A model generated the notes under the pieces. That model worked only from the letters and a program-made list of their open reading frames with translations, was not told the origin of the DNA and did no database searches. Of a DNA stretch of 64,000 bases, positions 1 through 64,000 are shown piece after piece. A program made the translations under genes and the position numbers. The DNA lies in contig DATNEW010000009.1 of NCBI GenBank assembly GCA_035606695.1, positions 1-64,000 of the forward strand, given 5' to 3'. Position 1 is the first letter of the stretch, and every line of letters starts with the position of its first letter. The stretch comes from Gemmatimonadaceae bacterium. Its GTDB lineage: Bacteria; Gemmatimonadota; Gemmatimonadetes; Gemmatimonadales; Gemmatimonadaceae.

Positions 1-1286
1 GGACGCGCGATCTTCTGCTCCTTGTCGTTGAGCATCTCTTCCCACTGCGCCAGCCACCCCGACGTGCGCGCCACGGCGAATAGCACCGTGAAGAAATCCG
101 TCGGAAACGCCATCGAGCGGTAGATGAGACCGGTGTAAAAATCGACGTTCGGATACAGCTTTCTCGAAATGAAGTACTCGTCGTTCAGCGCGGCTTCCTC
201 GAGCTTGAGCGCGATCTCCAGATCCTTGTCGACACCGACAATCTTGAATACCTGGTCGGCGAGCGCCTTCACGATCTTGGCGCGCGGATCGTACGACTTG
301 TAGACGCGATGGCCGAAGCCCATCAGACGGCTGCCGCCCTTGCCGCTCTTCACGTCGTCGACGAAGCCCTGCACGTTCTTCGGATGCTCGATCTCCTTGA
401 TCATGCGGAGCACCTGCTCGTTGGCGCCGCCATGGAGCGGGCCGTACAGTGCCGCGACACCGGCCGCGGTCGCCGAGAACGGATCGACATGCGACGAGCC
501 GACGGCGCGCACCGCGTTCGCCGAGCAGTTCTGCTCGTGATCGGCGTGCAGGATAAAGAGAATCTCGAGCGCCTTCACGAAGACGGGATTCGCCTCGTAC
601 TTGGGCTCCGACATGCGCGCCACCATCGAGAGGAAGTTCTCGGTGTAGCTCAGGTCGTTGTCGGGATAGATAAACGGGAGTCCCTTGCTGTGGCGATAGC
701 AGAACGCGGCGAGCGTCGGCATCTTCGCGAGCAGGCGGATGATGGAGATGTTCCGCGACTCGGGATCCTGGATGTTCTTCGCTTCCGGGTAGAACGACGA
801 CAGCGCCGCGACGGCCGAGCAGAGCATCGACATCGGATGCGCGTCGTAGCGAAAGCCCTGCAGAAACGTCTTGATGTTCTCGTGGACGTACGTGTGATAG
901 GTGATGTCGTGCACCCACCCGTCGTACTCCTCCTGCGTCGGCAGCTCGCCGTGGCGCAGCAGCCAGGCGACTTCCAGGAACGTCGACTTTTCCGCGAGCT
1001 GTTCGATTGGATAGCCGCGATAGCGCAGGATGCCCTTCTCACCATCGATGAAGGTGATCGCGCTCTTGCACGACGCCGTGTTCATGAACGCCGGGTCGTA
1101 CGTCATCAAGCCGAATTCGCTCGGCGAGGTCTTGATCTGACGCAAATCCATGGCGCGGGTCGCGGTGTCGCCTTCAACGCCGCCCTGGATGATCTGAACG
1201 GAATAGGACTTATCGGTCCGTGAATCCTTGATGTCGAGTGTGCCCGTCTGTTTCAATTCGCCCGACGGCGGCGTCGTTGTGGCCAT
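1..1286 (-). CDS. gltA: Citrate synthase, type II (3' end beyond window)
   Basis: Condenses oxaloacetate and acetyl-CoA to citrate, the entry step of the TCA cycle, in the cytoplasm. The visible 428 residues begin MATTTPPSGELKQTG and run off the left edge. Family motifs seen in order: HADHEQNCS (first catalytic His), PLHGGANE, MGFGHRVYKSYDPRA (second catalytic His) and NVDFYTG (catalytic Asp). This is the type II (E. coli GltA-like) arrangement; only the last few residues should be missing. The ATG at 1286 is preceded by GGGAG at a fair distance. It lies downstream of a small membrane protein, mutY and a metal transporter on the same strand, with a 134-nt gap before it, so it may also have its own promoter. 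Identity is secure. Confidence 0.97.
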   Translation of the reverse strand, partial: MATTTPPSGELKQTGTLDIKDSRTDKSYSVQIIQGGVEGDTATRAMDLRQIKTSPSEFGLMTYDPAFMNTASCKSAITFIDGEKGILRYRGYPIEQLAEKSTFLEVAWLLRHGELPTQEEYDGWVHDITYHTYVHENIKTFLQGFRYDAHPMSMLCSAVAALSSFYPEAKNIQDPESRNISIIRLLAKMPTLAAFCYRHSKGLPFIYPDNDLSYTENFLSMVARMSEPKYEANPVFVKALEILFILHADHEQNCSANAVRAVGSSHVDPFSATAAGVAALYGPLHGGANEQVLRMIKEIEHPKNVQGFVDDVKSGKGGSRLMGFGHRVYKSYDPRAKIVKALADQVFKIVGVDKDLEIALKLEEAALNDEYFISRKLYPNVDFYTGLIYRSMAFPTDFFTVLFAVARTSGWLAQWEEMLNDKEQKIAR

Positions 1287-1420
1287 GCTGACTATCTCCC
1301 AGTGAGAATGAGACGGGGGCAAGTACCGGCGGTACCCGTCTCAGCGTGCGAAGTAATCTAAATCCTCATTGGGCCCCGCAATTGTTCCGATTTCACCGGG
1401 TGTGCCGGTGTAACCTCCGC

Positions 1421-1741
1421 TCAGTGCGGCGTCGTCGACCCCAACGGGCGAGGTCGCTCCGCAAGCGCGCCCGCCGACCGTTCCGCCAGGAGCTTCGACG
1501 TGAATCTTTGCGCCTCGGAGATTCGCTCGACCTCGACCGCCACCGTTTCGACCGCGTTGTCGAGCCGGGAAAGCTGTTCGGTGATCTCGTTGAGCCGGTC
1601 CATGACGTCCTTGGTCTCCGCCCGCTTCGGCGCGCGCCATTTGATCCAGCTCGTGGCCACGGTCGAGAGCGTGCCGAGGGTGACCATCCCGCCCGCGAAG
1701 ACGAGCATTTCCTCGAACATCTTGAGCTTCATCGGGTCCAT
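1421..1741 (-). CDS. Small membrane-anchored coiled-coil protein, function unknown
   Basis: A 106-residue protein starting MDPMKLKMFEEMLVF. The start is chosen because GGAG sits about 5 nt upstream of the ATG at 1741; longer in-frame extensions are low-complexity and run into mutY. One hydrophobic segment (about residues 12-30) is followed by a basic stretch (WRAPKRAE), then about 50 residues with heptad-like spacing (VMDRLNEITEQLSRLDNAVETVAVE) typical of a coiled coil, and a Pro/Arg-rich tail. This architecture recurs in small uncharacterised proteins; no enzymatic motif is visible. It starts 23 nt after the mutY stop and is probably co-transcribed with it. Confidence 0.7.
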   Translation of the reverse strand: MDPMKLKMFEEMLVFAGGMVTLGTLSTVATSWIKWRAPKRAETKDVMDRLNEITEQLSRLDNAVETVAVEVERISEAQRFTSKLLAERSAGALAERPRPLGSTTPH

Positions 1742-1764
1742 GTCATCTCCAGGTTGAATTGACC

Positions 1765-2493
1765 CTACGACACGCGTCCCGCGGCAGGTTTCAGCGTCTC
1801 CGGCGCCGACTTGCAGACCCCGCGCACCGGACACCGCGAGCAATGCGCCACTCGCGCCGTACAGATCAGTGCGCCGAGCTCCATGAGCGCCTGATTGTGC
1901 GTCCAGGTCGCGCGCCCCGTTCTCGGCAATATGGACTCGGCGATCTGCCACAAACGACGCTGGCCGGCGGTCGTCTTCGCTTTCGTGCCCGGAGCGAAGA
2001 CGCGCTCCAACACGCGCGCGACGTTCGTGTCGACGAGCGCGGCGCGGCGCTCGTACGCGAACGACGAAACCGCGCCCGCCGTGTACGCGCCAATGCCGGG
2101 CAAATCACGAAGCGACTCCACGTCCGCGGGCAGCGTGCGATCCGCCGCGCGCCCGTTGTCGGTCACGCGCCGCGCCAGCTTGTGAAGGTTTCGCGCGCGC
2201 GCATAGTAGCCGAGCCCGTCCCACGCTTCCGTGACGCGCGACGGCTTCGCGCGCGCGACGTGCGCCAGGGTCGGGAAGCGCGTCAGAAACTCGTCGTAGT
2301 ACGTGACGACGCGCGACACCTGCGTCTGCTGGAGCATCAACTCGGACACGAGAATGCGATACGCGTCTCGAGTCTTTCGCCACGGAAGATCGCGTGCGTT
2401 GCGCCGATACCAGGTGCGCAGACGTCGGCCGAATTCGACGCGATCGGCCGGCGAGATGTCGGCGGCCCGTCGAGTCTTCAACGAGGCGTCCAT
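1765..2493 (-). CDS. mutY: A/G-specific adenine DNA glycosylase, short form
   Basis: Removes adenine mispaired with 8-oxoguanine or G in base-excision repair. Visible features: catalytic Glu51 in SELMLQQTQV, helix-hairpin-helix LPGIGAYTAGAV (131-142), catalytic Asp155 in VDTNVARV, and a [4Fe-4S] loop with Cys211, 218, 221 and 227 in C-X6-C-X2-C-X5-C spacing. At 242 residues it stops soon after the iron-sulfur loop and lacks the C-terminal NUDIX-like domain (about 100 residues) used by E. coli MutY to recognise 8-oxoG. The Fe-S loop and the Asp separate it from plain endonuclease III only partly, so EndoIII-like activity cannot be excluded. The start overlaps the upstream transporter gene by 16 nt, suggesting coupling. 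Confidence 0.88.
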   Translation of the reverse strand: MDASLKTRRAADISPADRVEFGRRLRTWYRRNARDLPWRKTRDAYRILVSELMLQQTQVSRVVTYYDEFLTRFPTLAHVARAKPSRVTEAWDGLGYYARARNLHKLARRVTDNGRAADRTLPADVESLRDLPGIGAYTAGAVSSFAYERRAALVDTNVARVLERVFAPGTKAKTTAGQRRLWQIAESILPRTGRATWTHNQALMELGALICTARVAHCSRCPVRGVCKSAPETLKPAAGRVS

Positions 2494-3110
2494 CGCGGCG
2501 CCGCCGCGAACAGGCCATCGTTGATGCCGTGCTGCACGAGCAGCAATCCGAATGCGACGCTCGCCACGCCGCTCGCCAGGCGAAGATAGCGTTGCATCGC
2601 GCCGAACTGGCGCGCGGTGATCGCCGACGGCAGCGCGATCGCGAGCGTGATGAGCGCCATCCCGGCGATGGTCCCCACACCGAACAACGCCAGGTAGAAC
2701 AACCCGAGCCACACACCGGGGACCGCGGCCACGACGAGCAGGGCGATGAACGCCGATCCCGCGAGGCCATGCACGAGGCCCACGACGACCGGCCGCGCCG
2801 CGCTCGACGCCGGCAGCGTGCGGCCGCTCAGGTTGAGCGCGCCGAGCACGATCAGCATCAACGCAACGACGAACTCCATGCCGAGTCCGAGCCGCGGTGG
2901 AATGACGAGATGAAACGCGACGATGGCGCCGCCGACCAGAAAGATCGTGATCGTGTGCCCGATGCCCCACAGCGCGCCGATGGCGCTCGCTCGCAACAGC
3001 GACGGCTGGTCGCTGACGATGGTCGTCACCGCGACGACATGGTCGGCGTCCGTCGCGTGACGCATGCCGAGCAGGAACCCAACCAGGAGAATGGAGAAGG
3101 ACGAAATCAT
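2478..3110 (-). CDS. NiCoT/UreH-like nickel-cobalt transporter family protein
   Basis: A 210-residue, mostly hydrophobic protein with about six membrane segments. The first segment carries GMRHATDADHVVAV, the H-X4-D-H metal-selectivity signature of the NiCoT family, and a second His-rich motif (GHTITIF) follows. Members import or export Ni2+/Co2+ across the inner membrane; direction and metal cannot be told here. The ATG at 3110 places the signature in the first helix as in relatives; a longer reading to 3173 adds a non-hydrophobic extension and is less likely. It heads the minus-strand group with mutY and is divergent from the copper gene copCD, sharing a 109-nt promoter region. Confidence 0.85.
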   Translation of the reverse strand: MISSFSILLVGFLLGMRHATDADHVVAVTTIVSDQPSLLRASAIGALWGIGHTITIFLVGGAIVAFHLVIPPRLGLGMEFVVALMLIVLGALNLSGRTLPASSAARPVVVGLVHGLAGSAFIALLVVAAVPGVWLGLFYLALFGVGTIAGMALITLAIALPSAITARQFGAMQRYLRLASGVASVAFGLLLVQHGINDGLFAAAPRWTPR

Positions 3111-3219
3111 CGGACGTCGGAGTGGCGGATCCACCAATCTAGCGGGCGTCAGCGGGGTTACACCGCGCGGCATTTGCGCAGCGTTTGCGCGACGCGCCGC
3201 GAACGGCCAATCTATTGTC

Positions 3220-4632
3220 GTGCAATATCAACGACATCGACTTTTCCGACCGCTCTCGCGGATTCTCACGGTAGTTGGCATCGCGGCCCTCGCCACACCG
3301 GTCTTGCTGTTCGCGCACGCGCAACTGCTGCGAAGCAGCCCAGCCGCGAATAGCGAAGTCACGTCGCCGTCGGAGATCCAGCTCTGGTACTCCGAAGAGC
3401 CTGACCTTCATTTCGCCAGCGTCCAGCTGCGCAAGGGCACGCAGAGCATCGAGCTTGGGCCCATTCGCGCGGTGTCGCCGAACGGGCTGCGCATTCCGAT
3501 CGTCGGTCCGATGCCGCCGGGGGGATACAGCATCGCCTGGCACGTGGCCGCGTCGGACGGCCACGCGACGAACGGCACGATTCATTTTCGGGTGAAGCCG
3601 GACAGCGCGGGCGCCGCGCCACCGGGAGGAGGTTCGCCACCAACGCCGGCCGCCGGTGCCTCCGGCACATCGCCGCGTCGTGACACGGCGGCGTCTCGAA
3701 GGCCGGCGACGAACGTCTTCGTTGCGCCCGGTCGGCCGGTGGCGGCGTCGACGGCGATGCGGTGGGCGGAATTCGTCGCGCTGCTCGCCGTGATCGGCGC
3801 GATCGTGTTTCGTCTCGTGGTCGTCCCCGCGGCCAAATGGCCTGACGAATTGACGGCCGACGCGGTCGACCGCGGGCGTCGGCTCGCGGTTGCGTTCGCG
3901 TTGCTGTTTCTCATCGCGACCATCACGCGCGCGATGGCCGAGTCGACCTTGCTCGCCGATCCGACGGCATCGGGACTCTCGGAAATTAGAATTCTGGTAA
4001 CGAGCACGCGCTGGGGCATTGCGTGGTCGATCGGCGGCGTCGGCGCGCTCCTCGCGTTCATCGGGCTGCTGGTGGCGCGCGCCGGACTCACCGGCTGGCT
4101 CATCGCCACGCTGGGCATCATCGCGGTAACCGTGAGCGAGGCGCTCACCGGCCATAGCGGCGCGTCGGCGCATCTCTCGCTCGCGATGGCGGCGGACGTC
4201 GCGCACCAGCTTGGTGCGGGCGGATGGATTGGCGGGCTCGCGTTCGTCGCGTTCGCGGGGTTGCCGGCGACCCGCCGCCTGCCCGATCCCGACGCACGGT
4301 ATGCCGGATCGAGGCTGGTGCGCGCGTACCATGCGTCGGCGCTCGAGTGCGTGGTGCTCGTCGTGATCAGCGGAGTGATCGCGGCCGCGCTTCGGCTGCG
4401 CGCCGTGAGCGATCTGTGGACGACGCCGTACGGCTCGATGCTCTTTCGTAAGTTGGTGTTCGTCGTGGTGGTGCTCGCGTTCGGATTCTTCCATTGGCGG
4501 CGCGTCGTCATTCACGACTGGGACACGGACACCCGCTTCCGCTTCATGCGCTCGGCCGCGTTTGAATTGGTCTTCGCCGCGGTGGTCGTGGCGTTCACGG
4601 CGCTTCTCGTTTCGACTCAGCTGCCCCTATGA
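3220..4632 (+). CDS. CopC-CopD fusion, copper resistance/uptake protein
   Basis: A periplasmic CopC-type copper chaperone fused to a CopD-type membrane protein. The N-terminus is a signal sequence ending LLFA, so cleavage would expose His as residue 1 (HAQLLRSSPAANSEV), the family's Cu(II) ligand. The other expected ligands appear in ASDGHATNG near the end of the about 100-residue beta-sandwich. A Pro/Gly/Thr-rich linker leads to about eight membrane helices of the CopD domain, with conserved His in ALTGHSGASAH and ADVAHQLGAGGW. The start is uncertain: GTG at 3220 gives a short signal peptide without a clear ribosome site, while an ATG at 3064 would add 52 unlikely residues overlapping the divergent gene. 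Likely moves or buffers copper at the inner membrane. Confidence 0.85.
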   Translation: MQYQRHRLFRPLSRILTVVGIAALATPVLLFAHAQLLRSSPAANSEVTSPSEIQLWYSEEPDLHFASVQLRKGTQSIELGPIRAVSPNGLRIPIVGPMPPGGYSIAWHVAASDGHATNGTIHFRVKPDSAGAAPPGGGSPPTPAAGASGTSPRRDTAASRRPATNVFVAPGRPVAASTAMRWAEFVALLAVIGAIVFRLVVVPAAKWPDELTADAVDRGRRLAVAFALLFLIATITRAMAESTLLADPTASGLSEIRILVTSTRWGIAWSIGGVGALLAFIGLLVARAGLTGWLIATLGIIAVTVSEALTGHSGASAHLSLAMAADVAHQLGAGGWIGGLAFVAFAGLPATRRLPDPDARYAGSRLVRAYHASALECVVLVVISGVIAAALRLRAVSDLWTTPYGSMLFRKLVFVVVVLAFGFFHWRRVVIHDWDTDTRFRFMRSAAFELVFAAVVVAFTALLVSTQLPL

Positions 4633-4650
4633 CTATTCTATAAAGATTCC

Positions 4651-5643
4651 ATGACAACGATTTCGGTGAGCGACTCGCCGATCACGCTCGATGACGCGCG
4701 AGCCGCGCGCGAGCGCCTTGCGCCGTATCTCGTCCCGACGCCGCTGCGCGAGTATCCGCGACTCAGCGCGATCGCCGGAGCGGACATCCGCGTGTTCGTG
4801 AAGCACGAAAATCATCAGCCCACGAATTCGTTCAAGATTCGAAACGGGCTCTCGTTCATGACCGCGCTCGATGCGTCGCAGCGGCGGCGCGGCGTGGTCG
4901 CCGCCTCGACCGGCAATCACGGGCAAGGGATTGCCTACGGGGCGAAGCTCCTGGGCTCGCGCGCGACTATCTGTGTTCCGGCGGGCAACAATCCCGCGAA
5001 GACCGAAGAGATGCGCGCGCTCGGCGCGACCGTGGTCGAGGAGGGCCGCGACTACGACGAGGCGGTCGAGGTGATGATGCGTCTCGCGTCGGAGCGCGGC
5101 ATGATCGTGGCGCACTCGACGAACGATCCGCTGATCATCGCGGGCGCGGGTACGATGACGCTCGAGATTCTCGAGCAGCAGCCCGAGCTCGAGGCGCTCG
5201 TGATCGCCACGGGCGGCGGGTCGCAAGCGGTCGGCGCGATCACGGTCGCGCGCGAGCTGGCGCCGCATCTTCAAGTCTTCGGCGTGCAAGCCGCGGGGGC
5301 GCCGGCGATTCACGATTCCTGGCACGCACGCCGCCGGCTCACCACCGATCGCGTCGACACGTTCGCCGAAGGCGTGGCGACGCGCACGACGTATGACCTC
5401 ACTTTCCCGGCGCTCCAGGCCGGACTTGCCGACATGGTCACCGTGAGCGATGCGGAGATCGCCGAGAGCTTGCGGACGATCGTGTCGGTGACGCACAATC
5501 TGGTCGAAGGCGCGGGCGCGATGGGCGTCGCCGCGCTGCCCAAGCTCCGCGATCGGCTGGCCGGCAAGCGCGTCGGCGTCGTGTTTTGCGGAGGGAACAT
5601 CGACACCGCGATGCTGCGGCGTATTCTCTCGCACGAGATCTGA
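4651..5643 (+). CDS. PLP-dependent threonine/serine dehydratase-like enzyme (fold type II)
   Basis: A 330-residue cytosolic enzyme of the tryptophan-synthase-beta/threonine-dehydratase superfamily. PLP would bind Lys62 in TNSFKIRNG. The family's substrate loop is STGNHGQG, the phosphate-binding loop GGGSQAVG, and the pyridine-N motif CGGNID. These differ from typical threonine dehydratase (GSFKIRGA, GGGGL, SGGN), so the substrate is uncertain: catabolic threonine/serine dehydratase, an amino-acid racemase, or a hydroxyectoine-type dehydratase (EutB-like) are alternatives. There is no C-terminal ACT regulatory domain, which argues against the biosynthetic IlvA form. It starts 18 nt after copCD and 39 nt before the kinase gene. 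Confidence 0.8.
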   Translation: MTTISVSDSPITLDDARAARERLAPYLVPTPLREYPRLSAIAGADIRVFVKHENHQPTNSFKIRNGLSFMTALDASQRRRGVVAASTGNHGQGIAYGAKLLGSRATICVPAGNNPAKTEEMRALGATVVEEGRDYDEAVEVMMRLASERGMIVAHSTNDPLIIAGAGTMTLEILEQQPELEALVIATGGGSQAVGAITVARELAPHLQVFGVQAAGAPAIHDSWHARRRLTTDRVDTFAEGVATRTTYDLTFPALQAGLADMVTVSDAEIAESLRTIVSVTHNLVEGAGAMGVAALPKLRDRLAGKRVGVVFCGGNIDTAMLRRILSHEI

Positions 5644-5682
5644 CCGAGGCGGGTCACCGATATCGTTGGTGCCCGGGCGAGG

Positions 5683-6648
5683 ATGACCGGGTTCGTCGAA
5701 CAGCTGCAACGCAGCGTGGGCGACTCGCTGACGATCGAGCGCGAGCTCGGCGGCGGCGCGATGAGCCACGTCTTTCTCGCGCGCGAGCGCACCCTGGGGC
5801 GCGCCGTCGTCGTGAAAGTGTTGCCGCCCGCGCTGGCCAGCGCGATCAACATCGAGCGCTTTCGGCGCGAGGTGCAGTTGCTCGCGCGGCTCCAGCACAC
5901 GCACATCGTCTCGGTGCTCGCGACGGGCGACGCGAACGACATGTTGTTCTACACGATGCCGTTCGTCGAGGGCGAATCGCTGCGGCACCGGCTTCGTCGC
6001 GGCGGCGCTCTCTCGTCCGGCGAGACGATCGTCATTCTCCGCGACGTACTCGGCGCGCTCGCCTATGCGCACAAGCGCGGCGTCGTGCATCGCGACATCA
6101 AGCCGGAGAACATTCTCTTGTCCGAGGGTGGGGCGTTGCTCGCGGACTTCGGCATCGCGAAGGCGATGTCGGACGCGGGCATGCCGGCACCAACGCGGAT
6201 CACGCACGGCGGGGTGATGGTCGGCACGCCGGCGTACAGCGCGCCGGAGCAGGCGGCCGCCGATCCGAACGTTGATGCGCGCGCCGATCTCTATTCGGTG
6301 GGCGCCGTTGCGTACGAGATGTTGACAGGTGCGCCGATGTTCGCGGATCGCGCGCCGCATCTGCAGATGGCGGCCCATGCGACGGAGGTGCCGATGCCGA
6401 TTGATGCCCGACGTTCGGACGTGCCGCCGCGGCTGGCCGAACTCGTGATGCAGATGCTGGCGAAGGATCCGGCCGATCGGCCGGCGAGCGCCGAGGCGAT
6501 TCTCCACGTCCTCGATGGCATCGCGACGGCGGAAGGCCGCATTCGGCCCTCGGCGATGGTGCGGACGACGCGGCTGCGGTGGGCAATGCTGGCGGGCGTG
6601 TTCGGCTTTCTATGGTCAACGCTTCGGCGTGGCCGTCGCGGGTTTTAG
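5683..6648 (+). CDS. Ser/Thr protein kinase, short form with one C-terminal membrane segment
   Basis: A Hanks-type kinase of 321 residues. Motifs in order: glycine loop GGGAMSHVF (23-31), ATP-anchoring Lys45 in VVVKVLPP, catalytic HRDIKPEN (137-144), DFGIAKA (156-162), activation/P+1 segment GTPAYSAPEQ and DLYSVG. All catalytic residues are present, so it should be active. After the kinase domain (to about residue 285) there is one hydrophobic segment (RWAMLAGVFGFLW) and a basic tail, with no sensor or TPR domain; many kinases of this lineage are much longer. The style of the catalytic domain is one reason for assigning the window to Gemmatimonadota. No partner phosphatase or obvious substrate is adjacent. 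Confidence 0.92.
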   Translation: MTGFVEQLQRSVGDSLTIERELGGGAMSHVFLARERTLGRAVVVKVLPPALASAINIERFRREVQLLARLQHTHIVSVLATGDANDMLFYTMPFVEGESLRHRLRRGGALSSGETIVILRDVLGALAYAHKRGVVHRDIKPENILLSEGGALLADFGIAKAMSDAGMPAPTRITHGGVMVGTPAYSAPEQAAADPNVDARADLYSVGAVAYEMLTGAPMFADRAPHLQMAAHATEVPMPIDARRSDVPPRLAELVMQMLAKDPADRPASAEAILHVLDGIATAEGRIRPSAMVRTTRLRWAMLAGVFGFLWSTLRRGRRGF

Positions 6649-7071
6649 AAGTTTCTTACTGGGACAAATGGTTGCCGTAGTTTTGTCGGATCTGGCCAGA
6701 TCCGGTCGTTGTGAATGTTCTAATTCGTGGCGCCGAACAACAAGCAACAACGACAACATCCGACGAAATCGGACCAGATCCGATCGCAGCCGACGCGCGA
6801 TAATGCTTGACAGCACGTCTCGGCAACCCGACATTGCGCTCCGAGCCTCGGTTCGCGCCGCCGTGCGCCCTTGCTCCGGACCCCCTCCCGTGAAGCTGCC
6901 GGTGTGGGGCCATTACCGAAATCGCACAACAGCGTCTTAGACCGAGCCTTCCACCGTCGCGCGCGAGCTACTGCGGCCGCTGGCGGGAACGCGCTCATTC
7001 GCTGCCTGCGGGAGAACGGCGCCAACGCGCCCGTATCCCGCCGTGCGCGCCGATGAGGCGGGGAGTCGGAG
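6649..7071. other. Non-coding stretch with an 18-bp perfect palindrome
   Basis: No convincing gene is present in these 423 nt; the open frames have no ribosome site or family pattern. Composition is locally less GC-rich around 6720-6770. An 18-bp perfect palindrome (CGGATCTGGCCAGATCCG) lies at 6687-6704 and its half CCAGATCCG recurs at 6774-6782. A weak promoter-like pair follows (TTGACA at 6807-6812, GACATT at 6830-6835, 17-nt spacer), about 230 nt before the next start. Confidence 0.5.
6687..6704. promoter_or_regulatory. Perfect 18-bp palindrome, operator-like
   Basis: CGGATCTGGCCAGATCCG is its own reverse complement with no loop, the geometry expected of a dimeric repressor site rather than a terminator hairpin. 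A half-site, CCAGATCCG, is repeated at 6774-6782, about 78 nt away. The site lies in the 423-nt gap upstream of the repeat-protein pair. No regulator gene is adjacent, so a role is inference. Confidence 0.35.
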
Positions 7072-8580
7072 ATGAAGATGACGGGCGTGTGGCAGCCTGG
7101 CACCGGAAACCAGTGGTGGGCCTCCGGTCTGACGCCGGCGGCATTCGAGTCCAAGAATCAGGAATATCTAAAGCAGGGTTTGCGCATCGCCTGCGCCGAC
7201 TTCACCGACGGGCTGGTCGCGGCGGCGTGGCGACCTGGCACCGGAGCCGAGTACTGGTTCTCGGGATCGGTGGACGCGGCCCTGGCGCAGGACAAGGTGC
7301 ACATGGCGCAAGGCCTGCGGCTGGCCGCGCTGTCGGCCCACGACGCCGGAGTGTTTTGCATTTGGCGCGCCGGGACCGGCGTGCAGTGGTGGAACGTCGG
7401 ACTCTCCGAGGCCGATTTCAAAACGGCGGACGCGAAGCATTTTGCCGACGGTTTTCGTCTCGTCGCCGTCGATGAGCTGAACGGCAAGTTCACCGCGCTG
7501 TGGCGTCCCGGCTCCGGCGCGCAGTGGTGAACGTTCGGCTCGCTCGCCGAAGTGTCGGCGCAAGACAAGCTTCAATTCAACAAGGGAATGCGCATCTCCG
7601 CGTTGGGCGGCCATCACGGAAACATCGTCGCCGTGTGGCGACCCGGCGCGGGCACGCAATGGTGGCAAGCCGACGTCGACGTCGCGACGTTCACGACCGC
7701 CGATGTGGGATACGTCAACTCCGGACTGCGACTGACGTCCATTCGCGTGCTCGCCGATCCACCGGTGAAGCCGCCGCCGCCCAAACCCGCGGATCCGCAA
7801 ATGAGCGGTTGGGTGTGCATCGACTCGCAGGAGATCGACAACACCGAGTGGACGGAAGAATGCCAGGGCATGACGTGCGACGGCAGCGCGTGGCTGGTCT
7901 CGAGCAACAACGCCGACTTCAAGGGTGTGCACCGGTTGTCGCTCGATCTGAACACGGAGTTCGCGAAAGTCGCGGTGCCCCCGCAAGCCGGCTCACACGT
8001 CGGCGCGCTCGACTACCACATGGCGACGGACCGGTTGTACGTCGCGGTCGAAGGCGGTCCGAGCGTTTGGGTGCTCGACAAACAGCTCAACACGATCTCC
8101 GTCTCACCACTCGGCGGCGGGAAGGGGACGCCGCAAGGCGGTGAGATGCCGTGGTGCGCGTTCAACCCGGCGGACGGACTGCTCTACAGCTCCACGTTCA
8201 CCGGCGTGACACAAGTGCACGCGTACGATCCGGCGAACGGATTCGTGCACGTTTCATCGATCGCGCTCGGCGGTCCCGCCCTCAACAACGTGCAAGGCGG
8301 ATGCTTCTCGGCACACGGGCACTTGTACCTCAGCGAAGACTCGACCGGCCGCGTGCACGGCTATGACGCGGCGACGGGAGCGTCGGTGGGAAGCGCCGCC
8401 ATTCCGTATTCACCGGGCGGTGTGAGCGGCGAAGAAGTCGAGGGGCTGGGAATCGCGAAGCTTCACCACGCGAACGGCCAGTTCAGCTGGGTGCACGTAG
8501 TCGTGCTCGACAACGACATCACGAACAAGGATGACGTGTTCATCAAGCACTTCGCGGTTCCGAATCCGGCCAATCTCTGA
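7072..8580 (+). pseudogene. Tandem-repeat (BTRD1-like) plus beta-propeller protein, broken by in-frame TGA
   Basis: One continuous reading frame of 502 codons is interrupted by TGA at 7528-7530. The N-terminal half has five repeats of about 45 residues, each beginning with a variant of W-R-P-G-T-G-x-Q-W-W and containing a G-L-R-L motif; the pattern resembles bacterial tandem repeat domain 1 proteins (a family resemblance, not confirmed). After a proline-rich linker (PPVKPPPPKPADP) comes about 260 residues of beta-propeller-like sequence with phrases such as LYVAVEGG and LYLSEDSTGRVHGYD. No signal peptide is seen. The stop falls in repeat 4 exactly where the other repeats have the second Trp (TGG to TGA). 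The ATG at 7072 has GGGGAG 6 nt upstream. Translation may also restart at 7552. Confidence 0.7.
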
Positions 8581-8620
8581 CCGAATCGGCGGAGCAGGTC
8601 TCTCAGACAGGGAGGACAGC

Positions 8621-9735
8621 ATGGGACAGATCGTGAGCTCGTACACCGGTGTGTGGCGCCCCGGCACAGGCGAGCAGCGCTGGTTCACCGGATCGCCCGC
8701 CGCCTTCGCGGCGGCCGATGCCGGTTTCTTCAAGCAAGGACTTCGTCTGGTCGCGATCGACCGGCACAACGGCAACGTCGGCTTGGCGGGCGCCATCGGT
8801 TTCCAGTACGAGGATCGCCTTGCCGGCGTGTGGCATGCGGGAACCGGCGCGCAATACTGGAGCACCGGCCTGAGCGCGGCAGACTTCAAGGCGACGGATG
8901 CGAAGCACGTCGCCGACGGATTGCGTCTGACGGCCATCGATACGTGTGACGGTACCTTCACCGGCGTTTGGCGGCCGGGTACCGGTACGCAATACTGGGC
9001 CTCCGGGTTGTCGGCGGACGAGTTCAAGGCCAAGGACGACGCCTACTTCGCGCAGGGATTGCGCATGGTCGCCATCGACATCGATGTGACCGGAAAGTTT
9101 TGCGCCGTGTGGCGAACGGGCACCGGTGTGCAGCGCTGGTTCAGCGGGCCGACCGCCGTGTTCAAGGATACGAATATTCAATTCTTGAATGAGGGTTTAC
9201 GACTTACCGCGATCGACCACAACGGCGGCCACTTCGCCGGAGTGTGGCACGCGGGCACGGGCGCCGAGTACTGGTTCACGGGGCTCACCGCCGATGCGTT
9301 CAAGCAGAAGGATGCGGAATTGTTCGCGGAGGGACTCCGGATGGTCGCCATCGACGTCGGCACCGTCGAGGCGCCTGCCGCGCCGCCGCCGCCACAACCC
9401 GTGGTGACGTCGCGGCACCTCGTGCTCAAGGAGAAGGCACCGTACAGCGGGGCCGGCGGGAACGCGACGTGGATGGACTACACGTTCAACGTCGCCGATT
9501 CCGACGCCGACAAATCCAAGACGGTGACGAGCGTCGAGAATCCGAATGCGTTCGAGATCATCCTCACACACGGCCCTTCCGCGGGCGTGCCCGCGCAGAT
9601 CGGATTACCCGCGCACTCAACGAGCCGATCTTCAACGGCGCGCATCAAATTCTCGGCGACTGGTCCGCGGTGCTCGTTGCCGTGGAGGGCTCGAAGGCGC
9701 CGACCTCGCTCCAGGTCAACGTGACGGTGCAATAG
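8621..9735 (+). pseudogene. Second tandem-repeat (BTRD1-like) paralogue, frameshifted near its 3' end
   Basis: Starts at an ATG with GGAGG 5 nt upstream, 40 nt after the first paralogue. Five repeats of about 45 residues follow, for example GVWRPGTGTQYWASGL and GLRMVAID, then a short Pro-rich linker and a C-terminal beta-rich domain unlike that of its neighbour. Near 9590-9610 the sensible sequence changes frame: the original frame becomes Ser/Arg-rich and ends at 9724, while the frame one base earlier continues as ITRALNEPIFNGAHQILG and ends VNVTVQ at 9735. A single-base loss would explain this. Function unknown; no signal peptide. It may still yield a product with an altered tail. Confidence 0.65.
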
Positions 9736-9752
9736 ACCGGCGGTGACGCGAA

Positions 9753-9788
9753 CCGAGTGTCGCCGACCAGCTGTCCGGCGATACTCGG
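9753..9788. terminator. Hairpin between convergent genes
   Basis: Arms CCGAGTGTCGCCG (9753-9765) and CGGCGATACTCGG (9776-9788) pair over 13 positions with one G-T wobble and a 10-nt loop. It sits between the stop of the plus-strand repeat gene (9735) and the stop of the minus-strand DUF1906 gene (9798). There is no U-run, so termination is inferred from position and stability. Confidence 0.5.
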
Positions 9789-9797
9789 TCTCCGGTT

Positions 9798-10637
9798 CTA
9801 CGGTGCGCTGGGTGACGAACGCGCCGCGACGTTGACGTCGACCGTGAGCCGCACGCCGTTGAACTGCTGCGACACCGCGACGATGCCCTGCCAGATTTCA
9901 GCGTAGTCGATGCCGACGGCGCTCGGGCGGCGCGCAAGCGAGAAGTTGGCGGCGCTCGCGATCCAGAATGGGGGACGATCGCGGCGTCGCGCAACGTGAT
10001 ATACCGAGCTCGCGGCCGCGTAGAGCGGCTGCGCGTTCGTCTTCGCGGCATAGATGCCCGGTCGATACCGGCCGTCGCTCAACACGTTCGCCGTCCACGT
10101 CCGAACATACGCGAGCAACGCGGGCGTCACGTCCGACACCGTCTCGACGTCCAGGAATACGGTGCTACCGTCGGCGAATCCTTCGGCTCGCAGCTGAGCG
10201 ACGGCGTCGGCCGCGTCGCTCCTGGCGCGATCGGTGGTGAGCAGTGCCGACGAGCAGACCACGGGCGCGCCGGCCGAATCGCTGCGTGCGTGCGGAGTCG
10301 CGCGGCCGATCGCCATACGCGACCAATCCTGCTGGCCGACGTAGATCGCGGCGAACCCCCATCCCGTAGCGTCGAGTGCGGCGCGACGGCCCGTCCAACT
10401 GCTGTCGCGATGACAAGGCGACGCGAGGTAGTATCCCACCCACCGATACGGCGACGACGGATACGCCCAGGCTCGCATGGCGCTGTCGCCGGGATATGCC
10501 GTGGCGTCGAACCCCGGGTACGCGACGATGCTGTCTGCTCGTTCAAGTCGTTCAACTCGTTCAACTCGGTCAACGCGCTGCGCGTTCGCGGGAGAGAATG
10601 CCGTGGCGAACATCGCGGCGAACATCGCGGCGAACAT
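9798..10637 (-). CDS. Exported DUF1906 (Rv2525c-like) glycoside-hydrolase-like protein
   Basis: About 279 residues. The N-terminus is Ala/Met/Phe-rich (three MFAA-type repeats) and ends FSPANAQ, a plausible signal peptide. A charged RVERVERLER stretch follows, then the domain: YPGFDATAYPGDSAMRAW, YRWVGYYL and FLDVETV match the DUF1906/Rv2525c-like group, which adopts a TIM-barrel glycosidase fold and acts on the cell envelope in other bacteria. The ATG could be 10637, 10625 or 10613; all leave a signal-like N-terminus and none has a strong ribosome site. It lies 71 nt after the vWA gene, separated by an AT-rich inverted repeat. Catalytic activity is not demonstrated for most members. Confidence 0.75.
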   Translation of the reverse strand: MFAAMFAAMFATAFSPANAQRVDRVERVERLERADSIVAYPGFDATAYPGDSAMRAWAYPSSPYRWVGYYLASPCHRDSSWTGRRAALDATGWGFAAIYVGQQDWSRMAIGRATPHARSDSAGAPVVCSSALLTTDRARSDAADAVAQLRAEGFADGSTVFLDVETVSDVTPALLAYVRTWTANVLSDGRYRPGIYAAKTNAQPLYAAASSVYHVARRRDRPPFWIASAANFSLARRPSAVGIDYAEIWQGIVAVSQQFNGVRLTVDVNVAARSSPSAP

Positions 10638-10675
10638 CGGAGCAAAGGCCGCCAACGCCGCGCGTGACGCGAGAA

Positions 10676-10708
10676 GACAAGATTTTATCGCGCGAAGATA
10701 AAATCTTG

Positions 10709-10710
<2 letters not shown>
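10676..10710. repeat. AT-rich inverted repeat overlapping a stop codon
   Basis: Perfect 14-bp arms GACAAGATTTTATC (10676-10689) and GATAAAATCTTGTC (10697-10710) flank a 7-nt loop. The right arm overlaps the TGA stop (10709-10711) of the minus-strand vWA gene. Neither strand has a T-run after the stem, so it is not a textbook terminator, but its place suggests transcript-end protection or termination. The AT-rich stem is unusual for this GC-rich region. Confidence 0.55.
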
Positions 10711-11989
<1,279 letters not shown>

Positions 11990-12031
11990 ATTGAAACAAT
12001 ACGCCTTGTGGCGGGCAAGTGCCATTCAGCG

Positions 12032-12171
12032 GGTGAGGCCGGCGCGAATGCGCCGGTGGTTTGGGCCGCGGCCTAACTCCGCGAAGGCGCGGCCGCACCA
12101 TCGAGCGAAGCTCGACCCCACCATCGCGAAGCGGCCCAACCATCGCGAAGCGGAGCTCTCGCGGCCTCACC
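12032..12171. repeat. Palindromic intergenic element (GGTGAGGCC type)
   Basis: The element opens with GGTGAGGCCG (12032-12041) and closes with its reverse complement CGGCCTCACC (12162-12171). Inside are GGGCCGCGGCC near 12063, and two exact copies of ACCATCGCGAAGCGG (12120-12134 and 12139-12153). The same outer arms, GC palindrome and ACCATC words occur at 35524-35627. It fills the gap between the divergent vWA and MFS genes. Confidence 0.6.
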
Positions 12172-12195
12172 GCGCGGGGGATGTAGCTTTCGTTC

Positions 12196-13449
12196 GTGAC
12201 AGAGCTCGCCGCGCACGAGATCACTGACAGGTCGCTAAACCCGTTCCGCGCCCTCTCGCGCCATCGGAACTTCCGTCTGTTCTGGTTCGGCCAGACGCTG
12301 TCGCTCATCGGCACGTGGATGCAGACCATGGCCGAGGGCTGGCTGGCGCTCGAGCTGTCGAACAGCGCGTTCGTGGTCGGGCTCACCGCGTGCGCGCAGT
12401 CGTTACCAATTCTTGTATTGTCCTTGCCCGCCGGCGTCTTCGTCGACCGGCACGACAAGCTGCGCATCGTGCGTGTCGCGCAGACGCTGCTGTCCGTTCA
12501 AGCGAGCACGCTCTTCTGGCTCACGTGGTCGCATCGCCTCACGATCGGGTGGTTGCTCACCATGGCCACGGCGAACGGCATCATCAGCGCGTTCGAGATT
12601 CCCGCGCGCCAATCGCTGGTCATCGAGCTGGTCGGCCGCGAGGATTTGCCGGGGGCCATCGCGCTCAACTCCAGCGGGTTCAACCTCGCGCGCGTCGTCG
12701 GCCCGAGCATCGGCGCGATCGTCATCGCGAAGCTCGGCATCGCGTGGTGCTTCGGCGTCAACGCGGCGAGCTACATCACCGTGCTGGCCGGCTTGTTCCT
12801 CATTCAACTTCCTGAATGGATACCGCCGGAGCATCTCTCCTCGCCGCTCGAGGGAATACGCCAGGGCGTCGCCTACATGCGCGGCACGCCGTCGATCGCG
12901 GCGCTGATGCGTTTCGTCACGATCTACTCCATCCTCGGCATTCCGTATCTCACGCTCATGCCCGTGGTCGCGCGCAATCGCCTGGGCCTTGGCGCCGACG
13001 GGTATGGGGCGTTGTTGGCGTGCGTCGGCGTTGGCGGAGTCGCAGGCGCGTTGTCGCTCGCCGCGGCGGGTGATCGATTCAAGCGAACGACGGTACTCGA
13101 AGTCGCGTCGTATGCGTTCGCCGCCCTGCTCCTGGCCTTCTCGCTCGTGCGCCACGCGGCATACGCCTATCCGCTGCTGCTTGGCGTCGGGTTCACGATG
13201 ATCGTCAACAACGCGCTGGCGAACTCGACGCTTCAGCATCTGGCGCCGAACGAGTTGCGCGGCCGCTTGATGGCGGCATACTCCTTCGTGGTAGTCGGGC
13301 TGTCATCGGTGATTGGCTCACTCGTCGCGGGATCGATCGCGCATGCGATCGGCGTCTCGTGGGCGATTGGCGGCGGTGCGGTGATCATGCTCGTGTACAC
13401 CTACTGGGCGTTCGAGCGGCGGCCAGAACTTCGGAGTGTAGAGGCTTGA
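12196..13449 (+). CDS. Major facilitator superfamily transporter (EntS-like MFS_3 group)
   Basis: A 417-residue membrane protein with about 12 helices. The N-terminal phrase HRNFRLFWFGQTLSLIGTWMQ and the motif-A-like loop FVDRHDKLRIV between helices 2 and 3 are typical of the enterobactin-exporter-like branch, usually annotated as drug or siderophore efflux. A second-half phrase LRGRLMAAYSFVVVGLSS is also characteristic. GTG at 12196 is the assumed start; it has no close ribosome site and the true start could be a little downstream. No siderophore genes or regulator are nearby, so the substrate cannot be inferred. Confidence 0.85.
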   Translation: MTELAAHEITDRSLNPFRALSRHRNFRLFWFGQTLSLIGTWMQTMAEGWLALELSNSAFVVGLTACAQSLPILVLSLPAGVFVDRHDKLRIVRVAQTLLSVQASTLFWLTWSHRLTIGWLLTMATANGIISAFEIPARQSLVIELVGREDLPGAIALNSSGFNLARVVGPSIGAIVIAKLGIAWCFGVNAASYITVLAGLFLIQLPEWIPPEHLSSPLEGIRQGVAYMRGTPSIAALMRFVTIYSILGIPYLTLMPVVARNRLGLGADGYGALLACVGVGGVAGALSLAAAGDRFKRTTVLEVASYAFAALLLAFSLVRHAAYAYPLLLGVGFTMIVNNALANSTLQHLAPNELRGRLMAAYSFVVVGLSSVIGSLVAGSIAHAIGVSWAIGGGAVIMLVYTYWAFERRPELRSVEA

Positions 13450-13450
13450 G

Positions 13451-13559
13451 CGGCGGAATTCCGAGCGGAGGTGCGGAGCGCCGCAGCGAGGAACAATCTC
13501 GAAACTCGCTCGGCGGAATTCCGAGCGGAGGTGCGGAGCGCCGCAGCGAGGAACAATCT
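13451..13559. repeat. Tandem 49-bp direct repeat, 60-bp period
   Basis: Two exact copies of a 49-bp unit lie at 13451-13499 and 13511-13559, starting CGGCGGAATTCCGAGCGG and ending GAGGAACAATCT. The unit includes a CGGAATTCCG palindrome and its end supplies the GAGGAA ribosome site used by the gene at 13562. Only two copies with an 11-nt spacer exist, so this is not a CRISPR array. Confidence 0.8.
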
Positions 13560-13561
13560 TA

Positions 13562-14665
13562 ATGTACTCCACCTGCATCTTCTGCCACGCGAATCTGGGG
13601 ACCAACGAGGCCGTCGAACACTTTCCGATCGGCCGGCGTCTCGCGTTCGACGCCGTGCGCGGCCGGCTGTGGGCGGTGTGCAGAAAGTGCGAGCGATGGA
13701 ATCTCTCGCCGCTCGACGAGCGCTGGGAGGCGATCGAAGAGTGCGAGCGACTGTTTCGCGATACACGGCTCCGAGTCTCGACTGACAACATCGGGCTGGC
13801 GCGCCTTCGCGAAGGCCTCGAGCTCGTGCGCATCGGCGAACCGCAGCGCCCGGAAATGGCGGCGTGGCGCTACGGCGATCAATTCGGACGCCGCCGGCGC
13901 AAACATCTCATGTGGACTGGCGCCGGCATCGCAACGGCGGCCGGACTGGTCATCCTCGGGCCCGCGACAGGAATCATCGCCGGCAGCTCGTGGGGTATCT
14001 GGAATGTCGCGAGCTATGCGAACATGGCATATCAACAGCGACGCGTGCGGGCGCGGTTGGTTCTGCCGGGGCGCGCCACGCCGGTCGACATCCGCGCGAA
14101 GCAGCTCCATCGCGTATCCGTCGTTTATGCGTCCCAAGGCTGGGGCATTCGCATTCCGTTCACCATCGAAAGCGGTGAGGCAGTCAACCTCTCGAATGGT
14201 CGGCGACTTCAAGGCTCACGCTGGAATACCGGCGCCGAACACTTCGCGGTGCTCGAAGGCAACGCGGCAATCCAGGCGGCCTCGAAGCTCTTGCCCGCGA
14301 TCAATGAATCCGGAGCGAAGCGCGACGAAGTGCAGTCCGCGGTGTCGATCATCGAGGAGGCGAACGGTGCCGCGTCGTTGTTCTCGCGCTACGCGACGCG
14401 GATGCCCTCGGACCCCAAACATCCTTTCGCACCGCCGCCCGTGCCTGGTCACACCTTGAGCCGCCTCCCGAAGGAAGTTCGTCTCGCGCTGGAGATGGCC
14501 ACGCACGAGGACAGCGAACGCCGGGCGCTCGAGGGCGAGCTGTCCGTGCTCGAAGCCGCGTGGAAGGAAGCGGAAGAGATCGCGGCCATCGCCGACGATC
14601 TGTTCGTGCCCGAAGAGACCGCCGCGCGTCTGGCGCGGCTCAAGCCGACGGAGCCGCCAGACTGA
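13562..14665 (+). CDS. Zinc-ribbon membrane protein of unknown function
   Basis: A 367-residue protein starting MYSTCIFCHANLG. Two CxxC pairs (C-I-F-C near residue 5 and C-R-K-C near residue 40) form a likely zinc ribbon at the N-terminus. About residues 118-142 are a hydrophobic hairpin (TAAGLVILGPATGIIAGSSWGIW). A central domain has basic and aromatic residues (LHRVSVVYASQGWGIRIPF), and the C-terminal third is acidic and helical (LEGELSVLEAAWKEAEEIAAI). I do not recognise the family. The ATG at 13562 has GAGGAA 8 nt upstream inside the second direct repeat. Its 3' end overlaps the convergent cytidylate-kinase-like gene by 26 nt. Confidence 0.8.
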   Translation: MYSTCIFCHANLGTNEAVEHFPIGRRLAFDAVRGRLWAVCRKCERWNLSPLDERWEAIEECERLFRDTRLRVSTDNIGLARLREGLELVRIGEPQRPEMAAWRYGDQFGRRRRKHLMWTGAGIATAAGLVILGPATGIIAGSSWGIWNVASYANMAYQQRRVRARLVLPGRATPVDIRAKQLHRVSVVYASQGWGIRIPFTIESGEAVNLSNGRRLQGSRWNTGAEHFAVLEGNAAIQAASKLLPAINESGAKRDEVQSAVSIIEEANGAASLFSRYATRMPSDPKHPFAPPPVPGHTLSRLPKEVRLALEMATHEDSERRALEGELSVLEAAWKEAEEIAAIADDLFVPEETAARLARLKPTEPPD

Positions 14666-15281
14666 AATGGCGCTGCGCCGCTTCGACGACGAGGTCCGCC
14701 GCTCCGTCGAATCCGAGCCACGCCGTGTTCAAACACAAATGATAGTTCTCGTGCGCGAGCCAGTTGCGATGCCAGTGCCGCTTCACGTACGCCTCGCGCT
14801 GCTTGTTCATGTCGTGCACCATTCGCTCGGCCTCTTCGCGGCCGACGCTGAATTTGTCCATGGCGTATTTGCAGAGCGCGGAGCGCGGCGCGAAACAGAA
14901 GACGTGCAGCGCGTCGCTTCGCTCGGCGAGGAGACATTGCGCGCCGCGGCCGACGAATACCGCCGGCCCCGTCTGCACCGCTTCCTCGATGACGCGCTTG
15001 GTGACCGCGACGATGCGCTCCTCTGTCGTCTCGATGGGGCCGGTCGGCACCGGCGGCATGATCTCCGGTGAGCCGAGCGAGAGGGCCGATGCGATGCGCT
15101 CGACGAGCGACGGCACGCGTTCGTCCTGCGCCGATACTTCAGCGCGCGTCAATCCGGACCGCTCGGCGACGGCATCGACGACGGCGTTGTCGAACACCGG
15201 CCAGCCCATCCTGGCCGCGACGCGCTCCGCGACCTCGGAGCCGCCCGAGCCGTACATGCGCGAGACCGTGATGACCGGCAT
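14640..15281 (-). CDS. Cytidylate-kinase-like family protein
   Basis: A 213-residue P-loop protein: ITVSRMYGSGGSEVAERVA has the modified Walker A (GSGGS) of the cytidylate kinase-like group, and FVGRGAQCLL corresponds to the family's nucleotide-binding core. These proteins resemble CMP kinase but lack a defined substrate in most genomes; true cmk is usually nearer 225 residues with a recognisable CMP-binding insert, which I do not see. It starts 2 nt after the GNAT gene stop, so it is the last gene of an AAA+/GNAT/kinase-like operon, and its end overlaps the convergent zinc-ribbon gene. Confidence 0.8.
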   Translation of the reverse strand: MPVITVSRMYGSGGSEVAERVAARMGWPVFDNAVVDAVAERSGLTRAEVSAQDERVPSLVERIASALSLGSPEIMPPVPTGPIETTEERIVAVTKRVIEEAVQTGPAVFVGRGAQCLLAERSDALHVFCFAPRSALCKYAMDKFSVGREEAERMVHDMNKQREAYVKRHWHRNWLAHENYHLCLNTAWLGFDGAADLVVEAAQRHFSLAAPSA

Positions 15282-15283
15282 GT

Positions 15284-15823
15284 CTACGCTCTGACCCGCG
15301 CCGAGGCCCGCGTATTCGGTCGGCCGGCGGCCGGAGCGTCGAGGGTGCGGCGGCGCACTTCTTCCACGACCTCGAAGCCAAGCGCTTTCCAGGCGTGCCG
15401 CGCTTCATGAGAGAATACTGAATTGTGCAGGCGCATCTCGCCGATGTCGCGTTCGAGACACCACCGGTCGGCCGCGCCGAGCAACGCGCGCAGGACACCC
15501 TTCTTTCGTTCGTCGGGCAGCACGTAGACGGACGACACGTAGCAGTAGCGCTCGGGCAACAGGACCGGGGACGTCGGCGTATCGACACAACGCAATACGC
15601 CGATGACGCGGCCAGCGCGTTCCGCGAGAAAGATCGTCTCGTACGGCGACGAGAGCTGGCTATGATATAACTCATATGCGCGCGCGCGTGGATCAGGCCT
15701 GAGCGCGGCGTAGAACGGGTGGCTGTGATACTCGCGCAGCAGCGACAAGCGCAGCTCGACGATCGCATCGAGATCCTCGAGTGATGCCGCCCGCACCGCC
15801 AATGCCGCGACCGCGTGTTTCAC
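15284..15823 (-). CDS. GNAT-family N-acetyltransferase
   Basis: A 179-residue acetyltransferase-like protein. The core features are AVRAASLEDLDAIVELR at the N-terminus, the beta4 strand YVSSVYVLPDERKKG followed by the acetyl-CoA pyrophosphate-binding helix (K-K-G-V-L-R-A-L-L), and AWKALGFEVVEE near the C-terminus. The GTG start at 15823 overlaps the TGA of the AAA+ gene (GTGA), so translation is coupled. The substrate is unknown; protein, amino acid or small-molecule amines are all possible. Confidence 0.85.
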   Translation of the reverse strand: MKHAVAALAVRAASLEDLDAIVELRLSLLREYHSHPFYAALRPDPRARAYELYHSQLSSPYETIFLAERAGRVIGVLRCVDTPTSPVLLPERYCYVSSVYVLPDERKKGVLRALLGAADRWCLERDIGEMRLHNSVFSHEARHAWKALGFEVVEEVRRRTLDAPAAGRPNTRASARVRA

Positions 15824-17289
15824 GACATGCCGCCGCCGAACAGATCCTGATTCGGCCTGCGCCGCGGCTCCGGCGTCGCGCGGCCGTATTGACCGCCGTC
15901 CGAGCGCGAGATCTTTCTTCGCGCAACGAGCGCCTCGAGCACGAGCTCGCAGGCCGCTACGCCCGTGCCGGCATCGTCCGGCGCCGCCAGGCCGACGTGA
16001 TTCACGAGATGCACGAGGTCCGGGACGACGTCGAATCCTTGGAGCGCGAGATCGGCGCGCGCGTCGTCCGCCACCTGCAGCGCGCCGCCTTCGTCGAACC
16101 ACATGATGATGTCGTCGGTGTTCACGCCGCCCGCGCGATCGTGAAACGTGCCGTCCGCCGCGCGTCGAATGAGCTCGCGCGCGATGGCCGGACCGCCGAC
16201 GAGCTCACCCTCGTATTCGAGCTCGATCTTGCCGGTGATCGCGGGCAGCGCCGCGTAAATGTCGGAGATTCGCGGAACGATCTCCGCGTCGCCCGAAATG
16301 ATCGCGCGCCGCTCGGCGTTCGAGACGACGTTTTCCATCACCGTGATCGGCATGCGCTGCGACACGCCCGACCGCTTGTCGATGCGTTTGTCGTTGCGCG
16401 CCTCGAACGCGATGCGCTCGATGACTTCCGCGATGAAGTCGGGAACGCGCACCGGACGGTTCTCGCGCGAGATCCACGCTTCCTGCCGCGTGATGTCCAT
16501 CCCCAAGTCGATCGTCGCCGGATAGTGCGTGACGATCTCGCTGCCGATGCGATCCTTGAGCGGCGTGATGATCTTGCCGCGCGCCGTGTAGTCCTCGGGG
16601 TTCGCGGTGAACGCGAGCTGCACGTCGAGCGGCAGGCGGATGGGATAACCCTTGATCTGCACGTCGCCTTCCTGCATCACGTTGAACAGGCCCACCTGCA
16701 CCTTGCCGGCGAGGTCGGGCAGCTCGTTCAGCGCGAAGATGCCGCGGTTGGCGCGCGGCAGCATGCCGTAGTGAATCGTGAGCTCGTCGGACAACAGGTG
16801 TCCGCCGCGGGCGGCGCGAATGGGATCGAGATCGCCGATGAGATCGGCGATCGTGACGTCCGGCGTCGCCAACTTCTCGACGTAACGATTCTCGCGGCCG
16901 ACCCACGCGATCGGCGTGTCGTCGCCCGCTTCGTTGATGAGATTCCGCGCGTACTTGGAGATCGGCGCGAACGGATTGTCGTTGATCTCGCTGCCGGCGA
17001 CGATCGGCATGACGTCGTCGAGCAGCGTGACGAGCGCGCGCAGAATGCGCGACTTCGCCTGTCCACGCAGGCCGAGCAGGATGAAGTTGTGCTTCGAGAG
17101 CATGGCGTTCACGATCTGCGGCATGACCGTCTCTTCGTATCCGATCACGCCGGAAAAGAGCGGACCTCCCTGACACAAGCGCTCGAGGAGGTTTTGACGC
17201 ATCTCGTCCTTGACGGATCGAAATGCCCGGTCGGGAACGCCATATGGCGAGCGCTTGAGGGCGCCCAGCGTTTCTGGATGTGCGGCCAC
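15820..17289 (-). CDS. ChlI/MoxR-like AAA+ ATPase
   Basis: A 489-residue AAA+ protein. The Walker A is GLRGQAKS (73-80) with Ala where Gly is usual, and Walker B is GIFALNEL (183-190) with Asn-Glu instead of Asp-Glu; both variants are common in the magnesium-chelatase-subunit-I-like branch. Sensor/arginine features appear near AFTANPEDYTARGKIITPLKDR. There is no GAFTGA loop, so it is not a sigma-54 activator. Likely uses ATP to remodel a partner, commonly a vWA protein such as the one at 10709-11989. GTG at 17289 has GGAG about 6 nt upstream. GNAT and cytidylate-kinase-like genes follow with overlapping or adjacent starts. Confidence 0.85.
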   Translation of the reverse strand: MAAHPETLGALKRSPYGVPDRAFRSVKDEMRQNLLERLCQGGPLFSGVIGYEETVMPQIVNAMLSKHNFILLGLRGQAKSRILRALVTLLDDVMPIVAGSEINDNPFAPISKYARNLINEAGDDTPIAWVGRENRYVEKLATPDVTIADLIGDLDPIRAARGGHLLSDELTIHYGMLPRANRGIFALNELPDLAGKVQVGLFNVMQEGDVQIKGYPIRLPLDVQLAFTANPEDYTARGKIITPLKDRIGSEIVTHYPATIDLGMDITRQEAWISRENRPVRVPDFIAEVIERIAFEARNDKRIDKRSGVSQRMPITVMENVVSNAERRAIISGDAEIVPRISDIYAALPAITGKIELEYEGELVGGPAIARELIRRAADGTFHDRAGGVNTDDIIMWFDEGGALQVADDARADLALQGFDVVPDLVHLVNHVGLAAPDDAGTGVAACELVLEALVARRKISRSDGGQYGRATPEPRRRPNQDLFGGGMS

Positions 17290-17377
17290 GGATGCTCCGG
17301 TTGCGGCTAGAGAGTCTTAGTCCCAATCAAGGCGCGGAGTTCCACCGAGCGCAAGTCTGTCGCAGGCGCCGTGTACG

Positions 17378-19480
17378 TCAGTCCGCCAGGCCGACTTCGA
17401 CCAGATTGTCGTAGAACACCGGGCCGTGCCCCAGATCGGTCTCGCGCTGCGAGGTGGTCTGGTTCGCGTTGGCGCCGTCGGCGGCGAACTTGCCCCACCA
17501 GATCGAGGGTGCCCACACGACGCCCGGGCGAATCGTGTCCTCGACGCGCGCGACGGCCGTGAACGCGCCGCGATCGTTGTGCACGACCACCCGCGCGCCG
17601 GCGCCGATCCCGCGCCGCTCCGCGTCGACGGGATGGAGGAGACATTCGGGCTCGCGCGCGCCGCGGCGCAACGATTCGATATTGACGAAAGTTGAATTCA
17701 AGAACTGGTGTGCCGGCGACGAGACCAGCGTCAGCGGATACCGCGCCGCCAGCGCCGGTACGGACTCCGGGAACTCGTACGGCGGCGTGAAGGCGGGCAG
17801 CGGATCCAATCCCATCGCCGCCATCCGTTCCGAATAGAACTCGCACTTGCCGGATGGCGTCGGGAACGCGCCGGTCGCGAACGGCAGATACGGCGTCGGC
17901 ACGTTGAGCCGCATCCACCCATGCTCCATCAAGTGATCGAGCGTCACACCCACGAGCTTTTCCGTCGACGATGCCAGCGCCTGCGCGATCAAGGTCTGGT
18001 CGTCGTCGCGGAAGCAGTCGTCCCGCAACCCCATGCGCGCCGCGAGCCGGCGGAAGATCTCGCTGTTCGGCAGCGATTCGCCGAGCGGCTCGATCGACGG
18101 CCGGTTGAGCGTGACGTAGTGATGGCCGTACGCGAGATGAACGTCCCAATGCTCGAGCTGCGTCGTCGCCGGGAGCACGATGTCCGCGTAATCCGCCGTG
18201 TCGGTCTGAAAATGCTCGAGGACGACGGTGAACAGATCCTCGCGGCCAAGGCCCGCGAGCACCGTATTGCGATCCGGCGCGACCGCGGCCGGATTGGAGT
18301 TGTACACGACGAGCGCGCGCACCGGCGGGCCGCCGACGCCGGCGTCCGGCATCGTGAGCGCATCGCCGAGTCGGATCATGTTGACCGTGCGCACGGGCGG
18401 CGAGAGGTCGGGGCGCTCGAGCGTACGCTTGTCGAACGTGAAGTTGGCGCTCGACGACAGCAGCACGCCGCCGCCCGCGCGCCGCCAATGACCGGTGAGC
18501 GCGGGCAGACACGCGATCGTTCGCACGGCCATACCGCCGCCGCCGTGACGCTGCAGCCCGTAGTTCACGCGAATGAAGGCGGACCGTGCGCGCGCGTACC
18601 GTTCGCCGAGCGAGACGATCGTCTCCTGGGGAATGCCGGTGATGGCGCTGACGCGGTCGGGCGGATATTCGCGCACCCGTTCGCGCAGCTGCTCGAACCC
18701 CAGGGTGTGGCGTTCGATGAAGTCGGTATCCTCGAGCTGTTGGGCGAGGAGCACGTGCATCATACCGAGCGCGAGGGCAGCGTCGGTGCCGGGGCGGATG
18801 GCGATCCACTCGTCGCACTGCGCGGCGGTGCGCGTACAAATCGGATCGATGGCGATCACGCGTGCGCCGCGCTCGCGCGCCTCGAGCACGAACGGCCAGA
18901 GGTGCGGATTCGCTGTCAACGTGTTCGTGCCCCAGAGGAGCACGAGATCGCTTTCCGGAATGCCTTCAGGGTCGGCGCCGATATTCGCGCCGACGGTCAT
19001 GCGCATACCGACCGTCCCGGCCATCGAGCAGATGGTTCGATCGAGCATCGAGGCGCCGATGCGATGGAACAGCCGGCGATCGATCGACGATCCCTGGACC
19101 ATGCCCATCGTACCGGCGTATGAGTAGGGAAGAATCGCTTGCGGGCCCTCCGCCGACTCGCGAATGGCATTCAGTCGGTCGGCGATCGTACCGAGCGCGT
19201 CGTCCCATGAGATGCGCTCGAACCGCCCCTCGCCCTTGCGGCCGATGCGACGCATGGGATAAAGCAGGCGATCGCGATGATACGTCCGCTCGACGTAGCG
19301 GTTCACCTTCGTGCAGAGAAATCCACGCGTGACCGGATGGTCGGGATCACCCGCAACCTTCACGGCGCGGCCGTCTTCCACGGTCACGAGCATGGCGCAC
19401 GTGTCGGGACAGTCGTGCGGACATGCGCCGCGAACGACGTGCGAGGTGGTGGTCCGCTGCGGCGCCGGTTGCGTGGACAT
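17378..19480 (-). CDS. Molybdopterin oxidoreductase (CISM family), orphan catalytic subunit
   Basis: A 700-residue enzyme with bis-MGD molybdenum or tungsten cofactor. Cys20, 24, 28 and 56 form the [4Fe-4S] site (CPHDCPDTC ... LCTKVNRY). The segment DRTICSMAG places Cys151 where the metal ligand of formate/thiosulfate-type enzymes sits, an inference. Later motifs LLWGTNTLTANPH, IRPGTDAALALGM and the C-terminal dinucleotide-binding domain (PECLLHPVDAERRGI) are intact. No twin-arginine signal is present, so it is probably cytoplasmic. No iron-sulfur or membrane subunit lies nearby. The ATG at 19480 has GGAGGG 4 nt upstream. Substrate unknown; formate, thiosulfate or other oxyanions are candidates. 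Confidence 0.88.
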   Translation of the reverse strand: MSTQPAPQRTTTSHVVRGACPHDCPDTCAMLVTVEDGRAVKVAGDPDHPVTRGFLCTKVNRYVERTYHRDRLLYPMRRIGRKGEGRFERISWDDALGTIADRLNAIRESAEGPQAILPYSYAGTMGMVQGSSIDRRLFHRIGASMLDRTICSMAGTVGMRMTVGANIGADPEGIPESDLVLLWGTNTLTANPHLWPFVLEARERGARVIAIDPICTRTAAQCDEWIAIRPGTDAALALGMMHVLLAQQLEDTDFIERHTLGFEQLRERVREYPPDRVSAITGIPQETIVSLGERYARARSAFIRVNYGLQRHGGGGMAVRTIACLPALTGHWRRAGGGVLLSSSANFTFDKRTLERPDLSPPVRTVNMIRLGDALTMPDAGVGGPPVRALVVYNSNPAAVAPDRNTVLAGLGREDLFTVVLEHFQTDTADYADIVLPATTQLEHWDVHLAYGHHYVTLNRPSIEPLGESLPNSEIFRRLAARMGLRDDCFRDDDQTLIAQALASSTEKLVGVTLDHLMEHGWMRLNVPTPYLPFATGAFPTPSGKCEFYSERMAAMGLDPLPAFTPPYEFPESVPALAARYPLTLVSSPAHQFLNSTFVNIESLRRGAREPECLLHPVDAERRGIGAGARVVVHNDRGAFTAVARVEDTIRPGVVWAPSIWWGKFAADGANANQTTSQRETDLGHGPVFYDNLVEVGLAD

Positions 19481-19641
19481 TTTCCCTCCGGAGGATCGCT
19501 CGAAATTAACGGAGAAACACGTCCGTTCGGCCAGTGGCGCGGAAGCTGCAAACCCCAGCGGGTTGGCCAGACGTTCGGTAATGTCGCGTGTTCGGACAGG
19601 AACTCGTTGCCGGATGGCAACTTGCCTAACCGATGTCGGCC

Positions 19642-19669
19642 TTGACACCCACTCCGGGAGCCCTAAACT
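19642..19669 (+). promoter_or_regulatory. Sigma-70 type promoter for the small lipoprotein gene
   Basis: TTGACA at 19642-19647 and TAAACT at 19664-19669 are separated by 16 nt, a good housekeeping-type match. Transcription would begin about 19676, giving a leader of roughly 75 nt before the ATG at 19752. Confidence 0.6.
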
Positions 19670-19751
19670 TTACGCGGCTCACAGGAGCGCCCCAGAGATC
19701 GCGTGCACGGCCACGCGGAGAACCACTCGACCTACTCTTTAGGAGAATGTC

Positions 19752-20039
19752 ATGAAGCGCCTGGCTTTCGTCGCCGCTGTTTTCGCGGTCGTCGCCTGCT
19801 CGAAGTCGGATAATGCCAACAAGGACACCGCTGCGCCCGCGATGGCCCCCGCGCCCGCGCCCGCTGCTGCCCCGGCTGATACCGGCATGAAGATGGACAC
19901 CACGCACAAGATGGATTCGACCAAGACGGATACCGCCGCGAAGGCTGGTGCCGCCGCGGGCGCCGCGGCCGGTGCTGAAGCCGGCGCGAAGGCCGGTGAA
20001 AAGGCGGGCAAGAAGGCCGCGAAGAAGAAGGGCGAGTAA
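19752..20039 (+). CDS. Small Ala/Lys-rich lipoprotein
   Basis: A 95-residue protein with a short basic start (MKRLAFVAAVF) and lipobox A-V-V-A-C, so Cys16 should be lipidated by Lgt (encoded at 58519-59379). The rest is low complexity: an Ala/Pro stretch, Met/Thr/Asp/Lys repeats (KMDTTHKMDSTKTDTAAK) and an Ala/Gly/Lys tail. AGGAG lies 6 nt before the ATG. A promoter upstream and a hairpin downstream make it a single-gene unit. The function is unknown; abundance and envelope tethering would suit its composition, but that is a guess. Confidence 0.8.
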   Translation: MKRLAFVAAVFAVVACSKSDNANKDTAAPAMAPAPAPAAAPADTGMKMDTTHKMDSTKTDTAAKAGAAAGAAAGAEAGAKAGEKAGKKAAKKKGE

Positions 20040-20062
20040 TCGCTTCGTAGGGCCAGGTGCTT

Positions 20063-20094
20063 CGAAGGGCGCGACGTCACCGTCGCGCCCTTCG
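20063..20094. terminator. Hairpin terminator after the small lipoprotein gene
   Basis: Perfect 14-bp stem CGAAGGGCGCGACG (20063-20076) and CGTCGCGCCCTTCG (20081-20094) with a 4-nt loop, 24 nt after the lipoprotein stop and 29 nt before the convergent DUF1802 stop. The following bases CGTTTGCC are only weakly T-rich, so it may serve both strands. Confidence 0.7.
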
Positions 20095-20122
20095 CGTTTG
20101 CCGGCTATTCCTGTTGTTGAAT

Positions 20123-20704
20123 TCAGGAACTGGAAATCGGCAGCACGCCGCGCAGGCGGGCCACGCGCATCATCAGGCTCGCGTCGTCCAGCACCGGCTC
20201 GGCGTTCGAGACATCGACGTCGTCCTCGAGCTCGACCCACGAGACGCAGCCGCGATACCGGCGCACCTCCGGCACGACCGCCGGCGCCGCGAGCCGCGAC
20301 ACCCGCACCGCGACGACCTGCACACCCGGCTTGTTCTTGTAGTGGAACCGCGACTCCACCGCGCTCCAGTCGAGTCCATGCTCCTGGTCGATCGCGCGGA
20401 GCACCTCGAGCTCGTTCACGGGCCAGACGCCCAGGACATCGGCCACGTACTCCAGCCGAATGAGGCCGGCGTCGCGCTGCTCGGGCTGTCGTGCATGCGC
20501 CGCATCGAGCTGACCCACAAACCGCGGCGCCAGCTCGTTCGCCTTCTCGTGAAAGAACGTCGGATAGAACAGGAACCGATCGTGCTTCACGGAAAACCCG
20601 GCGCGCTGTTCGCGAATGCCGCCCTTCCGAATCATCGCGATGATCTCGCCGCGCGCCATCGCGTCGACGAGCACCGCCCACTCCTTGAGCGCCGTGCGCT
20701 CCAT
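20123..20704 (-). CDS. DUF1802 family protein
   Basis: About 193 residues with the pattern of the DUF1802 family: TALKEWAVLVDAMARGE, IIAMIRKGGIREQ, FLFYPTFFHEKANELAP. Members occur in cyanobacteria and other bacteria and have no established function. The ATG at 20704 overlaps the TGA of the SDR gene (TGATG), the basis for the start choice; upstream in-frame ATGs at 20722 and 20734 are possible. It is the last gene of the long minus-strand operon and faces a hairpin terminator. Confidence 0.75.
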   Translation of the reverse strand: MERTALKEWAVLVDAMARGEIIAMIRKGGIREQRAGFSVKHDRFLFYPTFFHEKANELAPRFVGQLDAAHARQPEQRDAGLIRLEYVADVLGVWPVNELEVLRAIDQEHGLDWSAVESRFHYKNKPGVQVVAVRVSRLAAPAVVPEVRRYRGCVSWVELEDDVDVSNAEPVLDDASLMMRVARLRGVLPISSS

Positions 20705-21729
20705 CAACGATGCGTCGCGCATTGCTTCCACCACCGGAATGCCTCGGGAATTCCTTCGCGCGGATGCACCAGCGGAATCCAGCCCAACTCACGCCGCGCG
20801 CGCTCCGACGTGAATGGATTGTTCTCGGTCAACATCGCGACGGACGCATTCGACACGACACTCATTCGGCCGCCAGTCGCCAACTTGAAAAACCCGCGCA
20901 CGACCGCGAACGCGCCGCGCGCCACCGACTCGGGAATGCGCACGAATCGCACGCGCCGCCCCAATCCCTCCATCGCGAGCGCGAAGAACTCGCGCACGGT
21001 CACGTCGTAGTCGTTCGCGAGATTGTACGTCTGCCCGCCGGCGTCATCGTGCAGCACCGCCCGCACCGCGCCATCAGCGACGTTCGCCGCGTGCACGATC
21101 GCGAGCGTCGACGTGCCGCCCGCGATGAGCGGCGCAACACCGCGCGACAACAGCCGTCCAATGCGCGGCACGAACTGTCGATCGCGCGGACCGTAAATCA
21201 CGTCCGGCCGCACCGCGGTCGCCCAGATGCGCCCTGCCGCGTGTGCGCCGAGTACCAACTCCTCGGACTCCCGCTTGGACCGCGCGTAATAGGCACGCTC
21301 CGGCAATGGACCGAGCGGCGTGGTCTCATCCGTCTTCTCACCCGCGGCGCGATAGCGGCCGGTCGGTCCGTACACCGCGACGCTGCTGAGTTGCAAGAGC
21401 CGCGCGCCCGACGACTCCGCCGCCGCGATCGCGTTCGCGGTGCCATCGACGTTCAACGAGCGATACGTCTCCCAACCGCCGTGCTGCGTGATCGCCGCCG
21501 CCGTATGAAAGATCGCGTCGACTCGCCGCGCCGCGCGCACGAACGACGCCCGGTCCATCACGTCGCCCTGCACGCATTCGACGCCGCGCGACTCGAGCCA
21601 CGACGACGGCGAGCGCACGAGCGCGCGCACGGTCCATTCACTGGAGTGTGATTGCGCTTCTGATTGCAGGCGCTCGACGATGTGCGATCCGACGAGTCCC
21701 GTCGCGCCGGTAACGAGCGCGGTCGGCAC
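20704..21729 (-). CDS. Extended-SDR NAD(P)-dependent epimerase/dehydratase-like protein
   Basis: A 341-residue Rossmann-fold protein: TGATGLVG (7-14) binds the dinucleotide, and YYARSK gives the Tyr-x3-Lys catalytic pair. AVRPDVIYGPRD and the C-terminal ELGWIPLVHPREGI fit the extended SDR family, nearest in style to 3-beta-hydroxysteroid dehydrogenase/dihydroflavonol reductase-like members. The substrate cannot be read from sequence. GTG at 21729 is the start, 7 nt after the YgfZ gene stop; the 3' end overlaps the DUF1802 start. Confidence 0.85.
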   Translation of the reverse strand: MPTALVTGATGLVGSHIVERLQSEAQSHSSEWTVRALVRSPSSWLESRGVECVQGDVMDRASFVRAARRVDAIFHTAAAITQHGGWETYRSLNVDGTANAIAAAESSGARLLQLSSVAVYGPTGRYRAAGEKTDETTPLGPLPERAYYARSKRESEELVLGAHAAGRIWATAVRPDVIYGPRDRQFVPRIGRLLSRGVAPLIAGGTSTLAIVHAANVADGAVRAVLHDDAGGQTYNLANDYDVTVREFFALAMEGLGRRVRFVRIPESVARGAFAVVRGFFKLATGGRMSVVSNASVAMLTENNPFTSERARRELGWIPLVHPREGIPEAFRWWKQCATHR

Positions 21730-21736
21730 CGCTTGG

Positions 21737-22771
21737 CTACGCGGGGAAGGGAAGCGGCGTCACGTCCACGCGCCGCTCGCCCGTCTCCCATTTCGCGTTG
21801 AGACTCGTGCCGGGAGCGATCTCACGCCGCACCATTCCAATGGCGATGCCACCCAGCCTCGGCGACGCGACCGCGCTCCGCACGTCACCCACATGGTTTC
21901 CGGAATCGTCAATCAGCTGCGCACCAGTCGGCGGCGCGTCCGGACTCGCCGAGCGTAAACCGCGAAGATGGCGATTGACGTGACCGCGGAAGTGCACGCG
22001 CGCCACGACCTCCTGCCCGATGTAACAGCCCTTCGTGTACGAGATCGCGTCGAAGTCGTCGAAGTTTGCTTCCTGCGGAATCGTCGACTCGTCGATGTCG
22101 ATGCCCCATTCGGGGCGTCCAGCCTCGACGCGCGCGATCTCCCAGGCCGCGAGACCGGCCGGCGTCGCGCCCGCGGCGACCGCGGCGTCCCACAGTCGCG
22201 GAAACGCCTCGAACGGCACGAGCAGCTCGTACCCCTCGACGCTGATGTCGGGCGAGCGCAGGATCGTGATCGACGCGCCGCCGACGGTCGCTTGCGCGTG
22301 GCCGTACGGCACGAGCGCGGCGAGCAAGTCGGGATTCACGCCGGCGACGGTCCCGACGACGCGCCGCGCCGCCGTGCCGAATATTCCGAGATCTCTAATA
22401 GCGTGCGAGTCGTCGCGATATCCCGACAGCCGCGGATTCACGTACTTCTTGACCATCGACTGAAAGCCCGGCCAGGCGCGCGGCGGCGTGTCCACCAGGT
22501 ACGAGCCGTGGCTTGCGAGAATTCTCATGTCGGCGACGATGCGCCCCTTCGCCGACAGCGCCGCGCCGTACTGGCCGTGTCCAGGAGGAATCGCCAGCAC
22601 GTCGTTGGTGACGAGCCCGGTGAGTGCTTCGCCGGCCTTGTCGCCGAAGAACCGCATGCGTCCGCGATGACTCCGGTCGATCACGATCGCGCTGGAGCGC
22701 AGCGCTCCGTATTCGGCATTCACGTCGCCGAACGATACGCTGGATGGAATGATGACGTCGGGGTTGCTCAT
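21737..22771 (-). CDS. YgfZ-like folate-binding / aminomethyltransferase-related protein
   Basis: A 344-residue protein with the signature KGCYIGQEVVAR; the conserved Cys of K-G-C-Y defines YgfZ, which supports repair or assembly of certain iron-sulfur enzymes in a folate-dependent way. The rest resembles the T-protein of glycine cleavage (VIDRSHRGRMRFFG at the start), but no GcvH or GcvP is nearby. The ATG at 22771 forms ATGA with the HAD gene stop and has GGGAG about 8 nt upstream. Its place beside glcF, a two-cluster iron-sulfur protein, is consistent with an Fe-S maintenance role, an inference. Confidence 0.85.
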   Translation of the reverse strand: MSNPDVIIPSSVSFGDVNAEYGALRSSAIVIDRSHRGRMRFFGDKAGEALTGLVTNDVLAIPPGHGQYGAALSAKGRIVADMRILASHGSYLVDTPPRAWPGFQSMVKKYVNPRLSGYRDDSHAIRDLGIFGTAARRVVGTVAGVNPDLLAALVPYGHAQATVGGASITILRSPDISVEGYELLVPFEAFPRLWDAAVAAGATPAGLAAWEIARVEAGRPEWGIDIDESTIPQEANFDDFDAISYTKGCYIGQEVVARVHFRGHVNRHLRGLRSASPDAPPTGAQLIDDSGNHVGDVRSAVASPRLGGIAIGMVRREIAPGTSLNAKWETGERRVDVTPLPFPA

Positions 22772-23454
22772 TGCACCCGCTCCCTGCCGGGTCGTGACAG
22801 CACGTCGAGTGACCGCACCGAATGTCCGACGAGCGACTCGACATACGCATCGGCTTCCATGACGACGTGCGCCGGAGACGGTCCGATCGCCACACATCGC
22901 ACGCCGGCGCGATGCGCCGCGGCGATGCCGCCCGCTCCGTCCTCGAGCGCGATGACGGATGCCGACGCCACGGGCCGCTGGCGGTTCAATCGCTCGAGTG
23001 CGAGAAGATGTCCTTCCGGCGACGGCTTCCCGTCCACCACATCATCGGCCGTGACGACGACACCGATGAATTCTTCGATCGATGCCAGCCGGAGCAGCGC
23101 TTCCGCCTCGCTGCGCCGCGCACGCGTGACGATCGCGAGCCGCGCCATCGCGGCGCCCTCGCGAACGAAGTCGAGCGCGCCCGGCGCCAGTGCCGCGCCC
23201 GTCGCTCCAATGCGCGCCGCGAACAGCCGTTCCGCGCTCGCCGCGATGAGATCGAGCATGACCTCGTCGAACGGCACCTGCTCGGCCTCGAGCAACGCGG
23301 CCGCGGCGGTGCGCGGCGCCAGCGCGTCGGCCAGATCCGCGTCGACGTCCATGGCGATGCCGTGCTCGAGCAGCGCGTCTTGAAGGCTCGCGCGCCGAAG
23401 CCGTCGCGTATCGAACAACACGCCTTCAATCTCGAGGAGCGCCGCGTCTACCAT
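22768..23454 (-). CDS. HAD-superfamily protein with altered catalytic motif I
   Basis: About 228 residues resembling beta-phosphoglucomutase/phosphoglycolate phosphatase-type HAD proteins. Motif II Thr110 (AIVTRARR), motif III Lys143 (DGKPSPEG) and motif IV Glu171-Asp172 (ALEDGAGG) are in place. Motif I, normally D-x-D-G-[TV], reads E-I-E-G-V (residues 8-12), so both the nucleophilic Asp and the acid/base Asp are Glu. Classical phosphoaspartate chemistry should therefore be impaired or lost. Located between glcF and ygfZ, where an active phosphoglycolate phosphatase would have made metabolic sense. The ATG at 23454 is assumed; a GTG at 23490 is also in frame. Confidence 0.8.
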   Translation of the reverse strand: MVDAALLEIEGVLFDTRRLRRASLQDALLEHGIAMDVDADLADALAPRTAAAALLEAEQVPFDEVMLDLIAASAERLFAARIGATGAALAPGALDFVREGAAMARLAIVTRARRSEAEALLRLASIEEFIGVVVTADDVVDGKPSPEGHLLALERLNRQRPVASASVIALEDGAGGIAAAHRAGVRCVAIGPSPAHVVMEADAYVESLVGHSVRSLDVLSRPGRERVQ

Positions 23455-23499
23455 GATCGTAAGTAAACGTGGGCCCCGGGACGGCGCCACGGCCAGCGA

Positions 23500-24786
23500 T
23501 CAGCGCGGCGGCGCCTTGGCGTAGCTCTCGTCGAGCAGCTGGACCGGATGCACGGTGGCCGCGGCCGAGTGGGAACGGATGAGCCCCGCGCCGATTTGCA
23601 TGAGGCAGCCGGGGTTCCCCGTCGCTACGAGCTCGGCGCCGCTGGCGGCGATGTTTGTTTTCTTGCGGTCCAGCACGATGTCGGACACGTCGGGCTCGAC
23701 CAGGTTGTAGATGCCCGCGCTGCCGCAGCACATGTCGCTTTCATTGAGCGGGACCAGTTCCAGCTCGGGAATCGCGCGGAGGACGTCGAGCGGCGGCGCG
23801 ACGACACGCTGCGCATGCATGAGATGGCACGGCGCATCGTACGCAACGCGGACTCGCAGCGGCCCGCCGCGCTTTGGACCCGCGGCCGCGAGTAATTCGC
23901 TCACGTCCCGCGTCTTCGCCGACACTCGCTCGGCGCGTTCACGCCACGCGGGATCGTCGCGCAGTAAATGCCGATAGTCTTTCATCATCGCGCCACAGCC
24001 GGCGGCGTTCGCGCAGAAGTAGTCGGCGTTCGATCGCTCGAAGGCGGCGATATTTTTTCGCGCGAGTCGGCGCGCCGCATCGGCGTCGCCCGCGTGCGCG
24101 TGCAAGGCGCCGCAACAGACCTGGCCCGGCGCGTCGATCATTCGGTAGTCGTTCGCGGTGAGCGTGCGCTCCGTCGCGCGATTGGTGTCGGCGAACAGGC
24201 CTTCCATTACACACCCGGTCAACAGAGCGACGGTGCCTCGACTTCCATCGGACGCCGGCTCGTACGCCGCAAGCTTCGACGCACGATTCGTCGATTCGAG
24301 CATTGCCATCGCGAATCCCAATCGGCCGGGTAGTTTCGCGAGGAGACGCGACAGGCGTAACGCGCGCGTCACGCGTCCGCCCGCCATCGCGAGCGACAAG
24401 AGCCACGGGCGCTCGAACGCGGACAGAATCACGCGCGCAATCAATGGAATTGGACGATGCTGCGCCAACGTCGCGCGCGTCGCCTCGAGCAAGTGACCAT
24501 ACGGAACGCCGGACGGACACACCGTTTCGCACGACACGCAGCCGAGACACTGCGCGATGTGCTTTTGCACGCTCTCGTTGTCCGGCGCGAGCGTTCCTTC
24601 CAGCAGCGACCGCATGAGGACGATGCGTCCGCGCGGGCTGTCGTTCTCGTCTTCGAGCGTGATGTACGTGGGGCACGCCTGAAGACAGAACCCGCAGTGC
24701 ACGCAGGTGTTGATTCCCGCGCGCTCCTTGTCGAGCGGACTGCCGGGAAGCGCGCACTCGGCCGGGACGACGACGGGCGCGCTCAA
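23500..24786 (-). CDS. glcF: Glycolate oxidase iron-sulfur subunit
   Basis: A 428-residue electron-transfer subunit. Two [4Fe-4S] sets appear: Cys28, 31, 34, 38 (CVHCGFCLQACP) and Cys80, 83, 86, 90 (CLGCVSCETVCP). Two Cys-rich CCG domains follow (LLTGCVMEGL with CCGALHAHAG, and MCCGSAGIYN). It passes electrons from the flavin of GlcD/GlcE towards the membrane quinone pool. The start is an in-frame TTG at 24786 that overlaps the glcE stop (TTGA) with GGAGAG about 6 nt upstream; there is no ATG near the expected N-terminus. Similar subunits serve lactate dehydrogenases, but the glcD-glcE context supports glycolate. Confidence 0.92.
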   Translation of the reverse strand: MSAPVVVPAECALPGSPLDKERAGINTCVHCGFCLQACPTYITLEDENDSPRGRIVLMRSLLEGTLAPDNESVQKHIAQCLGCVSCETVCPSGVPYGHLLEATRATLAQHRPIPLIARVILSAFERPWLLSLAMAGGRVTRALRLSRLLAKLPGRLGFAMAMLESTNRASKLAAYEPASDGSRGTVALLTGCVMEGLFADTNRATERTLTANDYRMIDAPGQVCCGALHAHAGDADAARRLARKNIAAFERSNADYFCANAAGCGAMMKDYRHLLRDDPAWRERAERVSAKTRDVSELLAAAGPKRGGPLRVRVAYDAPCHLMHAQRVVAPPLDVLRAIPELELVPLNESDMCCGSAGIYNLVEPDVSDIVLDRKKTNIAASGAELVATGNPGCLMQIGAGLIRSHSAAATVHPVQLLDESYAKAPPR

Positions 24787-25931
24787 TTCGACTCTCCGAG
24801 AATTCCTGGATTGAGCACTGTGTTCGGATCGAACGTCGCCTTGATGCGGCGCGACAACGGGGCGTTTGCCACCGAAGGTCCGCACGCATCCCACAACGCG
24901 GCCGGCAATCGTTCGCCGATGCGCGTCTGCGTTCGCGGCTCGGCGAACATCCGTGCGAGCGCCGCAACGTTGGCGTCGCTGCGCGGGACGATGCAGCGCA
25001 CCACGCCGAGCGCCGGCCGGGCATGAATGAGTGTGTCGGAACAATCAGCGGCTACACGCATTGCCGCGTTCCAGCATTCTCCGAGCTTCGACGGAAGCTG
25101 CGACAGGCGAAACACGATTGCATCGTCAGGTTCGGCTGTACGCAGGCGAAACCACAGCGCTGAATCGAGCTCCTCGAGGTGGCCGAGCTCCTGCAGCGCC
25201 GCGCGCTGCGCGCGAACCGATTCCCTGTTGCCGCCCAGCCGAAAGATCGCCACCGGCGATGCGTGATTGGCCACGACGCGAGCCGCGGCCGTATTCAGTA
25301 TTTCGCATGCGAATGGTTTGAAGGGCATTCGCCGCAGGAATTGCCGCACGCGGCTCGCATCGTCGTCGCCGCCGGACATGCTCACGCCGAGGGTCACGTC
25401 GGCCTCTGGCCGCGCGTGCAGACGTATTGAGACTTCACTAATGATGCCGAGCGTGCCCCACGAGCCCGTGAGCAGTCGTGTGAGATCGAAGCCGGCGACG
25501 TTCTTGACGACACGGCCACCGCCGCGCGCGACCATTCCGCCGCCCGTGGCGAATTCAACGCCGAGCACGAGGTCGCGCGGAAGTCCGAATCCCGTTGACA
25601 GCGGGCCCGACGATGCGGTCGCGATTGTGGCGCCGATGGTGCCGTCATCAGTCCCGTGCGGGTCAAGCGCGAGCCACTGGTTGTGCGGCGCGGTGGCTGC
25701 GTTGATTTCAGAGAACGTCGTCCCGGCGCGGGCCGTGAGCGTGAGATCGCCCGGCACATAGTCGACGATCCCGCTGTGATCGCGAGTTGAAATCGTCTCG
25801 GCCGCGCGCACCGGACGGCCCGCGTTCAACCAGGTTCCCCGGCCGACGATGCGCAACGCCGCGCCCCGCGCCGCCGAGTCGCGTATGCGATCGGCGAACA
25901 TGCGCGCGGACCGCGCGGCGCTCGTCGTCAT
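24783..25931 (-). CDS. glcE: Glycolate oxidase FAD-binding subunit
   Basis: A 382-residue FAD-binding (PCMH-type) subunit, a shortened relative of GlcD. Recognisable phrases are LRIVGRGTWLNAGRP, DLTLTARAGTTFSEI, TIGATIATASSGP and VVKNVAGFDLTRLLTGSWGTLGI, the last close to a family signature. It pairs with GlcD to form the flavin module oxidising glycolate to glyoxylate. The ATG at 25931 overlaps the glcD stop (ATGA), and the stop overlaps the TTG of glcF, so all three subunits are translationally coupled and likely made in equal amounts. Confidence 0.92.
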   Translation of the reverse strand: MTTSAARSARMFADRIRDSAARGAALRIVGRGTWLNAGRPVRAAETISTRDHSGIVDYVPGDLTLTARAGTTFSEINAATAPHNQWLALDPHGTDDGTIGATIATASSGPLSTGFGLPRDLVLGVEFATGGGMVARGGGRVVKNVAGFDLTRLLTGSWGTLGIISEVSIRLHARPEADVTLGVSMSGGDDDASRVRQFLRRMPFKPFACEILNTAAARVVANHASPVAIFRLGGNRESVRAQRAALQELGHLEELDSALWFRLRTAEPDDAIVFRLSQLPSKLGECWNAAMRVAADCSDTLIHARPALGVVRCIVPRSDANVAALARMFAEPRTQTRIGERLPAALWDACGPSVANAPLSRRIKATFDPNTVLNPGILGESN

Positions 25932-27382
25932 CCGCGTCGCGCCGACGGTACGCCGTGCCATTCTCGACAGGAGTGAATCGGCACGACCTTGCCCGGATTC
26001 GCGCGCCGATCTGGATCGAACACATCGCGCAACGAGCACATCGTGGCGAGCGAATCTTCGGAGAAGATCAGCTGCATGTACGGAAGCTTGTCCAGGCCGA
26101 CTCCGTGCTCGCCGGTGATCGTACCGCCTTCGTCGACGCACGCGCGCATGATCTCGCCCATCGCCAGGTGCACGCGCTTCGTTTCGTCGGCGTCGCTCGC
26201 ATCGTAGGCAATGTTCGGATGCAAATTTCCGTCGCCCGCGTGAAACACGTTGCACACTTTCACGCGATGCCGCTCGGCGATCTCGTGAATGCGCGCCAGC
26301 ACCGCCGGAAGGCGTGTGCGCGGCACGACCGCGTCCTGCACCACGAGGTGCGACGACACGCGGCCCATGGCGCCGAACGCTTTCTTGCGTCCCTGCCAGA
26401 GTCGCGTGCGTTCGGCGTCGTCGCGCGCGACGCGAACGGTCCGCGCGCCATGTTCCGTGCACAGCGCCTCGATGGTTTCGACGTCATGTTCGATGCCGGC
26501 GGTCGCGCCGTCCACTTCGATGAGGAGCGCTGCCGCGGCATCCGTCGGATATCCGGCGGCATAGATCGACGACTCGACCGCGCGAATCGTCGCCTGGTCG
26601 ATCATCTCGAGCGCGGCCGGAATGATACCCGTCGCGACGATCGCCGATACGGCCTGCGCCGCCGAGTCGATCGACATGAAATCGGCGAGCAGCGTACGCA
26701 CCGCTTCGGGGTTGCGCGACAAGCGTACCGTAATGTCGAGCGCAATGCCGAAGCAGCCTTCAGAGCCGACGAACGCGCCGACGAGATCGTAGCCCTCGTT
26801 CTCGCCTTGCGCGTTGCCGAGCGTTACGATCTCGCCGTCGGGGAGCACGACCGTGAGTGCAACGACGTGATTCGTCGTCACACCGTACTTGAGACAGTGG
26901 GGACCACCGGCATTCTCGGCGACGTTCCCGCCGATCGTGCACGCAGCCTGACTCGATGGATCGGGCGCGTAGTGCAGACCGAGCGGTGCAACCGCGCGAC
27001 TGAGCGCGGCGTTGATCACGCCCGGCTCGACCACCGCGAGCGCGTTCTCCGCGTCGACGGACACGATGCGCGTCAAGCGATTGAGGCCGATCAGCACGAC
27101 GCCGTCGGCGAGCGCGCCGCCCGAGAGTCCGGTGCCCGCGCCGCGCGGCACGAACGGCACGCCGCGCTCGGCGAGCGCACGCACCACCGCGACGAGCTCG
27201 TCGCGCGTGCCCGGAAACACCGCGAGCCCCGGCTGCTTGAAGTACGACGGAAGACCGTCCGACGTGTACGTCAGCAATTCGCTTGGCCGGAACAACACGC
27301 GGCGTTCGCCGACGATGCCGGCAAGACGCGATGCGAGCGATTGATCGATTGCCGGTGCGAGTGGAGCGGCGACGGAGGTCAC
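25928..27382 (-). CDS. glcD: Glycolate oxidase catalytic FAD subunit
   Basis: A 484-residue flavoprotein. The FAD pyrophosphate motif PRGAGTGLSGGAL and ACTIGGNVAENAGGPH are typical; the C-terminal FAD-oxidase domain has NVFHAGDGNLHPNI and TITGEHGVGLDK, strongly matching GlcD. It oxidises glycolate (or D-lactate in close relatives) at the inner face of the membrane together with GlcE and GlcF. GTG at 27382 is assumed, without a clear ribosome site, 31 nt after a lipid-kinase-like gene in the same direction. No malate synthase or glyoxylate carboligase is in the window, so the fate of glyoxylate is not shown. Confidence 0.93.
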   Translation of the reverse strand: MTSVAAPLAPAIDQSLASRLAGIVGERRVLFRPSELLTYTSDGLPSYFKQPGLAVFPGTRDELVAVVRALAERGVPFVPRGAGTGLSGGALADGVVLIGLNRLTRIVSVDAENALAVVEPGVINAALSRAVAPLGLHYAPDPSSQAACTIGGNVAENAGGPHCLKYGVTTNHVVALTVVLPDGEIVTLGNAQGENEGYDLVGAFVGSEGCFGIALDITVRLSRNPEAVRTLLADFMSIDSAAQAVSAIVATGIIPAALEMIDQATIRAVESSIYAAGYPTDAAAALLIEVDGATAGIEHDVETIEALCTEHGARTVRVARDDAERTRLWQGRKKAFGAMGRVSSHLVVQDAVVPRTRLPAVLARIHEIAERHRVKVCNVFHAGDGNLHPNIAYDASDADETKRVHLAMGEIMRACVDEGGTITGEHGVGLDKLPYMQLIFSEDSLATMCSLRDVFDPDRRANPGKVVPIHSCREWHGVPSARRG

Positions 27383-27413
27383 GCCCGAAAGCTACGCGGG
27401 CGCGCGAAACGTG

Positions 27414-28307
27414 TCACTCATGAAAGCGCTCGGCGTCTCGCGCCGCATGCTTCGCGTCGACCACGACGCGGAGATGCCCAGGCACGTGCCGATACGACAG
27501 CGGTGGCTTCACCGTCACGATCTCGCCATCGACTGCTATCCTCGGCACACGGGGCTGAATTCGGCATTCGTCGACGATGAACGCGTCGAGCGCCGGCGTC
27601 TTCGCGACGGCATGCACGCCTCTAGTCGCCGCGGAGAGCCCCAGTGCGAGTGCGCGGCCGCCGGATCGACTGCGCACGACCATGACGTGAAGCCCGGTGC
27701 GCCCACCTTCGACTCGTGCACCGAGCGTGGGAAGCTTGAGCTCGCGTTCGCCGACGCCGATGAACACCAGCGGCGTGATGTACTCGCGTTCCTTTCCCTC
27801 CACGTGCAACGTCACGCGAAAAGTCGGCATTCGGATCAAGAGGCGGATGCCGGCGAACACGGAGGAGAGGTGATACCCCAACCGATGCTCGAGCCGTTCG
27901 CGCGCTCGAACGAATGACACGTACGCGCCCACCGAGCTCGTGTTGAGAAAGATCCGGTCGTTCACCACCGCCGCGTCGACCGGGATCGCGGTGCCACGCA
28001 TCCCGACGCGCGCGGCCTCCTCGAGCTCGAGCGGAAGACCAAGGTCCTTGGCGAGATGATTCAACGTCCCGCACGGCAGGATACACAATTCCGTGCCCGT
28101 GCCGGCGATGACGTTGGCCGCGCTGCCGATCGATCCATCGCCGCCGGCGACCAGAATGCGACGCTCGCCGCTCTCGATCGCGGTGCGAACGTGAGCGGCG
28201 AGCGATGCCGGCTCGACTTCCCGGATGTCGTATCCGCCCGCGCCGCGCAGCGCCGAGCGCGCCGCGTCCGCATTGCCGGACAGAGGATTGATGAATGCCG
28301 GAATCAC
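27414..28307 (-). CDS. Diacylglycerol-kinase-like lipid kinase (YegS/LCB5 group), copy 1
   Basis: A 297-residue protein of the DAGK catalytic family. MIPAFINPLSGNADAA is the usual N-terminal strand-loop, VAGGDGSIGSAAN contains the GGDGS nucleotide loop, and LPCGTLNHLAKDLGLP matches the family's GTxNxxA motif. The C-terminal half has the predicted lid/lipid-binding beta sandwich (PRIAVDGEIV). It should phosphorylate a lipid at the membrane surface; diacylglycerol, phosphatidylglycerol or sphingoid bases are possible. The GTG start lies 4 nt after the stop of a hybrid histidine kinase. A second such gene, also beside a hybrid histidine kinase, is at 46897-47802. Confidence 0.87.
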   Translation of the reverse strand: MIPAFINPLSGNADAARSALRGAGGYDIREVEPASLAAHVRTAIESGERRILVAGGDGSIGSAANVIAGTGTELCILPCGTLNHLAKDLGLPLELEEAARVGMRGTAIPVDAAVVNDRIFLNTSSVGAYVSFVRARERLEHRLGYHLSSVFAGIRLLIRMPTFRVTLHVEGKEREYITPLVFIGVGERELKLPTLGARVEGGRTGLHVMVVRSRSGGRALALGLSAATRGVHAVAKTPALDAFIVDECRIQPRVPRIAVDGEIVTVKPPLSYRHVPGHLRVVVDAKHAARDAERFHE

Positions 28308-28311
28308 GTGC

Positions 28312-31300
28312 TCAAGCCGTCGCCATCTCCCTCATGCGTGCCACCACCGCTTCCAGCGCGCGAAGCTCGAATGGCTTCTGCATCACCGTGCAGCGCGTGC
28401 GCGCCACGAATTCGGCGGCGTCCTTCGACGCGACGTCGCCCGTTGAGAATATGATGCGATCGAGCAATTCCGGAGCCATCGTCGCGACGTGGTCGTGCAG
28501 CTCGACCCCGGAGCAGCCAGGCATCTTCAAGTCGGAGATCACCACGGCGAAATCGTTCTTGCCGGCGAGCATCAAGGACAACCCCTCGGCGCCGTCCTCC
28601 GCTTCGGAGACATTCCAGCCGCGCCGCGTGAAGAAGCGCCGCAACGCCGCGCGAATCGGTGCTTCGTCGTCGATGATGAGCACCCGCGGCTTGACGGCCG
28701 GCTCGCCCGCCACGACCGGTGTACCAGCGGATGGCGTGGCGATGTGTCGCGGCGTCACGCGCGGTGCTTCAGTGACGCCGCCTTCAATGGGCAGCGTCAC
28801 GGTGAATCGCGCGCCCGGACCGTCGCCGCCGCCGCGATTTTCGACCCCGATCTTTCCGCCCAGTTGCTGCACCACGCCAAGCGTGACCGACAGTCCCAGG
28901 CCGGTGCCCTGACCGAGCGGCTTCGTCGTGAAGAACGGCTCGAAGATTCGGTCCATGAGCTTCGGCGGAATGCCCGGGCCGGAGTCCTCGACAACGAGCA
29001 CGAGGTTTTGGTCCTCGATGCGCGCGACCAGGTGCACCAAGCCACCGCGCCCCGACGCTTGCGCGGCGTTCACGACGAGATTGGTGACGATCTGCTGCAG
29101 ACCGGCGCGATCGGTGTTGCCGAACGTCTCGGGCGGCGTGAGCTCGACGACGAGACGAGCGCCAATTTCTTCGACCATTGGCTGCAGCGCCTTGACGCTG
29201 TTGGTCAGCGCTTCGGTGATCTGCACGCGCTCGCGCGACGCGTCGCGGAAGCGTACGAACGACAGCAAGTCGCGCACGATCGCGCGCGAGCGCCGTGCCT
29301 GATCGCGAATCACGGAGATCGCTTCGTGATCCGTCGCGCTGCGCTCATCGTCGAGCAGATCCTCGGCGAAGTGGAGAATGGCGGCGAGCGGATTGTTCAA
29401 CTCGTGCGCCACGCCGGACACGAGCTGGCCCAACGCCGCAAGCTTCTCCGACTGGCGCAGCGCCAATTCGGCCGCGCGCAGCGGCGTGACGTTTTCCACG
29501 AAGCCTTCCGAGAACCACACGGCGCCGCGCTCGTCGCGATACGCGCGCGCGCTGATGCGGACCGTGACGGTGGTGCCGTCCTTCTTGCGCCATTCCATCT
29601 CGGCGCTGCGCAACTCGCCGTGCGCTTGCAGCTGTTTGAGCAGACGGTCGCGATCGGCCGGCGAGACGAACAACTCGTGGGCCATGTCCACCTGCAGCAG
29701 CTCGAGCGCCGAGTTGTAGCCGAGCAGCTGCACGAGCGATGCGTTGACCGCGAGCAAGCGTCCGGTGCCCGTCGCGCGATAGATGCCGATCGGCGAATTC
29801 TCGACGAATGAGCGGAAGCTCGCCTCTGATTGTCTGAGCGATTCAGCCGCATGCGCGCGATCGACCGCGATGCCCGCCAGCTGCGTCGCGGCCGCGGTGA
29901 CGCGAAGCTCCTGCGGCCGCGGCTGCCGCGTCTCGCGAACGTACACGACCAGCGCGCCAAGAATGCGGCCCTGCGGCGAGCGAATCGGCACACCCCAGCA
30001 CGCGTGATAGCCCTGCTCGAGCGCCAGCGCGCGATAGTCGTTCCAGAGCCGATCCGTCGTGACGTCGGGCGTGATCACGAGCTCGCGGCGGTAGACGGCG
30101 GCCCCACACGTCGATGCCGTCGGCCCGACGACGATTTCGTCCATGGCGTCGACGAACTCGGGGCGCATCGACGGCGCGCACCGCGTCCGGAGCGTCAATC
30201 CGTCGTCGTCGATGAGATGCACCATCACTTCGACGCCGGGCGTCTGCGTCTCATGGAAGCGCACGATCGTCGCCAGGACGTCGCGCAGATCTACACCTGT
30301 GGCGATCGATTCAAGCACGCGCCGCTGCCACTCCGAGCTGTCTTCCGCACGCTTCCATTCGGTGATGTCGCGGATGACGATCGTGAGATGCGGCCGTCCG
30401 TCCATGTTCGTGCGCGAGATGCTCACGTCGATGGGGAAGAGCGTGCCGCCCAGGCGACGTCCGGAGATGTAGCGGTCGGCGTTGAACAACCGTGGCTGCT
30501 CGCCTTCGATCAGCGTCTGATCGAGCGCGCGCCGCAGCTCGTCGCGATTCACGTCCGCGATCAGCTCGAGCACCGACCGTTGATGCGCCTCGCTCGTGGT
30601 ATATCCGAACATCGATTCGGCCGCGCTGTTCGCGACCGCGATCTCGTAGCGATCGTCCACGATGATGATCGCGTCCATCGCCGTGTTGACGATCGCGGCG
30701 AAGCCCGCTTCCGTTTGCGCGCGGTCGACCAGCGCCCGCAGCTGCGCCGAGCGATAGTAGGCGTAAAACGCGAGCCCGGCCACGCCGAGAAAGCCGAGCA
30801 GCAGGAGGCTTTCCGAGCGCAGGCGATCGGACACCGGCGCGTACACGTCGTTCGTGCGCCACGCCGCGTACACGCCCCAGGGCAGTCGTGTCGAGCGTCG
30901 CGTGGCGACGATCATGTCGGCGCCGTCTGGCGCGCCGTAGTGCCCCACGAAGCTCGGGACGTTCACGGCGAGTCGCGCCAGACTGTCGGCGTCGATGATG
31001 CACAGGCGCAGCGGTGACTGCTGGCAGCGCCGAATGCCGATGATCTGGTTGTCCGCGCGGACGACGATCGCCGTGAACGGCAGGCCCGGCGCCGGCGGCG
31101 TTCCGGCGTTGAACGACCGATTCAGGTCGGCCCTCATCACGAGCGCCGCCGTGCCGTGCGTCGTTCCGCCCGCGCTCGACATCACCGGCGTCGCGATCGC
31201 GGTCGTGACCAGGCTGTCCTGCTGCTCGAAGCGGCTGACGGTGGTCGTGCCGGAGGCTATTGCTTGCGCGGCCGACATTCGTTCCGCGCCGGTCATCTCG

Positions 31301-31683
31301 CGACCGCCGACCGAGCCGAGGACAGTTCCGTGTCCGTCGATCATCCAGATCGCCTGATAGGCGCCGCGGCGCTGGAGGGACTGCATCTGCGCGTGCAGCA
31401 CGCGCTGCGCGAGCGCGGGCGCGATGTTCAGCGAATCACTGGCGTGGATCGTCGCGACTTCGGCGAGCGCGCGCGAGTCGGCCTCGTGGTCGCGATACCA
31501 CATGTCGATGCCGGCCACTGAGCCTTGAACGCGCCCGGTGAGCAGCCGCTGAGCGGAGTCGAGCGCCGATTGGCGAAGGCCGTGCGCGTGGAGCGCCAGC
31601 AGTCCGACTAGCGCGACGCCGGCAAGCGTCGCGAGGGACACCGCTACGGCGCGGCGCCGCCTGGTTTTCTCGCGTGGGGACAC
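28312..31683 (-). CDS. Membrane-bound hybrid sensor histidine kinase with PAS, GAF and receiver domains
   Basis: An 1123-residue hybrid kinase. A first membrane helix (about 11-33) and a second (about 291-310) bracket an extracytoplasmic, Cache-like sensor. The cytoplasmic part has a PAS domain (AIVNTAMDAIIIVDD), a GAF domain (about 450-620), another PAS (SFRSFVENSPIGIYR), a HisKA domain with the phospho-acceptor in VAHELNNPLAAI (about 760), a HATPase domain (EDSGPGIPP, GTGLGLSVT) and a C-terminal receiver (VLIIDDEAPIR, phospho-Asp in ISDLKMPG at about 1049). There is no DNA-binding output, so a phosphotransfer partner elsewhere is expected. GTG at 31683 is assumed. A lipid kinase gene follows after 4 nt. 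Confidence 0.9.
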   Translation of the reverse strand: MSPREKTRRRRAVAVSLATLAGVALVGLLALHAHGLRQSALDSAQRLLTGRVQGSVAGIDMWYRDHEADSRALAEVATIHASDSLNIAPALAQRVLHAQMQSLQRRGAYQAIWMIDGHGTVLGSVGGREMTGAERMSAAQAIASGTTTVSRFEQQDSLVTTAIATPVMSSAGGTTHGTAALVMRADLNRSFNAGTPPAPGLPFTAIVVRADNQIIGIRRCQQSPLRLCIIDADSLARLAVNVPSFVGHYGAPDGADMIVATRRSTRLPWGVYAAWRTNDVYAPVSDRLRSESLLLLGFLGVAGLAFYAYYRSAQLRALVDRAQTEAGFAAIVNTAMDAIIIVDDRYEIAVANSAAESMFGYTTSEAHQRSVLELIADVNRDELRRALDQTLIEGEQPRLFNADRYISGRRLGGTLFPIDVSISRTNMDGRPHLTIVIRDITEWKRAEDSSEWQRRVLESIATGVDLRDVLATIVRFHETQTPGVEVMVHLIDDDGLTLRTRCAPSMRPEFVDAMDEIVVGPTASTCGAAVYRRELVITPDVTTDRLWNDYRALALEQGYHACWGVPIRSPQGRILGALVVYVRETRQPRPQELRVTAAATQLAGIAVDRAHAAESLRQSEASFRSFVENSPIGIYRATGTGRLLAVNASLVQLLGYNSALELLQVDMAHELFVSPADRDRLLKQLQAHGELRSAEMEWRKKDGTTVTVRISARAYRDERGAVWFSEGFVENVTPLRAAELALRQSEKLAALGQLVSGVAHELNNPLAAILHFAEDLLDDERSATDHEAISVIRDQARRSRAIVRDLLSFVRFRDASRERVQITEALTNSVKALQPMVEEIGARLVVELTPPETFGNTDRAGLQQIVTNLVVNAAQASGRGGLVHLVARIEDQNLVLVVEDSGPGIPPKLMDRIFEPFFTTKPLGQGTGLGLSVTLGVVQQLGGKIGVENRGGGDGPGARFTVTLPIEGGVTEAPRVTPRHIATPSAGTPVVAGEPAVKPRVLIIDDEAPIRAALRRFFTRRGWNVSEAEDGAEGLSLMLAGKNDFAVVISDLKMPGCSGVELHDHVATMAPELLDRIIFSTGDVASKDAAEFVARTRCTVMQKPFELRALEAVVARMREMATA

Positions 31684-31771
31684 GTAAAAGGACGATTGCC
31701 GGGGCGTGCCGTTACTTGCAAGAAACGTTACAGCGCTGGGCGTTGGGCGCTGGGCGGTGGGCGTGAAAACA

Positions 31772-31803
31772 AAAGGGCGACGGAGTTTTCTCCGTCGCCC
31801 TTT
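31772..31803 (-). terminator. Rho-independent terminator of the sigma-factor gene
   Basis: A 14-bp perfect stem (core GGGCGACGGAG at 31775-31785 with CTCCGTCGCCC at 31790-31800, extended by A-T pairs) has a 4-nt loop. On the minus strand it is followed by TTTTGTTTT, the expected U-run. It lies 24 nt after the sigma-factor stop and before the histidine kinase start, separating the two units. Confidence 0.88.
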
Positions 31804-31827
31804 GCCGTTCCGCCCAGCGCGTATCGC

Positions 31828-32721
31828 TCAGGCCGCCCAGAATCCGCAGAGGGCCTTGCCGTCCGGCGACTCGCGCAGCTTCTCGAACGCCCGCTCGCGA
31901 ATCTGACGAATCCGCTCGCGCGTCACACCCATGAGTGCGCCAATCTTCTCGAGCGTCATCGCCTCGGAGCCTTCCTCGAGCCCGTAGTACAGATAGAGGA
32001 TTTTGCGCTCGCGCGGGGTGAGATACTTCTTGAATACACGATCGATAAACTCGCGCATCAACTTGTAGTCGGTTACTTCCTCGATCTCGGTGCCATCCAC
32101 GCCGGCGAAACGTTCGCCGAGTGTCGAGGCTTCGCGATCCGACCGGTCGATGGGCGCGTCGAGGGACACCTCGGTGGCCGACATCTGCTTCGCCGCCCGC
32201 ACGTTCTCGGGCGTATCCTCGAGGAGACGGCTGACCTCGTCTTCCGTCGGGTCGCGCTTCAACACCTGCGCGAGAATCGTCTCGGCACGCGCCAGACGAA
32301 TGAGTTGCGAATTCTGATTGAGCGGAATGCGCACCGAGCGCGTCTGCTCGGCCAAGGCCTTGAGCACGGCCTGGCGGACCCACCACACGGCGTAGGAGAT
32401 GAACTTCACGCCCTGGTCGGGATCGAATTTGCGGACGGCCTTGAGCAGGCCTTCGTTGCCAATGGCGACGAGCTCGCTCAGATCGAGGCCGTGACCCTGG
32501 TACTTCTTCACGTACGAAATGACGAATCGCAGGTTGGCGGTCACCAGGCGTTCCGCCGCTTTCTCGTCACCCTTCTGCGCGCGTCTGGCCAGACGTCGCT
32601 CTTCTTCGGGATCCTGAATGAGAGGGAGCTTTTGGATGTCTTGCAGGTACTGATCGAACGCGGTAGACGGAGACGATCGGAAATATCCCTTCGACGATCT
32701 GGTCTCGGTCACTTGCTCCAT
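31828..32721 (-). CDS. RpoD/SigA-family RNA polymerase sigma factor lacking region 1.1
   Basis: A 297-residue sigma-70 family protein. Region 1.2 (AFDQYLQDIQKLPLI) opens it; region 2 has ANLRFVISYVKKYQGHGLD and FISYAVWWVRQAV (core binding and -10 recognition); region 3 and region 4.2 (MTLEKIGALMGVTRERIRQI) complete it. No region 1.1 or large non-conserved insert is present, so it resembles a primary-like or group 2 factor rather than classical RpoD; either role is possible. AAGGAG lies 6 nt before the ATG at 32721; longer readings are not supported. It has its own strong promoter (32815-32843) and terminator (31772-31803). Confidence 0.93.
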   Translation of the reverse strand: MEQVTETRSSKGYFRSSPSTAFDQYLQDIQKLPLIQDPEEERRLARRAQKGDEKAAERLVTANLRFVISYVKKYQGHGLDLSELVAIGNEGLLKAVRKFDPDQGVKFISYAVWWVRQAVLKALAEQTRSVRIPLNQNSQLIRLARAETILAQVLKRDPTEDEVSRLLEDTPENVRAAKQMSATEVSLDAPIDRSDREASTLGERFAGVDGTEIEEVTDYKLMREFIDRVFKKYLTPRERKILYLYYGLEEGSEAMTLEKIGALMGVTRERIRQIRERAFEKLRESPDGKALCGFWAA

Positions 32722-32814
32722 ACACGCTCCTTCCCGATTGACGCCGGTTAGTTGGGGAGCGTGCGTCCGCTCACCCTCGATGTAGCGTGGACCCAAGCTA
32801 GAGGCAGGGACGGC

Positions 32815-32843
32815 AGGATAATGTTGGCTCCAAAATCGGTCAA
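32815..32843 (-). promoter_or_regulatory. Sigma-70 type promoter of the sigma-factor gene
   Basis: Read on the minus strand, TTGACC (32843-32838) and TATCCT (32820-32815) are separated by exactly 17 nt. This is one of the best consensus matches in the window. Transcription would start near 32808, giving a leader of about 85 nt. Confidence 0.7.
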
Positions 32844-32941
32844 CAGACATTTCCAGCCGTGTCGCTTCGCGGCGCGTCGAAATGATTCTATGTCGTTGAA
32901 TTCACAGTGAGTTGCAGGTTACTAATTGGATAAAATGAGCA

Positions 32942-32978
32942 GAGGGGAAAATCGGTCATGGCGACCGATCTTCCCCTC
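32942..32978 (-). terminator. Candidate terminator hairpin downstream of the small membrane gene
   Basis: GAGGGGAAAATCGGTC (32942-32957) pairs with GACCGATCTTCCCCTC (32963-32978) with one wobble or mismatch and a 5-nt loop. On the minus strand a partial T-run (CATTTTATCC) follows a few bases later. It lies 111 nt after the gene stop at 33089, which is far for a terminator, so the role is tentative. Confidence 0.45.
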
Positions 32979-33088
32979 GGTTCGGTTACTCTTCGCGCTC
33001 AGTCCGCTTTTATCGCGCTTCAGCCTGCGGTATATGCCAGCGGGCGGCTCGTCCCAGAAACGGGCCCGCTCGCGCTTTCCGGTCGATC

Positions 33089-33322
33089 TCAGCCATTCGG
33101 GCCCGACGGTGGACGCCGCTCGACAATGGTCGTCGTTCCGCCGCCCGGTGCGCCCGGATCGCGCATCTTCGTGCGCGTCGTGGCGCTCAACACCCCGATG
33201 CCGACCAGGACGATCACGCCGACCGCAATCCAGGTCGTCGGCACGTTCAGGAGATACGCGCCAATGGCGAGCCCAACGATGAGAATGACGAAGCCGATGA
33301 GATACGACGCGAACGAGGACAT
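33089..33322 (-). CDS. Small two-helix membrane protein
   Basis: A 77-residue protein with two membrane helices (SYLIGFVILIVGLAIGAYLL and WIAVGVIVLVGIGVL) joined by a short turn, then a soluble tail rich in Pro, Gly and Arg. I know no family-specific motif. The ATG at 33322 is chosen because an N-terminal extension would not be hydrophobic or conserved in style. It lies 58 nt after the 3D-domain lipoprotein gene and may share its transcript. Confidence 0.65.
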   Translation of the reverse strand: MSSFASYLIGFVILIVGLAIGAYLLNVPTTWIAVGVIVLVGIGVLSATTRTKMRDPGAPGGGTTTIVERRPPSGPNG

Positions 33323-33380
33323 GGTGCCGGCCTGGTGTTGAAGATGCCGGTCATCAATGCAAAAATGGTGTCGCTCCCGC

Positions 33381-33872
33381 CTATTTCCGGGCCGAGCCTG
33401 CCTGGCGAACGTCGAGACGCGGGGGCTGATGGACGAGCACCGCGGTGCCTGACTGATACCCAAAGCGCTTCGCGTCGCGACAGCTGCTCGTCCAGACGTC
33501 AATGCGATTCCCGCGAATTCGCTTGCCCGTATCATCCACGAGAAAGCGGCCGAGATAACTGCGGCCGATGTACAGCTCGAGGTAGCGCGCGAGTGGAAAG
33601 AAGTGCGGGTCCGCGGCGACGATTCCAGCCCGCACGTATCGCCCGCGTCGGGTCGTGCCCTTGAGACAGTACATCGTCACCTTCACGGGGACCGGATCAC
33701 CGTACTTGACCGGTTGCGCGGCGAGCTTCCACCAGCCGCGCTCCGCGCCGCGCACGACGACCGCCGGCAACCGATAATCGCTCATCACGACGACGGCAGG
33801 GAGTCGAATCGGCGCATCGTTCTTCGCGCATGCAGCCAGCGCCAGGCCGGCCGCGACAACGACCCGCTTCAC
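33381..33872 (-). CDS. 3D-domain lipoprotein, putative peptidoglycan-active
   Basis: A 163-residue lipoprotein: the signal MKRVVVAAGLALAAC ends in a lipobox with Cys15. The C-terminal 80 residues carry the 3D (three-aspartate) fold found in MltA and YabE/resuscitation-type proteins: GIVAADPHFFPL, LGRFLVDDTGKRI and NRIDVWTSS provide the Asp residues. Such domains cleave or bind glycan strands of peptidoglycan; here it would act from the periplasmic membrane surface. The GTG start overlaps the aroB stop (GTGA), which couples its translation to a shikimate-pathway gene for no obvious reason. Confidence 0.8.
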   Translation of the reverse strand: MKRVVVAAGLALAACAKNDAPIRLPAVVVMSDYRLPAVVVRGAERGWWKLAAQPVKYGDPVPVKVTMYCLKGTTRRGRYVRAGIVAADPHFFPLARYLELYIGRSYLGRFLVDDTGKRIRGNRIDVWTSSCRDAKRFGYQSGTAVLVHQPPRLDVRQAGSARK

Positions 33873-34942
33873 CCCAACACCTCGCGCACGAGTCCGTCAG
33901 CCACGGGCAGCGACCATCCGCGATCGGCCGCCGCCATCGCGCCCACGCGCGCCGGCAGCGCGTATTCAGCCGCGCCGGCGCGTGCCTTCTTGTCACCGTG
34001 CGTCGCCGCGAGAATCGAGTCGACATCCATGTGCGACGGACGCACGTCGGGCAGTCCCGCAACGCGCACCGCGTCGCGCACCCGCGCCGCCGTCCCCGCC
34101 GCCGCTACCCCCAACCGCTCGGCAATTAGAGTTTCGTAAACCATGCCGATCGCCACGGCGTGGCCGTGCAGCAGCTCGAAGTCCGAGCGCAGCTCGATCG
34201 CGTGGCCGATGGTGTGGCCGAAGTTGAGGGTCTTGCGCACGCCGCCTTCACGCTCGTCGCGCCGCACGACGTCGGCCTTGATCTCGACACTGCGCGCGAC
34301 GAGATCCTCGAGTCGCGCGGCGTCCAACGCCCGCAAATCCGCGGCGAGCGACTGCACACGATCGAAGTATTCGGCATCGGCGATCACGCCGTGCTTGATC
34401 GCCTCGGCCATGCCGGCGCGCAGATGCTCGCGCGGCAGCGTCGAGAGCACGCTGACGTCGGCGACGACGGCCGCCGGTTGATGAAACGCGCCGACGAGAT
34501 TCTTTCCCGCCGCGGTGTCGACGCCGGTCTTGCCGCCGACCGATGCATCGATCATCGCCAGGAGACTCGTCGGCACCTGCACGTACGCCACGCCGCGCAT
34601 GAACGTCGCGGCGACGAAGCCCGCGAGATCGCCCACCACGCCGCCGCCGAGCGCGATGATGGTCGTATCGCGGCCGTAGCCGGAGGCGAGCATCGAGTCG
34701 GTGAGACGCGCCCATGTCTCGCGCGTCTTGTGCGCTTCACCGGCGGGGATCGTCAGCGGCTCGTCGCGGGTGTCGAGCGCGGCTTGCACGCGCGCGGCAT
34801 AGACGGGGCCGACGTTGGAATCGGTGACGATCGCGTAGCGATGCGCCGGCGCGTACGCGCGCACGATCTGCCCGAGCTGGTCGAGCGCGTCGGCAGCGAT
34901 GGTGACGTCGTACGTCGGCAGCGCGACGGTGCGGCGCCTCAC
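33869..34942 (-). CDS. aroB: 3-dehydroquinate synthase
   Basis: Converts DAHP to 3-dehydroquinate, step two of the shikimate pathway, using NAD and a divalent metal. Motifs: ALGGGVVGDLAGFVAATFMRG and VPTSLLAMIDASVGGKTGV in the nucleotide-binding domain, and metal ligands in AGMAEAIKHGVI and NFGHTIGHAIE. At 357 residues it matches the family length. The GTG start at 34942 overlaps the TGA of the adenosyltransferase gene (GTGA). The downstream lipoprotein overlaps its stop in the same way. Confidence 0.96.
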   Translation of the reverse strand: MRRRTVALPTYDVTIAADALDQLGQIVRAYAPAHRYAIVTDSNVGPVYAARVQAALDTRDEPLTIPAGEAHKTRETWARLTDSMLASGYGRDTTIIALGGGVVGDLAGFVAATFMRGVAYVQVPTSLLAMIDASVGGKTGVDTAAGKNLVGAFHQPAAVVADVSVLSTLPREHLRAGMAEAIKHGVIADAEYFDRVQSLAADLRALDAARLEDLVARSVEIKADVVRRDEREGGVRKTLNFGHTIGHAIELRSDFELLHGHAVAIGMVYETLIAERLGVAAAGTAARVRDAVRVAGLPDVRPSHMDVDSILAATHGDKKARAGAAEYALPARVGAMAAADRGWSLPVADGLVREVLG

Positions 34943-35484
34943 CAGGTCACCTCGTGCGATCCACCGCGCTTGTTCGCGACGCGCGCGAGCGTGAACAGGA
35001 GATCGGACAGCCGATTGAGATACACGATCACGATCGCGGGAATTTCCGTTCCGGCGCCCAGCTGCACGACGCGGCGCTCGGCGCGGCGGCACACGGTGCG
35101 CGCGATGTGCAGCGCGGCAGCCTTGGGCGTACCGCCGGGCATCACGAACGCCTTGAGCGGTTCGAGCTCGTCGTCGCCGGCGTCGATGGCGCGCTCCAAC
35201 TCGGCGATCCGCGCGTCGTCGATCTTCGCCTTCTCGAGGTGGCGCTGCATCTTGTCGCGATCGGGCGTGGCGAGGAGTGCGCCGATGGCGAAGAGGTCGT
35301 GTTGAATGGGCGCGACGACGGTGTCGATGCGCGGCGTGGGATCGGTCGCGAGAACGACGCCGAGGGTGGCGTTGAGCTCATCGACGTCGCCGTAGGCTTC
35401 GACGCGCGGATTGTCCTTCGATACTCGGCCACCGCCGAAGAGCGCGGTCTGGCCGGTGTCGCCCGTCTTGGTGTAGATCTTCAT
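34939..35484 (-). CDS. Cob(I)alamin adenosyltransferase, PduO type
   Basis: Adds the 5'-deoxyadenosyl group from ATP to cob(I)alamin, giving coenzyme B12. The N-terminal MKIYTKTGDTGQTALFGGGR is the characteristic ATP-binding segment; VEAYGDVDELNATLG, RTVCRRAERR and YLNRLSDLLFTLAR complete the PduO fold in 181 residues. ATG at 35484 gives the standard N-terminus. It is the first gene of a unit with aroB and a 3D-domain lipoprotein, divergent from the FNR gene. No B12-dependent enzyme is in the window. Confidence 0.94.
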   Translation of the reverse strand: MKIYTKTGDTGQTALFGGGRVSKDNPRVEAYGDVDELNATLGVVLATDPTPRIDTVVAPIQHDLFAIGALLATPDRDKMQRHLEKAKIDDARIAELERAIDAGDDELEPLKAFVMPGGTPKAAALHIARTVCRRAERRVVQLGAGTEIPAIVIVYLNRLSDLLFTLARVANKRGGSHEVTW

Positions 35485-35523
35485 GGCGAGGATGAATGTA
35501 GGGACAGTCGTGGGCGCCCGCGC

Positions 35524-35627
35524 GGTGAGGCCCGCCGCGCTGCGCGCGCGGATGGTGGGGCCGGCGCCTTCGGCGCCGATGGTGCGGGCCGCGGCCCAAA
35601 CCATCCGCGCGCAGCGCGGGCCTCACC
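35524..35627. repeat. Palindromic intergenic element (GGTGAGGCC type), second copy
   Basis: A nearly perfect inverted repeat: left arm 35524-35556 (starting GGTGAGGCCCGC and ending GGATGGT) matches right arm 35600-35627 (ACCATCC ... GGGCCTCACC) with a few extra bases on the left. The centre contains GGCGCCTTCGGCGCC, a C-TTCG-G tetraloop hairpin, and GGGCCGCGGCCC. It fills the gap between divergent genes. The arms and central GC word are shared with 12032-12171. Confidence 0.75.
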
Positions 35628-35641
35628 TTTATTTTCTCCCC

Positions 35642-36661
35642 ATGGCTGAACTACGAGATATTACCATCATCGGCGCTGGCCCCACCGGCCTCTTCGCGCT
35701 GTTCTATTCCGGCATGCGCCGCGCAACCGCGCAGATCGTCGATGCGCTGCCGGAAGTCGGCGGCCAGCTCACCGCGCTGTATCCCGAGAAATACATCTTC
35801 GACGTCGCCGGATATACGAAGGTGCTCGCGAAGGATCTCGTGAAGTCGCTCGCCGAGCAGGCAAGGCAATTCGATCAGCCCATCCATCTCGGCCAGCGCG
35901 TGACGGGGCTCGAGGAAGAAGACGGACACTTCGTGCTGGTGACGGAGACCGACCGTTTTCCGACGCGCGCCATCGTCATCGCCGCGGGGATCGGCGCGTT
36001 TTCGCCGCGGCGGCTGCCGCAGCAGTGCGCCCAGCCGTGGTACGGCCGCGGCATTTTCGACGTCGTCTCGGATCCCGAAGTCTTCCGCGGCCAGCGCGTC
36101 GTGATCATCGGCGGCGGCGATTCCGCGTTCGATTGGGGCGTCCAGCTCCTCGAGCGCGCCGAGCGGGTGTCGATCGTTCACCGCAGCGACCGTTTCCGGG
36201 CGCACGCCGCCACGGTCGCGCAGTTTCAGGATGCGGTCGCCGGCGGACGCGCCGACGTATTCACATTTCATGAATTACACGATGTGAAATGCGCGACGAG
36301 CCCGGACAGGTTCTCGCACATCGAGCTGCGGGACGTCAAAGCGAAAACGACGCGCGAGATCGGCGCCGACGTCGTGCTGCCGATGCTCGGCTTCGTCAGC
36401 GACATCGGGCCATTGGGCGAGTGGGGATTGAAGCTCGAGAAGGACGAGATTCTGGTGAACAGCCAGATGGAAACGGGCCGCGCCGGCATCTACGCCGCGG
36501 GCGACGTGACCACGTTCCCGGGAAAGCTCAAGCTGATCGCGAGCGGGTTTGCCGAAGCGGCGACGGCCGTGAATCAGGCGGTGCATTGGATCTACCCCGA
36601 GAAGAAGGTGACGCCGGGGCACTCGTCGAACATGGACATCTTCGGTCAGACGGACGACTGA
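35642..36661 (+). CDS. Ferredoxin/flavodoxin-NADP+ reductase, thioredoxin-reductase-like
   Basis: A 339-residue flavoprotein of the YumC-type FNR family. The FAD motif is IIGAGPTGLFALFYSGMR, the NADP motif IIGGGDSAFDW, and the C-terminal FAD segment GIYAAGDVTTFPGKLKLI. The redox-active CxxC of thioredoxin reductase is absent, which separates the two families. It would transfer electrons between NADPH and ferredoxin or flavodoxin in the cytoplasm. ATG at 35642 is chosen because the N-terminal strand starts at once; the ribosome site is poor. A MazG-like gene begins 1 nt after its stop. Confidence 0.9.
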   Translation: MAELRDITIIGAGPTGLFALFYSGMRRATAQIVDALPEVGGQLTALYPEKYIFDVAGYTKVLAKDLVKSLAEQARQFDQPIHLGQRVTGLEEEDGHFVLVTETDRFPTRAIVIAAGIGAFSPRRLPQQCAQPWYGRGIFDVVSDPEVFRGQRVVIIGGGDSAFDWGVQLLERAERVSIVHRSDRFRAHAATVAQFQDAVAGGRADVFTFHELHDVKCATSPDRFSHIELRDVKAKTTREIGADVVLPMLGFVSDIGPLGEWGLKLEKDEILVNSQMETGRAGIYAAGDVTTFPGKLKLIASGFAEAATAVNQAVHWIYPEKKVTPGHSSNMDIFGQTDD

Positions 36662-36662
36662 C

Positions 36663-37001
36663 ATGGACCTCGACGCCTATGTGATCTCGGCGCGACGCAC
36701 GATCAATCCCGCGCTCGATGAACGCGACCGAACGCTGGACGCGGCGGCCGGGTTGGCGGAGGAAGCCGCGGAAGTGCTCGGGCTCGTCCGCAAGCGCGCG
36801 TTTCAGAATCGCGACGTGTCGCGCGAGCGGCTGGTCGAGGAGTTGGGCGACGTGCTGTGGTGTCTTGCGATCACCGCGGATTCACTCGGCGTGTCGCTCG
36901 ACGAGGTGGCGAAGGCGAATGTCGAGAAGTTGCAGGCGCGGCATCCCGATGGCTTCGCCGCGCGCGGGCCCGAGGAGTGGAGTCGGAGCTTGAAAGAGTA
37001 G
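36663..37001 (+). CDS. MazG-like nucleotide pyrophosphohydrolase
   Basis: A 112-residue all-alpha NTP pyrophosphatase domain. The metal-binding set is seen in AGLAEEAAEVLG (E-E-x-x-E type) and EELGDVLWCLAITA (E-x-x-D), followed by ANVEKLQARHPDGF. It should hydrolyse NTP or dNTP to the monophosphate and pyrophosphate as a house-cleaning enzyme; the exact nucleotide is unknown. A single MazG-like domain is present, rather than the two of E. coli MazG. It is the second gene of a two-gene unit and is followed by a palindromic element. Confidence 0.88.
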   Translation: MDLDAYVISARRTINPALDERDRTLDAAAGLAEEAAEVLGLVRKRAFQNRDVSRERLVEELGDVLWCLAITADSLGVSLDEVAKANVEKLQARHPDGFAARGPEEWSRSLKE

Positions 37002-37014
37002 AGTGTTGTCCGTG

Positions 37015-37117
37015 GTCATCCTCGCGAGCCGAAGGTGAGACGAGGATCTGCTTTTGTGAACGCCGTTCCCAAGAGCAGATCCTCCGTTCGCTCGCTGCGC
37101 TCGCTCAGGAGGATGAC
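37015..37117. repeat. Palindromic element with nested inverted repeats
   Basis: Outer arms GTCATCCT (37015-37022) and AGGATGAC (37110-37117) enclose GAGGATCTGCT (37042-37052) and AGCAGATCCTC (37074-37084). Between the inner arm and the right edge is a run of imperfect GCTCGCT repeats. The element lies after the MazG-like gene and before the convergent ABC permease stop. It looks like a repetitive extragenic element that may also end transcription; no U-run is present. Confidence 0.6.
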
Positions 37118-37174
37118 ACGCGCTACTCCAGCCCCCTTGCAGTTCCGCCCAGCGTCCGACGCCAAGCGCCATCG

Positions 37175-38095
37175 CTAGTCGTACGACACCCTCGGATCCG
37201 CCTTCGCGTATGCGAGATCTGTAATCAGGTTCACCAGCACGAACACCGTGCTGAGAAAGAGCACGGTCCCCTGAATCGCCGGCAGATCGCGGCGCGAGAT
37301 CGCGTTCACGACGTAGCGGCCAATTCCCGGCCATGAGAAGATCGTCTCGGTGAGAATGCTGCCGGTGAGATACGCGCCGAAGTCGAGGCCGAGCACCGTG
37401 ATCACCGGGATGAGCGCGTTGCGCAGCGCGTGCTTGAGCGTGACGACGCGCTCGCTCAACCCCTTCGCGCGCGCCGTACGCACGTAATCGGCGCTCAGCG
37501 ACTCGAGCATCGCCGACCGCGTCATGCGCGCGAGAAACGCAATCGATCGCATGCCGAGCGTGAGCGCCGGCAACGTGAGAAAACGCAGACTTCCATACCC
37601 CGACGGCGGCAACCATCGGAATGTGACAGCGAACAATAGAATTAGTAGCAATCCGACCCAATATACCGGGAACGAGATGCCCAGGTACGCGACGCCGAGG
37701 GCAAAACGATCCGCGAACCCGCCCGGTTTGCGCGCGCTCAAGACGCCGAGCGTCAGGCCCAGAACCGTGGCGAGCAGCATCGCCGCGCCGGCCAGCTGCA
37801 GCGTTTTCGGAAACCGCTCGCGAATGTCCTGCGTGATCGGGCGGTTCGTGATGTACGACCGACCGAGATCGCCCGTGAGGACGCTGCCCACGTAATGGCC
37901 GAAGCGCACGGGAAGCGGATCGTCGAGCCGCAGCTGCGCGCGCAAGCGAGCGATCGTCGCGCTGTCGGCGCGCTCGCCGATCATCGATTCCACGGGGTCG
38001 CCGGGCGCGACATACAACAACAGGAACGCGACGACGAGCACGCCGAAGAGCGTGGGGATCGACAATAACAGGCGGCGCAGGATGAAGCGGCTCAT
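37175..38095 (-). CDS. Oligopeptide/dipeptide ABC transporter permease (DppB/OppB type)
   Basis: A 306-residue inner-membrane protein with about six helices. MSRFILRRLLLSIPTLFGV is the usual N-terminal helix of DppB/OppB. The EAA-type loop that contacts the ATPase appears near YVRTARAKGLSERVVTLKHALRNALIP, and SWPGIGRYVVNAI follows. The ATG overlaps the stop of the substrate-binding gene (ATGA). Only one permease is present and no ATPase or second permease (DppC-like) lies on either side, so the transporter is incomplete in this window. Confidence 0.93.
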   Translation of the reverse strand: MSRFILRRLLLSIPTLFGVLVVAFLLLYVAPGDPVESMIGERADSATIARLRAQLRLDDPLPVRFGHYVGSVLTGDLGRSYITNRPITQDIRERFPKTLQLAGAAMLLATVLGLTLGVLSARKPGGFADRFALGVAYLGISFPVYWVGLLLILLFAVTFRWLPPSGYGSLRFLTLPALTLGMRSIAFLARMTRSAMLESLSADYVRTARAKGLSERVVTLKHALRNALIPVITVLGLDFGAYLTGSILTETIFSWPGIGRYVVNAISRRDLPAIQGTVLFLSTVFVLVNLITDLAYAKADPRVSYD

Positions 38096-39678
38096 TTCTT
38101 CGTTCCAGTTCCGTGATCGATCGTCACGTCGAGCCAGCGTTGTCCATTGAAGATGACCGGCGGCTGGAAGTGCTTGATCCACGGCTGCACGGCGTACAGC
38201 TCGTCGTAGAAATAGAGGAAGACCATCGGCGCCTCGGCGAACGCGATCGAGTCGGCCTGGGTGTACAACGCGTTGCGCTTGTTCTGGTCCAGCTCGCGGC
38301 GCGACGCGGTGACGACCGAATCGAAGCGGGCGTTCGCGAAGAACGACACGTTGCCGCCCGCGCCCCGGTTCGCACTGTGCAGCAGCGGATACAGAAAATC
38401 TTCGGCGTCCGGATAGTCGGCGTACCAATCCTTGAGGATCATGTCGGCGTCGCCTTTGCGTGCCGCAGCGCGCGCGGCCGCTGACTCACGCAGCACGATC
38501 TTGGTGCGAATGCCGACCGCGTTCAAATACGCCTGCACCGTTTCCGCGATGCGCTGATAGGTCGGCACCATGTTGGTCCAGAGCTCGACGTCGATGCCGT
38601 TCGGGTGGCCCGCCGCGGCGAGCAGTGCCTTGGCCTTCTGCGGATCGTACGGATAGGGTTTGCGCGACTTGTCGTATCCGCCGAGCGAGGGTGGAATCAC
38701 ACCGGCGGCGCGGGTGCCGCGTCCGCCGACGAGGCGTTCGATGATGCGATCGACGTCGATGGCGTAATTGATCGCCTGCCGCACACGAGGATCGGCGAGC
38801 GGGCCGCGCGTGGTGTTGATGCCGATGTACACGAGCTCGAGCGCGGCGATCGACATGAGCTGCGGCTTCTTGCTTTCGTCCTCGACCCAGTCGCCTGCTT
38901 CCGCCGCCGGAATCTCGAGGATGTCCACGTTGCCGCTCTCGTACTCGGCCACGGCGGTACTCGGTTCAGCGATGATGCGCGCGCGCAGCGTGTCGGTCTT
39001 CGGCGCGCCGCCGAAATAGTTCGGATTGCGCGCGAACAACAGATAGTCGTCGTGCTTCCACTCGACGAGCTTCCACGGCCCGGTCCCGATCGGATGTTGG
39101 CCGAAATCGGTTCCGGTCTTTTCAGGCACGACCGCGGCGACGGGCATCGCGAGCATGGTCGCGAAAATGGCGAGTGGCTCGGAGAGCGTGACGACGAGCG
39201 TCGAGTCGTCCCTCACCGCCAGGCCGGCGACGCTCTTCGCGGTGCCGCCGTTGTATTCCTTCGCGCCCTTGATGGGGAAGAGAAACGACGCGGCGCCGCT
39301 CTTGGTCTCGGGCGCCAGCGCGCGTTCCCAGCTCGCGGCAACGGTGTGCGCCGTGACCGGCGAGCCGTCGTGGAATGTGACGCCGCGGCGTAGATGGAAG
39401 GTGTACTGCAAGCCGTCGGGGCTCACGTCCCACCGTTCGGCGAGGGCGGGCTGCACCTTTCCGTCGGCGGTGAACTGTGTCAGACCGTCGAAGAGGTAGG
39501 CGACAGCGCGACCCGTCGGCACGTCGGTGGAGACCGCCGGGTCGAGGGATTTGGGATCGTAGTTGTCGCGGGAGTCGATCAGCTCGTGGCGCGAAGGTGC
39601 CCCGGACGAACCGCATCCCGCCGGCATCAACCACAACCCAGCAACCACCAAAGCGAGTAGCGGCCGTCTATCTTTCAT
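38092..39678 (-). CDS. Peptide ABC transporter substrate-binding lipoprotein
   Basis: A 528-residue periplasmic binding protein of the SBP_bac_5 family. The signal ends LMPAGC with lipid-anchor Cys22. Family phrases are SLDPAVSTDVPTGRAVAYL, LAERWDVSPDGLQYTFHLR with RGVTFHDGSPVTAHT, and PIGTGPWKLVEW. It presents oligopeptides or similar solutes to the permease encoded immediately downstream (ATGA overlap). The start at 39678 gives a standard lipoprotein signal with AGGG nearby. The substrate is not determined by sequence. Confidence 0.93.
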   Translation of the reverse strand: MKDRRPLLALVVAGLWLMPAGCGSSGAPSRHELIDSRDNYDPKSLDPAVSTDVPTGRAVAYLFDGLTQFTADGKVQPALAERWDVSPDGLQYTFHLRRGVTFHDGSPVTAHTVAASWERALAPETKSGAASFLFPIKGAKEYNGGTAKSVAGLAVRDDSTLVVTLSEPLAIFATMLAMPVAAVVPEKTGTDFGQHPIGTGPWKLVEWKHDDYLLFARNPNYFGGAPKTDTLRARIIAEPSTAVAEYESGNVDILEIPAAEAGDWVEDESKKPQLMSIAALELVYIGINTTRGPLADPRVRQAINYAIDVDRIIERLVGGRGTRAAGVIPPSLGGYDKSRKPYPYDPQKAKALLAAAGHPNGIDVELWTNMVPTYQRIAETVQAYLNAVGIRTKIVLRESAAARAAARKGDADMILKDWYADYPDAEDFLYPLLHSANRGAGGNVSFFANARFDSVVTASRRELDQNKRNALYTQADSIAFAEAPMVFLYFYDELYAVQPWIKHFQPPVIFNGQRWLDVTIDHGTGTKK

Positions 39679-39743
39679 TGACCCTGGAAATGGCGTCGGC
39701 GCGAGAACTTACCCGAGCCCGCCGATACGCGTCAAATCACAGC

Positions 39744-39986
39744 ATGCCTGCAAAGACCGATCCGCGACAGACATCGGCGGCCCCGACCTATTTCTATCGT
39801 CGCGCACTCGACGCGCGCGATCTCTTGCCCGCGATCGGTGTCGGTGTGGCGATGGGCCTGGCCGCATTCTATTTGACGAAGCTGTATCTCGAGCGCGCGC
39901 CGCTCACGCCCGAAGGGTTGGAACCGCGGCGGCGCAGCAAGCGTGCAAAGCACGCGATGCACCTTCGCCGAGCGCGCGCGACGTGA
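39744..39986 (+). CDS. 80-residue single-helix membrane protein
   Basis: A small protein, MPAKTDPRQTSAAPTYFYRR at its start, with one membrane helix (DLLPAIGVGVAMGLAAFYLTKL) and a basic C-terminal tail (RRRSKRAKHAMHLRRARAT), so the C-terminus should be cytoplasmic. The stop overlaps the GTG of the TamA/BamA-like gene (GTGA), which argues that it is translated and belongs to that operon. No family is recognised and the start lacks a clear ribosome site. Confidence 0.6.
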   Translation: MPAKTDPRQTSAAPTYFYRRALDARDLLPAIGVGVAMGLAAFYLTKLYLERAPLTPEGLEPRRRSKRAKHAMHLRRARAT

Positions 39987-42340
39987 GAGGCGCCGGGCAC
40001 CGCGTCGGCCGTGGCGCCCTGAGCTCCGTTCGGATCGCGCTTGCCGTCGTCGCGCTGACCGCTGCCCGCGCATCGATCGCGCGCGCGCAGGACGTGCTCT
40101 GCGAATCGACGAACACCGAAGTGCACGCGCTGCGCTTCGAGGGCAATACCACGTTCAGCGATGCGCAGCTCTCGTCGTACGTCATCACGACGCCGTCGTC
40201 GCTCACGCGACGCACGCTGGCGAAGATCGGCATCTCGCACGGCGGCGCGCGGCGGTGCTATCCGGACGTCGGGCTCAAGCCGGACGTCGATAGTCTCACG
40301 CTGTTGTATCGGCTGAATGGCTTCTACGACACCCGCGTCGACACCGTCGTCACGCCCGCCGGCCGCAACGCGGTGGACATCACGTTTCGCATTCAGGAAG
40401 GACAGCCGCTCATTCTCGATACGTTGTCCATCACGGGGTTGGACAGCGTGGCAAACGCGGACGAGTTGTTGCGGAAGCTGCCGCTGCAAGTCGGGCGCCG
40501 CGTCGGACCGCAGCAGCTGTCCGAAGCATTCGAATTGCTCATCACGTCGTTGCGGAACATGGGCTATCCGCACGCGGACGCACTGCGACAATTCGACACG
40601 CACAAGGCCGAGCATCGCGCCGAGGTCGGATTGGCGGTGACGACGGGGCCGCTCTCGCACTTCGGCACGATCGCGGTGCACCGGCAGGGGCCGCCGGGTC
40701 ACGAAAGCTCGCCGTCGATCGACAGCGCGGTGGTCCTCAAGCTGATCGGCTTCAAGTCCGGCGACGTCTACAGCGACACCGCGTTGGTCGGCGCCTCGCG
40801 CAATCTCTACAACCTCGGCACCTACCGGCATGTCGGCATTCTCGTGGACAGCACGTGGCCGGGGGGCCAGTCGGTCGCCGTGGTCTCGATGGATCTGCGC
40901 GAAGACCTGATGAATCAGATCGATCAGGACGAGGGATTCGGCACGCTCGACTGCTTCCGCACCAATACACAATACACATATAAAAACTTTAATGGCGACG
41001 CGGCGCAGGCCACACTCACCGCGCGCTTCTCGAAGCTCGGGTACGGTGATCCGCTGAGCACCGAGTTCCTGAAGAAGCATCTCTGCGGCTACCTGAACGC
41101 GGATTCGCTCGGCAGCTCGAAGGTGAACGACTACATCGGCGGCACGATTCAGTACCCGACGCTGCTCGGCACGAAGTGGCGGCCGGCGTTCTCCGCGTAC
41201 ACCGAACGTCGCGGCCAGTATCGATCCTACCTGCGCACGACCGACGTGGGCTTCAGTCCCTCGGCAACGCGGATGGTGCGACCGTTCATACCGCTCACGC
41301 TCGCCTACACGTTCGAACACGGAAAGGTGAACGCCGACAATGCCGTGCTGTGCGGCGTCTTCAATCGATGCACCCCCGAAGAACGCGAGGACGTGCAGAA
41401 GCGGCAGGCCTTCGGTGTCGCGAGCATATCGCTGCAATCCAACCGCACCGACAATCTTCTCTCGCCGACGACCGGATATGCCTGGGCGGGGGAATTCCGC
41501 ACCTCCAGTCCGCTGACTGCGTCCGACCCTTCGCTCACGTTCAACAAGGTGACCGGCGACGTCTCGGCGTTTCATCCATTCAACTCGAGAACGGTCTTCG
41601 CGGCGCGATTGCGCGGCGGGTACATCGCGGGCGGAACGACGGCGAGCGGGACTACGCTGCCGCCACCGCAGGAGCGGCTCTACGGCGGCGGCTACAACTC
41701 CGTGCGCGGGTTCGGCCAGAATGAGCTTGGTCCGCAGGTGTATCTGCTCGACCCCGATGCATTCTCGGATGACACCATCGCGTTCAACCCTGATGGCAGC
41801 ACGACCGAAAAGCTCGTGTCCAACGGCAAGCGGCCTCAGCGCGCGGTGCCGAGCGGAGGTAATGTGCTGCTCGTCGCGAATGCGGAGGTGCGTGTTCGCG
41901 GGGGCATTTTGCCGAGTGCCGTCGAGATCGCGCCATTCGTGGACGCGGGTCAGGTGTGGGTGACACAGACGGGAAAGCGCATCAACGTCGACCAGCTGCG
42001 GGTGACGCCGGGCATCAGCTTCCGCTACTTCCTGGCGTTTGCGCCCATCCAGGTGAACCTGGGGTACAACCCGTATCCGCCGGTCACAGGCATTGCGTAC
42101 TTCGCGCAGCCGGTGAGCGGCAAGGCGAACCTGGCGCCGCTCATCTGTGTGACGTCGCCCGGCGATACCCCCGTCACTTTCATTCGTCAGCCGATCACGG
42201 GCGCGATCACACAGGAAGGTCTCGCATCGTGCCCCAGCAGCTACCAACCGCCTGCCGCGTCAAACTTCATCCAGCGACTCGGGCTCGGCCACTTTGGCCA
42301 GCACATCGTGTTCACGATCAATATCGGTAGTGAATTCTAG
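39983..42340 (+). CDS. Outer-membrane TamA/BamA-like protein (POTRA plus beta-barrel)
   Basis: A 785-residue Omp85-superfamily protein. A signal peptide ending ARAQ precedes POTRA domains (LRFEGNTTFSDAQLSSYV at about residue 46, LSITGLDSVANADELL later). The barrel starts about residue 430 and contains the VRGF lid-lock motif (YNSVRGFGQNEL near 577). The protein ends in Phe (INIGSEF), the usual assembly signal. It should insert or export beta-barrel proteins or cell-surface substrates. The GTG start overlaps the preceding small gene; TamB starts 4 nt after its stop, so TamA is the better label, though BamA cannot be excluded. Confidence 0.87.
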   Translation: MRGAGHRVGRGALSSVRIALAVVALTAARASIARAQDVLCESTNTEVHALRFEGNTTFSDAQLSSYVITTPSSLTRRTLAKIGISHGGARRCYPDVGLKPDVDSLTLLYRLNGFYDTRVDTVVTPAGRNAVDITFRIQEGQPLILDTLSITGLDSVANADELLRKLPLQVGRRVGPQQLSEAFELLITSLRNMGYPHADALRQFDTHKAEHRAEVGLAVTTGPLSHFGTIAVHRQGPPGHESSPSIDSAVVLKLIGFKSGDVYSDTALVGASRNLYNLGTYRHVGILVDSTWPGGQSVAVVSMDLREDLMNQIDQDEGFGTLDCFRTNTQYTYKNFNGDAAQATLTARFSKLGYGDPLSTEFLKKHLCGYLNADSLGSSKVNDYIGGTIQYPTLLGTKWRPAFSAYTERRGQYRSYLRTTDVGFSPSATRMVRPFIPLTLAYTFEHGKVNADNAVLCGVFNRCTPEEREDVQKRQAFGVASISLQSNRTDNLLSPTTGYAWAGEFRTSSPLTASDPSLTFNKVTGDVSAFHPFNSRTVFAARLRGGYIAGGTTASGTTLPPPQERLYGGGYNSVRGFGQNELGPQVYLLDPDAFSDDTIAFNPDGSTTEKLVSNGKRPQRAVPSGGNVLLVANAEVRVRGGILPSAVEIAPFVDAGQVWVTQTGKRINVDQLRVTPGISFRYFLAFAPIQVNLGYNPYPPVTGIAYFAQPVSGKANLAPLICVTSPGDTPVTFIRQPITGAITQEGLASCPSSYQPPAASNFIQRLGLGHFGQHIVFTINIGSEF

Positions 42341-42343
42341 GGA

Positions 42344-45300
42344 ATGACCCGCCGCCGCCTCGTGGCGCTCGTCAGCGCCGCCGTGCTGTTCGCGATCGGG
42401 CTCGTGGCGTTCGCCACGGGCCTTTTCGTGACGCGCACGCAAGTGGGCCGCGACCGGCTTCGCGAGTGGATCACGCCGCTCGTCACCAATGCCGTCAAGG
42501 GCGGTAAGGTCTACATCGGGCATTTGAGCGGCAGCCTGATCAACGGCGTCACGATCGACAGCATCGAGATTCGCGACAAGCGCGGCGAGATCTTCGTGGC
42601 CACTGGCCCGGTGACCGTCCAGTACAACTGGCGCGACATCGTGGACAACCGCGTTCTGCTCCACCGCGTGGACGTGGCGCATCCGTTCGTGCACATCATC
42701 CAGCACGCGAACGGCAGCTGGAACTTCAAGGAGATTTTCCCCTCGTCGAACGGGCCGAAAGTCCCAAAGCCGGCGAGCGAGCGAAATTGGGGCGACTATG
42801 TCGTGTTCGATTCGGTGACGCCCAGGAACGCGACCTTCCTGTTGTCGATGCCGTGGGAGCCGGATCCCGACCTCAAGGGCGCGGTACGCGACAGCGTGAT
42901 TCGCTACCATCTCGCCACGCCCGACAAAGCCGTGTCGCGCGTCTTCGACGGATTCGCGCGCACGTACGCGTGGCACCAGGGCAACGGCATGTTGTCGCAC
43001 ATTCGACTGGCCGATCCGGACAGCGACAAGAAGTTCGGACAGGAGTTCAAGATCGCGTCGCTGTCGGTGGATGAATTCTCGCCGACATTCAAGTTTCGGA
43101 ATTTGCGCGGCACGGCGCGCCACCTCGGCGATACGGTGTTCGTGGACGTGCCGCACTTCGACATGCCGAAATCGACTGGCCACGGCGCGGGCCGAGTGTG
43201 GTGGGGAAGCGACCTTCCGGTTCGCTACGACATGCTGATTCACGGCGACTCGGTATCGCTCGACGACGTGAACTGGGTGTATCCGGACCTGCCGCACAAC
43301 GGCGGCGGCACGCTCGATCTCGCGATCAGGAACGAGTCGTATACCGATCGCGACAAGATGCGATTGGTCGATTTCCAGTTGAAGAAGATGGACGTGCGCA
43401 GCACGAAGTCGCATCTCATCGGCGACATGTGGTTCGGCACCGGTGCGCCGGTGCTGCTCGTGCGCAACGTCGACCTGCGCGCCGATCCGGTGGATTTCAC
43501 GCTGCTGGATACGCTGGCGGGCAAGCCGTTTCCGGAGGATTGGCAGGGACTGCTCACCGGAACGGTGAAGGCACGCGGCGGTCCGCTGACGCATTTCTAC
43601 GTCGATGACGCGCGCGTCACCTTCCAGGATGCCCACGTGCGCGGTGCAGTCACGCGCGCGACGGCGAAGGGCGAGCTCGACATTCTGCAGCCGGCATTCA
43701 CCGTGTTTCACGGGTTCAATGTCGATGCATCGCAGCTCGATCTGCGGACGATCGAGTATCTCTTTCCCGCGTTCCCGAAGTTGGGCGGCGTCGTGTCCGG
43801 CACGGCGACGCTCGACTCGTCGTGGCTCGACGTGCGGTTTTCCAACGCGAACCTGTATCATCGCGACGGTCCCGGCGATCCGACGCACGCTACCGGCAGC
43901 GGCCGCGTGACGTACGGCACGAAGTACATGACGTACGACATGTCGCTCGACATGCAGCCGCTCAACCTGTCGATGGTCGGCAAGTCGTTGTTCCCGACGA
44001 TGCCGGCGCTCGGTCTCGTCAGCGGTCCGCTGCGCGTGCAGGGACAATCACCCGATCTCGCGCTGGCATTCTCGTGGCAAGGATCGGCGGGTGCGTTGAG
44101 CTTCGACGGCCGCGTCGACATGGATTCGGTCGGCGGCTATGGCGCGCGTGGTCGCGGGCAATTCAGCGGTGTGAATTTCTCGCAGCTGCTCGCGTCGGCT
44201 GGTGCTTCGTTGCGGCGGGGCACATTGAGCGGCCACTACGACATCGACGTCGCCGGTGAATCCGCCGCCGCGCTCAACGGCATGGCCGACGTGTCCGTGG
44301 AGCGGACGACGTTCGAGGGTGTGCGCGTCTATCCCACGCGCGCGCAATTGCGGTTCGCCGACGGCCGGCTCCGGCTTGCCGATACACTGCGTCTGCGCAC
44401 CGATGCGGCGACGCTGGTCGCGACCGGCGGCATTGGCCTTCCGCGCGGCCGCCCGGACACGGTGCGTTTCTCCGTCGACGTCGACTCGCTCGGCGGTCTT
44501 CGGCCGATTCTCTCTCCGCTCGATACCACGCTTCTTGGCGCCGCGGCTACAGTTCCGGATTCGATGTCGGGCGCCGGCACCGCGACCGGAACGCTGACAG
44601 GCACGCTCGATTCGCTCGATCTCAATGCGCGCGTTGTGGCGAGCGATCTGTATTGGAATCAGAATCGCGGGCAGCGACTGGCGGCGGACGTCATCGTGCA
44701 TGACATCCTGCATCGGAGAATCGGATCAGGCAGCGCGCGCGTCGACAGCGTGACCTTGTTCGGTGTCGCGCTCGATACGATCGGCGGACGGCTGGTGCTC
44801 ACCGATTCGATGCACGCTCGCTTCAGTCTTGGCGCCTTGAGTCGCACCGGACCGACCGCGGTCGCATCGGGCCTGTGGTCGCGCGGCGCGGGGGTGCAGA
44901 CATTCCGCTTCGACACGGCGGCGCTCAACGTCGCGCCGAGCGTGTGGCGGCTCGCCGCGCCGGCAACCGTGTCACGGGATACGGCCGGCGGATGGCGCGT
45001 CGACTCATTGCTGCTGCGCAATCAGGACAGTGGCTTCGTCGCGCTCGCCGCGAACGTACCGGATTCCGGCGCCGCGATGGCTCGTCTCCGCGCGCAGGGC
45101 ATTCCGCTGCGCGACGTTCGCACGCTCGCGCAAATCAAGGATTCGTTGTCCGGCGTGCTTGGTTTTTCGGTGGATGCCGCGGGCACGAAACTGCGGCCGC
45201 AAATCAACGCCGATGTACATCTGGCATCGGTTCGCTGGGCGGGCGTTGGATTGGACAGCGTCAACGCGCATGCCAATTACCAGAATGAACGTGCGTCGAT

Positions 45301-46909
45301 GACGGCCTCGATCGTGCGCGACGGCAAGCCAACCGCGAGCGCGAGCGCGAACGTTCCGGCGGACATCACGCTGCTCGGATTCAAGCGCCGCAGTGACTCT
45401 CTTCAGGTGAGCGTTCAGGCCGAGCCGACCGACTTGTCGATTCTGCGTCCGCTCGTCGGCGACAAGCTGGTGTTGAGTGGGCAAGTCGCCGGCGGCGTGC
45501 AAGTCACGGGAACGACGCTCGCGCCGATTTATAACGGCAGCGTGAACTTCAAGAACGCGTCGGCCAAGATCCCGTCGCTCGGCATCACGCTGCGCGACAT
45601 CAACGGCTCGCTGACCGGCGGCGTGAATGCGGCGAATCAGGACAGCGTGAACGTCCGCATGTGGGCGCGCACGGAGGGGCGGCAGGACAGCGTGAGTCTC
45701 ACCGGTTGGGCCAGCGGGCTCGATCCGTCGAAGCATCGAACGGCGTTCCATCTCGCGCTGGTCGCCGACTCGCTGCACGCGTTCAACAAGCGCACCGTCG
45801 CCGACCTCACGATCTCGACGCGCGACGACCGCGGCCGGCTCGACTCGCTGGTGCTGAGCGGCTCGATCAACGCGTCGGTGTTGAGCGGTCCGCTGACGAT
45901 CGATCGCGGCTCGTTCTTCCTCGTGGACAAGGATCTCGCGAACAAGCGCGGCGTATCCGGAGCGTTCGACTTCGTCACCGACACCGCCGCCACCGCGATC
46001 ACCCTTGGCAGCTCGGCGTTCATCAATGAATTGATGAACAACCTTCAAATAGAAGGCGTGCCGATCAGCCTGGGCCGGGATGTGCGGCTGCGCTCGGCCG
46101 ATGCAAACGTGCTGCTCGGCGGCGACCTCACGCTCGTGAAATCGAATTCGATCGGTGCGAAAGGCCTGCAGCTTCAGGGCACGCTCGCCACGATTGGCGG
46201 CACGTACAATCTGAATTACGAAGGGCTGGTGCAGCGCGAATTCCAGGTGTTGTCGGACGGCACCGTGACGTTCGAGGGCCCGCCAACGACGCCGCGTCTG
46301 AACGTGCGCGCGCAGTACAACGTGCCGCAGGCGCGCGACCGCGCACTCGGAGTCATCGTGACGTTGAGCGGGCTCATGCCGAACCCGACACTGTCGTTCT
46401 CGAGCACGGCCGATTATCCGATCTCTCAGAACGATCTGATCAGCTATCTCTTCACCGGGCGGCCCGGTTTCGACATCGGAAGCCAGCGGTCGGACCTGGC
46501 TGCGCTCATTTCACCGACCGTGAGCGCCGTCGCATCGGAGCAGCTTCGCCGCGCGTTCGGCTCGTTCTTCAGCACCTTCCAATTCCAGCTCGGCGGTGCC
46601 GGGAGTGACGTGAACGGCAACACCAATTTCTTTGCGCCGAACAATCTGGGGAATTACCTGAACTCGTCGACCGTCGAGTTGGGGCGGCAGTTGACGAACA
46701 ACGTGTACGTGAGCGGCACGCTGAACTTCTGTCAATTCAGCGCCGGCAACAACTTCGGCGCGCGGCTGGAGTATCGCTTCGATCCCAAGTTGGCGCTGCA
46801 GCTGTCGTACGATCCACCGCCGGTGACGTCGACCTGCGGCAAGGTGCTGAGCATCATTCCGCAACCCAACCAGGCCGGCTTCTCGTTCCTGCACACGTGG
46901 CGCTTCTGA
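42344..46909 (+). CDS. TamB-like translocation and assembly module protein (DUF490)
   Basis: A 1521-residue protein with an N-terminal membrane anchor (LVALVSAAVLFAIGLVAFATGLF), a very long beta-rich periplasmic region and a C-terminal DUF490 domain ending TWRF. Recognisable C-terminal phrases are IGAKGLQLQGTLATIGGTYN, VQREFQVLSDGTVTFEG and LISYLFTGRPGFD. It would span the periplasm as a lipid- or protein-guiding groove between the inner membrane and the TamA-like barrel encoded just upstream (4-nt gap). The length is typical of TamB in diderm bacteria. The stop overlaps the lipid-kinase start by 13 nt. Confidence 0.9.
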   Translation: MTRRRLVALVSAAVLFAIGLVAFATGLFVTRTQVGRDRLREWITPLVTNAVKGGKVYIGHLSGSLINGVTIDSIEIRDKRGEIFVATGPVTVQYNWRDIVDNRVLLHRVDVAHPFVHIIQHANGSWNFKEIFPSSNGPKVPKPASERNWGDYVVFDSVTPRNATFLLSMPWEPDPDLKGAVRDSVIRYHLATPDKAVSRVFDGFARTYAWHQGNGMLSHIRLADPDSDKKFGQEFKIASLSVDEFSPTFKFRNLRGTARHLGDTVFVDVPHFDMPKSTGHGAGRVWWGSDLPVRYDMLIHGDSVSLDDVNWVYPDLPHNGGGTLDLAIRNESYTDRDKMRLVDFQLKKMDVRSTKSHLIGDMWFGTGAPVLLVRNVDLRADPVDFTLLDTLAGKPFPEDWQGLLTGTVKARGGPLTHFYVDDARVTFQDAHVRGAVTRATAKGELDILQPAFTVFHGFNVDASQLDLRTIEYLFPAFPKLGGVVSGTATLDSSWLDVRFSNANLYHRDGPGDPTHATGSGRVTYGTKYMTYDMSLDMQPLNLSMVGKSLFPTMPALGLVSGPLRVQGQSPDLALAFSWQGSAGALSFDGRVDMDSVGGYGARGRGQFSGVNFSQLLASAGASLRRGTLSGHYDIDVAGESAAALNGMADVSVERTTFEGVRVYPTRAQLRFADGRLRLADTLRLRTDAATLVATGGIGLPRGRPDTVRFSVDVDSLGGLRPILSPLDTTLLGAAATVPDSMSGAGTATGTLTGTLDSLDLNARVVASDLYWNQNRGQRLAADVIVHDILHRRIGSGSARVDSVTLFGVALDTIGGRLVLTDSMHARFSLGALSRTGPTAVASGLWSRGAGVQTFRFDTAALNVAPSVWRLAAPATVSRDTAGGWRVDSLLLRNQDSGFVALAANVPDSGAAMARLRAQGIPLRDVRTLAQIKDSLSGVLGFSVDAAGTKLRPQINADVHLASVRWAGVGLDSVNAHANYQNERASMTASIVRDGKPTASASANVPADITLLGFKRRSDSLQVSVQAEPTDLSILRPLVGDKLVLSGQVAGGVQVTGTTLAPIYNGSVNFKNASAKIPSLGITLRDINGSLTGGVNAANQDSVNVRMWARTEGRQDSVSLTGWASGLDPSKHRTAFHLALVADSLHAFNKRTVADLTISTRDDRGRLDSLVLSGSINASVLSGPLTIDRGSFFLVDKDLANKRGVSGAFDFVTDTAATAITLGSSAFINELMNNLQIEGVPISLGRDVRLRSADANVLLGGDLTLVKSNSIGAKGLQLQGTLATIGGTYNLNYEGLVQREFQVLSDGTVTFEGPPTTPRLNVRAQYNVPQARDRALGVIVTLSGLMPNPTLSFSSTADYPISQNDLISYLFTGRPGFDIGSQRSDLAALISPTVSAVASEQLRRAFGSFFSTFQFQLGGAGSDVNGNTNFFAPNNLGNYLNSSTVELGRQLTNNVYVSGTLNFCQFSAGNNFGARLEYRFDPKLALQLSYDPPPVTSTCGKVLSIIPQPNQAGFSFLHTWRF

Positions 46910-47802
46910 TCAAACGCGCCGTCATCATCGCCAACCCGGCATCGCGCAAAGGGAAACGGCTCGCCGAGCGTGCACGACGATCGCTGGCGGGCCGTTCGGT
47001 CGAGTGCGATCTCGTGTTTACCGCGGCGCCGGGCCATGCGGCGGAGCTCGCCGCGCTGCACGCGCCGCATTATGACGCTGTCTTCGCGCTGGGCGGCGAC
47101 GGGACGGTCATGGAGATCGCAAGCGCGCTTTCGGGGTCGCAAGCGCGCGTCGGAGTGCTCGCGGGTGGAACAGGGAACCTCCTGGCGAGAGCGCTGGGGA
47201 TACCGCTCTCGGTACGCCGCGCCGTGGATGCCTTGCTCGACGGCGAGGAGCTGTTGATCGACCTGGGGCGCTTCGACAACGGCCGGCGGTTCGCCATCGC
47301 GGCCGGGGTTGGCATCGATGCCGCGATGGTGGCTGAAACGCCCGGCTGGCTCAAGCGTCGATTGGGTGTGCTCGCGTACACGATCATGGGCTCCCGGGCA
47401 GCAGTTCGGGCGGTCCTGCGTCGAGACTTCTTCCAGGCGCGAGTCACGATCGATGGCGTGGTGCACGAGCGGCGCGCGGCGGCGGTGATGATCGCCAACT
47501 TCGGCGCGGTGCTCGGCGACCGCATTACCCTTGGCCCCGAGATTCGGACGGATGACGGATTGCTCGACGGCTGCATCTTCGCGCCGAACACCCTGCGTGA
47601 TGCCTTGCGCATCATGCGGCGGATGTTGCGGCGTGATTTCAGCTCCGATCCGTGCATGCTGTACGCGCGCGGCCGGACGATTCGCGTCGAGACCGATCCG
47701 CCACTCGCTTGGCAAGCGGACGGCGAGCTGATGGGAACCACGCCGTTCAATGTCGAGGTCGAACCGCTCGCGGTGCGCCTCCTGGTCCCGCGAAGGAGCT
47801 GA
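46897..47802 (+). CDS. Diacylglycerol-kinase-like lipid kinase (YegS/LCB5 group), copy 2
   Basis: A 301-residue protein of the same family as the gene at 27414-28307. AVIIANPASRKGKRLAERA, FALGGDGTVMEIASAL and AGGTGNLLARALGIPLSVR are the expected catalytic and lipid-side motifs; DGELMGTTP marks the C-terminal sandwich. GTG at 46897 overlaps the tamB stop by 13 nt; no ATG fits better. The stop lies 5 nt before the GTG of a soluble hybrid histidine kinase, so the two are probably co-translated. Lipid substrate unknown. Confidence 0.88.
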   Translation: MALLIKRAVIIANPASRKGKRLAERARRSLAGRSVECDLVFTAAPGHAAELAALHAPHYDAVFALGGDGTVMEIASALSGSQARVGVLAGGTGNLLARALGIPLSVRRAVDALLDGEELLIDLGRFDNGRRFAIAAGVGIDAAMVAETPGWLKRRLGVLAYTIMGSRAAVRAVLRRDFFQARVTIDGVVHERRAAAVMIANFGAVLGDRITLGPEIRTDDGLLDGCIFAPNTLRDALRIMRRMLRRDFSSDPCMLYARGRTIRVETDPPLAWQADGELMGTTPFNVEVEPLAVRLLVPRRS

Positions 47803-47807
47803 CCCCG

Positions 47808-50627
47808 GTGACCGCGATTTCGACGCCGGAATCCTTGAGCGCGTTCTCCCTCGAGCGCCTGCTGCGCGAGCGAGACCAGCTGCTGCTCTTGCACGAGGCG
47901 TTGGCCGAGGTCGAGCGCGCACGTACGCTGCGAGAGCGCCTGGCCGTGCTGGCGCTGGCGATTCAGCGCATCGGCTTCGCGCGCGTCGAGACGATCGACG
48001 AATACGCGATGCCCGAGAGCGCCAACGTGCTGGCGCTCATTAGCAATTCAGCATATCTGGATTCTAATGAACTGATCGTGCCGCTCCGCGCCGTCGGCGG
48101 CGCGACGGTCGCGACGCTCGTGCTGGGCGAACCCACCGAGTCGGGCGTCCCGACGCTCGAGCTGGTGCGGACCGTGGAGCTGTTCGCGCAGCAGGTGGCG
48201 TCGATCATCGAGAACGCGCGGCTGTACGAGGAGAGCCAGCGAGAGCGCGGCCGCGGGGAGGCGCTGTCCGACATCGCGCGCGCGGTTGGCAGCTCGCTTC
48301 GCCTCACGGACGTGATGCAGTTGAGCCTCCGCCATGCCGTGGCGCTGCTGCGCACGCAGGGTGGAACGCTCGGCCTGTTGCGCGACGATCAGATCATGAT
48401 CGTGGCCGGCATCGGCGTCGGCGACGTGGTCGTCGGTGCGCCGGTTCCGTTGAACGCGAGCATCAGCGGCCGCGCGATTCGCGAACGGCGGGCGATCATC
48501 TGCAATGATGCCAACGTGCCCGAGGCCTATGGGCCGACGCGCATCGCGGCAAACGTCGATCGCACCATCGCCGCGCCGCTCTACTCGAGCAGCGGCGCGA
48601 TCGGCGTGCTGTCGGTGATCAACCGCGACACGGCGTTCACGGACGACGACGCGACCGTCCTGCAGCGACTGGCCGACCAGGTCGCGGTGGCTGTCGGGAA
48701 CGCGCGTCTCTACGAAGAAGCAAAAGCCGCGGCAGATCGGTATCGCCAAGCGGTCGAGGACGAGCGGCGTGCGCGCGACGCGGTGGGGCAGTCCGAGGCG
48801 CGGTATCGCAATCTCTTCGAGACCGCGACCGACGCGATCTACACGCTCGACACGCACTCGGCCTTCACGTCCGTGAACGAAGCGACGTGCGAGATGTCCG
48901 GCCGCTCGCGCGACGAACTGTTGGGACGCAGCCCGCTGCCGTTCGTCTCGGCGAGCGAGCTCGCCATCGTGAAAGAGCACTTCAAGGCCGCGCTCGCCGG
49001 GACCGCGCGTCGATACGAATGCCACTTCGTGAGGCCGGACGGCACACGGCGTCTGGCTTCCGTGACCAACTCTCCGATTCGGCACGGCAACAAGGTGATC
49101 GGCATTCTGGGCGTCGCGCGCGACGTAACGGACGAGCGGGACCGGGCACTCGCGCTCGAGCGGTCGGAGCTCAGGTACACGCGGCTGGTCGAATCCGCGT
49201 CGGACGCGATCTTCACCGTCGAGCCGACGGGCACGATGACCGCGGTGAATCGCTCGCTCGAGCGGTCGAGCGGCAAGACGCGCGATGCGCTGATCGGCAC
49301 GCCCTTCGCCGCGCTCATCGATTCGCGCGACCAACAGCTGCTCGCGAGCGCGTTTCGCGACACGTTCGGCGGCGCGCGACGTCGCGTCGAGCTGCGATAC
49401 CCGGCGCCAGACGGCGCGGCGCGTCTCTGTTCGCTGACGCTCACGCCGCTCACCGAAGGCGACCAGGTCACCGGCGCGCTCGGCATCGTGCGCGACGTGA
49501 CCGACGAAAAGCGGATGACCGAGCAGCTCATGCAGCAGGAGAAGCTCGCCGCGGTCGGACAACTCGTGAGCGGTGTGGCCCACGAGCTGAACAATCCGCT
49601 CGCGAGCGTGATGGCATTTGCCCAGCTGTTACTGGCCGCGCCGGCGAACGCGCCGCAGGATCGCCGCGCGATCGACGCGATCAATCAGGAAGCGAAGCGT
49701 GCCGCGAAGATCGTCTCGAATCTCCTGACGTTCGCGCGCCAGCATCAGCCCGAACGCACGGTGACCGACCTCAATCGCGTCGTCGACGATACGCTCGAGC
49801 TGCGTCGCTACGCGTTGCGCGTCGCGCAGGTGGAGATCGAGACGCGGCTCGATCCAATGCTGCCGATCACGTGGGCCGATTCGTTCCAGCTGCAGCAGGT
49901 CGTGCTCAATCTCGTGACGAACGCCGAGCAGGCGCTCGCATCGTGGCCCGAGGAGCGGCGGATCGTCGTGTCGACCAGCCGGTCGCGCGACGATCTGTTC
50001 CTCACCGTCACGGATACGGGGCCGGGGATCGCGCCGGAGAATTTGTCGCGCATCTTCAATCCATTCTTCACGACCAAGCCGGTCGGCGAAGGAACCGGTC
50101 TCGGGTTGTCGATCTCCGACGGCATCATTCGCGAGCACGGCGGACGCATTCGTGCCGAGTCGGCGCCGGGCAAGGGCGCGTCCTTCATCATCGAGTTGCC
50201 GTTCGTCGAGCCGCCGGGCCGCGACGTGCCGGCCGAGCCGGTGGTGCAGACGCCTGTGTGTGGGAGCAAGCGCCTGCTGGTGGTCGACGACGAGGCGACC
50301 ATCCGCAGCGCGATCACGACCTTCTTCCGTTCGCTCGGCCACGATGTCGATGCAGTCGCAACGGGCCGCGAAGCCATCGCGCGTGCGAGGTCGCAGAGCT
50401 ACGACGCACTCTTGCTGGACTTGCGTCTACCCGACGCGACCGGTGATGAGGTGCTGCGCGAGCTCGAGATGGCCGGCCGTGTTCCGGCGCGGGTCATTTT
50501 CGTCACGGGTGACACACAAAGCGAGTCGGCGCGGCGAACGCTCGGCGCCACGGGACGCACGGTGGTCAGCAAACCATTTTTGTTGGATGAATTAGCCGCT
50601 GTTGTTCTCGCGGAAGCGGAGACGTAG
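47808..50627 (+). CDS. Soluble hybrid sensor histidine kinase with two GAF, two PAS and a receiver domain
   Basis: A 939-residue kinase without membrane helices. Two GAF domains occupy about residues 20-330 (LLLHEALAEVERARTL; LRDDQIMIVAGIGVGDVV), two PAS domains about 345-590 (YRNLFETATDAIYTLD; YTRLVESASDAIFTVE), then HisKA with the phospho-acceptor in VAHELNNPLASV (about 592), HATPase (DTGPGIAPENL, GTGLGLSIS) and a C-terminal receiver (LLVVDDEATIR, phospho-Asp in LLLDLRLPD at about 869). GTG at 47808 follows AGGAGC at about 10 nt. No output domain is fused. It pairs with the lipid-kinase gene directly upstream. Confidence 0.92.
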   Translation: MTAISTPESLSAFSLERLLRERDQLLLLHEALAEVERARTLRERLAVLALAIQRIGFARVETIDEYAMPESANVLALISNSAYLDSNELIVPLRAVGGATVATLVLGEPTESGVPTLELVRTVELFAQQVASIIENARLYEESQRERGRGEALSDIARAVGSSLRLTDVMQLSLRHAVALLRTQGGTLGLLRDDQIMIVAGIGVGDVVVGAPVPLNASISGRAIRERRAIICNDANVPEAYGPTRIAANVDRTIAAPLYSSSGAIGVLSVINRDTAFTDDDATVLQRLADQVAVAVGNARLYEEAKAAADRYRQAVEDERRARDAVGQSEARYRNLFETATDAIYTLDTHSAFTSVNEATCEMSGRSRDELLGRSPLPFVSASELAIVKEHFKAALAGTARRYECHFVRPDGTRRLASVTNSPIRHGNKVIGILGVARDVTDERDRALALERSELRYTRLVESASDAIFTVEPTGTMTAVNRSLERSSGKTRDALIGTPFAALIDSRDQQLLASAFRDTFGGARRRVELRYPAPDGAARLCSLTLTPLTEGDQVTGALGIVRDVTDEKRMTEQLMQQEKLAAVGQLVSGVAHELNNPLASVMAFAQLLLAAPANAPQDRRAIDAINQEAKRAAKIVSNLLTFARQHQPERTVTDLNRVVDDTLELRRYALRVAQVEIETRLDPMLPITWADSFQLQQVVLNLVTNAEQALASWPEERRIVVSTSRSRDDLFLTVTDTGPGIAPENLSRIFNPFFTTKPVGEGTGLGLSISDGIIREHGGRIRAESAPGKGASFIIELPFVEPPGRDVPAEPVVQTPVCGSKRLLVVDDEATIRSAITTFFRSLGHDVDAVATGREAIARARSQSYDALLLDLRLPDATGDEVLRELEMAGRVPARVIFVTGDTQSESARRTLGATGRTVVSKPFLLDELAAVVLAEAET

Positions 50628-50672
50628 GGGCTATTTTGTGGGAGCTTGCTCGCCCACGCCCAACCCTGAGTG

Positions 50673-50873
50673 ATGACCAAGATCGAGGAGCACGACGCGA
50701 TGATCTGTCGTTCCTGCGGGAACGAGGAGCGCGCGTCGGAAGGCTATCCGTGTGTCGACTGCGGCACGTTCATCTGCGTGATCTGCGACATGCGCGGCAT
50801 CACGCGGTGTCGCAGCTGTCAGGCGAAACGTGAGGCAGCGGCAGCCGCTGCCGCGAAGCCGGCGGCCACGTGA
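50673..50873 (+). CDS. Small zinc-ribbon protein
   Basis: A 66-residue protein with four CxxC pairs: C-R-S-C, C-V-D-C, C-V-I-C and C-R-S-C, enough for two zinc sites, followed by an Ala/Lys-rich tail. It has no DNA-binding or enzymatic signature. ATG at 50673 is used (a GTG lies 3 nt upstream). Its stop overlaps the GTG of the P1 peptidase gene (GTGA), which supports that it is translated and belongs to that unit. Function unknown. Confidence 0.75.
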   Translation: MTKIEEHDAMICRSCGNEERASEGYPCVDCGTFICVICDMRGITRCRSCQAKREAAAAAAAKPAAT

Positions 50874-51859
50874 CACCGGATCTCGATCTCAGTGCATTGG
50901 GCATCGCCGTCGGTCATGCGACCGATGAGGCGGGCGGCACGGGCGTAACGGTCGTGCGCGGTGTGAATGGGCCGCTGCGCGCGGGCGTCGCGTTGTTCGG
51001 ACGCGCGACCGGTAGTCGCGAGCTGCACACGGCGTCGGCGGAGCATCTCGTTGGCGGGCGTATCGACGCGATCATGCTGACCGGCGGTTCGGCGTACGGG
51101 CTCGATGCCGCGGCGGGTGTGATGCGCTGGATGGAAGAGCGCGGCCAGGGGTTCAACGTCGGTCCGGGCGTGGTGCCGATCGTCCCCGCGGCGGTCGTGT
51201 TCGATCTCCTGCCATTCGGCCGCTTCGACGCGCGACCGACGCCGCAGATGGCATATGAGGCGTGCGAGTCCGCCGCGACGAAAGGCATCGCCGAGGGATC
51301 GGTGGGCGCGGGCACGGGCACGACGGTCGGTCATCTCTATGGGCCGGCGGGCGCCATGAAGGGCGGTTTCGGCGGTGCGACGATCACGAACGGCGACGGG
51401 CGCGTCACGGTCGGCGCGGTCGCCGTGGTCAACGCGTTCGGCGACGTCCGCGACGGCGACGGGTTGATCATCGCCGGCGCGCGCGCGCGGCGCGGGTTCG
51501 CCGACATGGCGCGCGTGATGCTCGGCAGCGAGATACCGCCGCCGGCGGCATTTGGAGAACTCAAATTAAAGAATACGACATTGTGCGTCGTGGCGTCGAG
51601 CGTGCCGCTCGCCGCGGCGAGTCTGACGCAGCTGGCGCGCGCGGCCGGCGCGGCGCTGTTCCGGCGGATCACGCCGGTCGGGACCTCGTTCGACGGCGAC
51701 GTGGTGTTCGCGGTCTCGCCCTGCGAAGGCGAACCGTCGCACCTGGCGAATCTGATGATCGAATCGCTCGGCGTCGCGGCGCTGGAGCAAGCGATCGAGC
51801 GCGCCGTGCGCACGGCGCGCGGCCGCGACGGCATTCCGGGACTCGCTGATGGCTACTGA
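50870..51859 (+). CDS. P1-family (S58) N-terminal-nucleophile peptidase/amidase, NylC/DmpA-like
   Basis: A 329-residue member of the P1 family, whose precursors cut themselves to create an N-terminal nucleophile. MLTGGSAYGLDAAAGVMRWM and GSVGAGTGTTVGHLYGPAGAMKGGFGG are conserved core motifs. The expected self-cleavage site lies in LKLKNTTLCVVAS, most likely between Asn235 and Thr236, like the Asn-Thr cleavage of the nylon-oligomer hydrolase NylC rather than the Gly-Ser of DmpA. It should hydrolyse amide bonds of short peptides or related compounds in the cytoplasm. The GTG start overlaps the zinc-ribbon stop, and its end overlaps the NlpC/P60 gene. Confidence 0.88.
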   Translation: MTPDLDLSALGIAVGHATDEAGGTGVTVVRGVNGPLRAGVALFGRATGSRELHTASAEHLVGGRIDAIMLTGGSAYGLDAAAGVMRWMEERGQGFNVGPGVVPIVPAAVVFDLLPFGRFDARPTPQMAYEACESAATKGIAEGSVGAGTGTTVGHLYGPAGAMKGGFGGATITNGDGRVTVGAVAVVNAFGDVRDGDGLIIAGARARRGFADMARVMLGSEIPPPAAFGELKLKNTTLCVVASSVPLAAASLTQLARAAGAALFRRITPVGTSFDGDVVFAVSPCEGEPSHLANLMIESLGVAALEQAIERAVRTARGRDGIPGLADGY

Positions 51860-52652
51860 GACGCACGTCACCGAGCCCGATGCGCCGATCCTGTTCGAGG
51901 CGACGGTGCGGACACCCGTCGCGCCGATGCACAGCGAGCCGCGCATCGCGAGCATGATGATCTCGCAGCAGCTCGCCGGGCATCGCGTCGACGTGCTCGA
52001 CGAAGAGGGCGACTGGGTGCGGGCGCGCGGCGCCGACGGCTATGACGGCTGGATGCACACCGGCTTTCTCGCGCGGGCACCGCGCAACACCACGCGACAG
52101 AGCCGCCAGGCGACGCGCATCTCGCTGGGTTGCACGACCTACACCGCGTCGGGCGATCGACGTGCGCTGCCACTCCGTGCGCTGCTCGCGCCCGACGAAT
52201 CAGTGAAATCCGGCGACGTTGTCGAAGCGGTTCGCGCGGCCGAGCGTTTTCCGCTCGATCCGATCGCGATCACGCGCAGCGCGCAGGAGCTGTTCGCCGG
52301 CACGAGCTACCTCTGGGGCGGTGTCACGCCGTGGGGTGCGGATTGCTCGGGTCTGGTGCAGAGCGTGTACGCGCTACACGGCATGCAGCTGCCGCGCGAC
52401 GCGTGGCAGCAAGCCGAGCTCGGGACCGACGCGGGCCGCGACATCGGCGAGCTCAAACCGGCGGATCTGCTGTTCTTTTCCGATCGTCCGGATCAGCGCA
52501 TCACGCACGTGGGGATCGCGCTCGGCGAGCGGCGCATGGTACACCTCGCGCTGGGACGCGGAGGGTTTTGCGTCGAACGATTGGATAATCGGGCGGATGC
52601 CTATGTCGACCGGCTGCGCGAGCGGTTTTTGTTCGCGAGACGGTTTTTGTGA
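51849..52652 (+). CDS. NlpC/P60 peptidase with N-terminal SH3-like domains (YkfC-like)
   Basis: A 267-residue cysteine peptidase. The N-terminal half has SH3-like sequence (VAPMHSEPRIASMM, VDVLDEEGDWVRARGADGYDGWMH). The catalytic domain has Cys166 in GADCSGLVQSVY, His220 in ITHVGIALG and a third polar residue at His232. No signal peptide is present, so it should act in the cytoplasm on imported murein peptides, as YkfC/dipeptidyl-peptidase VI does. The ATG overlaps the P1 peptidase gene by 11 nt, so the pair may degrade peptides in sequence. The oligopeptide importer at 37175-39678 would be a plausible supplier, an inference. Confidence 0.87.
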   Translation: MATETHVTEPDAPILFEATVRTPVAPMHSEPRIASMMISQQLAGHRVDVLDEEGDWVRARGADGYDGWMHTGFLARAPRNTTRQSRQATRISLGCTTYTASGDRRALPLRALLAPDESVKSGDVVEAVRAAERFPLDPIAITRSAQELFAGTSYLWGGVTPWGADCSGLVQSVYALHGMQLPRDAWQQAELGTDAGRDIGELKPADLLFFSDRPDQRITHVGIALGERRMVHLALGRGGFCVERLDNRADAYVDRLRERFLFARRFL

Positions 52653-52654
52653 AG

Positions 52655-52785
52655 GCGGTCGCGCCTGCGGCGCGAGGCCTCGTCTGAAAGCGAGTTGACC
52701 CTCGCCGGCGAAGCCGGCGGCCATCCCCTCGGCGCGCGAGCGCCGGCCATCCCCTCTCGCGGCCATAGGCCGCGGGCCGGACCGC
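52655..52785. repeat. GC-rich multi-hairpin intergenic element
   Basis: Outer arms GCGGTC (52655-52660) and GACCGC (52780-52785) enclose four small hairpins, including CGCCGGCGAAGCCGGCG and CGCGGCCATAGGCCGCG, and a direct repeat GGCCATCCCCTC at 52719-52730 and 52745-52756. It sits between convergent genes (stops at 52652 and 52791). It resembles the other palindromic elements in style but does not share their arms. Confidence 0.5.
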
Positions 52786-52790
52786 TCTTC

Positions 52791-53210
52791 TCAGCTCAAC
52801 ATCCCACTCGGCGTCATCTGCGCAGCCGTTCGAACCTGCACGCCAATGTCTATGGTATGATCGCCGTCGATCGCGATCGCCATCACGTAGGCACCCGCCG
52901 CGTCCATCGGCAGATCGAGCTGCGCGATCAACGGAAGATCCATCTCCGTCACGCCAGGCGGCGGTGCGCCGACATTCAGATCGCCGGAGCTGTTCCACAA
53001 CTCCTGGCCGTTCGGACTGAGCCAACGAAAGCTCACCGTATGCTGGCCGACGTCGGAGCCCGTCCCTTTCAGATGCACGACGAGATGCGCGCGCGGATGA
53101 ACCGCGGGCAGCGTCGCCACCTGCAGCGCGTCGAACACGCCGAGGATGTTGAGCTTCCCTTCTTGAGAGAGATTCGCCGCGTCGGCGAAGAGCGCGAAAG
53201 ACACGTGCAT
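52791..53210 (-). CDS. DUF6941 family protein
   Basis: A 139-residue protein starting MHVSFALFADAANLSQEGKL, followed by NILGVFDALQVATLP, the typical opening of the DUF6941 family of uncharacterised beta-rich bacterial proteins. The rest is beta-strand-like with no catalytic motif (LVVHLKGTGSDVGQHTVSF). The ATG at 53210 gives the conserved N-terminus. It is transcribed alone, divergent from the EamA transporter with only 44 nt between starts, so the two may share regulatory sequence. Confidence 0.75.
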   Translation of the reverse strand: MHVSFALFADAANLSQEGKLNILGVFDALQVATLPAVHPRAHLVVHLKGTGSDVGQHTVSFRWLSPNGQELWNSSGDLNVGAPPPGVTEMDLPLIAQLDLPMDAAGAYVMAIAIDGDHTIDIGVQVRTAAQMTPSGMLS

Positions 53211-53254
53211 GATGCAACATAGACAGGGCGCGCAAGACACGCCTAGGTTTGGTG

Positions 53255-54175
53255 ATGGCATCGACTGCAGGAGAATCGGTCACGCCCGGCCACGCGACAT
53301 CGACGCGGCCGGGCGTTTGGCTCACGGACGCCTCGCTCGTCCTGATGGCCATCATCTGGGGCGTGAATTTCAGCGTCGTGAAGTTCGGCACCACGCTCGT
53401 GGATCCGCTCGCGTACAATGCGTCGCGCGCACTGCTCGCCGCGGTGCTCCTCGTCGCCATCGTGAGTGTCGCGCGCATGCCGTTTCCGTCGCGGCGCGAC
53501 ATCGGCGCGCTCATGGCGCTCGGCGTGCTCGGCAACGGGATCTATCAGTTTTTCTTCGTCATCGGCATCTCGCGCACGAGCGCGAGCGATGCGGCGCTCG
53601 TCGTGGCGGCGTCGCCGGCATTCATCGCGATCATCAGCCGCGTGCGCGGCGTCGAGCGCGCGACGCGCAAAGGCGTCGTCGGCATTCTCTTGTCGATCGC
53701 AGGCATCGCGCTCGTCGTGTTCGGCAGCACCGAGAATGCGCAAGGACATTCGTCCATCTCCGGCGATTTGCTGGTGCTCTGCGGTTCGCTCGCGTGGGCG
53801 ATTTACACGGTGTTGCTCAAGCCGTATACCGAGCGCATTCCCGGCATGCAGCTCTCGACGTGGACGATGATCGGCGGAGCGATCGTGCTGCTGCTCGTCG
53901 CGGCACCGGCAATGGTCCGCACGAACTGGGTCGGCCTCCCGCCGCTCGGATGGGCATCGGTGCTGTATAGCGGCATCTTCTCGCTCGTCATCGCGTACCT
54001 GTTCTGGTATCGCGGCGTACGCGTGATCGGACCCACTCGCACGGCGATGTACTCGAACCTGCAACCCGTGATCGCGGTGCTCGTCGCGTGGGGAATGCTC
54101 GGCGAAGTGCCGACGGTGTGGCAGGGCGTCGGCACCGCGTCGATCATGGCGGGCCTCATCCTGACGCGTTCGTGA
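53255..54175 (+). CDS. EamA-family drug/metabolite transporter
   Basis: A 306-residue membrane protein with about ten helices in two EamA repeats. The first begins LVLMAIIWGVNFSVVKF and the second GDLLVLCGSLAWAIYTVLL; AYLFWYRGVRVIGPTRTAMY and NLQPVIAVLVAWGMLGE are family phrases. It probably exports amino acids or other metabolites; the substrate is unknown. ATG at 53255 is preceded by a weak TAGG; GTG and TTG lie in frame just upstream. The HAD gene start overlaps its stop (GTGA). Confidence 0.9.
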   Translation: MASTAGESVTPGHATSTRPGVWLTDASLVLMAIIWGVNFSVVKFGTTLVDPLAYNASRALLAAVLLVAIVSVARMPFPSRRDIGALMALGVLGNGIYQFFFVIGISRTSASDAALVVAASPAFIAIISRVRGVERATRKGVVGILLSIAGIALVVFGSTENAQGHSSISGDLLVLCGSLAWAIYTVLLKPYTERIPGMQLSTWTMIGGAIVLLLVAAPAMVRTNWVGLPPLGWASVLYSGIFSLVIAYLFWYRGVRVIGPTRTAMYSNLQPVIAVLVAWGMLGEVPTVWQGVGTASIMAGLILTRS

Positions 54176-54894
54176 GCGAAGTGAACGACGACGTTACGCT
54201 CGTTCTGTTCGACATCGATGGGACCATCCTCGCCGGCGGTGGTGCGGGGAAGCGCGCCGTGACGCGCGCGCTCGTCGAAGTATTCGGAAGCGCGGGGCCG
54301 GCGGACCACCGCTTCGACGGCAAGACCGATCCACAGATCGTGCGCGAGCTGATGCGTCACGAAGGCCATGCAGATCCGCACATCGACGACCGCATGCCGC
54401 TGCTGCTCGAGCGATACCTCGCCTTTCTCCACGAGGAGCTCGAGCGTCCGCCGCATGCCCGCGTGTTGCCCGGCGTCGTCGAATTGCTCGACGCACTTGA
54501 AGCGCGCAGCGACGTGGTGCTCGGTCTGCTGACCGGCAATCTTGCGGCGGGTGCCCGTGCCAAGCTCTCCGCGGTCGGTGTCGATCCCGATCGCTTTCGC
54601 GTCGGCGCGTTCGGCTCGGACCACGAGACGCGCGGCGAGCTACCCGCCGTGGCACAGCGCCGAGCGCGTGATGAGCTCGGGCTGCAGGTGCAGGGACGGG
54701 ACGTCGTCGTGATCGGCGACACGCCGAACGATCTCCAGTGCGGCATCGCGATCGGCGCGCGAGCGATCGGCGTCGCGACCGGGCACTACACCGTCGAGCA
54801 GCTGCTGGCCTATCGGCCCGCGGCTGTCTTCCGCGACCTGTCGGACACCTCGGCGGTCGTCGAGGTGATCGTTTCGCGCACGCACCGCCCGTAG
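54172..54894 (+). CDS. HAD-superfamily phosphatase
   Basis: A 240-residue phosphatase of the phosphoglycolate-phosphatase-like group. Motif I FDIDGT (Asp14, Asp16), motif II LLTGN and motif IV VIGDTPNDLQCG are intact; the motif III base is probably Arg in ETRGELPAVAQRR. The cap region (RELMRHEGHAD) is helical. GTG at 54172 overlaps the transporter stop. Unlike the HAD protein at 22768-23454, this one keeps the nucleophilic Asp. Substrate unknown; a phosphorylated sugar or phosphoglycolate is possible. Confidence 0.88.
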   Translation: MSEVNDDVTLVLFDIDGTILAGGGAGKRAVTRALVEVFGSAGPADHRFDGKTDPQIVRELMRHEGHADPHIDDRMPLLLERYLAFLHEELERPPHARVLPGVVELLDALEARSDVVLGLLTGNLAAGARAKLSAVGVDPDRFRVGAFGSDHETRGELPAVAQRRARDELGLQVQGRDVVVIGDTPNDLQCGIAIGARAIGVATGHYTVEQLLAYRPAAVFRDLSDTSAVVEVIVSRTHRP

Positions 54895-54903
54895 ATTTCT
54901 GGC

Positions 54904-55638
54904 ATGAGCGAGCGCGTGTTTCAACTCAGCGCACTGCGCATTGGACGCACCGACGTCGGCGACGCCGTGCTGACGATCGACGACGACACGCTCGTCTTCG
55001 CGGTGCACGGCGATCGCGAGGCGCGCGCGCTGCGCGTGACGCATGCGTCGATCGACACGCTGCGCCAGACGGCGACGGAGCTCGCGCTGACGCTCCGCGA
55101 CGGGACGACGATCGCCATCGACGTACTGCCCGAGCTTGCCGACGAGCTCGTGGGCCGCTGTCAAACAGTGCCGGAGCTGACGCGAACGCTGCGGTCGTTC
55201 GGCTCACGTCGTCGCGGGCGGCGTGCGACCGACGTCGAAGCGGACCGCGCGTCGCTCGAGCAGCGCCGATTCTTCGCGCCGCTGCTCGAGGCGCGCCGCG
55301 GCGCGATGCACGCCAGGGGAGCGAGCGCGATCGCCGCGTTCGACGCGACGGCAATCGCCAAGGCGCTTGCCGACACGCTGAACGAATTCGCCGCGGCGAG
55401 ATACGCGCAGCCGGGTCCCGCGCGCCGTGCGCTCGAAGCGGAGCTCGAGGAGATCATCGAGCCGCTGGATGGGGCGCTTACCGAGCTAGCTAGGCTTTCG
55501 GCCGACGCCGCGGCCACCATCGACGATCTGCGATTGTGGCGCGCATGGTCGGTGCAGCTGCGCAACACGTTCGAGACGGCGGACCGTGTGTGGATTGCGC
55601 TCGACGCGGCGCTCAGCGGAGTGCGCTCGACCACATGA
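54904..55638 (+). CDS. Hypothetical protein coupled to acpS
   Basis: A 244-residue soluble protein I do not recognise. The first 90 residues are predicted beta-rich (FQLSALRIGRTDVGDAVLTI, LTLRDGTTIAIDVLPELADELV), reminiscent of a PH-like or small beta domain; the remainder is helical and Arg/Ala/Glu-rich (RRALEAELEEIIEPLDGALTE). No signal peptide or membrane segment. ATG at 54904 is 9 nt after the HAD stop. Its stop overlaps the acpS start (ATGA), so it is translated with a phosphopantetheinyl transferase, but that does not reveal its function. Confidence 0.7.
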   Translation: MSERVFQLSALRIGRTDVGDAVLTIDDDTLVFAVHGDREARALRVTHASIDTLRQTATELALTLRDGTTIAIDVLPELADELVGRCQTVPELTRTLRSFGSRRRGRRATDVEADRASLEQRRFFAPLLEARRGAMHARGASAIAAFDATAIAKALADTLNEFAAARYAQPGPARRALEAELEEIIEPLDGALTELARLSADAAATIDDLRLWRAWSVQLRNTFETADRVWIALDAALSGVRSTT

Positions 55639-56015
55639 TCGCCGGCATCGGCATCGACGCCGTGGAGATCGACCGGGTCGAACGCATGTACGCGGAGCTT
55701 GGGGAGCGCATGTTGAATCGGCTGTTCACCGGCGACGAGCTCACGTACGTCACCGACAAGATCGCGCCCGCGCAGCATCTCGCCGTTCGCTTGGCCGCGA
55801 AGGAGGCGGCCTACAAGGCGCTCGCCGGCAACGAGCTGGCGCGCGGGATCGGTTGGCGAGACGTGGAGGTCGTATCTCGCGAGGATGGCGCGCCGATGCT
55901 TCGCCTTCACGGCCGCGCCGCGCAGCGATTCGCGGAGCTCGGCGGCCAGACGATCCATGTGTCACTCACGCATAGTGTTACAACCGCTGTCGCCGTCGTG
56001 ATCGTCGAGCGCTAA
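55635..56015 (+). CDS. acpS: Holo-[acyl-carrier-protein] synthase
   Basis: Transfers 4'-phosphopantetheine from CoA to acyl carrier protein, required for fatty acid synthesis. At 126 residues it is the usual AcpS length. MIAGIGIDAVEIDRVE holds the Mg-binding Asp, and LAAKEAAYKAL holds the second metal ligand and catalytic Lys. The C-terminal HVSLTHSVTTAVAVV is typical. ATG at 55635 overlaps the preceding stop. A small 8-bp hairpin (56026-56052) follows the gene. Confidence 0.95.
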   Translation: MIAGIGIDAVEIDRVERMYAELGERMLNRLFTGDELTYVTDKIAPAQHLAVRLAAKEAAYKALAGNELARGIGWRDVEVVSREDGAPMLRLHGRAAQRFAELGGQTIHVSLTHSVTTAVAVVIVER

Positions 56016-56073
56016 ATGCTTTACCTTCCGAGGCCTACACCCATCCTCGGAATCCCGATATATTCCCTCGGCA

Positions 56074-58269
56074 ATGCATAACGGAATCAAGCTCGGCCGC
56101 GCTGCCGCGGTTCTGGCCTGGGTGCTGTGGGCGCCGACAGTCGCGGCGCAACAGGATCGTCCGGTCCAGCGCGTCGCGACGATCGTCAGCGTGGCCGTCG
56201 AAGAATACGGAAAGGGCATCGATGAAAAGGGCCGCCTGATCTCGAACGACGAGTATCAGGAAGCCGTTGGATTCCTCGTCGATGCGCAGACGGTCGCTCA
56301 GCGTTTGCCGGGCAACGCCGCCGCGTCGCGCGCGCTGCTCGATTCGATCGTCGCCGCCGTCAAGGCGAAGCGCCCGTCGCCCGCGCTGGCCGAGCTCAGT
56401 CAGCGATTCACCGCATCGCTCGGCCGCGAAGCACAGCTCGATCTTCCGAAGAAACCGATCGATCTCGCGGAAGGGCAATCCCTCTTCGCCAAGAATTGCT
56501 CGACCTGCCACGGACCGCGAGGCATGGGCGATGGTCCATCGGCGGCCGCGCTCAGCCCCAAGCCGACCGCGCTCGCGAGCGAACAGATCATGCGCGACGT
56601 CACGCCGGCGATGATGTTCCGAAAGATCTCCGTCGGGGTCACCGGCACCGCGATGCCGTCGTTCGGAAGCTCGCTCACCGCCGATCAGCGATGGAGCATC
56701 GTCAGCTATCTCGCGACGCTCAGGCATCCATCCATGCGAGTGGCCGAGGGCGAGGGATTATACGCGCAGAATTGCGTGTCGTGTCATGGCATGACGGGTC
56801 TCGACGACGGAACGATCGCGCGCGCGCTGAGCAAGTTGCCGCCGGAGCTCGGCTCGTTCGAGTGGCAGGCCGAGCGGACGGACGAACAGCTCGCTCAGGC
56901 GGTGATGAATGGCGTGCCCGGCTCGCCGATGCCGCCGGCGAACAATCTGAAACCTGATCAAGTCGACGCGATCGTGGCGTACTTGCGATCGCTGCCGACG
57001 CGGCCGCGCACGCAGGAGGCAACGATCGCGTCGGCCGATACCGGCGCCGCGGCGGCGGGCGCGGCGGCGCTCTCGCTGCTCGAGCAATCGCTCAACTCGG
57101 CGCGCAATGGCCGATTGAGCGAAGCGGGCGATCGCGCGTTCGACGCGTATCTCGCGTTCGAGCCGATCGAAACGCCGGCGCGCGCGCGCGATCCAGGCGT
57201 CGTCGCGTCGATGGAGCGGCTCTTCGCCGACTTCAAGGGCGCCATTCGCGGCAACGATCTGAATGGCGCGCAGCGCGCATACGATGCGCTCGACGCGAAC
57301 ATGCCGCGCGTGATCGAGCTGACGCGACCGTCCGGCAGCGGACGCGAGGCATTTCTTCAGAGTTTCCTCATCATCCTGCGCGAGGGCTTCGAGGCGATCC
57401 TCGTCATCGGCGCCGTCGTGGCGTTCCTGCTGAAGACGGGCCACCGTGAGCGCCTGCGCTCGATCTGGATCGGCATCGTGCTCGCGCTGCTGGCCAGCGG
57501 CGCCACCGCGGTCATCCTGCGCACGGTGCTCAGCGAGATTCCGGCGACGCAGGAGATCGTGGAAGGCGCGACGCTGCTCGTCGCGGTCGCCGTGCTGTTT
57601 TCGGTGAGCTATTGGCTGATCTCGCGCGTCGAGGCGGCCAAGTGGCAGCAGTTCATTCGCGAGAAGGTGAACACGGCGCTCGAGCATGGAGGCGGCCGCG
57701 CGCTGGCGTTCGTCGCGTTCCTGGCGGTCTATCGCGAGGGCGCCGAGACGGCGTTGTTCTACCAGGCGTTGTTCAATGAAGGCGCGCACGTCGCGCTGCC
57801 GATCAGCTTAGGGATCGTGCTCGGCTTCGTCGCGCTGGCCGTGATCTTCACGCTCTTCTATCGATACGGCGTGCGCATTCCGCTCCGTCCGTTCTTCACG
57901 GTGACGAGCGTGCTGCTCTACTACATGGCCTTTGTGTTCATGGGGAAGGGCGTGCGGGAGCTCCAGGAAGGGAACGTCGTTCCGATCAGCGTCATTCGTG
58001 GACTGCCGACGATCGAGGCGCTCGGACTGTATCCGACCTGGCAGACGATTCTCGCGCAACTCGTGTTGCTCGCGTTGTTCGTGTTCGCGGTGGCGAAGAC
58101 GTTCTGGCCGAAGCGATCCGTCACGCTCCCGACCGTGCAGCCAGAGGCGCCGTCCTCGGCGCTGGCCACGGAGATCGACCGGTTGCGGGCGGAGAATGAG
58201 GCGTTGAAGACGCGTCTCGCGGCGGTGGAGGCTGTTCTCGCGTCGCCAGTTCAGTCGCCGAGACCGTAA
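56074..58269 (+). CDS. FTR1-family iron permease fused to two cytochrome c domains
   Basis: A 731-residue protein. After a signal peptide (APTVAAQ) the periplasmic part carries two c-type heme sites, Cys142-x-x-Cys-His146 (CSTCH) and Cys234-x-x-Cys-His238 (CVSCH), with Met ligands in GTAMPSF and GSPMPP. A helical segment leads to seven membrane helices of the FTR1 domain, with the iron-binding motifs REGFE (about 436) and REGAE (about 553). The C-terminus is a short coiled coil (ATEIDRLRAENEALKTRL). Ferrous iron could be oxidised by the hemes and carried in by FTR1, which replaces the separate multicopper oxidase of yeast; this coupling is inference. A strong terminator-like hairpin follows. 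Confidence 0.92.
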   Translation: MHNGIKLGRAAAVLAWVLWAPTVAAQQDRPVQRVATIVSVAVEEYGKGIDEKGRLISNDEYQEAVGFLVDAQTVAQRLPGNAAASRALLDSIVAAVKAKRPSPALAELSQRFTASLGREAQLDLPKKPIDLAEGQSLFAKNCSTCHGPRGMGDGPSAAALSPKPTALASEQIMRDVTPAMMFRKISVGVTGTAMPSFGSSLTADQRWSIVSYLATLRHPSMRVAEGEGLYAQNCVSCHGMTGLDDGTIARALSKLPPELGSFEWQAERTDEQLAQAVMNGVPGSPMPPANNLKPDQVDAIVAYLRSLPTRPRTQEATIASADTGAAAAGAAALSLLEQSLNSARNGRLSEAGDRAFDAYLAFEPIETPARARDPGVVASMERLFADFKGAIRGNDLNGAQRAYDALDANMPRVIELTRPSGSGREAFLQSFLIILREGFEAILVIGAVVAFLLKTGHRERLRSIWIGIVLALLASGATAVILRTVLSEIPATQEIVEGATLLVAVAVLFSVSYWLISRVEAAKWQQFIREKVNTALEHGGGRALAFVAFLAVYREGAETALFYQALFNEGAHVALPISLGIVLGFVALAVIFTLFYRYGVRIPLRPFFTVTSVLLYYMAFVFMGKGVRELQEGNVVPISVIRGLPTIEALGLYPTWQTILAQLVLLALFVFAVAKTFWPKRSVTLPTVQPEAPSSALATEIDRLRAENEALKTRLAAVEAVLASPVQSPRP

Positions 58270-58273
58270 CACC

Positions 58274-58497
58274 TTACCACGGAAAACTGCTCGACGTGCA
58301 CGGACAGGCACGGAGACGGCGTGAACTGCAGTTAACAGCAGTTCAAAACAGATTCTTTTTGAACACCCTCGGGACGCTTCGATTTACGAAGCGTCCCGAG
58401 GGTGTTTTTCAAAGAGTCTTCAACCGCAGTTGCAGTTGCAGCTGTTCCGCCGTCTCCGTGCCGATCAGTGAACGTCGCAGTTCCCAGTCCGTGGTAA
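58274..58497. repeat. Large nested inverted repeat (about 224 bp), MITE/REP-like
   Basis: Successive paired arms: TTACCACGGA (58274-58283) with TCCGTGGTAA (58488-58497); AACTGC (58285-58290) with GCAGTT (58477-58482); GCACGGAGACGGCG (58308-58321) with CGCCGTCTCCGTGC (58448-58461); and a 20-bp core (58362-58381 with 58387-58406). Between them are related GAACTGCAGTTAACAG and GCAGTTGCAGTTGCAG words. The whole could fold into one long hairpin. It lies between the FTR1 stop and the convergent lgt stop. Confidence 0.75.
58362..58409 (+). terminator. Strong hairpin terminator after the FTR1 gene
   Basis: A perfect 20-bp stem starting AACACCCTCGGGACG (58362-58381, pairing with 58387-58406), a 5-nt ATTTA loop and TTTTT at 58405-58409 on the plus strand. 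It forms the core of the larger nested repeat and lies 92 nt after the iron permease stop. Confidence 0.85.
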
Positions 58498-58518
58498 CAG
58501 TTCAAAAAAGGTTGGTGG

Positions 58519-59379
58519 CTAGGCGGGCGCGAGAATCCCTGACTTCCCCTCGCTGATCTTGCTCCGGGCGGACATGATCGCCACGCCGACAACGACCACG
58601 GCGAGTGCGATCAGCTGTGCCATACTCAGCCCAAACGCCCACGCAAACCGATCGTCCTTCGCGCGGAAGAACTCCACGATGAAGCGCTCCACCCCCGCGA
58701 GCACACACCACACGCCGAACAACCACCCTTCGGCGTGATCGTGGTCGCGGAGGCGCCAGAGAATGGCGAACATCACGAACCCGAGCACCACCTCGAGCAG
58801 TTGCGTCGGATACACCGAGACGATCGTGTTCGGATCCATTCCAGCCGGAAAGTCGACGTGGAAGGTCTTGTGCATCTCATACACGCTGGACACCGGCGCG
58901 CCCTCCGGGAACTTCACCGCGAGCGGGCCATTGTACACGCGGCCGTAGTCGTCGCCGACGGCCCAGCAGCCGGTGCGGCCCACCGAGTATCCGGCGGCGA
59001 TCGCGATGCCGGCCACGTCCGCGAAGCGCACGAAGCTCAGCTTCTTGTAGCGAATCGTGGCCCAGCAGAGCAGCACCGAGCCGATGAACCCGCCCCAGAA
59101 CACGAACCCGCCGCGGCTCCAGAGATCTCTGATGTCGTGCGTCACGACGATCACGTAATAGAGTTTGGCGCCGAGCAACGTGCCGATGAGCGCGGCGAAC
59201 AGGACGTCGGCGACCGCGGCGGCCTCGCGATCCCGGCCTCGTCGCGCGAGCTCACGCTCGGAGATGATCTGCGAGATGAGGAACGCCAAGAGGACCGCGA
59301 TCCCGAATCCCGTAAAGCTGAATCCGAGAATCGAGAAGTTGAACGCGTGGTGAACGATCGGTGTGGCGGCGAGCGTCAT
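58519..59379 (-). CDS. lgt: Prolipoprotein diacylglyceryl transferase
   Basis: Attaches diacylglycerol from phosphatidylglycerol to the lipobox Cys of prelipoproteins at the inner membrane. A 286-residue polytopic protein with family motifs GFVFWGGFIGSVLLCW, GYSVGRTGCWAVGDDYG, YPTQLLEVVLGF and VERFIVEFFR. The usual GRIGNF is here GRTGCW, a variation but with the Arg kept. It is the last gene of the rsmB-PASTA-rpe-tlpA-ybbR-tsaD-lgt operon; ATG at 59379 overlaps the tsaD stop (ATGA). It would process the lipoproteins seen at 19752, 33381 and 38092. Confidence 0.95.
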   Translation of the reverse strand: MTLAATPIVHHAFNFSILGFSFTGFGIAVLLAFLISQIISERELARRGRDREAAAVADVLFAALIGTLLGAKLYYVIVVTHDIRDLWSRGGFVFWGGFIGSVLLCWATIRYKKLSFVRFADVAGIAIAAGYSVGRTGCWAVGDDYGRVYNGPLAVKFPEGAPVSSVYEMHKTFHVDFPAGMDPNTIVSVYPTQLLEVVLGFVMFAILWRLRDHDHAEGWLFGVWCVLAGVERFIVEFFRAKDDRFAWAFGLSMAQLIALAVVVVGVAIMSARSKISEGKSGILAPA

Positions 59380-60422
59380 GCGGCGACGACTCCGGGAATG
59401 GGCTGGCTGGCGTAAGCGTTGAGATCGAGCGAGGCGCGTTCACCGCGCTCGAGGTGGAACAGACCGGCGCGCGCGATCATGGCGGCGTTGTCGGTCGCAA
59501 GACGTGGCGACGGCGCGAATATCTCGACCCCGCGCAAGGCGAGACGTTCCCGCATCGCCGAAACGAGCGTCGCGTTGCCGGCGACTCCGCCCCCCAATAC
59601 GACTCGGCCCCGTCCATACTGGCGCGCCGCACGATTGGTTTTTTCGACGAGCGTCTCGACCAGCGCGTCCTGAAAGGCGCGCGCGATCGCGCCGCGATCG
59701 GCCTCGCCGTTGCCGTTGCCGGCACGACTCTTCGTCACCGCGTTGAGCACGGCGGTCTTGAGCCCGCTGAACGAGACGTCATAAAACTCTGAATCCTCGG
59801 GTCGTTGGTCGCGGCGCAGCATCGGCCGGGCGAAGCGCAGACGCCCGGCATCGCTCATCGCGGCAAGACGTTCGACGTGCGGGCCCCCAGGATAGGGCAA
59901 CCCGAGCAGCTTCGCAACTTTGTCATAGGCCTCGCCGGCTGCGTCGTCGCGCGTTCGACCGAGCAGGCGATACCGTCCCCATGCCTCGACGTCGAGCAGC
60001 AGCGTGTGACCGCCCGACACCAACAGTGCCGTAAACGGAGGCACCGCGGCCGGATGCTCGAGTGCGGTCGCAAAGAGATGCCCTTCCATATGATGCACGC
60101 CGATCACCGGCACGCCTCGCGCGTACGCGAACGCCTTGGCGTAGCTCACGCCAACGAGCAGCGCGCCGACGAGCCCGGGCGCATTCGTGACGGCGACCGC
60201 ATCGATCCGACCGTCGCCCGCATCGGCGAGCGCACGCTCGACCACCGGCACGATCGCCGTGAGATGCGCGCGCGACGCAATCTCCGGAACGACGCCGCCG
60301 AACACGCGATGCACATCCTGCGACAGAATGACGAGCGACTCGAGCGACACGTCGTCGCCTGTGCCATCGAGCACCGCGGCGGACGTTTCATCGCACGACG
60401 TCTCGATCCCGAGGACGCGCAT
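59376..60422 (-). CDS. tsaD: tRNA N6-adenosine threonylcarbamoyltransferase
   Basis: Transfers the threonylcarbamoyl group to A37 of ANN-decoding tRNAs with TsaB/TsaE. A 348-residue ASKHA-fold enzyme: VLGIETSCDETSAAVL begins it, metal ligands are in GVHHMEGHLFA, then LVSGGHTLLLDVE, EFYDVSFSGLKTAVL and RVVLGGGVAGNATL. The length is standard. The ATG at 60422 overlaps the ybbR stop (TGATG). tsaB and tsaE are not in the window. Confidence 0.97.
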   Translation of the reverse strand: MRVLGIETSCDETSAAVLDGTGDDVSLESLVILSQDVHRVFGGVVPEIASRAHLTAIVPVVERALADAGDGRIDAVAVTNAPGLVGALLVGVSYAKAFAYARGVPVIGVHHMEGHLFATALEHPAAVPPFTALLVSGGHTLLLDVEAWGRYRLLGRTRDDAAGEAYDKVAKLLGLPYPGGPHVERLAAMSDAGRLRFARPMLRRDQRPEDSEFYDVSFSGLKTAVLNAVTKSRAGNGNGEADRGAIARAFQDALVETLVEKTNRAARQYGRGRVVLGGGVAGNATLVSAMRERLALRGVEIFAPSPRLATDNAAMIARAGLFHLERGERASLDLNAYASQPIPGVVAA

Positions 60423-61123
60423 CACGGACGTGGAAGCAGCTTGAGCTGCACTTTGACCTGCGGCGGCTTCACGCGCAGCGGCCCGAATCCCGTCGTGTCG
60501 ATGTCGACGAGATGTGGAAGGGAATCGGGATACGTGAGCGTCGTCTTGATCGTGCGCACGGATGGAATGCGCAGCACCAGATGGCGCGGGCCGGTCACCT
60601 GCACGGTGTCGGGCTCGAACTCCGGCGTCACCGGCCCTTGATACTGTACCGTCGCGATGTCGATCGCCGAATGCACGGCGACCTTGCGCGTCCAGGTGGA
60701 CTCGAAGCGGAGCGTCACGCTCCGCGGCTGCACGTCGCGCACGACGGCGTCGACGCCCTCGGGGAGCGCCACGTCGTCGGGACGCAGATCCAGCACGACG
60801 GTGTCCGGCGCATCGGCGGCGATCGTGCGCCGAATCGTCAGCCCGTCGGAGTTGAGCTTGATCAGCTCTTTCGGCGACCCGGCGACGATCGCCTGCAGCT
60901 GCGGCGGCGGCTCGCGCAGCACGAGCGAGCTGTCGAGGACCGGCATGAAGCGAACAGAGACCAGCTCGAGCTGCGGCTCCTTGTCGTTCACCACGAACCA
61001 CAGCACGACGGCGAGAAACAACGCGGTGGCCTTGAGCCCGAGTCGCTCCGTGAACGCCGCGATGATGTAACGACGCGCGCGGCCGCCTGCTGCCGTAACC
61101 CGAGGCGTGGGAGCCGCGCTCAT
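60422..61123 (-). CDS. YbbR-like (CdaR family) membrane-anchored protein
   Basis: A 233-residue protein with one N-terminal membrane helix (LGLKATALFLAVVLWFVVND) and two extracytoplasmic YbbR-type beta repeats (VSVRFMPVLDSSLVLR; VAVHSAIDIATVQYQG). In Firmicutes this family regulates the diadenylate cyclase CdaA, whose gene is normally adjacent; none is present here, so that role is only a family-based guess. The ATG at 61123 is 27 nt after the tlpA stop, within the rsmB-lgt operon. Confidence 0.82.
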   Translation of the reverse strand: MSAAPTPRVTAAGGRARRYIIAAFTERLGLKATALFLAVVLWFVVNDKEPQLELVSVRFMPVLDSSLVLREPPPQLQAIVAGSPKELIKLNSDGLTIRRTIAADAPDTVVLDLRPDDVALPEGVDAVVRDVQPRSVTLRFESTWTRKVAVHSAIDIATVQYQGPVTPEFEPDTVQVTGPRHLVLRIPSVRTIKTTLTYPDSLPHLVDIDTTGFGPLRVKPPQVKVQLKLLPRP

Positions 61124-61150
61124 GCGTCGTTCATGCGTCTTGCAGGTGCA

Positions 61151-61741
61151 TCAACGGCCGCCGGACGCCGCGATCGCCTTGGGCGTTTCGATGCCGAGCA
61201 GTTGGGCGATCAGCGCGCGGTTGCCCTGTGACGACCAGTCGTCGGCGCCGATCCACTTTTTGCGAATGCGGCCGTCGGTGCCGATGACGAACGTCTCGGG
61301 GTATCCGGTCACCTGATACGCTTTCTCGATCGCGGCCGTCGAATCGTGCAAGACGGTGAACGTGACGCCCAGATTCCGCGCGAACCGCGCGATGGAATCC
61401 TCGCTCACCTTGGGATACCCGGGCGACCCGTCGATGCTCACGGCAACGAGCTGTAATCCCTTCGGACCGTATTCCTTATATAATTTCTCTAAACTCGGAA
61501 TCTCCTGAATGCACGGGCCGCACCACGTGGCCCACACGTTCAACAGCACCACCTTGTTCTTGTAGTCGGCGAACGTCCGCGTCGTGCTGCCGTTCAGCAC
61601 CTTGGCGGTGAACTCCGGCGCGCGCGAACCCGGCTCCACGGGAAACAGGTCGCCGCCCATGTAGTGCACGCCGATCGCGAGCCCGAGGCCCAGCACCGCA
61701 ATCACCGCCGCCACCACCGTCCATTGCTGTCGTGCCGTCAT
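61151..61741 (-). CDS. TlpA/ResA-type thioredoxin-fold protein
   Basis: A 196-residue membrane-anchored disulfide reductase-like protein. A single N-terminal helix (WTVVAAVIAVLGLGLAIGV) faces the catalytic domain to the periplasm. The active site is WCGPC in VVLLNVWATWCGPCIQEIP, followed by VSIDGSPGYP and cis-Pro GYPETFVIGTDG. Family members keep c-type cytochrome or other Cys residues reduced; the cytochrome c domains at 56074-58269 could be a client, inferred. The ATG overlaps the rpe stop (ATGA). Confidence 0.93.
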   Translation of the reverse strand: MTARQQWTVVAAVIAVLGLGLAIGVHYMGGDLFPVEPGSRAPEFTAKVLNGSTTRTFADYKNKVVLLNVWATWCGPCIQEIPSLEKLYKEYGPKGLQLVAVSIDGSPGYPKVSEDSIARFARNLGVTFTVLHDSTAAIEKAYQVTGYPETFVIGTDGRIRKKWIGADDWSSQGNRALIAQLLGIETPKAIAASGGR

Positions 61742-62403
61742 ACCGACACTCCGCAGCGCGCACGCAGCGCATTGATCTCGCCCTTCGAATCCTTCGCCGA
61801 AAAAATTGCGTTCCCGGCCACGAACGTGTCGGCGCCCGCCTTCCACACCTCGGCGATCGTCTCGCGATTGATGCCGCCATCCACCTCGAGGGCGGCATCG
61901 CTGCCTTCTTCGTCGAGCATCAGGCGGGCGCGCCGCACCTTGTCGATCGAATACGCGATGAACTTCTGTCCGCCAAAACCGGGATTGACCGACATGATCA
62001 ACACGAGATCGATCTCCGGCAGAATCTCGCAGATCGAGTTGAGCGGCGTCGCCGGATTGAGCGCCACACCCGCACGACACCCCAGCTCGCGAATGCGATT
62101 GAGCTGGCGATGCAAATGCGGCGCGACTTCGGCGTGAATCGTCAGCCCGCTCGCGCCGGCGGCGGCGAAGTCGTCGAAGTACCTCTCCGGCTCGACGACC
62201 ATCAGATGCACGTCGAGCGGCAGCGACGTGCGCGACCGCACCGTCTCGATCACCTTGGCGCCGAACGTCAGATTCGGCACGAAGCGGCCGTCCATGACGT
62301 CGATGTGCAGCCAGTCGGCACCACCGGCCTCGCACATCGCGATCTCGTCACCCAGCCTCGCGAAGTCGGCGCTGAGAATGGACGGCGCGATGCGAACCGT
62401 CAT
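61738..62403 (-). CDS. rpe: Ribulose-phosphate 3-epimerase
   Basis: Interconverts ribulose-5-phosphate and xylulose-5-phosphate in the pentose phosphate pathway. A 221-residue TIM barrel: IAPSILSADFARLGDEI, LHIDVMDGRFVPN, DVHLMVVEPERY, MSVNPGFGGQKF and EVDGGINRETI are all family signatures, including metal-binding His/Asp residues. ATG at 62403 overlaps the PASTA gene stop (ATGA), and its own stop overlaps the tlpA start. Confidence 0.97.
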   Translation of the reverse strand: MTVRIAPSILSADFARLGDEIAMCEAGGADWLHIDVMDGRFVPNLTFGAKVIETVRSRTSLPLDVHLMVVEPERYFDDFAAAGASGLTIHAEVAPHLHRQLNRIRELGCRAGVALNPATPLNSICEILPEIDLVLIMSVNPGFGGQKFIAYSIDKVRRARLMLDEEGSDAALEVDGGINRETIAEVWKAGADTFVAGNAIFSAKDSKGEINALRARCGVSV

Positions 62404-62729
62404 GGCTTGTTCGCGTTGCTCACCGTCAATGTCACCGCGGTCCCTTCGGCCTCTTTGGTACCGGCCGGCGGGTCCTGGCTCAACACGGTGTTGACGGGGG
62501 TCGCTTCGCGATACTCCGCGTCGCCGCGCGACGCCGTGAATCCCACCGCGGCCAGCCGCTTGGCCGCGTCGTCGAAGAGAAGCCCGGTGACGTTCGGCAC
62601 CTTCGCGTTGCCGGGCACCACGCCCGACGGAAAGATCACGAACGCGACGATGAGATACGCGATCAGAAACCCGCCGATGATCACCGCCGCGTACGGCAGC
62701 GATCCGCGGAGCCTCATTCGAAGACTCAT
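62400..62729 (-). CDS. Single PASTA-domain membrane protein
   Basis: A 109-residue protein: basic N-terminus (MSLRMRLRGSLPY), one membrane helix (AAVIIGGFLIAYLIVAFVIF) and one extracytoplasmic PASTA domain (VPNVTGLLFDDAAKRLAAVG, VLSQDPPAGTKEAEGTAVTL). PASTA domains bind peptidoglycan fragments and are normally attached to Ser/Thr kinases or penicillin-binding proteins; here the domain stands alone with an anchor. ATG at 62729 overlaps the rsmB stop (ATGA), and the next gene rpe is likewise coupled. Confidence 0.88.
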   Translation of the reverse strand: MSLRMRLRGSLPYAAVIIGGFLIAYLIVAFVIFPSGVVPGNAKVPNVTGLLFDDAAKRLAAVGFTASRGDAEYREATPVNTVLSQDPPAGTKEAEGTAVTLTVSNANKP

Positions 62730-64000
62730 ACGGCGCTCGCCCGCTTGCGGAGCCGCGCCGCGAACGCGCCGTCGGTGCCGTCGCGCTGCGGGAGCACGCG
62801 CAAGAGACCGTTGTCCAGCACCTGAGCCGGCACCACACCCTCGGGCGGCGGGTCGAGCTGCCAATCAGAATTCTCTGATAGGAAGCGCTGGATGTGCTCC
62901 TCGTTCTCTTCAGGCTCGAGCGAACACGTACTGTAGACCAGCAGCCCGCCGGGCTTGACGATCGTCGCGGCGGCGCGGAGGATGCCGCGCTGCACCGACG
63001 ACATCACCGCCAGGTCGGACATCTTGAGGCGCCACCGCGCGTCGGGATGGCGGCGGAACGTGCCGGTACCGGTGCATGGCGCATCGACGAGCACGAGATC
63101 GACGGGTCTGATCGCCGGCATCCGCGCATCGGCGACGTAGGCGTGCATCGTCGGAATCTCCAGACGATGCGCGTTGTCGATCACGCGCTGCAGACGAACC
63201 GGCGAGAGGTCGCTCGAGAAGACCTGACCGGCCTGCCGCGACAGCTCGATCGACTTGCCACCAGGCGCCGCGCATACATCGGCGACGATCGCGCCCGTCG
63301 GCACGCACGCATACTGGGTGACGAGCGTCGAACCGGGATCCTGAAGATGGAACAATCCCTGACGAAACGGTCCGAGCTCGGTGAGCGACGACACGGGACT
63401 CGACAAGACGATGCTGTCGCGTGCGAGCGGTGCATCGTCCACGTGAACGCCGGCCGATTCGAGCATCGCCTCGAGTTGCTCGCGCACCGCGTGATACGGA
63501 CGCGCGACCAGCGGCGCTTCGCGATTGTTGGCGTCGAGCAGCTTCTGCGTTGCCGCGATTCCCCAACGCTCGACCCAGCGTGCAACGATCCACCGCGGAT
63601 GCGATCCCTCGAGCGACAACACATCGATGGGATCGGCCGGCCGCGGAAGCTCGAGCGCATCGCGCTCGCGGTCGAGGCGGCGCAGCACCGCGTTCGCAAG
63701 CTTGCTCGCGCCGATTCCATGCCGGCGCTTCGCCAGCTCCACGGTCTGCGCGATGGCCGCATACGCCGGCACGCTCTCCATGTAGAGCAGCTGCGCCGCG
63801 CCCAGCCGCAACAGATCGAGCAAGTCGGCGTCGAGACGAACGGTGCCGCCGCGCACGCGGGCGTCGAGATACGCGTCGAGCCGCGCGCGCCGGCGCAGCA
63901 TGCCGTAGACGAGCTCGCGCACCCATCGCCGGTCGCGCGCGTCGAGTCGCGCCGTGCGCCGATCGAACGACGGATCGAGCAGCTCGCCGCCACGAAGATC
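62726..64000 (-). CDS. rsmB: 16S rRNA (cytosine967-C5)-methyltransferase (5' end beyond window)
   Basis: Methylates C967 of 16S rRNA. The reading frame stays open to the window edge, so the first residues (probably about a dozen) are missing; a GTG at 63922 is internal (DRRWVRELVYGML). N-terminal NusB-like region, then the SAM-dependent domain: VCAAPGGKSIELSRQAG, VLVDAPCTGTGTFRRHPD with one catalytic Cys, and STCSLEPEENEEH with the second. It is the first visible gene of a coupled operon running to lgt; the genes share no single pathway but are all housekeeping. Confidence 0.95.
   Translation of the reverse strand, partial: DLRGGELLDPSFDRRTARLDARDRRWVRELVYGMLRRRARLDAYLDARVRGGTVRLDADLLDLLRLGAAQLLYMESVPAYAAIAQTVELAKRRHGIGASKLANAVLRRLDRERDALELPRPADPIDVLSLEGSHPRWIVARWVERWGIAATQKLLDANNREAPLVARPYHAVREQLEAMLESAGVHVDDAPLARDSIVLSSPVSSLTELGPFRQGLFHLQDPGSTLVTQYACVPTGAIVADVCAAPGGKSIELSRQAGQVFSSDLSPVRLQRVIDNAHRLEIPTMHAYVADARMPAIRPVDLVLVDAPCTGTGTFRRHPDARWRLKMSDLAVMSSVQRGILRAAATIVKPGGLLVYSTCSLEPEENEEHIQRFLSENSDWQLDPPPEGVVPAQVLDNGLLRVLPQRDGTDGAFAARLRKRASAV

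Follow-up and report, generated by a model that had tools for sequence, protein, structure and literature searches.

TamB of Escherichia coli is reported to be an intermembrane phospholipid transporter (PMC8593681, PMC8912898, PMC11226057). The delivery of phospholipids to the outer membrane, and the way in which it is kept in balance with lipid synthesis, are open questions, and a lipid kinase gene whose operon also contains tamB across much of a bacterial class is a candidate for a testable link between synthesis and transport outside Proteobacteria. Such a gene is found in a 64,000-nt stretch of DNA from a Gemmatimonadaceae bacterium (contig DATNEW010000009.1; hereafter the window), which was compared with related loci (L), genomes (G) and families (f) of its class. 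The reading that we favour, with a probability of roughly 0.6, is a TamA-TamB-DAGK operon whose lipid kinase would act in TamAB-linked lipid homeostasis, together with a regulatory module formed by a histidine kinase (HK2) and an NtrC-like protein.

Two kinase pairs and the TamA-TamB genes

The window carries two lipid kinase genes, each next to a histidine kinase gene (Table 1), and all four lie exactly where the preliminary description had placed them, with gaps of 4 nt between DAGK1 and HK1 and 5 nt between DAGK2 and HK2. Both HK1 and HK2 combine PAS, GAF, HisKA, HATPase_c and a C-terminal Response_reg domain in a single protein and are thus hybrid histidine kinases; Pfam also bears out that each ends in a receiver without an output domain. 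The HK2 start at 47808 is favoured because the DAGK2-HK2 gap is 1-4 nt in four close relatives; an alternative upstream GTG at 47652 would give a longer HK2, and gene starts are approximate throughout the loci. By domain search, the window genome has 3 DAGK_cat genes and 88 HATPase_c matches, and the chance of a histidine kinase neighbour on either side is estimated at ~3% per gene (taking ~5,400 genes from the genome length). Histidine kinases beside two of three DAGK genes are unlikely to reflect chance, as far as this can be said of a pattern noticed after the fact. The comparison with relatives carries more weight.

Table 1. Genes of the two kinase pairs and their neighbours in the window
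Feature	Positions	Strand	Description	Basis
GlcD-like FAD-linked oxidase	25928..27382	-	conserved downstream neighbour of DAGK1	Pfam, synteny
DAGK1	27414..28307	-	divergent lipid-kinase paralogue	PF00781, DgkB-like fold
HK1	28312..31683	-	hybrid histidine kinase: PAS, GAF, PAS, HisKA, HATPase_c, receiver	Pfam
Sigma-70 family factor	31828..32850	-	conserved gene upstream of the HK1/DAGK1 locus	Pfam, synteny
TamA-like protein	39563..42340	+	Omp85 outer-membrane protein (POTRA + Omp85)	PF01103 1e-30, PF07244 5e-15
TamB-family protein	42344..46909	+	AsmA-like, 1521 aa; predicted intermembrane lipid/OMP module	PF04357
DAGK2	46897..47802	+	DgkB/YegS-type lipid kinase	PF00781 + PF19279, TIGR00147, fold, motifs
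HK2	47808..50627	+	hybrid histidine kinase: GAF, PAS x2, HisKA, HATPase_c, receiver	Pfam

Pair 2 forms the tail of a tight operon-like array, in which a TamA-like Omp85 gene is followed by TamB, DAGK2 and HK2, and the TamB reading frame overlaps DAGK2 by 13 nt. The first gene encodes POTRA and Omp85 domains and lies beside tamB; its product falls below the NCBIfam equivalog cut-off for TamA (52 vs 625) and the cut-off for BamA (148 vs 297), so that 'TamA-like' is a positional name. Its true start is probably later than annotated, relatives being mostly 705-891 aa long. The TamB protein has the PF04357 C-terminal domain, which a full-length Pfam scan missed and a scan of the last 469 aa detected (121.5 bits; 124.7 bits in the genome profile search), and it scores 73.9 against the NCBIfam TamB equivalog cut-off of 825 (ATportTamB). 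The window genome encodes a second TamB-family protein (G000:C50:103258-104352, L268), on whose contig no DAGK_cat gene was found. In several Gemmatimonadaceae the TamAB locus has another signalling gene, which encodes a receiver-GGDEF protein (L083:1578-2498) and immediately precedes the TamA-like gene.

Linkage of TamB and DAGK2 across the class

DAGK2-type genes were collected from 132 distinct loci, 129 of them with at least 600 nt of upstream sequence. TamB precedes DAGK2 in 104 of these 129, with an M48 protease gene intervening in 17. These counts rest on tblastn; the loci share ancestry and do not record independent events, and they come from a set biased to Gemmatimonadaceae that says little about other phyla. 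The Omp85/POTRA gene is kept upstream of TamB in relatives. The TamB stop is within 40 nt of the nearest DAGK2 start in 63/80 loci, where the choice of the nearest start biases toward short gaps, and the 13 nt overlap is common.

Hand comparison of coordinates in 61 class genomes, all of which have TamB by profile search, places TamB and DAGK2 next to each other in 41, two genomes with broken contigs or matches being supplied by loci (L109 for G026, L114/L220 for G043). By family, the two are neighbours in f1 (7/10), f2 (9/9), f4 (14/14), f5 (2/2), f6 (5/5) and f10 (4/4), the M48 gene standing between TamB and the kinase in f5, f6, f10 and part of f4. The adjacency was not found in f7 (0/14), f8 (0/2) or f9 (0/1), that is, in 0/17 genomes together, and three f1 genomes (G016, G033 and G039) have TamB with DAGK2 elsewhere or with no close DAGK2; the linkage is thus not obligatory. 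Judged by gene order, the lasting class-wide partner of DAGK2 is TamA/TamB, and pure chance placement of pair 2 is ruled out by its conservation across relatives. Some genera have a DAGK2 homologue of 52-55% identity away from TamAB (several of L081, L086 and L159-L172), which in L162 and L172 adjoins genes that, by eye, resemble those of lysine/threonine biosynthesis.

HK2 and the NtrC-type regulator

Downstream neighbours were recorded in 60 TamB-linked loci that lack M48 and extend at least 6.5 kb downstream. Both a histidine kinase and an NtrC-type regulator follow DAGK2 in 26, the regulator only in 24, the histidine kinase only in 4 and neither in 6, which gives the regulator in 50/60 and the histidine kinase in 30/60. 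The four loci with the kinase only are the window, L142, L143 and L144; L145, with shorter downstream sequence, likewise lacks the regulator. The histidine kinases downstream of DAGK2 form one tree group, and HK2, conserved only within Gemmatimonadaceae among the loci examined, usually lies between DAGK2 and the NtrC-type response regulator.

The best match in the window genome to the L080 regulator is 36-40% identical, compared with 46-70% among locus regulators, and an ortholog of the locus regulator seems to be absent from the window genome. This absence, shared with L142-L145, accounts for the missing output of HK2, which only seems to have none; a relay ending on a lipid is not the explanation.

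None of 61 locus regulators (from loci within L080-L221) displays the canonical GAFTGA loop of sigma-54 activators by motif pattern, which makes sigma-54 activation doubtful and suggests that these regulators may be sigma-54-independent. RpoN occurs in 40/41 class genomes, including that of the window, where three other NtrC-type proteins read GSFTGA, GAFSGA and GAFTGS. Among the locus regulators, GAFTDA is frequent in those from f2 and f3, and most of those from f1 no longer have the motif.

It could be argued that HK2 and the NtrC-type protein are unrelated passengers and that only the TamAB-DAGK link is functional, given that HK2 is patchy (half of the 60 loci), was not found outside Gemmatimonadaceae in the loci examined, and is retained in the window genome and the loci of four close relatives where the regulator is missing. 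We consider this rather unlikely, because HK2 orthologs hold their position across Gemmatimonadaceae as a single tree group, the NtrC-type protein comes after DAGK2 or HK2 in most of the sampled loci, order-level relatives included, and the gaps between DAGK2 and HK2 are short. Under the favoured reading, with HK2 and the regulator as a module of the operon, HK2 is, from its distribution, a Gemmatimonadaceae-level addition between DAGK2 and an order-level partner, the NtrC-type regulator.

Family and substrate of the lipid kinases

DAGK2 matches PF00781 (86.5 bits; DAGK_cat 1.4e-24) and PF19279 (YegS_C, 90.8 bits), and exceeds the curated TIGR00147 (YegS/BmrU) cut-off (127.5 vs 118.65 bits), which places it in the YegS/DgkB/BmrU family. 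It carries the motifs GGDGT, GTGN, DDGLLD and DGE, and in structure comparison its fold resembles DgkB 2qv7 and 4wrr. By profile and fold, it is a DgkB/YegS-type lipid kinase, and probably a diacylglycerol kinase. Given that a DgkA-type kinase (PF01219) was found in only 2/61 class genomes, DAGK2 may be the main diacylglycerol kinase.

The substrates of bacterial members of the DAGK fold family are diverse, and sphingosine kinase and acylglycerol kinase belong to the same family, so DAGK2 could instead act on a sphingoid base or ceramide, undecaprenol or monoacylglycerol, with TamAB handling a phosphorylated specialty lipid. This is improbable, since the top profile and fold matches of DAGK2 are of the DgkB/BmrU type and, with DgkA nearly absent, a diacylglycerol kinase would have to come from somewhere.

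DAGK1 is more divergent. It matches PF00781 (67.5 bits; DAGK_cat 1.1e-18) without a YegS_C match and stays below the TIGR00147 cut-off (70.1 vs 118.65 bits), outside the YegS/DgkB/BmrU family as so defined; despite this, its fold matches DgkB. In the alignment, EGGRTGLHV stands where DAGK2 has DDGLLD, a segment missing throughout the DAGK1 family, which retains GGDGS/T, GTLNH and DGE. DAGK1 might be a kinase whose metal binding is altered or whose function has changed.

Pair 1 and the question of a lipid phosphorelay

DAGK1 orthologs, found at 24 loci, are flanked by genes for the sigma factor and GlcD. HK1 lies directly beside DAGK1 in 3/24 (window, L252, L254); in 6/24 HK1 is present with a protein of ~1,190 aa in between (L069, L255, L258, L259, L263, L265), in 5/24 this protein occurs alone (L256, L257, L260, L262, L264), in 3/24 a receiver-only protein is found (L071, L266, L267), and in 7/24 there is nothing between (L064-L068, L253, L261). 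Full-length HK1 is thus missing from 15/24. The ~1,190 aa protein (for example, L259:5276-8869 and L264:4911-8507), which in many relatives separates DAGK1 from the sigma factor or from HK1 and which the window locus lacks, matches polysaccharide deacetylase and a PgaC/NodC-type glycosyltransferase and is a predicted polysaccharide-synthesis gene product; its N-terminal third looks GH18-like by eye only. By this layout, pair 1 is a locus of its own in which HK1 and DAGK1 are loosely linked.

The two pairs are not copies of each other. DAGK1 and DAGK2 are 28% identical over 126 aa, and the kinases of the HK1 and HK2 loci split across one tree branch with moderate support (90/81), in a tree whose 14 'other' rows are partly second matches on the same HK2 genes and not independent outgroups. 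Recent duplication of an HK-DAGK cassette is ruled out on both grounds, and by these comparisons pairs 1 and 2 have independent histories. The preliminary description had taken the double co-occurrence as a sign of a functional link, with lipid phosphorylation as input or output of a phosphorelay; tempting as the repeated adjacency within one window is, pairs that arose separately are no evidence for such a circuit. The enrichment of the adjacency expected in relatives holds for pair 2, where a histidine kinase follows DAGK2 in half of the sampled loci, but the arrangement behind it differs from the proposed one, TamA/TamB being the deep partner. HK1 abuts DAGK1 in three loci only. A direct coupling, in which the receiver, for instance, binds and regulates the lipid kinase, can draw on the two tight pairs, on HK2 adjoining DAGK2 in 30 loci and on the short receiver-only protein adjoining DAGK1, which gives the impression of a retained receiver, but it is very improbable, because order- and class-level relatives that retain TamAB-DAGK have no histidine kinase beside DAGK2, the usual downstream neighbour of HK2 is the NtrC-type regulator, and HK1 is lost or apart from DAGK1 in most loci.

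Proposed role of the operon

In the favoured TamA-TamB-DAGK operon, DAGK2, predicted to be cytosolic, would most likely work on the inner face of the inner membrane, phosphorylating diacylglycerol or another neutral lipid like it, and its product would return to phosphatidic acid and phospholipid synthesis. TamB and its Omp85 partner would provide a route for lipids, and possibly also for OMPs, to the outer membrane. Given the family of DAGK2 and the reported transport of phospholipids by TamB, the operon suggests that lipid recycling by DAGK2 may be coupled to lipid export by TamAB; a role of TamA/TamB in OMP assembly here is equally possible. HK2 and the NtrC-like regulator, appended in Gemmatimonadaceae, would plausibly adjust expression of the operon or another envelope response, and in the window lineage the regulator gene is missing from the locus and HK2 remains. 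A wider version is tentative, and we lean against it: in Gemmatimonadota, recycling of inner-membrane lipids might be coupled to lipid export via a DgkB-type kinase dedicated to this task, whose translation is coupled to that of TamB and which takes the place of DgkA, and in Gemmatimonadaceae be placed under a two-component module with an NtrC-like regulator apparently devoid of the sigma-54 contact loop.

Comparison with known systems

The locus regulator (L080) shares the receiver, AAA+ and Fis-type HTH domains of NtrC-family response regulators, from which the locus regulators differ in lacking a canonical GAFTGA loop; the window locus has none. DAGK2 agrees with the soluble lipid kinases DgkB, BmrU and YegS (PDB 2qv7, 4wrr, 2bon) in fold, motifs and the TIGR00147 cut-off passed, and differs from them in being genomically coupled to TamAB. 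To our knowledge, no DgkB or YegS has been known in a TamAB operon, and at the level of abstracts, no relevant paper came up in text searches of the literature that paired TamB with diacylglycerol kinase or with Gemmatimonadota. As in the tamA-tamB operon of E. coli, which encodes the TAM complex with the AsmA-like TamB, an Omp85 gene is followed tightly by that of a TamB-family protein with a PF04357 C-terminal domain. In contrast to E. coli, where the third gene is presumably ytfP, the third gene here encodes a DgkB/YegS-type lipid kinase, followed by a histidine kinase and then, in relatives, by an NtrC-like regulator.
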